From: a virus
IMG/VR virus record: IMGVR_UViG_3300020020_000095
Location: 1-40,431 of that record
Reading direction: 5' to 3' (one strand)
DNA length: 40,431 bases
Shown: piece by piece, positions 1 through 40,431 of the stretch
How the letters are laid out: the number at the start of each line of letters is the position of its first letter
Numbering within the stretch: position 1 is the stretch's first letter
Program-made: the position numbers and the translations under genes
The notes under the pieces: model-generated
Database searches by the model: none
Told to the model about the DNA's origin: nothing
What the model saw: only the letters and a program-made list of their open reading frames with translations

Positions 1-97
1 TAGTCTTGTAGACATTCCGTGCCCGACCCGCCATAAGCTCAGCAATACGCTCAGGCGAAAGACCCGTCATGCCACCATTGCCATTAGTACCGGCCAT
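1..97 (-). CDS. small hypothetical protein, N-terminus only
   Basis: The gene reads leftward and leaves the window after about 32 codons. Its start is an ATG preceded by GGGAGG at good spacing, and a near-consensus promoter lies about 50 bases upstream. The visible protein starts with a short Gly/Asn-rich leader followed by GLSPERIAELMAGRAR. That stretch resembles GLSPNKIKELMSGARK at the N-terminus of the gene ending at 614, so the two are probably paralogues. I do not recognise the family. A small regulator or early host-takeover protein is possible from position and promoter, but this is inference. Confidence 0.6.
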   Translation of the reverse strand, partial: MAGTNGNGGMTGLSPERIAELMAGRARNVYKT

Positions 98-146
98 AGT
101 GTATAGCCTCCCGTTGGATTGTATGTTCCTTACTTCCCTACTACCG

Positions 147-175
147 ATTGTAGCAGGTGAAAACGCCTGTGTCAA
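147..175 (-). promoter_or_regulatory. near-consensus sigma70-type promoter
   Basis: Read on the minus strand there is TTGACA, a 17-base spacer and TACAAT, which is the consensus -35 with a one-mismatch -10. It points at the gene starting at 97, leaving a leader of roughly 40 bases. The spacer contains CAGG and CCTG in inverted orientation, and the -35 box lies in the loop and arm of a second inverted repeat, so repressor control is plausible. Confidence 0.75.
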
Positions 176-187
176 GTTTTACAGGCG
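164..187 (-). terminator. hairpin that could end the upstream leftward gene
   Basis: On the minus strand CGCCTGT and ACAGGCG form a perfect 7-base-pair stem with a 10-base loop, followed at once by TTTT. It lies just after the stop codon of the gene ending at 198. The hairpin overlaps the -35 box of the next promoter, so it may instead, or also, be an operator. The T tract is short, hence moderate confidence. Confidence 0.45.
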
Positions 188-197
188 CTTTTATCTG

Positions 198-362
198 CTA
201 GACGGCCAACTCTCTCCCGTTCTTGAAAACCTTAGCGATGTAGTTACCTTGACTGTTAGAACTACGCCACCGCATCGCAAACCTAGCGCCATCCGTGACA
301 GAGGGGAAATCCCTAGTCAGGATATTGCTAGCACCAGCAATGGTGTATTTAACCGTTACCAT
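198..362 (-). CDS. small hypothetical protein, 54 aa
   Basis: I start the protein at MVTVKYTIAG because AGGAAGGA sits just upstream at ideal spacing; a longer reading to 404 lacks such a site. The product is small and mixed polar, with a basic stretch (RWRSSNSQG) in its second half. No signal peptide or membrane segment is visible and the family is not recognised. The start overlaps the last codons of the tiny upstream ORF, so the two may be translationally coupled. It is followed by a hairpin with a short T tract. Confidence 0.65.
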   Translation of the reverse strand: MVTVKYTIAGASNILTRDFPSVTDGARFAMRWRSSNSQGNYIAKVFKNGRELAV

Positions 363-460
363 GTGTATCCTTCCTGCCATCCGTAGCTGTGACGGTCGCC
401 ACAATTGGCGAATGGCGCAACTCCATTGATCTTATGTCTAACCGAAGTCGTCTTTATCAT
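356..460 (-). CDS. tiny hypothetical ORF, 34 aa
   Basis: An ATG-started frame gives a 34-residue peptide beginning MIKTTSVRHK and ending GYTW. It overlaps the start of the next leftward gene by 7 bases, the arrangement expected of coupled phage genes. The upstream sequence GAGAGAG is only a weak ribosome binding site. No domain is visible. It could be a leader or simply non-coding. Confidence 0.35.
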   Translation of the reverse strand: MIKTTSVRHKINGVAPFANCGDRHSYGWQEGYTW

Positions 461-475
461 CTTATGTTACTCTCT

Positions 476-503
476 CTAGTACTTATCCCGGAGTAATTGA
501 CAA
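476..503 (-). promoter_or_regulatory. possible leftward promoter
   Basis: The minus strand reads TTGTCA, 16 bases, TACTAG. It would serve the two small genes ending at 356 and 198. The -35 part lies in a 21-base sequence that recurs 120 bases away without a matching -10, so the shared element may be a protein-binding site rather than a promoter. Confidence 0.35.
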
Positions 504-506
504 TAC
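486..506. repeat. 21-base direct repeat, copy 1
   Basis: TCCCGGAGT, one variable base, then ATTGACAATAC. The same 21 bases with one mismatch occur at 606-626. The element is asymmetric, overlaps a possible -35 box here, and lies between genes, all features of an operator-type site. Function is inferred. Confidence 0.6.
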
Positions 507-605
507 GAACTTATGGTGACTTTGTATTACTCCCGAATCTCCCCCCCTCCCGCTCATGTAGAGATGCTAAGGTGGAGAGGAACACCTGTTCGTCGCCCGC
601 CTTAC

Positions 606-626
606 TCCCGGAGTTATTGACAATAC
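606..626. repeat. 21-base direct repeat, copy 2
   Basis: Second copy of the element at 486-506, same orientation, one mismatch. It overlaps the stop codon of the leftward gene ending at 614. It lacks a downstream -10 box, so it is not an obvious promoter copy. Confidence 0.6.
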
Positions 627-877
627 AAAACTACGTCGTCTTGCCAATTAGGCGCGTAAAACCGCCTACCATTCGGAGCGGGGTATGTGCGACCCTTGCG
701 ACTTCTTCGTGCAGTGCCGGTTTTTCCTTCAAAACCTCCGACACCTTCGATATCGCGCAGTGATACTTTTTCCAGCCCGGATTCTGTACGAATCAGAGCA
801 AAACCTTTCTGTGCGGGGTTTTTCTTACGAGCCCCCGACATTAGTTCTTTAATTTTATTGGGGCTAAGACCTTCCAT
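614..877 (-). CDS. small basic hypothetical protein, 87 aa
   Basis: The start ATG follows AAAGGGGA and lies about 30 bases below a near-consensus promoter. The N-terminal block GLSPNKIKELMSGARKK matches the start of the partial gene at the left edge. The middle is basic and Gly/Arg-rich (GKTGTARRSRKGR, about residues 51-63), which would suit nucleic acid binding. The C-terminal part has NGRRFYAPNW. I do not recognise the family; a small DNA-binding regulator or head-associated basic protein are both possible. Confidence 0.7.
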   Translation of the reverse strand: MEGLSPNKIKELMSGARKKNPAQKGFALIRTESGLEKVSLRDIEGVGGFEGKTGTARRSRKGRTYPAPNGRRFYAPNWQDDVVLYCQ

Positions 878-904
878 GTTATCCCCTTTCCTTTCCTACA
901 CTCC

Positions 905-933
905 ATTTTACAGGACGAATCCTGTAAAGTCAA
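905..933 (-). promoter_or_regulatory. near-consensus promoter with operator-like palindrome
   Basis: On the minus strand TTGACT is followed by a 17-base spacer and TAAAAT. The perfect inverted repeat TTTACAGGA / TCCTGTAAA with a 4-base TTCG loop (plus-strand positions 907-928) fills the spacer and reaches into the -10. It drives the gene starting at 877. The promoter at 147-175 also has CAGG and CCTG arms inside its spacer, so both may answer to one repressor. Confidence 0.7.
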
Positions 934-994
934 GTCTAGGAGACAGTAAGGTATGAGGGGATATCCCCCATACCCTACCATCTATGTACTCCCG

Positions 995-1393
995 TTATTC
1001 GATGTTCCCGATATTCCCGATGATATGCTGATACTTCAGGGTGTCTGACTGTGGTACCTCAGTAGCGGCATCCGTTGTAGTCCTAGCCCGTGAGGTAATC
1101 TGGACTACCTCGTTGATACTAGGGTCATACAAGTTGCGCCTGCGATACGTACAACCAGTGCCCGTCTCAGTCTCAGTACCCGGCGCTACTCCGACCACGC
1201 GCCCAGACACTGACCAGAAATCCTTTGATGCGCGTACCTTACGATTGTGGTTAGGTACGAAGTCTGGCGGAAGATCGCCCTTTCCTACCTCAACGATCCT
1301 ACTATCGAAAATCGAAGTAAACTCCTCGATCAGACGCTGATTCCTACGCTCCTGATCCTCCCGTTCGATCCGCCGTTTCTGACTGGCGTTCAT
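995..1393 (-). CDS. hypothetical protein, 132 aa
   Basis: The start ATG follows GGAGGGAC at good spacing. The N-terminal 25 residues (KRRIEREDQERRNQRL) are charged and helical. A middle section rich in Val, Gly and Thr and a C-terminal half rich in Arg and Thr follow. No signal peptide, membrane segment or known motif is visible. It is the first gene of the leftward group and sits opposite the terminase operon across the divergent promoter region. Early or regulatory function is only a guess. Confidence 0.65.
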   Translation of the reverse strand: MNASQKRRIEREDQERRNQRLIEEFTSIFDSRIVEVGKGDLPPDFVPNHNRKVRASKDFWSVSGRVVGVAPGTETETGTGCTYRRRNLYDPSINEVVQITSRARTTTDAATEVPQSDTLKYQHIIGNIGNIE

Positions 1394-1441
1394 TGTGCGT
1401 CCCTCCGTTCCTAGTGGACTATGTTTTACTGACCTAACTAC

Positions 1442-1469
1442 ATAGTAGCAGCGTGTCCGTGGAATACAA
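1442..1469 (-). promoter_or_regulatory. leftward promoter candidate
   Basis: The minus strand has TTGTAT, a 16-base spacer and TACTAT about 50 bases upstream of the ATG at 1393. The -10 is good, the -35 average. Its position at the head of the leftward gene group supports it. Confidence 0.45.
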
Positions 1470-1573
1470 GGATAATATGTAAAGAGACTGTAAAGATAAC
1501 TAAGACATTGAAGCGGGTATATCCACCACTAACTGCGATCGCTGTTTTTGTTTCCGACAATATACGTAACCGA

Positions 1574-1600
1574 CTGACGACTGAGTAACGTAGGTACAAT
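1574..1600 (+). promoter_or_regulatory. rightward promoter candidate for the late operon
   Basis: CTGACG, 15 bases, then TACAAT. The -10 is strong, the -35 and spacing are imperfect. Transcription would start near 1607, after the alternative ATG at 1599, which supports the ATG at 1635 as the first start of the terminase operon. Confidence 0.45.
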
Positions 1601-1634
1601 GCGGGCGTCACCCGACAAGGGGGAAACCTCAAGC

Positions 1635-1970
1635 ATGGAACCTGAATCCAATGAGTTTGAGGAACTTATGAAGGATGAGAGTCTCACTCAGGAATCTCTG
1701 AATGAGAAGCTTCAACAGTATCGTGCTGCTGTTGAACAGGAGTTTGAGTCGTCTGTAGAGACTGACCCAGATAACCTGACTGAGCATATGCACGAGTTCT
1801 TCAAGCAAAACACAGCTCAGGCTGCTGCTCAGATCGTATGGCTGGCTCATAATGCTGAAAGCGAGTCTGTACGTAAAGACCTGCTTAAGTATATTGTCGA
1901 TAGGGGTCTTGAAGATGCCAAGAAGGACGGCGATCCCATCATGGAAGCCCTAAGCAAGCTTCAAAAGTGA
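1635..1970 (+). CDS. putative terminase small subunit
   Basis: This 111-residue acidic protein opens the structural operon and overlaps the terminase large subunit gene by 4 bases (GTGA). I choose the ATG giving MEPESNEFEEL because AGGGGG lies upstream and the -10 candidate lies before it. Residues around 84-99 read SESVRKDLLKYIVDRG, resembling the SES-x-R...KYI-x-DR pattern I recall from small proteins next to phage terminases. It would bind DNA ends and regulate the ATPase. There is no clear helix-turn-helix, so the call rests on position and that pattern. Confidence 0.55.
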   Translation: MEPESNEFEELMKDESLTQESLNEKLQQYRAAVEQEFESSVETDPDNLTEHMHEFFKQNTAQAAAQIVWLAHNAESESVRKDLLKYIVDRGLEDAKKDGDPIMEALSKLQK

Positions 1971-3415
1971 GCCAGGCAACACCACAAGCTGAGCCTGGTG
2001 TAGATTTTCCCACGTTGCTCGATGCGATCGAGTTTAAGCCCCATTCCGATGGGCAGCGTGATTATCTCTTTAGCGACGCAAGATTCAACATTCCCTGTTG
2101 TGGCCGACGTTGGGGGAAATCACAGGCTGCTGGCAGGAGAATGACATACAAGTCGTTCGTGCCTAGTTCGTATAACTGGATTGTTGGCCCGACTTACGGC
2201 CTGGGAGAAAAGGAGTTCCGCGTAGTCTGGAATGACTATGAGAAGTTGGGACTCCTAAAACACTGCAAGAAGAGTTACGATGCCAAACAAGGCAATATGC
2301 GTATTCAGACTCCGTGGAAGTCTGTAGTACAGGTAGTAAGTGCAGAGAAACAGGCATCACTACTAGGAGAAGGGCTTTCTCATGTTATCATGTCAGAGGC
2401 CGCTCAGCACAGCAGGTCTACGTGGGAACAGTACATTGAACCAGCATTGTCAGACCTTAGAGGAAGTGCGGATTTTCCCAGTACCCCTAAGGGTTACAAC
2501 TGGTATCATGGTGTGTGGATGCTCGGGCAAACATCAGTGGGTACGCAGACGCACCACCCTGATTATCGCAGTTGGAGCTTTCCTACTTGGACTAACGCCG
2601 TTCGTTATCCAGGTGGTCTAGAGAATGATGAGATTCAAAGAGTAAGACAGATCGTAAGTAAGATTTTCTTCGATCAAGAATACGGAGCCTCGTTTACTGC
2701 TGTCACAGGGAGTATCTATGAAGAGTGGGATGAGAGTATCCACGTACAACCAGTCGTCTACAATCCTGCCCTCCCCAATTACCAAGCCTACGACTATGGA
2801 TTCGTCAATCCATTTGTGTGTTTGGATATTCAAGTGGCAGCGGACGAATCTGTTCATGTATGGCGTGAATACTATGGGCGCTACAAGTCCACGATGGAAC
2901 ATGGACAGGCACTAAAGGAACGGGAGAATCCACCCAACTATAGAGTAGACGCAAGATGGGGCGATCCGCGTGGAGCAGACGAAGCTGCTACGTTGGGGAT
3001 TATTCTAGGTTATATAGGTTCGTTTGATGTACCCTGGAAGCAGTCTGTAGAAGAGATTAAGCGACGTTTGAAGGCTAGGCCACAGCCTAGACTAGTAATT
3101 GATCCTAGTTGTACTAACCTCGTTCGTGAGATGCCACAGTTGCATGTAAAGCCACTGGCTAGGAACTCACAGCAGGATCTAAATGAGCAGGGCGGCGACG
3201 GCAACCTTCAGCATAAGGTTGACGATCACTGCTGTGATGCTCTTAGATATTTTGTTGGCCCACATTTCGTTGCTGGTGCTGGTAGTCACCTTTCCGATGT
3301 TTATGGTGAAGACTATGCTGGCAGTGAGAGTCAAGATGTATTCCTGACGCTAGCAGGTAGTACGTCAGTACGTCTTGAAGAGGAGCTGACGTTGGGAGGT
3401 CGTTATGGGCCTTAG
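1967..3415 (+). CDS. terL: terminase large subunit
   Basis: It pumps DNA into the prohead with an ATPase domain and cuts the concatemer with an RNase H-like nuclease. The Walker A is CGRRWGKS (residues 45-52). The Walker B region ends in VIMSE at about 140-144, with Ser before the catalytic Glu where Asp is usual. Nuclease acids are likely D276 (AYDYGF), D333 (WGDPRG) and D419/D420/D424 (DDHCCDA). At 482 residues it is of normal length. The GTG start overlaps the previous stop with no strong ribosome binding site, so translation is probably coupled. Confidence 0.93.
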   Translation: MSQATPQAEPGVDFPTLLDAIEFKPHSDGQRDYLFSDARFNIPCCGRRWGKSQAAGRRMTYKSFVPSSYNWIVGPTYGLGEKEFRVVWNDYEKLGLLKHCKKSYDAKQGNMRIQTPWKSVVQVVSAEKQASLLGEGLSHVIMSEAAQHSRSTWEQYIEPALSDLRGSADFPSTPKGYNWYHGVWMLGQTSVGTQTHHPDYRSWSFPTWTNAVRYPGGLENDEIQRVRQIVSKIFFDQEYGASFTAVTGSIYEEWDESIHVQPVVYNPALPNYQAYDYGFVNPFVCLDIQVAADESVHVWREYYGRYKSTMEHGQALKERENPPNYRVDARWGDPRGADEAATLGIILGYIGSFDVPWKQSVEEIKRRLKARPQPRLVIDPSCTNLVREMPQLHVKPLARNSQQDLNEQGGDGNLQHKVDDHCCDALRYFVGPHFVAGAGSHLSDVYGEDYAGSESQDVFLTLAGSTSVRLEEELTLGGRYGP

Positions 3416-4880
3416 AGAATGGGCAGTAAGCCCAGGTATAAGTTTCGCCGCTCGTAAGCCCGAGCCAGTACAGCCACGCAGAGCAGGGACTGGTAGTTCT
3501 TATTCTAGTTCTGGTCTGCAAAATGTTGAACGACCACCTTTGGATGAAGAGACCGGCTCTAGTCAGCCAACGCGCCTACGGGAGATTGTTCCAGAACTAG
3601 CAACACAGTTCCAGCGTACACAGACTTACGGTAGAATGATGACTGACGCTGGAGTTGATGTTTCGATGAGACTCTACAAGACTCCGGTACTTGGTGCGGA
3701 ATTCTTCGTAGAGCCATATGGTCAAGATCCAATGGACCTAGAGATTCAGGAATTCATTAGCGCCAACCTTTTTGAAGGTATGAACTCACCCTTCCTGAAC
3801 TCGCTTGAAGATATCCTTCATATGTACGAGGATGGGTTCTCCGCGCTGGAACCTGTTTACGAGGAACGGGAGTGGACACCTAAGCGTAAGAATGCTAATG
3901 CCAAGAAGTACACGATGTTGAAGAAACTGGCACCTAGGCCGGCTTCCAGTATCTCCGAAATCTTGTACGATGATAACGGAGGTCCTGAAGGAATCCGGCA
4001 TAATGCCATTAGAAAAGATAAGTCCGTGGATGAAGTCGAAATTCCTATCAACAAGCTCATGATTTTCACGTTTAATAGGTATGGTGGAGACCTTGCAGGC
4101 AAGAGTTTGCTGCGTACAGCTTACCCACACTGGTATTACAAGACACATCTGTACAAGATTGACAGTATTCAGAAGGAGAGACACGCAATTGGTGTCCCAA
4201 GAGGCAAATTGCTGCCGGGTTTCACTCCTAGCGACAAAAATATCCTCAGAAGGCTCCTTCGTAACCTGAGAACCAACGAAGAGAGCTTCGTTCTTGAGAC
4301 TCCTAATGTCGAGGTCGATTTCATCAAGCTTGAAGGTACGATGGTCGATGTGCTGGAATCTGCCAATCATCACAACACGATGATCCTCCTGAACGTGTTG
4401 GGACAGTTCGTATCGTTGGGCGCAACCACTACAGGAGGGGGCAGAGCTACTGGTGCTACACAGAGTGATATGTTCATGAAGTCACTGAAATATGTAGCAA
4501 ATCAGATCGCTGATGAAATTAATATGTATCTGATCCCGCAGCTAGTGGTGTGGAACTATCCGACGAATAGGTTCCCCAAGCTACAGGTACGAAACATTGG
4601 CGAGACTCGTGATATCCAGATGTTCGCCGCAGCTGTTGCCAATCTCTACGGTTCGGATGCTCTCACTAAGGGAGATACTGCTACAGAGAATTGGCTTCGT
4701 CGTCAGCTTGATGCGCCAGAAGTTGGTACCAGCGGGGTCGATTCACAAGCTGCCGCTGATAAGGCTAGTGGTAATGGTAATGGGAGTGGTAATAAGGACG
4801 CAATCCCCAATCCGAGGCAGGGCAATGCTAGAGGAGAAACTACCGGATACGTCGGTAAGTCCCCCAACGCAGCCAGTTAG
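3405..4880 (+). CDS. portal protein, DUF935 / Mu gp29-like
   Basis: The portal forms the dodecameric ring at the DNA-entry vertex and nucleates head assembly. The 491-residue product has a proline- and serine-rich N-terminus, then a body with YGRMMTDAGVDVSMRLYKTP and a long conserved region through AGKSLLRTAYPHWYYKTHL typical of Mu-like portals. The C-terminal 50 residues are Gly/Asn-rich and likely flexible. The start overlaps the terminase gene by 11 bases. Its place between terminase and the gpI-like protease matches Mu-type head modules. Confidence 0.88.
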   Translation: MGLREWAVSPGISFAARKPEPVQPRRAGTGSSYSSSGLQNVERPPLDEETGSSQPTRLREIVPELATQFQRTQTYGRMMTDAGVDVSMRLYKTPVLGAEFFVEPYGQDPMDLEIQEFISANLFEGMNSPFLNSLEDILHMYEDGFSALEPVYEEREWTPKRKNANAKKYTMLKKLAPRPASSISEILYDDNGGPEGIRHNAIRKDKSVDEVEIPINKLMIFTFNRYGGDLAGKSLLRTAYPHWYYKTHLYKIDSIQKERHAIGVPRGKLLPGFTPSDKNILRRLLRNLRTNEESFVLETPNVEVDFIKLEGTMVDVLESANHHNTMILLNVLGQFVSLGATTTGGGRATGATQSDMFMKSLKYVANQIADEINMYLIPQLVVWNYPTNRFPKLQVRNIGETRDIQMFAAAVANLYGSDALTKGDTATENWLRRQLDAPEVGTSGVDSQAAADKASGNGNGSGNKDAIPNPRQGNARGETTGYVGKSPNAAS

Positions 4881-5052
4881 TTCTGAATTCAAAGTTGGGA
4901 CATATTTCAACACTGGCGCGGGATTATATTACGTTGTCAAGCTGACCGATAAAAAAGTCCTGATCGAGAATTGCTACACGAATCAAGTCAAGTGGCAAGA
5001 TACCAAAGTCTTTAATAGAGCTAGAAAGGAGGTGATTCAACCAAGTGCCTGA
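4825..5052 (+). CDS. small hypothetical protein, 75 aa
   Basis: The frame opens at an ATG inside the 3' end of the portal gene, after GAGGCAGGGC, and ends inside the next gene. The C-terminal 55 residues have a compact beta-like pattern (FKVGTYFNTGAGLYYVVKL, then KKVLIENCYTNQ) and an Arg/Lys-rich tail. The part between 4881 and 5044 is not covered by another gene, which supports it. No family is recognised. It may be a small head protein or a spacer gene that carries the very strong ribosome binding site of the next gene. Confidence 0.7.
   Translation: MLEEKLPDTSVSPPTQPVSSEFKVGTYFNTGAGLYYVVKLTDKKVLIENCYTNQVKWQDTKVFNRARKEVIQPSA
5023..5042 (+). promoter_or_regulatory. ribosome binding site with extended anti-SD match
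   Basis: AGAAAGGAGGTGATTCAACC lies 2 bases before the GTG start of the protease-scaffold gene. Against a 16S 3' end GGUUGGAUCACCUCCUUUCU it pairs at all 20 positions, one being a G-U wobble. This is far longer than the usual 5-8 bases and decides the GTG start. Confidence 0.85.
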
Positions 5053-6358
5053 ACAGATCCTTCAAGTAACACCGGATAGTAGTGAACTGAAAGATGGCCC
5101 TAAGTGGATTGAAGCATTGCCTGCACGTACTTACGATACCCCATTTTACGGTGATGTTGAAGTTACGCAGGAAAAGCTCAATAACTTCATCAAGAACTTT
5201 AAGGATGGAGTACGTGGTGTAGATATTGCTCTGGATTTTGAGCATGGCTTTGATTCAGCTAAGGGCAACAAAGCTGCTGGATGGTTCAAGGACTTCAAGA
5301 TTGAGCCTAGTTCTGCCGATCCTGCTGTGCCTGCTTTGTATGCACTCGTGGATTTCACGGAGGAAGCAAAGAAGGACATTGAGGATGGACACTGGAAGTA
5401 CGTGTCTATGGAATGGGAGGACATACACAAGGATACCGATGGTAATAAGTACAGCGACGTTATTATCGGTGGAGGTCTTACTAATCGTCCTGTGGCTAAG
5501 AAGATGATGCCGATTAACTTCAGTGAACTAGCTGAGGTTAAGGAGTTGGAGCATTCTGAGCCGGGTTCGGGTAATCCACCTGAGCCACGTAAAGAAGGAG
5601 ATAACTCAGATGACCCAGCAGTCACGGAAGGGTGGAGAAGGTTCTCTCCACCGGATCAAGAAGCAACACCGCCAGTAACTTCAAATAGCGCGAAGGGAGG
5701 TAAAAGAATGGCAGGTGGTGAGTACGTATTTGCAGAGACTCAGGCACAGGAGCTTCTTCGTACTTTGGAGCTTCCTGTTGATGCGGCACCTGACGCGATT
5801 CTTGAGGCCGTTAAGGGTAACGTGGGTGAGTTGACCACGATGCGCGAGTCGGTTGACAAGGAGACTGAAGAGAAGCTGTTTGCAGAGAAGTACCCTGCTT
5901 ATTGGGCTGAGCATAATAGGCTCATGGAGCGGGATCGTATGAATAGTGCAAAGGCTTTCTCTGAAGGCGTCAAGACTGTCCGTAAGGCCGTAGGTAATGG
6001 TCTGATTGACACCAATCAGGTTCTTAGTGCTGGCGCACAGAACAAGATTGCTGAGATGCACACGAAGTTCTCTGAAGGTACCGCAACTATCGAGGACTTT
6101 GAAGAGTGCATCAAGACTATTACCAACGGTGGTCTGGTCCAGATGGGCGAGATTGGTAGTGGTACCAAGGAAGATGATGTACCGGAAGTTGATACGTCCA
6201 GTGCAACTGGTGTTGCGCAGGCTCGTAAGATCTTCGCTGAAATTGTTGGTAAGCTTCAGAAGGACAACGAAGGTATGTCACTTGAAGATGCAATGGAACA
6301 GGCTGCTAAGAAGCATCCTGATCTGGCACAGGCATATCGTCAAACTGTTCCAGCCTAG
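5045..6358 (+). CDS. head maturation protease and scaffold, Mu gpI-like
   Basis: The N-terminal ~170 residues match the Mu-like I protein family: LDFEHG, then KGNKAAGWF, DFTEEAKKDIEDG and GGGLTNRP appear in order. This protease trims scaffold and capsid during head maturation. A low-complexity acidic and proline linker follows (about 170-220). The C-terminal part is charged and helical, as scaffolds are. It contains its own in-frame start at 5708. The GTG start follows an unusually long Shine-Dalgarno sequence. Length (437 residues) and position between portal and capsid fit. Confidence 0.85.
   Translation: MPEQILQVTPDSSELKDGPKWIEALPARTYDTPFYGDVEVTQEKLNNFIKNFKDGVRGVDIALDFEHGFDSAKGNKAAGWFKDFKIEPSSADPAVPALYALVDFTEEAKKDIEDGHWKYVSMEWEDIHKDTDGNKYSDVIIGGGLTNRPVAKKMMPINFSELAEVKELEHSEPGSGNPPEPRKEGDNSDDPAVTEGWRRFSPPDQEATPPVTSNSAKGGKRMAGGEYVFAETQAQELLRTLELPVDAAPDAILEAVKGNVGELTTMRESVDKETEEKLFAEKYPAYWAEHNRLMERDRMNSAKAFSEGVKTVRKAVGNGLIDTNQVLSAGAQNKIAEMHTKFSEGTATIEDFEECIKTITNGGLVQMGEIGSGTKEDDVPEVDTSSATGVAQARKIFAEIVGKLQKDNEGMSLEDAMEQAAKKHPDLAQAYRQTVPA
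5708..6358 (+). CDS. nested in-frame scaffold protein, internal start
   Basis: Within the protease gene an ATG at codon 222 is preceded by AAGGGAGGTAAAAGA, a full-strength ribosome binding site. It is in frame and would give a 216-residue, largely helical, charged protein (MAGGEYVFAE...RQTVPA). Mu gpI/gpZ and lambda C/Nu3 use the same design, where the short product is the scaffold made in excess. The internal site is seen directly; the role follows from those families. Confidence 0.75.
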   Translation: MAGGEYVFAETQAQELLRTLELPVDAAPDAILEAVKGNVGELTTMRESVDKETEEKLFAEKYPAYWAEHNRLMERDRMNSAKAFSEGVKTVRKAVGNGLIDTNQVLSAGAQNKIAEMHTKFSEGTATIEDFEECIKTITNGGLVQMGEIGSGTKEDDVPEVDTSSATGVAQARKIFAEIVGKLQKDNEGMSLEDAMEQAAKKHPDLAQAYRQTVPA

Positions 6359-6377
6359 GAAGGAGGTATTAACCTAA

Positions 6378-6770
6378 ATGGCTACTGGTAACTTTGTACT
6401 TGACAAGGGTTATAGGCTCGCACCAGCTACTACAGCAGTGAAGTTCAGAGCTTGTAAGTTCTCCGCTGCTGAGGTAGTTACGCCCGTAACTGCTATCGGT
6501 GATCGTATTGCTGGTTTTCATCAGTTCTCTGTTTCGGCTGCTGAGCTACTTCGAGGCAAGGGTGCGTCGGTAAGAGTTGCAGGTATTACAGAAGCTGAAG
6601 CATCTGGTGCTATTGCAGTTGGTGCCGCTGTTGGGCTGGCTGCTGATGGTCGTGTAAAGACGGCTGCTGTTGGTGAGCGTATTGTAGGTACATGCGTTGG
6701 TCACCCGTCTACTAATGCTGGTGATCGTATCTCTCTGCGTCTTGATACTGATGGCATCCTTTCTCCATAA
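6378..6770 (+). CDS. capsid decoration protein, DUF2190-like
   Basis: A 130-residue protein between scaffold and major capsid. It has the DUF2190 pattern of short beta strands rich in Ala, Val and Gly: an opening with FRACKFSAAE and VTAIGDRIAGF, then ASGAIAVGAAVGLAADGRVK and a final GDRISLRLD. Members coat or cement the capsid. The start ATG follows AAGGAGGTATTAACCTAA. No odd features. Confidence 0.75.
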   Translation: MATGNFVLDKGYRLAPATTAVKFRACKFSAAEVVTPVTAIGDRIAGFHQFSVSAAELLRGKGASVRVAGITEAEASGAIAVGAAVGLAADGRVKTAAVGERIVGTCVGHPSTNAGDRISLRLDTDGILSP

Positions 6771-6795
6771 TATAGAAGGGGGTGAATGAAACTAA

Positions 6796-7809
6796 ATGTA
6801 TGATCCTGGTACACTCTATCAAGATCCTATTCTGACCAACTTCTCGGTTGGTTATCAGGATCAGGCTCTCTATGGCGAGCGTATCATGCCTGTAACTCCT
6901 GTAGATACACAGTCAGGAAGGTATCGCGTGTTCGATAGATCAAACTGGTTGATCTTTGAATCGGCGCGTGAGCCAGGTACGGTTGCTAACGAGATTCAGG
7001 GTGCTAAGTGGAGCGAGGATATCTTCTTCACTAGGGAACGCTCACTTCAGGTTCCTATTCTTGATGAAGAGAGGCAACAGCTTAATTCTCAGGGTGGACT
7101 CGCAAACGCTGCCTTTGGTGGTGCTTTGCAGCTTGATCCTGAAATGGATGCTACTGCACTTGCTACACGTTCCATTCTACTCGATCATGAGTTGAAGGTT
7201 AGCGCGCTCGTTCGTGATCCTGCACAGTATGCTGCTGCAAACAAGGTAACGCTGGCAGGTACCCAGCAGTGGAATGACTACACTGCAACACTGCCTGCAT
7301 TCCCGGTGTCAGATCCGGTTTCCAACATTATGACTGCTATGCGAGCAGTTTACGCTGCTACTGGTCGTTATCCGAATACGTTGGCTATTCCGGCTCTTGG
7401 TATGAGCTACATCGAGAATCATCCGCGTATCGTAGATCGGTTCAAGTCGTTCAACCTGACTAATCCTGAGGCATTCCGTCTCCTTACTGGTTTTGATGGA
7501 ACTATCCTTCCGGTGGATTCGGTCTACAACGCAGCTAACAACCTCGATGCTACTCAGAACATCGTGTCGTTTTGGGGTAAGGACGTTTGGCTTGGTATCG
7601 TTGATCCGACTCCGAGACTCAATTCGTTCACGTTTGGTAAGACGTTCGCACAAACATATCCTGATGGTTCTACACGGCCTACTGATAGATGGCGTGAAGA
7701 GCCTCGCAAGGCGGATATCGTTAGAGTCAGCTACAAGTGGGATCTGAAGATCGTTTCTGCTGGTGCTGGCTATCTCATCACCAACGCATTTGCTACTGGT
7801 GCCTTCTAA
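6796..7809 (+). CDS. major capsid protein
   Basis: The 337-residue product lies after scaffold and decoration genes, as the major capsid protein does in Mu-like heads. It begins MYDPGTLYQDPILTNFSVGY and includes the early SGRYRVFDRSNW and a late W-rich segment WGKDVWLGIVDPTPRLNSF, a pattern I know from phage capsid proteins of the HK97-fold type. No N-terminal delta domain is obvious, consistent with a separate scaffold. The ribosome binding site is part of the block TAGAAGGGGGTGAATGA that recurs before the tail tube gene. Confidence 0.82.
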   Translation: MYDPGTLYQDPILTNFSVGYQDQALYGERIMPVTPVDTQSGRYRVFDRSNWLIFESAREPGTVANEIQGAKWSEDIFFTRERSLQVPILDEERQQLNSQGGLANAAFGGALQLDPEMDATALATRSILLDHELKVSALVRDPAQYAAANKVTLAGTQQWNDYTATLPAFPVSDPVSNIMTAMRAVYAATGRYPNTLAIPALGMSYIENHPRIVDRFKSFNLTNPEAFRLLTGFDGTILPVDSVYNAANNLDATQNIVSFWGKDVWLGIVDPTPRLNSFTFGKTFAQTYPDGSTRPTDRWREEPRKADIVRVSYKWDLKIVSAGAGYLITNAFATGAF

Positions 7810-7833
7810 ACTGTAGAAGGGAGGTAAATACAG

Positions 7834-8226
7834 ATGACATATTACGCATGGAGTAGATTCCCTGCGGAAGTTAACGATCATGGTCAGGTTATTAAGTATA
7901 TCATGCCTGGTGATGAAATCACCAAGTCCAAGGTAGGGGATGATTTCGACTATCTCGTCGAGGTCGGCGCTATCCGTGAAGAGAAGTATCCTGATATTGC
8001 TGACGACACTGCTCCAGCTGAGTATTTCAGGGCCAAGATGAACGAATTGAATAATCCTGTAGTTCCTGAAGAGGATATGGAAGAGCTTCAGGAGCTTGCC
8101 CTTATCGTTACTGATTCGGGCACAGTCTCAGGTGAAAGCGTCAATGAAGCAACTACTAAGGCTAGTGCTGGTAAGCAGAGTGCTAGTGAAAAGGAAGCCG
8201 CTAAGGAAGCAGAGACTGGTCAGTAA
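7834..8226 (+). CDS. hypothetical head protein, 130 aa
   Basis: The ATG follows GAAGGGAGGTAAATACAG. The first ~70 residues look folded (aromatic, charged); the last ~45 are Ser/Ala/Glu-rich and probably disordered. It lies between the capsid protein and the adaptor gene and overlaps the latter by one base (TAATG). Genes here usually encode small head-completion or accessory proteins. No specific family is recognised. Confidence 0.7.
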   Translation: MTYYAWSRFPAEVNDHGQVIKYIMPGDEITKSKVGDDFDYLVEVGAIREEKYPDIADDTAPAEYFRAKMNELNNPVVPEEDMEELQELALIVTDSGTVSGESVNEATTKASAGKQSASEKEAAKEAETGQ

Positions 8227-8702
8227 TGGCTGAAATTCTGGCTTCGCTAGATGATATTAATGCCCATCTACCGGGTCGGGACACCGGAGGTACTACGTCG
8301 GGCTATCCTGTCGTTGTAGAAGCTACAGAAGAGAATACGTATATTCTACAAGTCAGTATAGCCCGAGTAGTCCGGGCCAATCTATCGAGTGTGGTAGATT
8401 CTGCTACCCTGATGGATTGGAGTAGTCCCGATGATACGCCAGATCCAGTAAGACAGATCGCTGGAATGCTCATTGCTAGTGATCTGTATTTCAATAACGC
8501 TTCACGTACCAATCTCACAATTGAAGAAAGAAACTTCGCTCAGCTAAAGTACGATAGAGCGATGGAAATGATCCAAAAGATCCTCGACGGTATTATCGTG
8601 CTAGGACCTGAAGTACCTACCGAGACTGCCGCGATGAGTGAGGATGACTTCTGGCCTGTTGATGACACTGACAGAGCCTTTACGATGAGTATGGACCTGT
8701 AG
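8226..8702 (+). CDS. head-tail adaptor, Mu gp36 / DUF1320-like
   Basis: The 158-residue protein begins MAEILASLDDINAHLPG and continues with several helices, including DPVRQIAGMLIASDLYF and the pattern YDRAMEMIQKILDG, as in gp36/DUF1320-type adaptors that bind beneath the portal. Position right after the capsid genes fits. Its stop overlaps the GTG of the next gene (TAGTG). Confidence 0.65.
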   Translation: MAEILASLDDINAHLPGRDTGGTTSGYPVVVEATEENTYILQVSIARVVRANLSSVVDSATLMDWSSPDDTPDPVRQIAGMLIASDLYFNNASRTNLTIEERNFAQLKYDRAMEMIQKILDGIIVLGPEVPTETAAMSEDDFWPVDDTDRAFTMSMDL

Positions 8703-9325
8703 TGTCTGCTTTCGGTAAGATCGTAGTTGCCACCCAGATTGAGTATGCGATACGCGACCTACTGAAACTCTACTTTCCCATGTATTTACGGGAGATAGAG
8801 AGAATTATGTCGTGGGAGAGAGAAGAGTTGCCTACACCACGCAACTATACCAACAGGAATACGTTTGACGCCCTACCGGGCGAAGAACTGCCCAAGGTGG
8901 TTGTGATCAGTCCTGGACTACTAGAGCCTCCTGAAAGAGTTACAGGTGACGGAGACTATAGGGCAACATGGCAGGTAGGTGTAGGAGTAGCTATCGCTGC
9001 CAGAACCGAGGAAGAAGCCGATTTCCAAGTTAAGATGTACGCAGCCGCAGTTAGAGGAATTGTGCTGCACAACAAAAGCATGGGTCGGGATGATATCGTC
9101 GGTGTTTACTGGCTGGATGAGAACTACGATGATCTACCGATTGACGATCAGCACGCAAACTACAAAGCAGCTGGTAACTTTTTCGGTGTAGAGGTAGAGG
9201 GCACGATTAATACGTTCATGCGTCCTCCGCTTATTACAGAAGCTGCACAGGAACTTGGAGAAATCGAGAAGGTTATCGTTACGTTTCCTGAAGTGCCCCA
9301 TGAGGTTGTGACTGAAGAAGAATGA
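8702..9325 (+). CDS. putative tail completion or terminator protein
   Basis: A 207-residue product with GTG start overlapping the previous stop. It contains a central YRATWQVGVGVAIAARTEEE stretch and alternating beta and alpha pattern as in tail terminator proteins, which cap the tail tube and join it to the head. Family assignment is from position and overall pattern only. It overlaps the next gene by 4 bases. Confidence 0.5.
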   Translation: MSAFGKIVVATQIEYAIRDLLKLYFPMYLREIERIMSWEREELPTPRNYTNRNTFDALPGEELPKVVVISPGLLEPPERVTGDGDYRATWQVGVGVAIAARTEEEADFQVKMYAAAVRGIVLHNKSMGRDDIVGVYWLDENYDDLPIDDQHANYKAAGNFFGVEVEGTINTFMRPPLITEAAQELGEIEKVIVTFPEVPHEVVTEEE

Positions 9326-9798
9326 GATTTGAAGTTGTAATCTTTGGCGACAAGGTGGTAGCCACTCAATTTACGCGCATGGGGCAGAGAGCGGCTAATG
9401 CTGCTCCTGCCCTGCGTAACGTGGGTGAGTATCTCATGCAGGTTACGGATACTCAATTCTCTTCTCAAGGTCGTAGGGGTGGAGGTTCGTGGGCAAAGCT
9501 GAGCCCACAGTGGTTGTTCAGAAAACAACGTCTAGGTCATGATCCACGCATTCTACACATGAGTGGTGCCCTTAGGCGTAGTGTCACCAAATGGAACGCA
9601 AGAGGATCAACGCATCAGGTATCCAACACACAGCTGATCTTTGGTACTAACCTGCCTTACGCTGGCAGACACCAGTTCGGTTATGAGACCACGCCTAAGC
9701 GTCAATTCCTAAAAGTAACTGATAGAGATAGAGTGCATATGAGAAACTTAATTCGTGACCATCTGATGGAAGCCTGGAGGGGTGGTAGACTTGCCTAG
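9322..9798 (+). CDS. phage virion morphogenesis protein, Mu gpG / tail S-like
   Basis: The 158-residue product has the hallmarks of this family: an N-terminal helical part, GGSWAKLSPQWL (about 54-65), the LHMSGALRRSV segment (about 81-91) and GTNLPYAGRHQFG before a C-terminal PKRQFLKV. Members act in tail completion or head-tail joining. It overlaps both neighbours (4 and 8 bases), consistent with coupled translation. Confidence 0.75.
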   Translation: MRFEVVIFGDKVVATQFTRMGQRAANAAPALRNVGEYLMQVTDTQFSSQGRRGGGSWAKLSPQWLFRKQRLGHDPRILHMSGALRRSVTKWNARGSTHQVSNTQLIFGTNLPYAGRHQFGYETTPKRQFLKVTDRDRVHMRNLIRDHLMEAWRGGRLA

Positions 9799-9955
9799 TT
9801 TCAAAGTACCGCTCCATGTACCGACTGCTCAGCAGTTGGCTAGCGGTAGAACGGTGGCTCCGGGTGAAACTTTCAATCTCACTGCGAAAGAGATTGAAGA
9901 GAATCAGGAGCTAGTTGATCAGGGAATATTGATGAAAGCAGAAGGAAGGGGGTGA
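9791..9955 (+). CDS. small hypothetical protein, 54 aa, TTG start
   Basis: A TTG after GGAGGGGTGGTAGAC opens a 54-codon frame overlapping the previous gene by 8 bases. The peptide begins LPSFKVPLHVPT and has GRTVAPGETFNLTAKEIEENQELVD, cut here into a strand-rich and a helical part. Its stop lies in the ribosome binding site of the sheath gene. Such small proteins often sit just before the sheath gene in related phages; function unknown. Confidence 0.7.
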   Translation: MPSFKVPLHVPTAQQLASGRTVAPGETFNLTAKEIEENQELVDQGILMKAEGRG

Positions 9956-9962
9956 CAAGTAA

Positions 9963-11411
9963 ATGGCAAGACCCGGTACGAATCTAGTACTAAGAGAGAC
10001 ACCCCCTACCAGACAGGCTGCTACTGATACAGGAGTATGGTTTGTTGAGGGACTAACTGAGAAGGGTCCAGTTAATGAGGCTCTGTTGATTACGAGCCTT
10101 ACCGAGTACGAACGCTACTACGGAGCAAGAGTGTCGTATGGTCACTTGTATGATGCTCTTGACGTGTTCTTCCGCGAGGGAGGCAGTAGAGCGTATGTAG
10201 GTCGTCTCGTTGGGCCTGCTGCACTAGCAGCTTCAGTTATCCTACAGAACTCTACTCCTGCTAACACGCTGAAGGTCGCAGCTAAAAATCCTGGCGAGTG
10301 GGGAAATGCTCTTAACGTACAAGTCCTAGCTGGTGGAGTAGGTGGCACGTTTGTCCTGCTTATTACACATGATACGCTGGGAGAACTAGAAAGGTCGCCC
10401 GATCTTCTTGATGAGGTTGCTGCAATTGAATGGGCTAGTAATAGTGACTACATCGTTGTTACTGATGAAGTGGCTGCGGGTGATCCCGCAGTTGGTGGCC
10501 CATTCAACCTTGCGGGTGGTGTAGACGATCGTGCATCCATTCTGGACTCTCACTGGACAACAGGCCTCGGTCTGTTTGTTAAGGATCTTGGCCCTGGTCA
10601 GGTATCTATGCCTGGTAGGACAAGTTCTACTAACCACACTGCTTTGCAGAATCACGCAGCAGTTAATAATAGAGTTGCGATTCTTGACTCAGTTAACAGT
10701 AGTGTCAAGGCGACTCTACTTGCACAGGCTCAGGCATTGCAGCTTGCTAATGGTAAGTGGTCTGCGATTTATGGGCCTTGGCTCACGTGTCCAGGAGTTG
10801 TCGCTGGTACTGATAGAACAGTAGCTCCTTCTGCTCTTGTTGCGGGTGCTATTGCAAGGACGGATGCTGTTGGTGGTTCGCCCAACACCCCGGCTGCTGG
10901 TGAAAATGGTCAAGCATTGTTCTGTAATGGACTTGCTACCGGCCCGCTTACTGATGCAGACCGTGAGGATCTAAACGAAGAGGGTCATAATGCCATCATC
11001 ATGAAGTACGGTGGTGTTCGTATTTATGGTTGGCGTTCACTTGCTGATCCTGTATCAGAAAGTGGTTGGATCAACTTCGCGAATGTTCGTCTTGTCATGG
11101 AGATTGCATCAGTCGCAGATGCGATTGGTGAAGGCTATCTCTTCGACGAACTTGATGGACAGGCACGAAAGATTGGTGAGTATGGTGGTGCCCTGACTGG
11201 AATGCTGACTCCGTATTGGTCTATTGGTAGTCTCTACGGTCTGACGCCGGATGAAGCATTCTTGGTCGATGTTGGTCCCGGTGTGAACACACCTACCACC
11301 ATTGCCAATCTTGAACTCAGAGCAATCATCATGATGAAGCCTTCTCCGTTCGCTGAAGAGATTACTCTTGAGCTGGTTAAGGCTCGCGTGACCGACGTTA
11401 TTCCTACATAG
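9963..11411 (+). CDS. tail sheath protein
   Basis: The contractile sheath surrounds the tail tube and shortens to drive it through the envelope. The 482-residue product begins with the family's N-terminal arm (RETPPTRQAATDTGVWFVEG), then the TEYERYYGARVSYGHLYDAL and FFREGGSRAYVGRLVG blocks. The conserved C-terminal domain includes YGWRSLADP and EEITLELVKARV. The ATG follows GGAAGGGGGTGACAAGTAA. Its presence shows that the phage has a contractile tail. Confidence 0.93.
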   Translation: MARPGTNLVLRETPPTRQAATDTGVWFVEGLTEKGPVNEALLITSLTEYERYYGARVSYGHLYDALDVFFREGGSRAYVGRLVGPAALAASVILQNSTPANTLKVAAKNPGEWGNALNVQVLAGGVGGTFVLLITHDTLGELERSPDLLDEVAAIEWASNSDYIVVTDEVAAGDPAVGGPFNLAGGVDDRASILDSHWTTGLGLFVKDLGPGQVSMPGRTSSTNHTALQNHAAVNNRVAILDSVNSSVKATLLAQAQALQLANGKWSAIYGPWLTCPGVVAGTDRTVAPSALVAGAIARTDAVGGSPNTPAAGENGQALFCNGLATGPLTDADREDLNEEGHNAIIMKYGGVRIYGWRSLADPVSESGWINFANVRLVMEIASVADAIGEGYLFDELDGQARKIGEYGGALTGMLTPYWSIGSLYGLTPDEAFLVDVGPGVNTPTTIANLELRAIIMMKPSPFAEEITLELVKARVTDVIPT

Positions 11412-11428
11412 AAGGGGGTGAATGAGTA

Positions 11429-11884
11429 ATGCCTACTATTCAGGGAACAAGGCAGGATACCTGGAATGTCACTGTTTCCGTTGAGGACGTGACTAATCCT
11501 AACAGACCGCTCATGCCCCTAGGTACATGGGATAAGAAGTCTGGTGGTGCAGTAGACTCGGAGGAATACAAGTACAATCCGGGTGCAATGGCTGAAGCAG
11601 TATCTCTCGGTGGTCGTAAGAATGTCGAGAATATTGTTGTCAGTCGTCTGTATCGTCTTGTTAGGGATCACGAGAACCTGTCAAGAAGGATGATTGCAGG
11701 TGTTGGTAAGGCCAGAGCGGTCGTCTCTCAGCATCCTTTGGATATTGATGGACACGCTTTTGGTCGTCCTATTGTATGGAGTGGTACGCTTAAGCGTTGG
11801 ACTCCACCGGAAGTGGATTCCGAAAGTTCGGATGCTGCATTGGTTGAAATGGAGATTACTCCTGAAGGTCAGCCTGTAGCGTAG
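11429..11884 (+). CDS. tail tube protein
   Basis: A 151-residue protein directly after the sheath, the fixed place of the tube gene in contractile phages. It begins MPTIQGTRQDTWNVTVSV and has the motif LGTWDKKSGGAVDSEEYKY followed by a strand-rich body. The ribosome binding site is TAGAAGGGGGTGAATGA, the same block as before the capsid gene, consistent with high expression of both major virion proteins. Confidence 0.85.
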   Translation: MPTIQGTRQDTWNVTVSVEDVTNPNRPLMPLGTWDKKSGGAVDSEEYKYNPGAMAEAVSLGGRKNVENIVVSRLYRLVRDHENLSRRMIAGVGKARAVVSQHPLDIDGHAFGRPIVWSGTLKRWTPPEVDSESSDAALVEMEITPEGQPVA

Positions 11885-11918
11885 TTTGGGCAATCACACT
11901 GAAAGGAGAGAGGCCCAA

Positions 11919-12482
11919 ATGAGTGAAGTAGAACAGGAAGTCGATGTAGTCGAGGAAGCTTTGACTACAGATGAAGTTCCCTCCCCAAATGAGTCTCTTG
12001 CTGATCGCCTGCGAAGGAGTCGTAAGCAGGTTGCTGCGAATAAGACTCATGACGAGGATATCCCTGGTTACGAGGGGGCATTGTTCTGTCGCTATCGTTT
12101 GATGAGTGGCGACGAACTTGACGATATCCTAAAGAGAGCAAGACAGCGAACTAAGAATAGAGCTGAAATTAACCTGATTGTTACACTTGACAATATCATC
12201 GAGTCTTGTGAAGAGTTCTACGTTAGAGAGGGCGGCGAGGAGATTCCGCTGAGGGAACATGATACTTATAAGGGACCTAAAGATTTCCCTGTCAAGTATG
12301 ATGCGAACTTGGCGGAATATCTCCAATTTGCCAATGAGTTGCCTGATCCTCCAACAGCTAGAAGTGTTGTGCTAGGTCTGTTCGGTGGCAATGATGTAGC
12401 AGCTTCTACACATGGCGCGAAGATTTCACGGTGGATGATGCAGGGCGGCTCTGAACTGGATATGATGCTGGGGGGGATTTAG
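11919..12482 (+). CDS. tail assembly chaperone, upstream (zero-frame) product
   Basis: I start at the ATG (MSEVEQEV) after GAAAGGAGAGAG rather than at an upstream TTG. The 187-residue acidic protein lies between tube and tape measure, where chaperones coat the tape measure during tail assembly. Its last codons run over a seven-G tract in the correct phase for -1 slippage, and it ends two codons later. It is the short form of a G/GT-type pair. Confidence 0.82.
   Translation: MSEVEQEVDVVEEALTTDEVPSPNESLADRLRRSRKQVAANKTHDEDIPGYEGALFCRYRLMSGDELDDILKRARQRTKNRAEINLIVTLDNIIESCEEFYVREGGEEIPLREHDTYKGPKDFPVKYDANLAEYLQFANELPDPPTARSVVLGLFGGNDVAASTHGAKISRWMMQGGSELDMMLGGI
12470..12476 (+). other. slippery heptamer for -1 ribosomal frameshift
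   Basis: Seven G residues read as CTG GGG GGG in the zero frame, so the phase is X XXY YYZ with all G. Zero-frame stop TAG follows after one codon. A -1 shift continues in an open frame for 67 codons. No unrelated explanation is needed for the conserved two-frame layout between tube and tape measure. Confidence 0.85.
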
Positions 12483-12679
12483 GGGGTATAGAGGTTGAAA
12501 CCTCCGCAGCTATAGTACTGGCAGGTATGCCGATTGACAAGTTCCTTGAGATGGAAGATGTGTTTATGAGGAACTTGTGGGTCGTGATTGCCAACAGGGT
12601 ACTTGAAGTAAAAGACAAACAGCTTCAGGTGCTTGCTCGTAGAATCGCCAACGATGTATGGAGCGCGGTTAAAAAGTGA
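12476..12679 (+). CDS. tail assembly chaperone, -1 frame extension
   Basis: After the slip the frame reads DLGGIEVETSAAIVLAG and ends in NDVWSAVKK, giving a fusion of about 253 residues with the zero-frame product. It has no good start codon of its own near the beginning; an internal ATG lies at MPIDKFLEM. Its stop overlaps the GTG of the tape measure gene. In lambda gpG/gpGT and many others the fusion binds the tape measure while the short form recruits tube subunits. Confidence 0.8.
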   Translation, partial: DLGGIEVETSAAIVLAGMPIDKFLEMEDVFMRNLWVVIANRVLEVKDKQLQVLARRIANDVWSAVKK

Positions 12680-14580
12680 GTACGCCTGAGAATCGCGTAG
12701 ATATCCGAACGAGGCTGATCGGTATTCGTCAGTTCCTTCGGGACTCATATGCTGCCGCAGCAGCCATGAACCGTATGGGTGTTGCGGCAGATGCCGCTGG
12801 TGCGGGTATGAAACGCGCTACACACAACTCCTTTTTGTGGAACCAGGCACTCTTTACTCTTCATCGTTACGTATACAACGCCACTCTTGCTATGACGGCC
12901 TTAGGTGCAGTAGCGGCGGGTACTGGTATCAAATTCAATGCCAGTATTGAACGTACTACAATCGCTCTGGAATACTTAACAGGAAGTGAGATTGAGGCTC
13001 AGGACCAGCTTAAAGAATTCCTAAGGATCGCGAGAGAAACTACTTTTCTACCAAATCAGGTAATTGGTGCAGGACAGCAGCTTAGAGCATTCGGCTTTAC
13101 TGCCGAAGAAACGAACAGAACTTTGCGAGCTACAGCAGCTTCTATTGCGGCGCTGAATCGTCCGCAAGCTGATATTGATAGGATCATCCTAGCTTTCGTT
13201 CAAATGAGAGCAAAGGGTAGATTGATGGGCGAGGAGCTTAGGCAGTTGGCAAATGCCAATATTCCCGTCTACAAGTATCTGGCTGCTGCTTTTGGTGAGA
13301 ATGTAACTCAGCTGAATAGGATTGGTGATGCTAGAATTCCAGCACAGCAGGGTATTGAAGCGATTCTTGCTGGTTTGGAAGCAGACTACGGTGGTATCAG
13401 TGAACGCATCGCTGGAACCACGTCTGGACAGTTCGAGATTTTGAAAGGCGACATTCAAGCTATCTTGGGCGGCGGCACGATAACAATGTTCAATCAGCTT
13501 GCTGGTGGCTTGCAGAGAGTCACGAATGTCACCGGACAGATGTTCAATGCGGTAGTGGATAACCAAGCTACTTTCTACGATCTTGTTGAGATTCTTGATG
13601 ATGCTACTGGTAATGCGTACCATTTCCAGACCGCGATAAGGACGACCCACGACTTCTTGTTGGCTTTCAGAGATAGCGCTGGCTTAACTATTAGCGTGCT
13701 AATGCCGTTCGTTAAGTTGTTGCTCTTGGCTACGTGGGCAACACTTGAGATTACGACAGCTGTGCTGGGTTTTATAAACCTCGGGGGCGAGCCCCTTGTC
13801 TGGGTTTTGAGGCTTATTGTTGCCTGGATGGTTGCTGAGAGAATCGCTCTAAAACTCATCTTCCTCTGGACCAACAGAGCTACCGCTGCTAAGATCGTTC
13901 ACGCATTTTGGACTAGGAGATTGGCAGCAGTAATACGTATTCTCACGTTCTGGAAGGGTGCAGAAACGATTGCTACTCAGGTAAACACAGTCGAGACTAG
14001 ATGGAACACACTAGCTCAAAAACATGCGATGGTGATGGAGGCCCGTAGAGCTAGAATGTTGAAGGGTGCTATGGTGCCTACTCTTTGGGCTGTAGTAGCA
14101 GCACAGATTGCGATGTTGGCTACCAATCCATTCTTCTGGCTTGCCGTTGCAGGTATCGCTCTAGCGGCTGCGCTGACTTTCCTATGGTTCAAGTTTGACA
14201 GACTTAGGCCGATCATCGCGGGACTAATGCTTTTCCTGAGTCCAATGGTTCTCTTATTCTTGCTTCTGGCAGAGAACATAGAAAGAGTTGGTGCTGCGCT
14301 AGATAGTATCGGTGGTAAGTTTGATGCTCTAGAAAACTGGTTGCCTGATTGGGGTCAAATGTCAGGTCTGGATATCGCAGGTGCATTGTTCGGTGGTGGC
14401 GGTGGGGTTGAGCAAGTAGCTGCTCCTAGAGTTGCTCCTACTGGCGCAAATTGGGAAGCCCTTAGTGCAGGTGGAGCTGGAATGCTGGGAACGCTTGAAG
14501 CTGTACCTGTCAATATCGACGGTAGAGAAGTTGCTGAAATCGTATTCAGACACAAGAATGACAGGATTGCTCGTAGATAA
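12676..14580 (+). CDS. tape measure protein
   Basis: The 634-residue protein sets tail length and may pass into the host envelope at injection. Residues about 85-250 form the conserved tape-measure N-terminal region, with FLPNQVIGAGQQLRAFGF and MGEELRQLANANIPVYKYL. Long hydrophobic stretches lie near 340-400, 465-505 and 512-532. The C-terminal end is Gly/Ala-rich. By the usual relation of length to tail size this predicts a tail of modest length. GTG start, overlapping the chaperone extension. Confidence 0.9.
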   Translation: MSTPENRVDIRTRLIGIRQFLRDSYAAAAAMNRMGVAADAAGAGMKRATHNSFLWNQALFTLHRYVYNATLAMTALGAVAAGTGIKFNASIERTTIALEYLTGSEIEAQDQLKEFLRIARETTFLPNQVIGAGQQLRAFGFTAEETNRTLRATAASIAALNRPQADIDRIILAFVQMRAKGRLMGEELRQLANANIPVYKYLAAAFGENVTQLNRIGDARIPAQQGIEAILAGLEADYGGISERIAGTTSGQFEILKGDIQAILGGGTITMFNQLAGGLQRVTNVTGQMFNAVVDNQATFYDLVEILDDATGNAYHFQTAIRTTHDFLLAFRDSAGLTISVLMPFVKLLLLATWATLEITTAVLGFINLGGEPLVWVLRLIVAWMVAERIALKLIFLWTNRATAAKIVHAFWTRRLAAVIRILTFWKGAETIATQVNTVETRWNTLAQKHAMVMEARRARMLKGAMVPTLWAVVAAQIAMLATNPFFWLAVAGIALAAALTFLWFKFDRLRPIIAGLMLFLSPMVLLFLLLAENIERVGAALDSIGGKFDALENWLPDWGQMSGLDIAGALFGGGGGVEQVAAPRVAPTGANWEALSAGGAGMLGTLEAVPVNIDGREVAEIVFRHKNDRIARR

Positions 14581-15059
14581 TGGCTAGGGGAGAAATCACT
14601 ATTAAGACTGTTAGTGCGCCTAAGCTGAGTGTTACGTGCTTGATGGGTGCTGATCCCCCCAAGCCGACGGGAGGATACGGGGGATGGGAAATTGTACCTC
14701 GCCCTAGAAGAGTAGCTTTGACACAGTGGACAGGTAGAGAGCCGTTGCAGATGGAAGTACCTATCGTACTAGACGGATGGAAGCAGAACGACTCTGTAGA
14801 GTACGACTGCACTAAGCTGGAGAGGATGGCACTCCCATATGTCAAGGAACCTCCGGCGGTTAAGCTAGTTGGTACGGCAGTTCCTCACAATGATCTTGAT
14901 TGGATCATTCAGGACATTCAATGGGGCGATGCGATGAAGATGACTAATGGGGATCGCGCCAGACAGGAAGCTGTCTTGATTGTGATTAGTAAGATTGATA
15001 TTGATAAAGTGAGACTTACTGCCGCTGCCAAGACTAGGGCTAAGAAAGGCCGTAAGTAA
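14580..15059 (+). CDS. baseplate protein between tape measure and hub (gp53/XkdP-like position)
   Basis: This 159-residue protein starts at TAATG after the tape measure. It has GGYGGWEIVPRPRRVALTQWTGREP, here split by a turn, a pattern seen in phage proteins that precede the hub, and a basic C-terminal tail (AAAKTRAKKGRK). A separate LysM domain as in XkdP is not visible. It probably links tube and hub. Confidence 0.6.
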   Translation: MARGEITIKTVSAPKLSVTCLMGADPPKPTGGYGGWEIVPRPRRVALTQWTGREPLQMEVPIVLDGWKQNDSVEYDCTKLERMALPYVKEPPAVKLVGTAVPHNDLDWIIQDIQWGDAMKMTNGDRARQEAVLIVISKIDIDKVRLTAAAKTRAKKGRK

Positions 15060-17053
15060 TGGGCAAATCTATTAACAAGGCTCGGAACAAACTTGCGCTC
15101 TCCAAGCTGGATAGCCAGCGCGAGCTTATTTCTGAGGACTTGGATATTAGTCAGCTTGCGTTCATCACCCGCAAGCTGCCAACGATGCGATTTGATGAGT
15201 CTGTCACCAATGGAGAAGTGGTAAGGACTATTGAAGGTGCCTCTATCGTTGTTATGACGGTGAATGACCACTACGGCCTGATTAAGCGATCAGGTAGACT
15301 GGCACAGGCTGTTGATATCAAGATCGATGGACTCTGGTTCCGCTTGGTAAAGGTAAGAAAGCAGGGAGAGGACATTCAGCTAACGTTCGAGAACAGAGAG
15401 ATTGCTGTCCTACGTACCTATAACGAACGGCGCGTTATTGGATACGGCAAAATGCGACGCGCTAGGTTTATTCAAATTCTGGTGCAAGAAGTCAAGGAAT
15501 TTCGGATTCCATTTGAATGTCCTGACTTGAAGAAGCCCAAACAGGTTAAGGATAAACCTGAGAAAGCTAAGGAACGTGCGCCCGGTTTCGGGTTTGGTGA
15601 CTACCAAGAGCCTAAGTATGACGCGCCGGGCAAATTCGGACTGACTATCAAAGGACAGCAGGCATCTAGAAATCAGCTTGACAACCTTGAGCAGATGCTA
15701 GATGTTGGCCTAGGTATGCTGCTTAAGCGCAAGCTTCTGGTCTGCGCTGTTATGACCGTAATTCAGGAGTCCTCAGCTAACAATCTCCCCTTCGGTCATT
15801 CCTCGTCTGTAGGTATGTTCCAGGAGATTGATATTTGGGGCTCTGTCGCTGAACGTATGAATATTCCAAGAGCCTCCAAGCGGTTCTTCGATAAAGCTGT
15901 GGCGTATGACAGAGTCAATCCTTCCGCAGAGTATTGGGAAGTTTGTCAGGCAGCACAGCGTTCCGCATTTCCTAAGGCTTATGCTGCTCACAGGAAAGAA
16001 GCTGAGAGGATTGTTACAGCCTTTGGTGTCGCTGGTGGGGATCTTGGTACATCATCAGATGTTGCTGCTGCTAACTGGCAGGTTCCTATTGACGAGTCGG
16101 ATATCGACAAGTACCAATTCACTCGCGGTCGTTCTAAGATTCTCCCTGGTGGTAGGAGGGGATGGGAGAAGGAGGACTCTTGGGAGTGCATCCTTAGATT
16201 AGCTGCTGAGGTAAATTGGCGAGCCTTTGAGGTCAGTGGAACCGTCTACTTCACCACAGATACGCACCTATTCAAGAGTGCGCCTCGCATGAGAATCAGC
16301 GAGAATTCGGACGGAGTTGATTGGATTGACTTCGACTATGATATTGGCAAGAAGAATGCCGTCATTACTGTAACAGCGCGCTTGAATAGATGGGCTGCGC
16401 CACCGGGTACTATTATTGAAATCTTTGATTCTGGCCCTGCTAATGGTAGGTGGCTAATCACCGAGATTCGTAGATCGCTGTTCGATCCTAAAGCTACGAT
16501 CACTTGTAAGAAGCCTAGACCGAGACTGCCTGAACCTAAGAAGGAAGATATTACAGGGCTGTGGGACAATCAGGCAGATAGCAAGGAATACGTGCCATCG
16601 CCTGGATTTAGTGTTGACGCGCCTGGTAAACAGCCGACAGGGAAAACGCTACGTGATGCTGTACTAAACAGCGCACAGATCACGTTTACCAGAACATCGC
16701 AGAAGAACGATATTGTGATGGGTCTGGTTAATGACCAGCTTTTGCAATTCCTGTTGGCATTTACCGAGGCTGGATTCCCTGCCACGATCACGAGTCTTAG
16801 GAGTGATCACAGCAAGTACACCAGTGGTGGTCGAGTATCTGCACACTCAACTGGTAACGCTGTGGACATTGGAAATTACACAGATCGCACACAGGCTCGT
16901 ACTAGGCAGGCGATGAACTGGATTAGGTCTAATCAGGTAGTGTTGGGACTTAGTCAGCTCATTGGTCCCATTGATGAATTGGTAGTTCCTGTTGGACATT
17001 ACGATAGCAGTACTCTTGAGGGTCACGATGATCATCTACACGTTGGTTGGTAG
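15059..17053 (+). CDS. baseplate hub with transglycosylase-like and M15 peptidase-like domains
   Basis: The N-terminal ~150 residues and the middle (about 345-500) look like the T4 gp27-type hub. Residues 228-320 form a lysozyme-like insert with E237 (VIQESSANN) and SSVGMFQEID, as in phage transglycosylases. The C-terminal ~110 residues carry the M15 zinc peptidase pattern: SAHSTGNAVDIGNY and a terminal HDDHLHVGW. Such enzymes cut glycan and peptide of the cell wall so the tube can pass. Two lytic activities in one hub of 664 residues is an economical, Gram-positive-type design. Confidence 0.82.
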   Translation: MGKSINKARNKLALSKLDSQRELISEDLDISQLAFITRKLPTMRFDESVTNGEVVRTIEGASIVVMTVNDHYGLIKRSGRLAQAVDIKIDGLWFRLVKVRKQGEDIQLTFENREIAVLRTYNERRVIGYGKMRRARFIQILVQEVKEFRIPFECPDLKKPKQVKDKPEKAKERAPGFGFGDYQEPKYDAPGKFGLTIKGQQASRNQLDNLEQMLDVGLGMLLKRKLLVCAVMTVIQESSANNLPFGHSSSVGMFQEIDIWGSVAERMNIPRASKRFFDKAVAYDRVNPSAEYWEVCQAAQRSAFPKAYAAHRKEAERIVTAFGVAGGDLGTSSDVAAANWQVPIDESDIDKYQFTRGRSKILPGGRRGWEKEDSWECILRLAAEVNWRAFEVSGTVYFTTDTHLFKSAPRMRISENSDGVDWIDFDYDIGKKNAVITVTARLNRWAAPPGTIIEIFDSGPANGRWLITEIRRSLFDPKATITCKKPRPRLPEPKKEDITGLWDNQADSKEYVPSPGFSVDAPGKQPTGKTLRDAVLNSAQITFTRTSQKNDIVMGLVNDQLLQFLLAFTEAGFPATITSLRSDHSKYTSGGRVSAHSTGNAVDIGNYTDRTQARTRQAMNWIRSNQVVLGLSQLIGPIDELVVPVGHYDSSTLEGHDDHLHVGW

Positions 17054-17055
17054 CG

Positions 17056-17739
17056 ATGAGTGAACTTTACGAAGAAGCCCCTATAGAAAACACACTCGAT
17101 GGAGTTTGGCGAGGAACCATTGCAACCGACGCTGCAAACATGGACGACACTGTAGAAGTGCTTCTACGATCACATGATGGTAAGCATAGGTTTGGGCCGG
17201 CTCAGTGGGTTGCTAGAGGTAACACACTACCTGAACGTGGTAATCAATGTCTTGTGGTATTTGATGAAAAGTCCATGCCATACGTAGTTGCCTGGTGGCC
17301 CTTTGATCCTGGTGTTGCTGCGGGCAAGTGCCATGTTAGGCGTAATACTAATCAGGAGATTGAATCTGGAATTGCAGCAGCAGTTATATTTAATGTTCAA
17401 GTCACAGATGATTCCGATATGTGGGCACCAGCGCCGAATCCTACGAGAGTGTATATACCAACGAACGGGTGGCACGATATATTCGCCAATGTTAGATTTG
17501 AGGAACAAGTAGCTGGAAATTTCCGTCAATTATCTGTGGTAAAAAATAATGCCTCCTCGTTTGCTGTCGTTAATGCTTCACCCGCAGGTACAGTTCCCAC
17601 CGTACTGATGCTGTCTGTGCCACATCTGTTTGTAGCAGGAGATTACGTGGAGTTGTATGCTAATCAAGACTCTGGTTCTCCGCTGGATATCGTTTACGAC
17701 AACGATTACAGCATAGAATTTAAGGTGGTAGGTAGATAA
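17056..17739 (+). CDS. baseplate spike, OB-fold plus C1q-like tip
   Basis: I start at MSELYEEAP, an ATG just after the hub stop. Residues about 10-100 resemble the OB-fold of gp5/gpV spikes, with RGNTLPERGNQCLVVFDE and YVVAWWPFDP. Instead of a beta-helix needle, the last ~130 residues form a jelly-roll-like C1q/TNF domain (VYIPTNGWHDIFANVRFE, VAGDYVELYANQ). C1q-type tips usually trimerise and bind ligands. It overlaps the gp25-like gene by one base (TAATG). Confidence 0.7.
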   Translation: MSELYEEAPIENTLDGVWRGTIATDAANMDDTVEVLLRSHDGKHRFGPAQWVARGNTLPERGNQCLVVFDEKSMPYVVAWWPFDPGVAAGKCHVRRNTNQEIESGIAAAVIFNVQVTDDSDMWAPAPNPTRVYIPTNGWHDIFANVRFEEQVAGNFRQLSVVKNNASSFAVVNASPAGTVPTVLMLSVPHLFVAGDYVELYANQDSGSPLDIVYDNDYSIEFKVVGR

Positions 17740-18062
17740 TGCCTAAATACAACGCACCGCACATTTCGATCCCATTTCGCATTGACGGTGCTAATGGTGC
17801 TGTTGCTGCTGAACAGGATTCTGAACAAGAAATCATGGATTGCGTGGAAGTGGTACTCAGATATCCTCAGGGGCATAGACCTGAGAAGCCTGAGTTTGGT
17901 ATCCCCGATTTGACCTTCCACGAGCATCCAGATGAGCGTAGAATTCAGGAAGCTCTAGTTGTGTGGGAACCTAGGATTGAGATGGCAGTGAGTCAGCCAG
18001 TAGTAGATATAGTTGATGAGCTGCTTCAGAGGATCAGAATAGAGAGGGACACCAATGAGTGA
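17739..18062 (+). CDS. baseplate wedge protein, gp25/gpW-like
   Basis: The 107-residue protein has the gp25 core: ISIPFRID near the start, then EQEIMDCVEVVLRYPQGHRP and FGIPDLTF, and a C-terminal helix VVDIVDELLQRIRIE. It links the baseplate wedges to the sheath and starts sheath assembly. It overlaps baseplate J by 8 bases. Length is as expected. Confidence 0.88.
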   Translation: MPKYNAPHISIPFRIDGANGAVAAEQDSEQEIMDCVEVVLRYPQGHRPEKPEFGIPDLTFHEHPDERRIQEALVVWEPRIEMAVSQPVVDIVDELLQRIRIERDTNE

Positions 18063-19428
18063 ACAGTATATTGAAGTACCGATCGAGACTGATCCTGCAA
18101 TTCTAGAACAGGATAGTTTCGATTATTTTCAGGCGGTATTTCCCGAGTGGGTGCCTAACGATGCTAATGTAGAAACCATCCTAATTGAGGCTGTCGCTAA
18201 AATGACGGCGGAAGCTAGAGACGTTGCGAGCGCAGTTCCCACAGATATTTTCAGATACTTTGGCGCTCTCGTAGGGATTGAAGTACAGGAGGCTACATTT
18301 GCGGTTGGGACTACTGATTGGGTTATGATTGATAACCAGGGATACACCATCCCTGCGGGTACTCAAATTGGGATTGAAGTAACGGGAGATTTGACTGTCC
18401 CATTTGAGACTATCGAAGATGTGGTGATCCCTGAGGGTTTTACGGATGCCGATGGTGTTCAGATTAGAGCTATCGAAGAAGGCGCAGACGCTTCAGGTAT
18501 CTCTGGCCCGGTATCTCTGATTGATACTCTTGACTTCGTAAGTACGATTACGCTGGTTGCGGTAACGTCCGGTGGAGAAGATGCAGAAGATGATGATGAG
18601 TATTTGAATAGGCTCAGGACTCGATTGCAACTACTCGCGCCTAGACCCATTCTAGCCAGAGATTTTGCTATCTTCGCTCAGGACATTGGGGAAGTGGAGA
18701 GAGCCGTAGGAATCGACAACTATTTACCTACGGTTACGAACTTTACTGGCAACGTGACAAGCGGCTCTCCGACTGTTGTCTCACTTTCCAGCTTCAATGG
18801 TATTACCGTTGGATCATGGATTCAGGGTGCCAATATTCCATACGGTAGTACAGTCGTTTCAATTATTCCAGGAACCTCGATCACTCTTAGCAAGAACGCT
18901 ACAGGCACTAATGGTGGCAACTCGATGACTTCTACGGGAGTCTATGGACAGGAACGAGCCGTTACTGTGTCGGTGGTTGATGAGGACGGTTTGGCTTTGA
19001 GTGCTCCAATTAAGGATGAGGTTGATGCTTACTTGGAAGATGCCAGAGAGTTGAACTTTATCGTTGAGGTCATTGACCCTGTATATACAGCGGTTGATGT
19101 GAACTTTGTTGGGAAAGCTGTAGCAGGGTGGGACCCTGAAGATGTAGAAACAAGAGCTGAGGAAGCAGTTGCTGCTTATCTATCTCCGGCCAATTGGGGT
19201 TTGCCACGTGAAACTGGAGACGTACCTTTCTCTCCGCAATGGATTAACCAGACAGTAATTAGATATCTAGAGCTAGCACAGGTCATTAACAATGTAAGTG
19301 GGATGGATTACATTACAGCGTTGACATTCAGACGCGGTGCGGACGCTTTCGCCACTACAGATATTACGTTGGCGGGAGCAATTCCGATGCCTACTGCTGG
19401 GAGTGTCACAGGAGATATTACACTTTAA
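18055..19428 (+). CDS. baseplate J-like protein
   Basis: Baseplate J forms the wedge ring that triggers contraction. The 457-residue product has the family core including PAGTQIGIEVTGDLTVPFET, EEGADASGISGP and TSGGEDAEDDDEYLNRLRTR. An extra module of about 70 residues (226-296) interrupts it: a Thr/Ser/Gly-rich beta unit with SGSPTVVSLSSFNGITVGSW. Similar small modules occur in unrelated phage structural proteins. The core resumes with ERAVTVSVVDEDG. It ends at TAATG shared with tail protein I. Confidence 0.88.
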   Translation: MSEQYIEVPIETDPAILEQDSFDYFQAVFPEWVPNDANVETILIEAVAKMTAEARDVASAVPTDIFRYFGALVGIEVQEATFAVGTTDWVMIDNQGYTIPAGTQIGIEVTGDLTVPFETIEDVVIPEGFTDADGVQIRAIEEGADASGISGPVSLIDTLDFVSTITLVAVTSGGEDAEDDDEYLNRLRTRLQLLAPRPILARDFAIFAQDIGEVERAVGIDNYLPTVTNFTGNVTSGSPTVVSLSSFNGITVGSWIQGANIPYGSTVVSIIPGTSITLSKNATGTNGGNSMTSTGVYGQERAVTVSVVDEDGLALSAPIKDEVDAYLEDARELNFIVEVIDPVYTAVDVNFVGKAVAGWDPEDVETRAEEAVAAYLSPANWGLPRETGDVPFSPQWINQTVIRYLELAQVINNVSGMDYITALTFRRGADAFATTDITLAGAIPMPTAGSVTGDITL

Positions 19429-21209
19429 TGGCTGTTCCAATTACTAGTCCAGTAGCAGAAGAACTCTACGAGATTATGTCCCCGTTGGCGTATACCGACG
19501 CCAGTTTAGGCCATCCGCTTCTGGCCTTCTGCTAATCTCTTGCAGGTCCACTTCAAGAAGTATGGGAATTGATCGGTAAGTATCCTATTGCTAGTAGAGA
19601 AATAGATAACTGGTTTGCCATCGGGAGTTTTGAGGGTGATGCAGCTGATTGGGGTCCTTATCAGAATGGAGTGAACGGCACAGTTACTCTGACCGATGAG
19701 ATTGATGCTCATAGCGGAGAAAAGGTAGCAAAGGTAGTTGCTACTACTGGCACTAGCGGTGATCTTGGTGTGGTCACTGTCTTGGACGCGGCTATGCCCG
19801 TTGTAGCTGGAGAACAATGGGCCGTAGCTAGCTACTCTAAGGCAGGAACAACACCTAGACAATTTTGGGTTATCGCAGCTTTTTACAACATCAACAATAC
19901 TCATATAACTTCTATAGGCGGCGCTCAGATTATGAATAACACGGAGGATTGGACGAGGTCGCCTATTTTGAATCTAACGGTTCCAGCTCTTGCAGTAAAG
20001 ATGACACTCTATGCGGTGTTTGAAGATCCCATTCAAGGAGAAGCCAACTACGTTGATTCCTTTATAGTCCGTAAAGGCGTAGGATTCCCCAGTGAAGAAT
20101 ATGTGGATGGTGATTTCCCTGGCTACGAGTGGGAGGGTGAACCTCATCTCTCTAGAACCATTAAACATCTTGCACAAGATCCGCCGCCAGAAGATTACGT
20201 TCCGTGGTCTAATCTTCTAAATATTGACAAAACACCTTACAAGGCATTGCCTTGGCTTGGCCAATTGGTGGGAGTTTCAACACCCTCACCGCTAACGGGA
20301 GAATCTACCATTGACCATGAGGCCAGGATTAGATCGCTAGTCAGAGATACGCCTGGATTTAGACGCGGCTCCCCCGCTGCTATGAGAGGAGCAATTCAAC
20401 CATACTTAACGGGGACTAAAACTGTTATTCTACGCGAGCGGAGTGGAGGCGCAGCCTATCAACTCCAAGTCCTAACACGTAGAAATGAAACACCGACACA
20501 AGATTGGGAAGCTACTAATTTAATCACTCATAGTAGTCTAGAAGTTGGCTTAGGTAGTCACAGTGCAATCAATGGAGCTACATTAGGTCACAATGGCATT
20601 CCTAACATTCCAGTAGCTCACGGAGTTATGGGCGTGGTAGTTTCATGTCCTCAAGGCGGAACTCATTCTGGCTTGAAATTTAATGGTGAACCTATAGTCA
20701 TTGATCCTGGTGAATTCTACACATTGCAAGCCAATGTTCAAATGGCTCCTGGTAGAGAATGGTATTTCTACGTTGACCATTTGTTGGGTGCTGGTGTTGT
20801 TCAAACATCAACAGCAACATTTACCGCAGACGGCACTTTGCAATTTAAGGCTTTTACGTTCCAAGTTGATCCAAGTGCTGATCAAGTGGTTGCGTATATT
20901 CTTCGTACTCCGGCGGATTCAGCTTCTGGGGGTACACAGAATATTATATGGGATGCAGCACAGCTAGAAAAGAATCCAGCACCAACGCCGTATATTTATA
21001 CGGAGGACAATCCCGTAAGTAGACCAGCTGGATTTGGTAGTGTAGGTCGAGCGATGATTAGCCAGAAGCCCGGTGGGATCGTTATCACATATGCCATTCT
21101 TGATGGTAATGATTACCAGTTGCTCTTTGAGAATCACGCAGATTATCAAGATGTATTTACAGATTATACAACCTATGAGGGCGTGTTTACAGATACGCCA
21201 GGAACGTAA
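19428..21209 (+). CDS. tail protein I with two CBM-like inserts, interrupted by in-frame TAA
   Basis: From the ATG that overlaps the baseplate J stop, codons 1-35 read MAVPITSPVAEELYEIM...HPLLAFC, then TAA, and the same frame continues SLAGPLQEVWELIGKYP for 558 more codons. Joined, this is a continuous tail protein I N-terminus; the stop replaces one residue. No ribosome binding site precedes the TTG at 19569. Two carbohydrate-binding-like modules are inserted, about codons 62-242 (ending YVDGDFPGYEWEGEPH) and 362-527 (ending TPYIYTEDN). The core between them has PYKALPWLGQLVGV and FRRGSPAAMRGAIQPYL. It connects wedges to fibres and may bind host glycans. Confidence 0.72.
19533..19535 (+). 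other. in-frame TAA in tail protein I
   Basis: The codon lies between TGC and TCT with open reading frame on both sides and no gap in the family pattern LL-x-F/Y-x-x-x-L. TAA differs from CAA (Gln), GAA and AAA by one base. Readthrough, a population variant, a true nonsense mutation or a sequencing error would all look like this. Confidence 0.8.
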
Positions 21210-21223
21210 AGGAGGTGAAGTAA

Positions 21224-22462
21224 TTGTCGAGACTTACAAGTACAAGGTTTGGAATCTCTTATCCCAATCCTGCTACTAGAGATGAGCCTGCTGATGTACC
21301 GTCTGATCTTCAACTACTCGTTTTTGGTATCGAAGGTCAAGCAACTAGATATTCGCAGGGACTATTCTCAGCTAGACCGGCGGCTGGTAAGATTGGTAGT
21401 TTCTACTACGCTACTGATCAAACATTGATTTACTATGACACCGGAGCAGCATGGATTACGATTGGTCCTCCTGCCGCTGGTTCTATTGGCCCTACTCAGC
21501 TAGCTAATGACGCGGTACAAACTGTTCATATCGCTTCTGGAGCCGTAGGCGCCGATGAAATCGCAACGGACGCAGTTGGCACAAGTGAGATTGCTCCAGG
21601 CGCCGTGTCAGATGTTGAAGTAGCTGCTGCTAATAAAGACGGAGCTAGCGGTACGTATTCGATGCGTCGTCTTGGTACCTCAGCTGGAATGGCGGCTGCG
21701 GGTACTCATGCAGCACAACATGCTCTAGCTGGTGCTGATCCTCTACCTGCGAATTCTGTAGGAGCTTCACAAATTCAGGATGATACAGTGGGCCTTGCAG
21801 AGTTGACTGCTGCTGTAGAGGAAAGGCTATTCCAGCCTGGATTCCCGATTCCTTGGCCATATGCAGAAGCGAGTATTCCTACTGGTTTCGCTGCTATGTA
21901 TGGGCAAGCAATCTCAAGAGCATCTAATCCCGTTATGCACGCTGCCGCCGCTGCTGCTAGTTATCCTCACGGAAATGGTGACGGTTCTACTACGTTTAAT
22001 GTCATGGATACGAGAGGACGTTCGCTATTCGGTAAGGATGACACAGGCGGTACAGCCGCCAACAGAATCACGTCCACGTATAACGGCACTACTCTAGGTG
22101 GAGTATTCGGTACGCAGGAGGTTACGCTTACACTTGCTCAGACGCCTGTTCACTCGCATACGGTAAACTCACACAATCACGGTGGAGTTGTTACTACAGT
22201 CGGTGACCATGACCATGCCCATCCCATTTCGGTAGGCGTAGCGAATTTCGCATCAAGCTGGACTCCTGTAGGTGGTAATGCGATGTACGGTTTCGAGGGA
22301 GGAAGCATCACAATTTGGGGATGGCCCTACACTTGGCCTAGTGGTTCACACAATCACGGTATTCCATCGGAAGCACCTGGCACGAACTCACAAGGTAGCG
22401 GTGGAGCGCATCCTAACCTCCCACCAGGTATTATCGTGAACTGGATTTGTAGACTCGGATAA
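21224..22462 (+). CDS. tail fibre with collar domain
   Basis: The 412-residue product has a short N-terminal adaptor region, then a stalk of imperfect repeats (QLANDAVQTVHIASGAVGAD, EIATDAVGTSEIAPGAVSD) and a C-terminal tail-collar domain as in T4 gp12. There PWPYAEASIPTGFAAMYGQA starts the domain, HSHTVNSHNH and DHDHAHP supply metal-binding histidines, and HPNLPPGIIVNWICRLG ends it. It probably binds the host surface. TTG start after GGAGGTGAAGTAA. Confidence 0.85.
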   Translation: MSRLTSTRFGISYPNPATRDEPADVPSDLQLLVFGIEGQATRYSQGLFSARPAAGKIGSFYYATDQTLIYYDTGAAWITIGPPAAGSIGPTQLANDAVQTVHIASGAVGADEIATDAVGTSEIAPGAVSDVEVAAANKDGASGTYSMRRLGTSAGMAAAGTHAAQHALAGADPLPANSVGASQIQDDTVGLAELTAAVEERLFQPGFPIPWPYAEASIPTGFAAMYGQAISRASNPVMHAAAAAASYPHGNGDGSTTFNVMDTRGRSLFGKDDTGGTAANRITSTYNGTTLGGVFGTQEVTLTLAQTPVHSHTVNSHNHGGVVTTVGDHDHAHPISVGVANFASSWTPVGGNAMYGFEGGSITIWGWPYTWPSGSHNHGIPSEAPGTNSQGSGGAHPNLPPGIIVNWICRLG

Positions 22463-22473
22463 GGAGAGAGAAG

Positions 22474-22851
22474 ATGTTTACATGGAAAACTAAGGTGGTT
22501 TTTCACGACGGACAGGAAGCGACAGTATATTCCGTGTCCCGTCCGTTTGTGCAAACAGTCGGTACGGAACTATCAGCTATGTTGAGAATTTCGAGCTATG
22601 ATGGAGAAATGTGGTTCCCATTCCCGGCTAAGACAGTTGAGGTCGAGGAAGTCAATAAAGAAGGAATTCTTGAAATTTTCCACGAGAAAGATATTACTCA
22701 GATCACTCAGAAAGCTTTTGAGTTCAAAGAGTCGGACAACGTAGACGATCACGTTCTGGGAGATATCATTCTACAAGCTGTGAAGTATTACCAAGTAGCT
22801 GCTGAAGTTATGGAACAGGAGGTGAGTGCGAGTGAAGCAGGTAAGGAATAA
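22474..22851 (+). CDS. hypothetical protein, 125 aa
   Basis: The ATG follows AAGGAGAGAG directly after the fibre gene. The protein is acidic, with a strand-rich first half (WKTKVVFHDGQEATVYSV) and a helical end. No domain recognised. Position between fibre and lysin could suit a fibre chaperone or a small baseplate part; neither can be shown. Confidence 0.65.
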   Translation: MFTWKTKVVFHDGQEATVYSVSRPFVQTVGTELSAMLRISSYDGEMWFPFPAKTVEVEEVNKEGILEIFHEKDITQITQKAFEFKESDNVDDHVLGDIILQAVKYYQVAAEVMEQEVSASEAGKE

Positions 22852-23134
22852 AATGTCCGTTGAAGCTCATGAAGCTGCAAAGACCGCGGCAGACAATGTA
22901 AGGAAGATGGCCGAACAGCAGATTGAAGAAGCTGAAGCCAGAGTCGCGGCTACGGAACCTCTTGTCTACACTGTGGAGGAAGTTACAAACGAAAAGGGAA
23001 AGACTGTCGATACAGGTATGGGCGCGGAAGCCAGAGCTGAAAAAGGAATGTTCATCCTAAAGCGGAAGGGTGCTAAAGAAGCATTTATTCTGCCCCCCGA
23101 TCAGATGCAACACTTTGAGGAGGTAAGTAGTTAA
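22832..23134 (+). CDS. helical hypothetical protein, about 100 aa
   Basis: AGGAGG lies 9 bases before a GTG at 22832, which I take as start; an ATG at 22853 with GGTAAGGAA is the alternative. Residues about 10-40 form a long Ala/Glu-rich amphipathic helix (coiled-coil-like), followed by VYTVEEVTNEKGKTVD and a C-terminal FILPPDQMQHF. Unknown family. It overlaps the previous gene by 20 bases and precedes the lysin. Confidence 0.6.
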   Translation: MKQVRNKMSVEAHEAAKTAADNVRKMAEQQIEEAEARVAATEPLVYTVEEVTNEKGKTVDTGMGAEARAEKGMFILKRKGAKEAFILPPDQMQHFEEVSS

Positions 23135-23135
23135 A

Positions 23136-24119
23136 ATGGAGTATTGGGAGAGAGACTACGTTTATGATGTTGGAGTAGCTCCCCAACTGAACTTCCCACG
23201 TCCACTTTATCCACCTGATAGTCCTGTGGGTGGTTCTGTTCCTGGCCCGGACGTTAAAGCGTACAAGAGAATTGCGTGGCATCTAGGCCGTTGGGCAACT
23301 GTTGATGGAGTGCCTATGGCTACCCCATCATTCAGTGAGGAATACACCAACGCATTCGCTCATGGTGAAACGAATGTAGGCAAGTCTGGTATTGAGGGAA
23401 TCCAGAGACAGGCCAACATCGCTGGTGCTAATGGAGCAATCGGCCAGCGTACCTTCAACGTGATGATCTACGCTAGAATTCCAGACGGGCTACCTAATGC
23501 TGGTAAGTTCCCACTAGCTATTGATGCCGTTGCTAAAGAGCTTCTGGAAGATGCGTACCAAAATTTCGGACTTGAGGATATTGTCACGCCACCGCCGGTA
23601 TCCTCGACTTCTAAACGTCAGGTGGCTCTCGCACACTTGGAAAGGAGAGTAGGTTACACGGAACAACCGTGGGGATCTAATACAGACACTAGATCCGATG
23701 GAATCAAGACGGCACAGGTACACACAGCACAGGGTGGAACGTGGTTAATCGGAAAGCCCTGGTGTGGGTGTTGGTGCTACTACGCTCTGGAATCTGCGGG
23801 AGTGGAAGGAATTGACAGTTCACTCGCAAGTGTGGCTTTAATCGAAGAGAACGCGAAAGCAGGTAGGAAATGCTTTACGAGTTGGACACTAGATCGCTCG
23901 AAAGTAAAACCCGGCGATCTAGTTGTGATCGGAGGGTACGGAGTACACGTAGAGACTGTAAGAGGAAAGCCACTAGCAGATGGGAGTGTGCCAACTTATG
24001 GGGGAAATACATCAGCAGGCATTGCGGGATCGCAATCTAACGGAGGCGGAGCCTACAGAAGAGTCAGGTTCCCAAGCGAAGTCAGAGGGTTCGCCACAGT
24101 CAGATATCCTGGCGAATAG
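23136..24119 (+). CDS. endolysin, PG-binding-like plus CHAP domain
   Basis: The 327-residue enzyme would open the cell wall at lysis. Residues about 36-115 resemble a PG_binding_1 domain (ending GANGAIGQRTFNVM). Residues about 160-327 form a CHAP amidase/endopeptidase: nucleophile C210 in GKPWCGCWCYY, H271 in GGYGVHVET and N291 in TYGGNTS. There is no signal peptide, so it needs a holin. The ATG follows GAGGTAAGTAG. The following small membrane genes complete a lysis region. Confidence 0.85.
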   Translation: MEYWERDYVYDVGVAPQLNFPRPLYPPDSPVGGSVPGPDVKAYKRIAWHLGRWATVDGVPMATPSFSEEYTNAFAHGETNVGKSGIEGIQRQANIAGANGAIGQRTFNVMIYARIPDGLPNAGKFPLAIDAVAKELLEDAYQNFGLEDIVTPPPVSSTSKRQVALAHLERRVGYTEQPWGSNTDTRSDGIKTAQVHTAQGGTWLIGKPWCGCWCYYALESAGVEGIDSSLASVALIEENAKAGRKCFTSWTLDRSKVKPGDLVVIGGYGVHVETVRGKPLADGSVPTYGGNTSAGIAGSQSNGGGAYRRVRFPSEVRGFATVRYPGE

Positions 24120-24207
24120 AGTACCCAATTGGGAGAATGAGCCTGCGTCCGATAGCATGATGGATAATGAGACTTTGGAGCGCATTAAAGCCGAGACAGA
24201 AGAGTAG
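23998..24207 (+). CDS. small acidic ORF overlapping the lysin
   Basis: A 69-codon frame begins at an ATG inside the lysin 3' end and continues 88 bases beyond its stop. The product is Glu/Ser-rich and ends NETLERIKAETEE, likely disordered then helical. GGGAG lies somewhat far upstream. Something should occupy 24120-24210, but a shorter frame starting MMDNETLERI would also do. Function unknown. Confidence 0.4.
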   Translation: MGEIHQQALRDRNLTEAEPTEESGSQAKSEGSPQSDILANRVPNWENEPASDSMMDNETLERIKAETEE

Positions 24208-24210
24208 AAC

Positions 24211-24405
24211 GTGACTAGCGCAAATGGGAACGGAGATAGATGGAAAGTTACCAAGGAGAAATTTCTGATGTTCTCCGGCCTATTCTCGTTCTTTTTTCAG
24301 CTAGTCCATGTGCAAGTGTTAGGGGGTGTCCTGCATTATGAGTTTCTTCTAGGTTCCCTCGCGCTATGCGGCGTCAGTATTGCTTGGTGGAGTGACAAGA
24401 AATGA
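24211..24405 (+). CDS. putative holin, 64 aa
   Basis: The GTG-started product has a charged N-terminus (NGNGDRWKVTKEK) and two hydrophobic segments, FLMFSGLFSFFFQLVHVQVL and FLLGSLALCGVSIAWW, then a basic end (SDKK). Size, two-pass topology and place after the lysin are those of holins, which form membrane lesions at a set time. The ribosome binding site is weak, as is often so for holins. No family proof. Confidence 0.6.
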   Translation: MTSANGNGDRWKVTKEKFLMFSGLFSFFFQLVHVQVLGGVLHYEFLLGSLALCGVSIAWWSDKK

Positions 24406-24592
24406 AAGGAATGATCTGCGGAATATCATGGAAGTATTGTCGCCCGCAACTAAACAGCACCTCTCTGTTTGGTGGATTACGCATAGGAGTAGATTAAGAC
24501 TATGGGCGTATCATAACGCATGTATGCTTACGTTCACGCTCATACTGAACATTGTTACATGGTCTTTGATAGTTCTATCTATTGTGATTTGA
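24392..24592 (+). CDS. small membrane protein, possible second holin
   Basis: This frame overlaps the previous gene. Starts at GTG 24392 or ATG 24428 are both possible; neither has a strong ribosome binding site. A basic amphipathic part (THRSRLRLWAYHN) precedes one C-terminal membrane segment (MLTFTLILNIVTWSLIVLSIVI, last 22 residues). It may be an antiholin or holin partner of the upstream protein; this is inferred from topology and place. Confidence 0.5.
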   Translation: MTRNERNDLRNIMEVLSPATKQHLSVWWITHRSRLRLWAYHNACMLTFTLILNIVTWSLIVLSIVI

Positions 24593-24603
24593 GAGGAGGT
24601 TAA

Positions 24604-25131
24604 ATGAACGCTAAAGAAGGCGAGCCTGGTAAAAAAGGTGAGCAGGCCATCGGACAGCAAGGCGGCAAGGGTGGTGAAGGTGGACGTGGTGGTAAAGGCA
24701 CGCCTGTAGGTAAAGGCGGCGCAGGTGGTGAAGGAGGTAGAGGCGCGCAAGGTAGGCAAGGTCCACAAGGTCCACGAGGAGAAGCTGGTAAATACGAGGC
24801 TATTCATCCCTATAGATGGGCAGCTTTGGGTGTTTGGATCATCGTGTTCACTCTTGCTACTGGCTATGCTCTCAGAGAAACCAGAGAACAGGCTGTATCA
24901 CAAGAGGCTCTTTCTGTCGAAAACAAACAACGAATTGCGGACATTCAACAATCACGCATTGATTCGTGTAAGGCAAACTACGAATCAATCAGAGAAGTGT
25001 TCTTCGTACTTGTTGGTCGGCCAACAGATAGAAGAACGCGAAGGCGAGCGGTTCGCTTTAATGAGTACATTGATCAGAAGAAAATGGGATGCGTTGCTCA
25101 AACCGATCCCGATACTAACGGAGGTAGCTAA
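24604..25131 (+). CDS. collagen-like membrane protein
   Basis: The 175-residue product starts with about 60 residues of Gly-rich, partly Gly-x-y repeats (GRQGPQGPRGEAGK at the end), then one membrane segment (about 72-88), then an outside helix and a domain with two cysteines (C122, C163) and SRIDSCKANYESIREVFF. Related one-pass proteins with the C-terminal pattern occur near phage lysins. The collagen-like part faces the cytoplasm if the membrane protein is N-in. The ATG follows GAGAGGAGGTTAA. A role in lysis is inferred. Confidence 0.7.
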   Translation: MNAKEGEPGKKGEQAIGQQGGKGGEGGRGGKGTPVGKGGAGGEGGRGAQGRQGPQGPRGEAGKYEAIHPYRWAALGVWIIVFTLATGYALRETREQAVSQEALSVENKQRIADIQQSRIDSCKANYESIREVFFVLVGRPTDRRTRRRAVRFNEYIDQKKMGCVAQTDPDTNGGS

Positions 25132-25197
25132 ATGTACATCGGTGGTGGACTACTGCTGTTAATCCTGATTATCCTGGTAATCATCTTTCTAGCGTAG
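25132..25197 (+). CDS. tiny membrane peptide, 21 aa
   Basis: The ATG directly follows the previous stop and has GGAGGTAGCTAA upstream. The peptide is MYIGGG followed by fifteen hydrophobic residues, so it is nothing but one membrane span. Very small peptides of this composition are found in phages next to lysis genes. It may tune holin timing; this is inference. Confidence 0.65.
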   Translation: MYIGGGLLLLILIILVIIFLA

Positions 25198-25205
25198 GGG
25201 AGAAC

Positions 25206-25478
25206 ATGGCTTATAAAGCTCTGACGTATGTGAATCTCCCGCCCAATAACAAGAAGGCTCCGGGAGATACTATCACTCAGAAGGAACTCGACGACGCTGT
25301 ACCCAAGCAGAGTGAAGCTGAAATCAAGCAGTTGCTGGATCAGAAGGCGATCAGTAAGAACATGGATGCACCGATTGACAAAGCTCATGCGCCTATCGAA
25401 ATCCCGCCTTCAGCTAATCCTATTTCCATTGATGTTGTTTCAGGAGACGTAGGTGAAGGGGCTGATGCAAATGGTTGA
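25206..25478 (+). CDS. hypothetical protein, 90 aa
   Basis: The ATG follows GTAGGGGAGAAC. The N-terminal part reads YVNLPPNNKKAPGDTITQKE, then a helical stretch with EAEIKQLLDQKAI and a Pro/Ala-rich acidic tail. The PGD-x-I-x-x-x-E(L) pattern and small size recall short phage proteins that attach to tail fibre or capsid, but I do not claim a family. It overlaps the next gene slightly. Confidence 0.65.
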   Translation: MAYKALTYVNLPPNNKKAPGDTITQKELDDAVPKQSEAEIKQLLDQKAISKNMDAPIDKAHAPIEIPPSANPISIDVVSGDVGEGADANG

Positions 25479-26049
25479 AATCGTAGTTCACGAAGTAGGC
25501 AATTGGAAATGGCACACAGTAGTTGAGAAATGGTCTGAAGAAGCATGTGACTTCGCACGTAAGAAGTTGTGGCTACCTAAGCTGGCACCTGTGTCGTCTT
25601 TTGAGCTTAGGCGGCTCATCGGTGCTTGCGAAGAAAGTCTAGAAGTACCAGGTAATCTACTGCTTAACGCAGGTATCGCTCATATGCTAGATCAGACGCA
25701 TGGAGCAACTACCGATCCTCTCAACAATGCCAACACACGCTTGGGAGTAGGTAACTCGGCTACGGCTGAGGCTGCTACTCAGACTGACTTGCAGGCTGCG
25801 GCAGGCGCAGCTAACAGACAGTTCAAGCTTATGAATGCAACGTTCCCGTCTAGGTCTGCACAGACGGAATCTTATCAGTCGGATTACACTTCCGGTGAGG
25901 CTAACTTCATCTGGAATGAATGGGGAGTCGATAACGGTAATGCCACGGGTACTACTGTTGTAGCTCCTATGCTCAACCGTAAGGTAGCGTCGTTGGGTAC
26001 GAAGGCTACAGGTACTTGGACGCTTACTGCAACTCTGACCATTTCATAA
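25471..26049 (+). CDS. phage structural protein of unknown role, 192 aa
   Basis: I start at MVEIVVHEVG because AAGGGG lies 9 bases before it. The protein has the run NLLLNAGIAHMLDQTHG, then NNANTRLGVGNS, then ANFIWNEWGVDNG and a C-terminal LNRKVASLGTKATGTWTLT. I recall this pattern from many phage and metagenome proteins in tail or surface gene clusters. Biochemical function is not known. It is followed closely by another beta-rich protein. Confidence 0.65.
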   Translation: MVEIVVHEVGNWKWHTVVEKWSEEACDFARKKLWLPKLAPVSSFELRRLIGACEESLEVPGNLLLNAGIAHMLDQTHGATTDPLNNANTRLGVGNSATAEAATQTDLQAAAGAANRQFKLMNATFPSRSAQTESYQSDYTSGEANFIWNEWGVDNGNATGTTVVAPMLNRKVASLGTKATGTWTLTATLTIS

Positions 26050-26050
26050 C

Positions 26051-26512
26051 ATGAGGTCAATCTACGAGGCACATACAGAGGCCGACGTAGGCTTCACCAC
26101 AGTTGAATCTGTCTTTGGGGTAAAAGCTGATGCTGGTCATGCTATTGATCTTCTGGCTCTCAGCTTTTCCCTTGACGGTATTACTGCCGATGCAGCACCT
26201 GTGCTGGTTGAGTTTTGCACGGCCACGTTTGCTACTAACGCGCCAGGAACCAACTCAACCGCAGTTACGGTACACAATACGTCTGGTCCCAGAATCGCAG
26301 AAACCTTTGCTGCTGCTAGAGAGTGGACCGCCGCACCTACTGTTCTAGTAGCAGTACAGGCTCTTGAATACGATCCATATAAAATGATCGTTAAGGACTC
26401 ATTCCCTCTAGGTGAAGGATACGATTTCCCTGTAGCTGAGGGATTCGTGGTTAGAATGACAGCGGCTGTCACAGTGAATGCTCGCGTCCACGCAAGGTGG
26501 GCTAGAGTCTAA
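26051..26512 (+). CDS. beta-rich hypothetical protein, 153 aa
   Basis: Starting one base after the previous stop, this protein is Ala/Val/Thr-rich with alternating pattern, from MRSIYEAHTEADVG to a final VHARWARV. It looks like a jelly-roll-type virion protein. No motif identifies it. Close spacing suggests it works with the preceding gene product. Confidence 0.6.
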   Translation: MRSIYEAHTEADVGFTTVESVFGVKADAGHAIDLLALSFSLDGITADAAPVLVEFCTATFATNAPGTNSTAVTVHNTSGPRIAETFAAAREWTAAPTVLVAVQALEYDPYKMIVKDSFPLGEGYDFPVAEGFVVRMTAAVTVNARVHARWARV

Positions 26513-26524
26513 AGAGAGGTTAGA

Positions 26525-27754
26525 ATGAAACGGTACATTCTCTTCGGCATATTGCTTGCTGCGTTGTTTCCCGTTGGGGTAGCAGCATCGCATTTTGTTA
26601 CAGAGCTGCACGTTTTCGATCCACCCGCAATTACGACGGTTGTTCCTAAAAACCAACGGACAGTTGTAGTCAATCCTCCACCTATGACAATCACCGACCA
26701 AGATCAGGTTCAGCATGAAACGGTGACAGTTACAGTAACAGGTACTACTGAAACTACACCGCCACCACCACCGCCTCCTCCTCCACCCCCTCCCCCGCCA
26801 CCGCCACCTACGAATGATTGCTCAAGGACGTTTGGGCCGACTAATGACTTCTCGGCACTACAATCGTTCGTTACCGGAGCGACCACTAGCGATGTATCCT
26901 GCCTGCGCGATGGCGACTACACATTCACAGACAGCGCAACATACCTGCGAGTTGATCGTGGTGTGCTCAAGTCGGTTCCTGATGAGAGAGCACGAATTCT
27001 AAATCGCGGCGTTGAACTATATGGTTCGGCCAAGCTCTACAACATCACGTTCCACGACTCGTTCAACACTCGCTGCATTAATGTCCGAGGCACCGACAAC
27101 GAAGTCAAGGGCAACCGCTTTGAGCGTTGTGGCGCCAGTGGTATTTTCCTTGCGGAGACGGCTGTTAACGCGCTCGTTCATGGTAATACTGTTGACACTG
27201 TAAATCTGGACGTTTCGTCGGGCAATAATGCACAGTCCCACGGTGCATACATTCAGGGCAGAGGGCATGACGTTGTTCGTAATCTGTTCATCATGCGAGC
27301 CTGTGGATACGGAATGCAGGTGTACGGCTCTGGCTCGGATATGGATATTTGGGGCAACGTATCGGTGCTTTCAACGTGCCGCTCAGGACTTTTGATTGAA
27401 ACAAGTAACGGTGGCGTTCGCGCCTACAACAATATATTGGCATTCAATGGCACAGGTGATGCTTCTACTGAATACGGCATCCTCATTCGAGGGTGCGGCG
27501 GCGGTGGCTGCGTAGCGAGTGACAACATCACCTTCGGGAATCTGAGTGGTAGCATCAATGATACGTGTAGTTGCGCGACGAAGGTGAACAACCGTAATGT
27601 CGATCCGCAATTCGTTGATGCAGAATACCGCGTAGTTGCTGGTAGCCCAGCAGTTGATACAGCTAATCCTTCGTTCGTTCATTTCCCAGATTTCGGCGGG
27701 ATACAATTCCCACTTGGATTTGGTCCGGACGTAGGAGCACACGAGACGCACTAA
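26525..27754 (+). CDS. secreted right-handed beta-helix protein with polyproline linker
   Basis: The 409-residue product begins with a clear signal peptide (MKRYILFGILLAALFPVGVA), then a Thr/Val-rich stretch, 17 consecutive prolines (79-95), and a right-handed beta-helix of the pectate-lyase-like class: repeated strand and Asn patterns such as RGTDNEVKGNRFERCG and YNNILAFNGTG. It ends with DPQFVDAEYRVVAGSPAVD and DVGAHE, common in such proteins. Six or more cysteines suggest an exported fold. Arginine codons are mostly CGN, unlike neighbours that favour AGA, which suggests transfer. A polysaccharide lyase or binder is likely; catalytic residues are not evident. Confidence 0.8.
   Translation: MKRYILFGILLAALFPVGVAASHFVTELHVFDPPAITTVVPKNQRTVVVNPPPMTITDQDQVQHETVTVTVTGTTETTPPPPPPPPPPPPPPPPPTNDCSRTFGPTNDFSALQSFVTGATTSDVSCLRDGDYTFTDSATYLRVDRGVLKSVPDERARILNRGVELYGSAKLYNITFHDSFNTRCINVRGTDNEVKGNRFERCGASGIFLAETAVNALVHGNTVDTVNLDVSSGNNAQSHGAYIQGRGHDVVRNLFIMRACGYGMQVYGSGSDMDIWGNVSVLSTCRSGLLIETSNGGVRAYNNILAFNGTGDASTEYGILIRGCGGGGCVASDNITFGNLSGSINDTCSCATKVNNRNVDPQFVDAEYRVVAGSPAVDTANPSFVHFPDFGGIQFPLGFGPDVGAHETH
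26759..26809 (+). repeat. CCN microsatellite encoding 17 prolines
   Basis: Seventeen CCN codons in a row make a 51-base pyrimidine-rich tract. The minus strand is a run of GG and GGGGG blocks that could form a G-quadruplex. Length changes by codon units would keep the frame. Confidence 0.85.
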
Positions 27755-27760
27755 TGTCTG

Positions 27761-28630
27761 ATGTTGATTAAGGTAGCTCCCCAACTTAGGGGACGTAGTG
27801 AAGCTGAGTTAGTTTCACTGCTGAAGCAAGGATTAGCCCGTGTAGACGGAGATTCCATCGTGCCGACAATCTCGGGACGGGCTAATTTGCTTGCGAACAA
27901 TTACGAAGGTGGAGTTCAGAGTGACACAATTTCTACCGGCAACTCTGGTGGAGCTTCTGGCGATGCCTTTAACGCAGTCTCGATTGGATCTGGTAATACA
28001 CTAATCTTCGACGGAACCAACGCTCAGGAACTTCTTGCAGCCAAGCACACTTTCGGTGGCACAGCTACGGGTTATCACGGCTGGAGTTTTACGGCGTTAA
28101 CTGTTAAGACGTGGTTTCGCACCTACTTCGCTATCTCTGCCATTCCAACAGTAGGAACGTGGTTTGGTCCGTTCCGACCTGTAATAACTGACGGATCACG
28201 CTCTATGAGCACGGGGATTTCAACAGCTGGACTCTTAACGTTCAGAAATGCCGCTGACGCCATAATCACGGCGCTGAATCCCACTATAGTCACAGTCCTG
28301 GCGACGGACACGGTTTACCGACTAGAATGGAGTGAAGTCCCCTCTACAACTGTAGGTGAAATTGAGTGGTGGTTATACGACGATCCTGATGCAGCAATCG
28401 GAAATCACGTCGAAACGAAAGGCCCTGTAGGCTCTCTAGTGCTCGGTGCAGAAATTGCTGGTTATCGAACGGGTTGTCAGGCAACAGCCGCTAATGTCGC
28501 GGGTCTTTCGCTTTGGAATGATAATATAGCAATTTCAACTGATGGACAAATTGGGCCTGAGGGCGGGGAACCTCCACCACCATCTACTATCATACCTTTG
28601 CGTTCTAGGAATGTGGTGAGAAGTAGATAA
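27761..28630 (+). CDS. lectin-like (ConA/LamG-type) structural protein
   Basis: The 289-residue protein has a short helical N-terminus, then a jelly-roll-like body with GYHGWSFTALTVKTWFRTYF and YRLEWSEVPSTTVGEIEWW, typical spacing of Trp and Tyr for concanavalin-like folds. It ends with a Pro-rich linker and the tail IIPLRSRNVVRSR. A similar basic C-terminal tail ends the next protein (KVIRSDAVQRASRW). The ribosome binding site is weak. It probably belongs to the virion surface or tail tip and may bind sugar. Confidence 0.6.
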   Translation: MLIKVAPQLRGRSEAELVSLLKQGLARVDGDSIVPTISGRANLLANNYEGGVQSDTISTGNSGGASGDAFNAVSIGSGNTLIFDGTNAQELLAAKHTFGGTATGYHGWSFTALTVKTWFRTYFAISAIPTVGTWFGPFRPVITDGSRSMSTGISTAGLLTFRNAADAIITALNPTIVTVLATDTVYRLEWSEVPSTTVGEIEWWLYDDPDAAIGNHVETKGPVGSLVLGAEIAGYRTGCQATAANVAGLSLWNDNIAISTDGQIGPEGGEPPPPSTIIPLRSRNVVRSR

Positions 28631-29355
28631 TGCCGTCTGTTGTAGATACACCTGCTGAATCCGCCACAATAACTGCGGGTACTTCGCATGTCATTAACCT
28701 GCCAGCAGGTGCTATTGGCAATCTGTTTGTTATCATCATTGACAAGGGTTCAACATCTGCCACTTTCAATGCTTTGGCAGGCTGGACGGAATTGCTAGAC
28801 GAGGCTCTTGCCAATGGTCTTGCGATCTTATACAGAGTAGCTGATGGAACAGAAGGTGCGACTATTACACTCACTTCATCAGCCGCCACAAGAACAGCTA
28901 GTATCGCATACGAAATTTCTGGCGCAGAAGATCCAGTAGTCCAAGCACCACAGATAGGGACTACTGCTACGGGTACGTCGTTAACACCCGATCCTCCAGC
29001 TGTTACACCTACAGGTGGTGCCAAGGATTATCTCTTCATCACGTTTGTGGGTATGGCTGGCGAGGAAGCCGACGATGATACGTGGGGTAATACGCCTCCC
29101 ACGAACTACACACCAACACCGCCTAGACAGAAGTCATGCGGTACTGCTGGTACTAACCTTGGCGGTTTGATTGTTTCTGCTGAGCGAGAACTCAATGCTT
29201 CGACTGAAAACCCCGGTACGTTTAGTGTTGACGTATCGGCTGCTTGGAGAGCACAGACAATAGCTATCCATCCTGCTCCCGCTCCTCCTCCGTTTGTGCG
29301 CAAGAGTTTGAAAGTTATCAGATCCGACGCAGTACAAAGGGCATCCAGGTGGTAG
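28630..29355 (+). CDS. beta-sandwich structural protein, 241 aa
   Basis: Coupled to the previous gene by TAATG. The sequence is Thr/Ala/Gly-rich with SATITAGTSHVINLPAG and AGWTELLDEALANGLAILYR, then PP-rich loops and a final basic tail. This pattern is found in phage tail-associated sandwich proteins. No enzyme motif. The C-terminal tail resembles that of the preceding protein, so both may dock to the same partner. Confidence 0.6.
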   Translation: MPSVVDTPAESATITAGTSHVINLPAGAIGNLFVIIIDKGSTSATFNALAGWTELLDEALANGLAILYRVADGTEGATITLTSSAATRTASIAYEISGAEDPVVQAPQIGTTATGTSLTPDPPAVTPTGGAKDYLFITFVGMAGEEADDDTWGNTPPTNYTPTPPRQKSCGTAGTNLGGLIVSAERELNASTENPGTFSVDVSAAWRAQTIAIHPAPAPPPFVRKSLKVIRSDAVQRASRW

Positions 29356-29358
29356 CGT

Positions 29359-30447
29359 ATGGCTAGGCTAGGTCGGCGTAGACGAGTACAGCCGTTCATT
29401 TATGCGGGTATCGCTACCGCTGAAACGACCACGCCGGTTAATGATACCGACGTTGGTACTGGTGTCGATGCCGCAACGCTTGTCGCGGCTATTCCAGCAA
29501 CTGAGTCTGGTTCAGGTGTAGACAATACTACTCTGGCCGTTCAGGTATTCAGCGCGGATACGGGATCGGGCACAGACAACGCAGCAGTCAGTGTACCTAT
29601 CGCAGGTAGCGATTCCGGATCAGGAGTCAATAACACTGGCACTCTAACTGCTGCTATCCCTGGAACGGATACAGGTTCGGGCGTTAACAACACTGGTGTG
29701 CTTACGGCGCAAATTCCGGCCACTGATACTAACGGTACTACGACTGAAAATGCAGCAGCAGCCGTCCCGGTATCCAGTTCGGACACTGGCTCAGGTGTTG
29801 ATAATGCTACTCTCCACGCCAAACCTAGTCAGACTGATACAGGTGCAGGAGCCGATAATCAGACGCTAGTGGTCCGTATCACGGTTACGGATACTAATGG
29901 CGTAACTACGGAACAAATCAGCCTGCGATTGTATGGAGTAGATACGGGGTCAGGAACTGAGAATCAATTGCTGACAGCCACTATATCTGTCGCTGAAACA
30001 GGACAAGGTTCAGATGCGGCAACTACAGGTACGCCTATCAATAGTAGTGACTCTGGCTCGGGAGTGAATAACACAGGTGTACTGACGGCGGCTCTGACTT
30101 CCTCGCAAGCTGGTACTAGTTCGGAGAACGCAGCAACCACGGTAGCCTACCTAGTCAGTGATACAGGCTCAGGAGTCAATGCCTTTTCGCTAACAGCTGC
30201 GATCCCCGCAAGTGAGTCAGGTGTTGGAATTGACTCTGCTGTTGCTGGAGGGCAAGAATTCAAATTCAGCGCTGACTTTGGTACTTCCTTTGAAGCAGCG
30301 ATTGTCACTATTATGGTGGAAACGGGAGCGGTTGCGAAGGGCCGAGTAGTTGTGCATAAATCAGCGCAGGGCGATGTTGAAGTGCGTTCAGGTAGAGCCG
30401 GTATTTTCACCAGCCGCGCTAAGGGTCGAATTGAAAGGATTAGATAA
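29359..30447 (+). CDS. repeat-rich fibre-like protein, 362 aa
   Basis: After a basic N-terminus (MARLGRRRRVQPFIYAG) come about fifteen tandem units of 17-20 residues (about 28-299) with core DTGSGVDNxxLxAxIPAS. A 60-residue C-terminal domain follows, with KGRVVVHKSAQGDVEVRSGR. The GxGxDN core recalls the calcium-binding RTX nonapeptide, and 18 residues equals two such turns, but the second half does not fit RTX. A stalk or adhesive fibre is the best guess. Start overlaps nothing; it ends at TAATG shared with the next gene. Confidence 0.65.
   Translation: MARLGRRRRVQPFIYAGIATAETTTPVNDTDVGTGVDAATLVAAIPATESGSGVDNTTLAVQVFSADTGSGTDNAAVSVPIAGSDSGSGVNNTGTLTAAIPGTDTGSGVNNTGVLTAQIPATDTNGTTTENAAAAVPVSSSDTGSGVDNATLHAKPSQTDTGAGADNQTLVVRITVTDTNGVTTEQISLRLYGVDTGSGTENQLLTATISVAETGQGSDAATTGTPINSSDSGSGVNNTGVLTAALTSSQAGTSSENAATTVAYLVSDTGSGVNAFSLTAAIPASESGVGIDSAVAGGQEFKFSADFGTSFEAAIVTIMVETGAVAKGRVVVHKSAQGDVEVRSGRAGIFTSRAKGRIERIR
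29440..30255 (+). repeat. tandem repeats coding for 17-20 residue units
   Basis: About fifteen degenerate units of 51-60 bases. Most contain a GATACxGGxTCxGGxGTxxATAA-type core, varied here by base. Units 4 and 5 (SGSGVNNTGTLTAAIPGT, TGSGVNNTGVLTAQIPAT) and 12 are most alike, suggesting recent unit duplication. Confidence 0.75.
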
Positions 30448-30824
30448 TGCCTGATATCAGGGTCACTAGAGGCGACACTCTAGTATTCGATGTATACGCC
30501 ACCAGATTTAATGAGACCACGGAACTGGATGAACCGATCCCACTTGCGGGAGCCAAAGCTTGGTTCACAGTTAAACGTGCTACACGTGATCCAGATAACC
30601 AGGCAATTATTAGTGTTAATACAGCAGATGATCCTACCAAAATTTTGATTGCAAACCCCGCGGGAGGGCAAATAAGAGTTGATCTAGACCCTGCCGATAC
30701 TTTGATATTGCCTAAGAGTTATCTACCGTATGACGTGCAAATTCTGGAAGCTGACGGAACGGTAACAACTGTCTCAAGAGGATCGGTTGAGGTAGACAGA
30801 GATACTACAGTCTCTTCAACCTAA
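30447..30824 (+). CDS. BppU/Ig-like baseplate or fibre accessory protein
   Basis: The 125-residue protein begins MPDIRVTRGDTLVFDVYA, then PIPLAGAKAWFTVKRATRDP and a later GGQIRVDLDPADTLILP and YLPYDVQI. This is the pattern of the small beta-sandwich found at the N-terminus of BppU-type baseplate proteins and in stand-alone phage proteins. It is the last gene of the rightward operon, followed by a strong terminator. Confidence 0.65.
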   Translation: MPDIRVTRGDTLVFDVYATRFNETTELDEPIPLAGAKAWFTVKRATRDPDNQAIISVNTADDPTKILIANPAGGQIRVDLDPADTLILPKSYLPYDVQILEADGTVTTVSRGSVEVDRDTTVSST

Positions 30825-30826
30825 AG

Positions 30827-30871
30827 CTTAGGGGGGCTAACCGTACTCTCTCCCGGTGTCGCCCCCCTAAG
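30827..30871. terminator. bidirectional terminator between converging operons
   Basis: CTTAGGGGGGC and GCCCCCCTAAG form a perfect 11-base-pair stem around a 23-base loop, in which ACCG and CGGT can pair too. ATTTTCTTCC follows on the plus strand. It sits 3 bases after the stop of the last rightward gene and 13 bases beyond the stop of the last leftward gene. Confidence 0.85.
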
Positions 30872-30884
30872 ATTTTCTTCCTAG

Positions 30885-31016
30885 TTATTCTGAATCGTCA
30901 CTACCACTACCGGCCTCATCATCGGCAGGTGGAGTAACTGTTTCCTCGGTTGTTTCCTCCCGAGTTGTTTCCTCAGTCACTTGTGTCTCTCTCTGCTCTT
31001 CTCCAGCTCCACTCAT
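30885..31016 (-). CDS. tiny acidic Thr/Glu-rich protein, 43 aa
   Basis: The ATG follows AAAGGGGGTGATTGA, a very strong ribosome binding site, so the frame is likely real despite its size. The peptide is almost only Glu, Thr, Ser, Gly and Asp (MSGAGEEQRETQ...GSGSDDSE), so it is disordered and strongly negative. It is the last gene of the leftward operon. Acidic small phage proteins sometimes mimic DNA or inhibit host enzymes; nothing shows that here. Confidence 0.65.
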   Translation of the reverse strand: MSGAGEEQRETQVTEETTREETTEETVTPPADDEAGSGSDDSE

Positions 31017-31034
31017 TCAATCACCCCCTTTCAT

Positions 31035-31517
31035 CTAATGCTGCCCTGGACTAGGAATTGGATCAGGTGGTGCAGGTGTCAAGTACACTTGTCGAATCAA
31101 ATTACAAGTGCCGGGATACCACTCGCGTTTGCCAAGATAGCAAAGCATGTACTGGTCAGCAAACAATTCAGCGGGATCGTAGTACGGGCCAGGGGAATTC
31201 CAAACCGTGTCTAGCGGTTGACCCCACAAAGCGAGGAATAAATCTTCCTCTGCCGCATCTACATAATCCCAATCGAATTGATGCCCGTATTCGTGATACA
31301 GCGTTTCCTGCATCTTCTTAGGACTCCTAGGCGCAACGTAAATTTCACGCGCCCAAGGAAAAGCACAACCGTAAACACCTGCTGGTGCATTTGGACAATA
31401 CACGCCGTAATACACAGTTACATTCGTTGGCAGCGGAACACCACCTTCGGCCGCTGACACCGATGAAGCTCCAACCAAAGCTAGAGTTAACGCAACCGCA
31501 ACTAAAACTTTCCGCAC
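31035..31517 (-). CDS. exported HEXXH metalloprotease-like protein
   Basis: The GTG start follows AAGGAGGTAATTT. A signal peptide (MRKVLVAVALTLALVGASSV, cut near SAA/E) leads a 137-residue mature part. It contains the zinc motif HEYGHQFD (H75, E76, H79) and a downstream DPAELFAD with E117 as likely third ligand, the gluzincin arrangement. Cysteines 41, 51, 126 and 138 may form disulfides. The end is Pro-rich. It would cut protein outside the cell. The substrate is unknown; a role in envelope change or competition is inferred. Confidence 0.7.
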   Translation of the reverse strand: MRKVLVAVALTLALVGASSVSAAEGGVPLPTNVTVYYGVYCPNAPAGVYGCAFPWAREIYVAPRSPKKMQETLYHEYGHQFDWDYVDAAEEDLFLALWGQPLDTVWNSPGPYYDPAELFADQYMLCYLGKREWYPGTCNLIRQVYLTPAPPDPIPSPGQH

Positions 31518-31528
31518 AAATTACCTCC

Positions 31529-31879
31529 TTAGCAGTAACCACCGGCTGATGCCCAATAGTAAGTACCATGATCGAGAACGCGGGGTTCTCCTAGGGTACA
31601 GTACGAGGCTGTATAGCCGTAACCATTCTTGTATTTAAGTGGCGGCCACACAAACGGCCCTACGTACACACACTGGAACCACCCAACCATCCTAGCTTGC
31701 CAATCTAGGAAGTAAGCATAAACGCCAGCGATACCATGCCAGCAATATGAGTTACCTCCACCACCAGGATCAATCACACTCTCGATAGGATTAACCGCCT
31801 GTGCTGGTTCGACGACCGCAACATTCGCAGCCACGAAAAGGCTAGCGAGTAGAAGTACGATGAGTGCGATACGCTTCAT
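31529..31879 (-). CDS. exported four-cysteine protein, 116 aa
   Basis: MKRIALIVLLLASLFVAANV and a cut site near AQA/V form a clear signal peptide. The mature ~88 residues are rich in Tyr, Trp and Gly with four cysteines (46, 70, 94, 116; the last is the C-terminus), typical of small exported domains that bind something. The ATG follows GGGAGGGAGTTGA. No known family. It lies between two exported enzyme-like proteins and may be a partner or inhibitor of either. Confidence 0.65.
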   Translation of the reverse strand: MKRIALIVLLLASLFVAANVAVVEPAQAVNPIESVIDPGGGGNSYCWHGIAGVYAYFLDWQARMVGWFQCVYVGPFVWPPLKYKNGYGYTASYCTLGEPRVLDHGTYYWASAGGYC

Positions 31880-31895
31880 TCAACTCCCTCCCAAC

Positions 31896-32537
31896 TCAAC
31901 AACCTGATCCTACCCAATGCGAACCATCCCTACCTGACCAACGCATGTAACCTGCCGTGATAGCCTGTCCTGCTGGTGAGTACCAACTCATCCAACTTCG
32001 CATGACTAGATATCCTCTCGATCTAGCAGCATTAAATGCGTCATATACATAAGCATAGAAGGTTCCAGACATAAATTGCATCCATCCACTTGCACCTGAA
32101 CCTTGACGGTTTGGTACCCAGGAAGTATGCCCACCCTCACTTGCCGAACATGAAATAAGCCAACCGCGTGTACCAGGAAATATCTTATTGGCGTAGTCGG
32201 TAGCAAGCCACCAATTAAGGTTAGCCGTGAGTACGGCTCGTAGATCATCCGTACAAGTGCTTTCCCTTTCCCGCCATACTCGTAGAACATAACGCCTGTA
32301 TGCAACGGGTCGTTTGGCGTACCTGCCGTTTGACTTTGTTCGCTTTCTACCAAGAGTTTCCTGACAATTCCACGTTGACCTGACTACGTGATGTACTTTG
32401 TGAGATAGTCTCTCACCGTATCCGTACTTGTGCTGTCCATTGCTAGTACGTACTTCCTTCAGACTATGCGCTTCCGCTCTCTCTACACTGACTCCCATGA
32501 AGGCGAGTACAGCTACGATAGTAGCAGTAAGCTTCAA
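31896..32537 (-). CDS. exported lysozyme/transglycosylase-like protein
   Basis: TTG start after GGAGGTCTTACTT. A signal peptide (about residues 1-23, ending RAEA) is followed by a basic region (24-90) and a transglycosylase-like domain: E134 in SCSASEGGHTSW and GASGWMQFMSGTF with Q154, the two hallmarks of the SLT/resuscitation-factor fold. It would cleave peptidoglycan from outside. Since the phage already has a lysin and a lytic hub, this exported enzyme is an extra activity, perhaps for wall remodelling or exclusion. Confidence 0.72.
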   Translation of the reverse strand: MKLTATIVAVLAFMGVSVERAEAHSLKEVRTSNGQHKYGYGERLSHKVHHVVRSTWNCQETLGRKRTKSNGRYAKRPVAYRRYVLRVWRERESTCTDDLRAVLTANLNWWLATDYANKIFPGTRGWLISCSASEGGHTSWVPNRQGSGASGWMQFMSGTFYAYVYDAFNAARSRGYLVMRSWMSWYSPAGQAITAGYMRWSGRDGSHWVGSGC

Positions 32538-32585
32538 AAGTAAGACCTCCGTATAGATTACTAGGCACTCTCTCCTAGAGTGTTG

Positions 32586-32900
32586 CTAGTTGTCTACCCT
32601 ATCACCCCCCTCCTCCAAAACTTGTGCAAGTTTGGTTTCATCAATCTCTTCAATCTCATGTAGAATCAAATCAAGCTTGGCCTGCATCGCTCTCGTATCT
32701 CGGTTCTGCGACGACTGAATCAGGAACAGCATGATCCACGTTACCACGGTGGTAAACGTGTTGATGATCAGCTGCCAAGTGTCTGAAAAATCAAATAGAG
32801 GCCCGCTAGCAAGCCAAATAACACAAAGGGCAACAGCAATAGTGAACGCCATAGGATGCCCCACAGCGTTGATCCACCAGTCCGCGAATCTTCTAAACAA
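32586..32900 (-). CDS. low-affinity iron permease family membrane protein
   Basis: The 104-residue product has the family's pattern: GHPMAFTIAVALCVIWLASG (first span, about 17-33), then FSDTWQLIINTFTTVVTWIM (second span, about 43-61) and FLIQSSQNRDTRAMQAKLD, ending in an acidic helix. PF04120 members of this size are common in bacteria, where actual iron transport by the short forms is poorly shown. The start is TTG with GAGGA upstream, and it overlaps the preceding frame by 133 bases. It could act in host ion balance, superinfection exclusion or as a holin-like pore. Confidence 0.78.
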   Translation of the reverse strand: MFRRFADWWINAVGHPMAFTIAVALCVIWLASGPLFDFSDTWQLIINTFTTVVTWIMLFLIQSSQNRDTRAMQAKLDLILHEIEEIDETKLAQVLEEGGDRVDN

Positions 32901-33046
32901 CTACGTGGTCCTCGATTCTTCTCTCCATGTAATCTCGACATATGCAAACCATCACTGAGCAAGTCACCACGATCTTCTTTACTAAAACGGCTGAGTAGTT
33001 CGTGATCTTTGGGATGCACACCTACTGTCATAGTCTTTCTATCCAT
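32768..33046 (-). CDS. hypothetical protein overlapping the permease gene
   Basis: Starts at an ATG inside TGATG shared with the previous stop. About 48 residues (MDRKTMTVGVHPKDHELL...GPRSC) lie outside any other frame and look like a small soluble domain. The rest overlaps the permease gene out of frame and encodes one hydrophobic span (WRSLLLLPFVLFGLLAGLYL). Whether the full length is made, or a frameshift joins the N-terminus to the permease, cannot be told from sequence alone. Confidence 0.5.
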   Translation of the reverse strand: MDRKTMTVGVHPKDHELLSRFSKEDRGDLLSDGLHMSRLHGEKNRGPRSCLEDSRTGGSTLWGILWRSLLLLPFVLFGLLAGLYLIFQTLGS

Positions 33047-33165
33047 CACCACTTAAACTTCCTCTCGGGCCAGTGTTTGTACTCGGTCTTGGTTTTTCCG
33101 ATTCCGGTAAACAAAAAGAAGAGAGCCAAGAAGATACGAGTGAAAGGATGGTTGAAATCACGCAT
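33046..33165 (-). CDS. tiny membrane protein, 39 aa
   Basis: The ATG overlaps the end of the previous gene (ATGCGTGA). The peptide has a basic start, one short hydrophobic segment (IFLALFFLFTGIG, 11-23) and a basic end (HWPERKFKW). It probably sits in the membrane. Coupled to both neighbours. Function unknown. Confidence 0.5.
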   Translation of the reverse strand: MRDFNHPFTRIFLALFFLFTGIGKTKTEYKHWPERKFKW

Positions 33166-33361
33166 CTTCCCTTTCCCTCTGTTCCATCTGTAGATCGAAC
33201 TGCACCCTCTCCAACAATCCGATGAAAGCCGTGAGACTTTCTTCCCCACGCATACTCACACCATATCCCAATGCACCATCGTCACCAATGTATTGCACAA
33301 CTAGAATTCCACAGGTTACATGCGCTCCCGGTGGTGTCGGTACTGAAAAGTCGTCAAGCAT
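33158..33361 (-). CDS. hypothetical protein, 67 aa
   Basis: I start at ATG 33361, which overlaps the RuvC-like gene's stop (ATGCTTGA). The product begins MLDDFSVPTPPGAHVTCG, has a strand-rich part (ILVVQYIGDDGALGYGVSM) and a charged C-terminal helix. GAGGGAG lies just upstream. Family not recognised. It is probably a small cytoplasmic protein of the replication operon. Confidence 0.6.
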   Translation of the reverse strand: MLDDFSVPTPPGAHVTCGILVVQYIGDDGALGYGVSMRGEESLTAFIGLLERVQFDLQMEQREREDA

Positions 33362-33842
33362 TCTCCCTCCAAAATCCTGGGTCGTCCACCATTGTAGCAA
33401 ATTCCTTGGCACTTTGCTTACCGATGAACTGGTTTCCGTAGCCGAACATGCACCACTGTAGCAAATGCCGCGAAGCATCCATAGCATGTTCCCACGCCGC
33501 TCCCCGCTTGAACAGGCCAAGCTGTTTCAAAGCCGGGTTAGTGTAATACTGCTTGCCTGTGCCTGCTTTTTGTTTAAAGCACCCACAATCATGCTCAGCA
33601 ATTTCAGAGTACAATCTAGCCACTCCAATCAATTGTACTGGAAATAGCTCAGCACCGCCTTTACCACGACGGAATTCAAAGTCTTCGATGATAATGAACC
33701 GAGGCTCAAACTCCGTCAACCGCTCCCACAATACGTCCACGTCATCGACGTTTTGAAAGGGCGCGTAAGTCAGGTGTCCATCCTTAAGTTTGGCAAAGCA
33801 GTAACCCGTCATAATTCCTGGGTCAATGGCGATTACCTTCAT
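33354..33842 (-). CDS. RuvC-like Holliday junction resolvase
   Basis: The 162-residue protein has the RNase H-fold nuclease pattern: D7 in IAIDPGIMTGY, E53 in FIIIEDFE and D122 in HAMDASRH. Such enzymes resolve branched DNA from replication and recombination before packaging. Length fits small phage RuvC proteins. ATG overlaps the preceding stop by 4 bases. It lies with polymerase and nucleotide genes, as expected. Confidence 0.8.
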   Translation of the reverse strand: MKVIAIDPGIMTGYCFAKLKDGHLTYAPFQNVDDVDVLWERLTEFEPRFIIIEDFEFRRGKGGAELFPVQLIGVARLYSEIAEHDCGCFKQKAGTGKQYYTNPALKQLGLFKRGAAWEHAMDASRHLLQWCMFGYGNQFIGKQSAKEFATMVDDPGFWRENA

Positions 33843-34429
33843 GCTACCTCTATCCCTCTATACCGTCTTTGTTGTTCCATTTGTTTATCTCCAGTGGGTA
33901 CGTACAAATCCCGTTGATCTACAGGCTTCAAAATTTCTGGGAGTCCTCTAGCTGCTCGACCCCACTTAATATCTTTACGGTGACGAACCTCGTTATTGAT
34001 GCGAGCCTCCAATAGCGCATTCATAGCCCGTTCAATAGTACGTTTCTGGACTCGTCGCTGTTTTCCCTCCATTATGCTTTGCCAACGATGATGACTCGCC
34101 ATACTGCATCTTCTTGCAGCTTCCTTTCTACCGAGACGACGTTCAAGTTCCTCAAAGACGAAACGAAATCGGGAAACCATTACGTACCCGTAAGCTAGAG
34201 AATCAAGCTTCTTCTTCGCAACTCTATGCGAACGGCATCGTTTGCAGTGAGAATGAAATGATGGCGACAACCCGGTATTCCTCTTGTAGAAATATTTCTC
34301 TGTTGCTGGCAGCCAAACACCACCCTCAGGATGAGTAAGACCTGCACAAAGCTTCATGCCATTCTTGATTGAGTAGGGTTTCCTCGGAACGCCTTCCCTT
34401 CCTCGGCCTACTCCCTTAGACTTCGTCAC
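33839..34429 (-). CDS. basic protein with possible zinc site, 196 aa
   Basis: GTG start one base after the previous stop. The protein is very basic. Residues 26-67 (KLCAGLTHPEGGVWLP, then FHSHCKRCRSHR) offer C28, H33, C62 and C65 as zinc ligands, a pattern I recall from phage proteins with a small zinc ribbon near an HNH-type or DNA-binding part. The rest is helical and Arg-rich. No nuclease motif is visible. Probably DNA- or RNA-binding. Confidence 0.6.
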   Translation of the reverse strand: MTKSKGVGRGREGVPRKPYSIKNGMKLCAGLTHPEGGVWLPATEKYFYKRNTGLSPSFHSHCKRCRSHRVAKKKLDSLAYGYVMVSRFRFVFEELERRLGRKEAARRCSMASHHRWQSIMEGKQRRVQKRTIERAMNALLEARINNEVRHRKDIKWGRAARGLPEILKPVDQRDLYVPTGDKQMEQQRRYRGIEVA

Positions 34430-34430
34430 T

Positions 34431-34652
34431 TCAACTGTCTTTCCTCAGAACCAGATCCTCAATTGTCTTTTCACGCCCTTCAATCCTACATGCTCCATTT
34501 GATCGGTTGTCAGACGGTGATACGATTTCCATGTTAGCCAGTACCTCGTCTGCGGCTGCATGACAAGAGGTTCCTGGCGCCTTCCCACCATGACTATTCC
34601 TTTTGGACAATATACGCTTGCCAATTTCTTCAGGGTCACGTTGATCCCTCAT
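34431..34652 (-). CDS. hypothetical protein, 73 aa
   Basis: The ATG overlaps the stop of the tiny zinc protein gene (ATGA). The product begins MRDQRDPEEIGKRILSKRN and has an acidic and helical C-terminus (EGREKTIEDLVLRKDS). No motif. A second frame here (34445-34639) is less likely because it lacks the coupled start. Confidence 0.5.
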   Translation of the reverse strand: MRDQRDPEEIGKRILSKRNSHGGKAPGTSCHAAADEVLANMEIVSPSDNRSNGACRIEGREKTIEDLVLRKDS

Positions 34653-34750
34653 TCCAACTCCTTCGTACCAGCACCGCAGCATGGACACTTACGACACCCA
34701 GGGCCATAGCTCCAAGCCGCTAGACAACGCCAGCATATGACGACCTTCAT
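34649..34750 (-). CDS. tiny zinc-ribbon-like protein, 33 aa
   Basis: Coupled by ATGA overlaps on both sides. The 33-residue product has CWRC (6-9), then CRKC and C-C (19, 22, 24, 25), enough for one zinc knuckle, with a short Trp/Tyr/Gly loop between. Such small phage zinc peptides often bind nucleic acid or a host protein. The frame and coupling are clear; function is not. Confidence 0.6.
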   Translation of the reverse strand: MKVVICWRCLAAWSYGPGCRKCPCCGAGTKELE

Positions 34751-34989
34751 CGGGGTTCCTTCGTACCAGCAGCCAGCCTCACAATCGAAAGGGCAACCTC
34801 CTTGACTGGCTCATCCTTTAGCCGTTGATACTGGCCGACAATCCACCGCGCATCACGTTCGATTTCCGCTAGGCGTTCCTCTACCTGGCGAAGCTCGGCA
34901 TGGTAGGGGCACTCGCACCACCAGCCCTCGGAGTCCCTAACAGACTTCTGACGATGCCTCGGTGTGTCGGTGGTGGGGGTGGTATTCAT
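34747..34989 (-). CDS. hypothetical helical protein, 80 aa
   Basis: ATGA overlap with the polymerase stop. After a Thr/Pro-rich start (MNTTPTTDTPRHRQK) comes WWCECPYH, then a long helix (AELRQVEERLAEIERDARWI) of coiled-coil type. It may make dimers. Family unknown. Confidence 0.6.
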   Translation of the reverse strand: MNTTPTTDTPRHRQKSVRDSEGWWCECPYHAELRQVEERLAEIERDARWIVGQYQRLKDEPVKEVALSIVRLAAGTKEPR

Positions 34990-37442
34990 TCTGTCTCCTT
35001 AAGATCGCCCCATGTAGGCCCAACTGAGATATCTGCCTTGTAGGGGAAGTCCCATCCGATACTGTCCCTAGCCGATGATTCAATAGTTTCCTTCATAACT
35101 TGTGCTGTTTCGGATATATGATCCTCTCTAGCGCAGACCACAATGGAATCATGAACCGTAATGCGAACTTGGGCCACTTCGGGATTGAGTAGCTCATTAA
35201 CCAGACGGATAACCGCGAATAGAGTAATATTCGCAGCAATGTTTTGAGGCTCGAAACTGATTGCCTGATTAACTGCATGGATATACGCCTTCTTCTCTTG
35301 TGGGATTATATAGAATCTACGCTTATGACCGAATGGCGACTGTAGCTCACCCTTCTCCAACATTTGCTGTTCAACTAGTTTACGCCATTCTTTAACCTTA
35401 GGAAATCGTCCCCACCAGAAGTCGATGTAAGCCTGCGCTTCCTCCTGTGGCATATGATACATCTGCGCGAAGGTAAATGCGCTCTGCCCATATGCTACAC
35501 CGAAATTAATGTTTTTAGCGCGGACATATTGTTCGTATGTATATCCCTCTCCATAGAACTGCGAAGCAACTTCTTTGTGTAGTGATCTATTGGTGTCGAG
35601 GTAAATAGCTTGGAGTTCTGTGTCTCCTGAGAGGACAGCGATTGTTCTAAGCTCTGCCTGAGAAAGGTCAGCAGAAATGAACTGACACCCTGGATCAGCC
35701 ACGAATACACGTCGAATGTTCGGTAGCCCCTCTTTAGGTCTAGTGACATTCTGCATGTTCGGATTCTTGGACGAAAGCCTTGCAGACTCGGTGCCGTGAA
35801 TGTTGAAGATAGTATAGATACGTCCATCGGGAGATTTCTCCGCTCGAATGGTAAAAGGCTCGATGTAGGTGTTTCTCTGTTTATCAAGTGCTTTCCACCT
35901 ATCCAGAGTTTCAGCAAAAGCCTTGACTCCGTTGCGATTTACTCCGTTCCTGAGTCTAAACTTGTCCCGGATAATTTCCTGTCGAACATCTGCGTCAACC
36001 GCACGTGGATCGGCTCGCATCGGATTGCGCTCAACTCTGGGTCTATCAAGATCGTGCTGCAATCCCCACTTGTCATACAGTAGCTCGACAAGCTGTTTAG
36101 GCGAATTAGGATTCAGTTCATCCTCTCTTGCAATCTCCCGTAATACTCCCTTCCACTCATGTAGCCTAGGCCAAACTTCAGTCTCTAGAATATCACATGC
36201 CGCGTCAATGTCCCACAAGTTACCATAGCTCTCAACCTCGGTGAGAGCATTGCTGAGAGGTATGAGCGTGGCCTTGTAAGGTCTATCGTAAACATTATCG
36301 TGAACTGCCCGTTCTCGCAGAACATGGTAAAGAGCGAGGGACCCAGCTGTATCCATCCCGTTGTATTCATACAAGTCTATCCTTGTTCTTTTATCAGGGA
36401 GAGTAGTTGGCCAATCTGACCAGGCTCCCTTGCCTTTCTTGAAGTCACGTACACTTCCCGGTTCGTACTTGGGCCATCCAAGTTCATCTTTAAGCAGCCA
36501 TTCAAGAGAATGTCCCCCCGCTCCTGATTCAGGATCGCCAGGACGTTCATCAAGTGCGTAACTGAGCAATCCTGTATCTTCATCGACACGCGCTGCGATG
36601 CCAAACTTCTTCAACTCCTTTGTGTCGTACTTTCCGAACTGCCAGAGATATCTTACATCTTCAATGGTGAGAAGCTTACCGATATATTCTCTACGGAAGG
36701 TTTCGTCCGAACATGGACCGATACCGAAAGTGACTGCTCGCTCGGGTCGTATTGCGAATCCGATACATGCCAGTCCAGAATATCCTCCTTCGATATCGAC
36801 AGCAACGAGGGTATTAGTTCCTCCAGAAATGGTATCAAACATTTCATCTGCCCATCGCTTAGCTTCATCCAAGTCCTCCGTCCATGATACTTTAGGAAGT
36901 TTGGGAGTTGGTAGTGGTGAGATAGCTAGTCGGAAATCTCTGACAAGCTCAGGGAACGTGGCATCATCACGAACGACCACAGCAGGATTGTTAGTGACAA
37001 TGACTCTCTGATCCTTACCAGCTTCACTATCTCTATGATGCACGTAACCACGATTCATTCCAATATTGGCTTCACCTATGACTCCCCATGCAGCTTCACG
37101 TCCGGCAGCGATTACCGTGTCAGCCTCTCCAATCTCCGACTCAAGGCGTGGCGCACAGCAAGCTTGAGCAAGACCAAATCCCTTCTCGTTACCATCGGAC
37201 TTACAGAGTACGACGTTAGTAGCCAGTACCTCATCCCGTTTCACTCCATGTAGTTGCAGTAGGTGATCCAAGACCCTACCAGCAGGCCCACTGAATGATT
37301 TTCCCGCGAGGGATTCAAAGTGTCCAGGTGAACGTGAGACTACCGCGATCTTCGCATCTTCAGGGCCAGTCGTCCTAGAGAACGACCGATCCTTAAAAGG
37401 ACACTTATCGCAAAGAGCGTATGGTGCTTTAGGCAGCTTCAC
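34986..37442 (-). CDS. DNA polymerase A fused to a UDG-like domain
   Basis: The 818-residue protein copies the phage genome. Residues 1-175 resemble family 4 uracil-DNA glycosylase with C11, C14, C80 and C95 placed as its iron-sulfur ligands, but GEAPG is replaced by SRSPG, losing the usual Glu. Residues about 210-375 are a 3'-5' exonuclease (D216/E218, D273, Y360/D364). The polymerase has motif A DLSQAELR (D592), motif B RAKNINFGVAYG (K643, F647) and motif C VHDSI (D765), with Ser instead of Glu. There is no 5'-nuclease domain. GTG start coupled to the gene before. Confidence 0.93.
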   Translation of the reverse strand: MKLPKAPYALCDKCPFKDRSFSRTTGPEDAKIAVVSRSPGHFESLAGKSFSGPAGRVLDHLLQLHGVKRDEVLATNVVLCKSDGNEKGFGLAQACCAPRLESEIGEADTVIAAGREAAWGVIGEANIGMNRGYVHHRDSEAGKDQRVIVTNNPAVVVRDDATFPELVRDFRLAISPLPTPKLPKVSWTEDLDEAKRWADEMFDTISGGTNTLVAVDIEGGYSGLACIGFAIRPERAVTFGIGPCSDETFRREYIGKLLTIEDVRYLWQFGKYDTKELKKFGIAARVDEDTGLLSYALDERPGDPESGAGGHSLEWLLKDELGWPKYEPGSVRDFKKGKGAWSDWPTTLPDKRTRIDLYEYNGMDTAGSLALYHVLRERAVHDNVYDRPYKATLIPLSNALTEVESYGNLWDIDAACDILETEVWPRLHEWKGVLREIAREDELNPNSPKQLVELLYDKWGLQHDLDRPRVERNPMRADPRAVDADVRQEIIRDKFRLRNGVNRNGVKAFAETLDRWKALDKQRNTYIEPFTIRAEKSPDGRIYTIFNIHGTESARLSSKNPNMQNVTRPKEGLPNIRRVFVADPGCQFISADLSQAELRTIAVLSGDTELQAIYLDTNRSLHKEVASQFYGEGYTYEQYVRAKNINFGVAYGQSAFTFAQMYHMPQEEAQAYIDFWWGRFPKVKEWRKLVEQQMLEKGELQSPFGHKRRFYIIPQEKKAYIHAVNQAISFEPQNIAANITLFAVIRLVNELLNPEVAQVRITVHDSIVVCAREDHISETAQVMKETIESSARDSIGWDFPYKADISVGPTWGDLKETE

Positions 37443-37678
37443 TTATGTCCACTTTCATGAGTTATACCCTCGCTGCTTACAGGCTCTTCAACAACCCAAG
37501 TCCCACGTTTTCGCTCGTAGTTCTCAATCGCTATCGTGTCACTCATCATTTCCAGGTAAAATCTCCACCTACCCCAAGCGATCGCTCGTTTGTAAAGTCT
37601 CCATTTGGGTAGGGCTTGCCAACGATCAAACCATTCTGTAAATTTGTCCTGATAGTAGTTGACTTCTGCGCTACTCAT
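37439..37678 (-). CDS. hypothetical Trp/Arg-rich protein, 79 aa
   Basis: ATG overlaps the preceding zinc-ribbon gene by 8 bases and its stop overlaps the polymerase GTG. The product (MSSAEVNYYQDKFTEWFDRW) is rich in Trp, Tyr and Arg in its first 50 residues, then acidic and polar. No known motif. Its place just before the polymerase suggests a replication accessory protein, by context only. Confidence 0.6.
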   Translation of the reverse strand: MSSAEVNYYQDKFTEWFDRWQALPKWRLYKRAIAWGRWRFYLEMMSDTIAIENYERKRGTWVVEEPVSSEGITHESGHK

Positions 37679-37817
37679 CTAGTTCCCACTTGTGGCCGCA
37701 GATTGGACATTCAACATAAGCCGGCCGTTCCTCAGTTTCCTTCCTAATCACGAACGGACTCACAGTAGAATGAAGCTCGTCTGCCTTCGGACACCACACT
37801 AGAACATCTAGTCTCAT
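37671..37817 (-). CDS. small zinc-ribbon-like protein, 48 aa
   Basis: The ATG lies in TAATG shared with the kinase stop. The product begins MRLDVLVWCPKADELHST and ends ECPICGHKWELDE. C9 with CPICGH near the end gives three cysteines and a His for one zinc site. It is probably a DNA- or protein-binding knuckle. Coupling on both sides and the zinc pattern support it. Confidence 0.65.
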   Translation of the reverse strand: MRLDVLVWCPKADELHSTVSPFVIRKETEERPAYVECPICGHKWELDE

Positions 37818-38452
37818 TACACCCGTTCCCACATTCCACCACCTATATGTCGAGGTTCTAGCCTATCCAGGTGTATTAACATTTCGTTGATCTTGTCGTA
37901 CAGATCATCCAACGTACCGTCGTTCATCAACGTGTAGTCCACCATCTTGTCCGGGAACAATTCCTCGCCTCTGTGCGGGTCTTGCACTTCAAAGCCCGGT
38001 CTGCGTAGCTGCACTACATAACCACCGCAAGTATTGACTCGTCTGGCATTACTCTCAAACCGACAGTCTGTAATTACGATCTTCTTACCGTGATAGTACC
38101 CGTCGATAGGTAGAGTCAAGTCATCCCAAAATGTATCCCACCATACCTGCTTACTAGCCTCATCACCCATACGCTGCAAGAACTGACGAAAGGTGCCTGG
38201 CCCGTCGATAAACGCGAAATTACCCTCTCTCTTTGCCGCATCCTCACTACTAGCGTATTGCACGACTTCGACGTGAACGTTAGGATCGTTCTTCCACTTG
38301 TCAATCTCATGGTAAGGAATATCAAGTAGAGCAGCCACAGAACGCTTAAGAGGGTCGGCAAAAGCCTTGCGTTCAAAACCATGCTGCTTGATCAGATACG
38401 CAGCCACCGTATCCTTCCCGGAATTCTTAAGCCCCTTAAGTCCGATGATCAC
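37817..38452 (-). CDS. deoxynucleoside monophosphate kinase
   Basis: The 211-residue protein has a P-loop GLKNSGKDT (7-15), then AFADPLKRSVAALLDIP and a later ITDCRFESNARRV, as in T4 gp1-type dNMP kinases. These phosphorylate dNMPs, turning degraded host DNA or new nucleotides into dNDPs. GTG start overlaps the previous stop (GTGA). It works with the MazG-like enzyme and polymerase nearby. Confidence 0.82.
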   Translation of the reverse strand: MIIGLKGLKNSGKDTVAAYLIKQHGFERKAFADPLKRSVAALLDIPYHEIDKWKNDPNVHVEVVQYASSEDAAKREGNFAFIDGPGTFRQFLQRMGDEASKQVWWDTFWDDLTLPIDGYYHGKKIVITDCRFESNARRVNTCGGYVVQLRRPGFEVQDPHRGEELFPDKMVDYTLMNDGTLDDLYDKINEMLIHLDRLEPRHIGGGMWERV

Positions 38453-38673
38453 GGTAGCACCAAATCCAATTGAGAACTATTCGTGTTCTTCAGAGTAGCA
38501 TAAAGCTGTCCGAACGGATCGACTATCTGTACGTCTGGACTTTCACGCGGTCCTCTGATTATGACTCCCCACTTCAAAGGAGACTCCCAAAGCATTCCAT
38601 CCTGCCCAACGTCACAAACGCGGGTGTATAAATCCGACTTCAGGAATTCTATAAGTTCTCTCCGCTCATTCAT
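38449..38673 (-). CDS. hypothetical protein, 74 aa
   Basis: Coupled by ATGA and GTGA overlaps on its two sides. The product begins MNERRELIEFLKSDLYTR and ends LYATLKNTNSSQLDLVLP. It looks like a small mixed alpha/beta protein. No family recognised. Confidence 0.6.
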   Translation of the reverse strand: MNERRELIEFLKSDLYTRVCDVGQDGMLWESPLKWGVIIRGPRESPDVQIVDPFGQLYATLKNTNSSQLDLVLP

Positions 38674-38888
38674 CGGTGGCTCTTCCTAGTCTGTACTCCT
38701 ATTACTCTTTGTCCCCACAGGCGTACTACCCAAAGTCTGTGTCCGTAGAATTTCTGGTTCATACGGAATCTCTTGGTCTTGAAGGTTACTCCTGCGAAAA
38801 TTCTCCACCATCGACCAGCAATCGTGAATCTTAGTTGAGGACAGGGTATCTTCTTGTAGGTCTTACTAACGGGTAGATATGGATTCAT
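38670..38888 (-). CDS. very basic hypothetical protein, 72 aa
   Basis: ATGA overlap with the MazG-like gene stop. It is rich in Arg, Lys, Trp and Phe (WWRIFAGVTFKTKRFRMNQK) and so may bind nucleic acid. No domain known. Arginine-rich composition is steady over its length. Confidence 0.55.
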   Translation of the reverse strand: MNPYLPVSKTYKKIPCPQLRFTIAGRWWRIFAGVTFKTKRFRMNQKFYGHRLWVVRLWGQRVIGVQTRKSHR

Positions 38889-39286
38889 CGGTCGCTGCCA
38901 CTTCCGCGCAACTTGTCGCGTTCCTTGCGATCCTGCAACTTGCGTAGGTTCATTTCCATTGTCCTCTCCATACGAAGCCCCAGCTCGTTGTGCAATTGCG
39001 AGACGTACCAGAGAACGTCACCTAGTTCTTTGCGGAGTGCGATAAGCCTGTCATCGGTGAATTCGCCGCCATCATCACGCAGAGCCTTCCAAACCTCTTC
39101 TGATACTTCTCCTGCCTCACCACACAGTTTGCCAGCACAATACCCCACTCGCAGAAAAGCTGACGCAGTAGATGTACCTGGTTTAAGTTCTATAGTCTGT
39201 TTGTGGGCTTGCATAATCTCGTTGACGGCCTCGATGTATGGCGCTGCCGTTTCTGGCGTCTTGTCTTGGTAGTCGTTCATGTTCAC
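38885..39286 (-). CDS. MazG-like nucleotide pyrophosphohydrolase
   Basis: The 133-residue protein has the MazG metal-binding helix pattern: E57, E60 and E63/E64 in KLCGEAGEVSEEVWKAL and E87/D90 in KELGDVLWYVSQL. It hydrolyses (d)NTPs to monophosphates, and phage MazG proteins may change nucleotide pools or alarmone levels. The monophosphates are substrates for the kinase two genes downstream. Start GTG (39286, overlapping GTGA) or ATG two codons later. Confidence 0.82.
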   Translation of the reverse strand: MNMNDYQDKTPETAAPYIEAVNEIMQAHKQTIELKPGTSTASAFLRVGYCAGKLCGEAGEVSEEVWKALRDDGGEFTDDRLIALRKELGDVLWYVSQLHNELGLRMERTMEMNLRKLQDRKERDKLRGSGSDR

Positions 39287-39468
39287 GGTACTATCCCTCT
39301 CCTTCGTCTAGGCCTGAGTTTTCTGCCCTCTGAATGTTGTACTAGATACCCCTCTCCAAGTTGTTCACGCACTCTAGTCTTAGCCGCTTCTTTGGTTTCT
39401 CCCTGCGCTCGAACCGTTGTACTATATCCATCACGTTTGCGTGTTGCTATGAAACGGTAAGACCTCAT
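39283..39468 (-). CDS. small basic hypothetical protein, 61 aa
   Basis: ATGA overlap with the helicase stop. The product has YRFIATRKRDGYSTTVRAQG followed by a helical KEAAKTRVREQL and a basic end (RKLRPRRRRGIVP). The strand-strand-helix pattern could be a small RNA- or DNA-binding fold. Unknown family. Confidence 0.6.
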   Translation of the reverse strand: MRSYRFIATRKRDGYSTTVRAQGETKEAAKTRVREQLGEGYLVQHSEGRKLRPRRRRGIVP

Positions 39469-40431
39469 ATAGCGAAGTACCTCACTCCCCGTCCGGCTGG
39501 TTCCTTCTTGATCTGACCGCGTTCAATGAGGGTATCCACCACGTTATCCGTCTCCCGCTTATCCAGGTGAAGATGCTGCATCAGCATCGAACGGAGAATA
39601 CCAGGATTATTGACAATCTTCCTGTAGACACGGTCAATGTATTTCTCCCTCGGCGCTTTACCAGCAGCCAGGATAAGATCAATAGAATGCCGTCCCCACT
39701 TCTGAGCATACCAAGCAGCATTAATCACGTCACTTTCCTCTACCGTGATGCAGTTGTTCTCGTCAGGATATTGCCTGGTCGCTGCGAGAATCATGCTCAT
39801 CTTGAGAATGCTGCGAGACATTCTATCGAAGGTTGGCAGCGCAATATTACGCACAAGAGATTCATACCCCTTAACTGTCATTTCCCCTTCGATAGCCTGG
39901 TAACGTGCCCAAGCCTCGGAAGTCAGCTCAGCCTTGATTCTAGGGGGCATAAGCACAGGAGTCCCACCGATGTTGGTCATTACCTCACTGGCATAGTTCT
40001 CATACAGATCAGAGAGTTTCTCGTGTACTATAGCCCTCTTCTTAATTCCAAGTTCCGTTGGAGGACCTGTTGGACGCATGACTTCTCTATCGAATTCGCC
40101 TGAGACAATGAGAAAGCGAGGCATGAACCCTGACTCGATCCAGTCCTCAGTAATGTTGCCATATACCCGTTCGGTGATACCACCACCAAAAAATATGAAG
40201 GCTGGTGATTCAAGGCGAATTACCTCCTTCCTGAGTAGCCTGCTGTAAACGGGTGGAACATCGTAAAGATGCGCCAGCGTCTCTGGCATGGACGACAGGT
40301 AATCCCGTTTGTTCATGGAGTCGAATAGGCCCGATACCTCGTCTCTGAAGAATACGGAGACTTTATTGGGTCTAGTCGAAAGTCCACTAAGCAGTCCCTC
40401 TACAGATCCATCAGTAGCAAGAAGCAACTCT
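39465..40431 (-). CDS. primase-helicase-type protein, DUF3987-like, C-terminal part
   Basis: The frame is open to the right edge, so the 5' part with the likely P-loop is outside the window. What is seen (about 320 residues) starts within the ATPase domain: VSVFFRDEVSGLFDSMNK supplies a Walker-B-like DE, then PAFIFFGGGITERVY. A helical region follows, with FDRMSRSILKMSMILAATRQ and a winged-helix-like end (LDKRETDNVVDTLIERGQI). This is the DUF3987 layout of phage replication helicases. First gene of the leftward replication set that can be seen. Confidence 0.72.
   Translation of the reverse strand, partial: ELLLATDGSVEGLLSGLSTRPNKVSVFFRDEVSGLFDSMNKRDYLSSMPETLAHLYDVPPVYSRLLRKEVIRLESPAFIFFGGGITERVYGNITEDWIESGFMPRFLIVSGEFDREVMRPTGPPTELGIKKRAIVHEKLSDLYENYASEVMTNIGGTPVLMPPRIKAELTSEAWARYQAIEGEMTVKGYESLVRNIALPTFDRMSRSILKMSMILAATRQYPDENNCITVEESDVINAAWYAQKWGRHSIDLILAAGKAPREKYIDRVYRKIVNNPGILRSMLMQHLHLDKRETDNVVDTLIERGQIKKEPAGRGVRYFAI

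Follow-up and report, generated by a model that had tools for sequence, protein, structure and literature searches.

Phages that have reassigned TAG or TGA carry suppressor tRNAs for these codons (PMC7886860, PMC9523058), and in the crAss-like phage OKSC01000115 a UUA suppressor tRNA has been described without reassignment of TAA; from genomes of the crAss-like group, a first step toward UAA reassignment has been proposed (PMC7886860). The base following a stop codon matters as well, as a U at position +4 lowers stop-codon read-through in bacteria (PMC5289835). Here, we analyzed a virus record of 40,431 bases (IMGVR_UViG_3300020020_000095; hereafter the window) in which an in-frame TAA interrupts a tail protein I-like gene. 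We propose that this TAA is probably an isolated nonsense substitution, that is, either an assembly or base error or a recent defective allele, in a gene that is otherwise intact.

The interrupted gene follows directly on a baseplate J-like gene, a gene order that Arthrobacter phages share and that fits a Tail_P2_I protein, and its ATG (19428-19430) shares a base with the J stop TAA (19426-19428; Table 1). We name it tail protein I-like only, because the intact protein of a relative (P0001) scored 14.9 bits against the Tail_P2_I profile over residues 257-358, below the curated cut-off of 20.6. An earlier note on this DNA had placed an in-frame TAA at codon 36 of the frame opened by this ATG, and this is what we find: past the TAA, 557 sense codons stay open up to a TAA at 21207-21209, and the probability of such an open frame by chance is about 3e-13 given the base composition.

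Table 1. Features of the interrupted gene and its neighbors (positions in the window).
Feature	Position	Strand	Basis
Baseplate J-like gene; stop TAA overlaps next ATG	18055..19428	+	Pfam PF04865 E=1.8e-17; PHROG 6 baseplate wedge subunit
AGGAG, Shine-Dalgarno-like site of interrupted gene	19410..19414	+	Sequence; same in G001
First 35 codons of tail protein I-like gene, then TAA	19428..19535	+	Conserved in G001, dN/dS ~0.07
In-frame TAA, codon 36; GAA in G001	19533..19535	+	Sequence, G001 alignment
Remaining 557 codons and stop; CBM_4_9-like stretch inside	19536..21209	+	Domain match; dN/dS to G001 ~0.14
Downstream gene, tail-collar/fibre-like; AGGAGGTGA precedes its TTG start	21224..22462	+	Pfam PF07484

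The closest relative, IMGVR_UViG_3300019884_000005 (G001), is 95.9% identical to the window over 18479-26062. Its equivalent gene is a single frame of 593 amino acids whose start and end match those in the window; it aligns to the window without gaps, codon for codon, on both sides of codon 36, where it encodes Glu. The claim that the two sides join as family sequence is borne out, and the same gapless alignment rules out an indel near the stop. The suggestion that the replaced residue was Gln did not hold, as G001 has Glu and the homologues mostly have Glu or Asp. The low dN/dS on both sides of the stop, together with a downstream frame in which comparison with G001 reveals no second stop and no indel, means that the stop is recent, missing from the real molecule, or suppressed; no decay has followed, and we infer that the stop is recent. 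The codon after the internal TAA is TCT in the window and GCT in G001. Around the stop (19508-19577), the two sequences differ at 16 positions in 70 bases, mostly synonymously, and this patch is possibly a short recombination tract or the product of a mixed-strain assembly.

We extended the comparison by using an alignment of J to collect loci and searching these with a profile of the segment, which gave about 30 matching loci, several of them near-duplicates. In these loci, which include actinobacteriophages, the residue at codon 36 is mostly Glu or Asp, with some Asn, Ser or Ala, and in none of the loci is the gene stopped or split at this position. The gene after J in Arthrobacter phages reads PLLRYMEG or PLLRFMDG in this region, an Actinomycetospora endophytica contig that also matches the profile reads PLLRFCES, and in two more distant relatives (G003 and G004) the codon-36 position is Ser within an uninterrupted frame of 205 codons. 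A tblastn search of phage records with the protein of the interrupted gene gave no match. Like the window, G001 and the Arthrobacter phages Vibaki, Jinkies, Bumble, Abba, and Lymara carry a tail protein I-like gene after J with the homologous segment PLL-x-x-x-[E/D], although in several Arthrobacter phages this segment sits deeper within the protein than in the window. All of these relatives are uninterrupted; the window alone has TAA at the acidic position. By these alignments, the stop is specific to one assembly among the sequences compared, and a gene boundary at codon 36, for which the earlier note had proposed to look for homologues split into two genes, is excluded because no homologue is stopped or split there.

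General reassignment of TAA, already dismissed in the earlier note, is ruled out by the use of TAA as a terminator and by the lack of other interrupted genes. In a set of 53 window ORFs picked by hand, 20 end in TAA, including J and the interrupted gene itself, and no other supported internal stop was found among about 50 window ORFs compared with G001 and a second genome (G002). G001 shows two apparent stops in frame opposite window ORFs 25453-26049 and 33158-33520; both fall in the first part of ORFs that probably start further downstream, and we therefore did not count them as read-through. We likewise set aside an open stretch of 145 codons that follows a TAA in G001, since conservation with the window ends at about 20 residues. 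Stop usage differs by strand: plus-strand genes (1967-30824) end in TAA 18 times, TAG 11 times and TGA twice, and minus-strand genes (31529-40427) in TGA 13 times, TAA twice and TAG once, a difference to which ATGA overlaps of neighboring minus-strand genes probably contribute. We also observed that a small plus-strand ORF (497-763) aligns to G002 partly in one frame and partly in another, which suggests an indel difference, and that the family A DNA polymerase encoded on the minus strand (34986-37442) has a uracil-DNA-glycosylase-like domain at its N-terminus.

Given that the closest relative has GAA at codon 36, the simplest history would be a single G-to-T change at 19533 (GAA to TAA); the Ser codon TCA is likewise one step from TAA. 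Within the isolated nonsense substitution, it is plausible that the assembled base is wrong, and possible that a defective allele arose recently in the phage population that was sequenced; these and the other degrees of likelihood given here are our judgement, and none was computed. Assembly errors that create stops in coding sequence are rare, which counts against an error, and a nonsense allele that became fixed in a baseplate gene is expected to be lethal, which counts against a defective allele. If the base were real and unsuppressed, a 35-residue peptide would be made and no working protein. On this reading, the stop is not a decoding device. Among the options raised in the earlier note (read-through or suppression, a lethal or conditional change, and an error), an error or mutation is favored, suppression stays unlikely, and programmed read-through falls away.

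A tRNA-like gene in G001 also counts against an isolated nonsense substitution. We found no tRNA in the window with ARAGORN, the window being a fragment of the phage genome; in G001, the program predicts a tRNA-Stop with anticodon TTA (UUA) on the minus strand at L005:8268-8343 (G001:28268-28343), which matches the Rfam tRNA model with 50.6 bits. If an ochre-reading tRNA of this kind, encoded by the phage beyond the contig or by the host, suppressed a real stop, full-length protein would be made, in keeping with the intact frame on both sides and with the crAss-like precedent. The tRNA-like gene, however, lies outside the part of G001 that the window covers, as homology between the two stops at about L005:1702 and the window ends more than 6 kb short of the site. 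Moreover, its carrier has GAA at codon 36, and no read-through gene was found in G001. As read from the printed structure, the cloverleaf is good apart from the anticodon arm, which is 19 nt long and has a T.C mismatch, a G for the usual U33 and a C for the usual purine 37. Two further tRNA-like elements occur in another relative, G005, at G005:4231-4277 (L083:1501-1547, minus strand) and G005:15679-15749 (L084:1501-1571, minus strand); both have paired acceptor and T arms and short or irregular middles, and the 17-base T arm of the second is identical to that of the G001 element. No comparable elements were found in five shuffled windows, nor in the other relatives searched. The degenerate middles of the G005 elements cast doubt on whether the UUA anticodon of the G001 element works, and overall we consider suppression unlikely. 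A 17-mer from the anticodon arm of the G001 gene matched three other viral contigs with no tRNA at any of the sites, and BLAST of the whole gene returned generic tRNA similarity only.

A restart after the stop, giving a shortened working protein, is very improbable. Beyond the stop the frame stays open and is conserved, a restart coupled to a short upstream frame could in principle occur, and a scripted scan found a 5-base Shine-Dalgarno match at GTG 19770. The nearest in-frame start, TTG 19569, is nevertheless the poor start that the earlier note described, with a match of 3 bases only against AGGAG for ATG 19428, and initiation there would, as that note also held, lose an N-terminal segment that is conserved in the homologues. 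Least credible of all is the reading of codon 36 as a site of programmed read-through or as a genuine boundary between genes, which the open and conserved sequence on both sides would allow, but which is contradicted by homologues that all lack the stop and, for read-through, by the U at +4, a context that is not permissive.

Finding one in-frame stop in a phage contig from a metagenome is no evidence of recoding, and the tRNA-like elements are a more curious by-product of this analysis than the stop itself. Were the TAA both real and subject to suppression, the phage would stand at the start of UAA reassignment, and it is a highly doubtful proposal that this phage group has taken the first step, one member having gained a UUA-reading tRNA-like gene with an irregular anticodon arm and this phage already tolerating, in a gene for a late structural protein, its first TAA. 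Compared with phages that have reassigned TAG or TGA, the window is similar in that a late structural gene is interrupted by an in-frame stop, and the group has, in G001, a nominal stop-reading tRNA-like gene (PMC7886860, PMC9523058). Unlike in those phages, there is one such codon in one sequence, TAA still ends many genes, and the tRNA-like gene is aberrant and was seen in G001, outside the part that the window covers. The crAss-like phage offers another parallel: although its tRNA differs from tRNA-Gln by one base, and the G001 gene has an irregular anticodon arm and no identified parent tRNA, OKSC01000115 and G001 are alike in combining a predicted UUA tRNA with no sign of TAA reassignment (PMC7886860).
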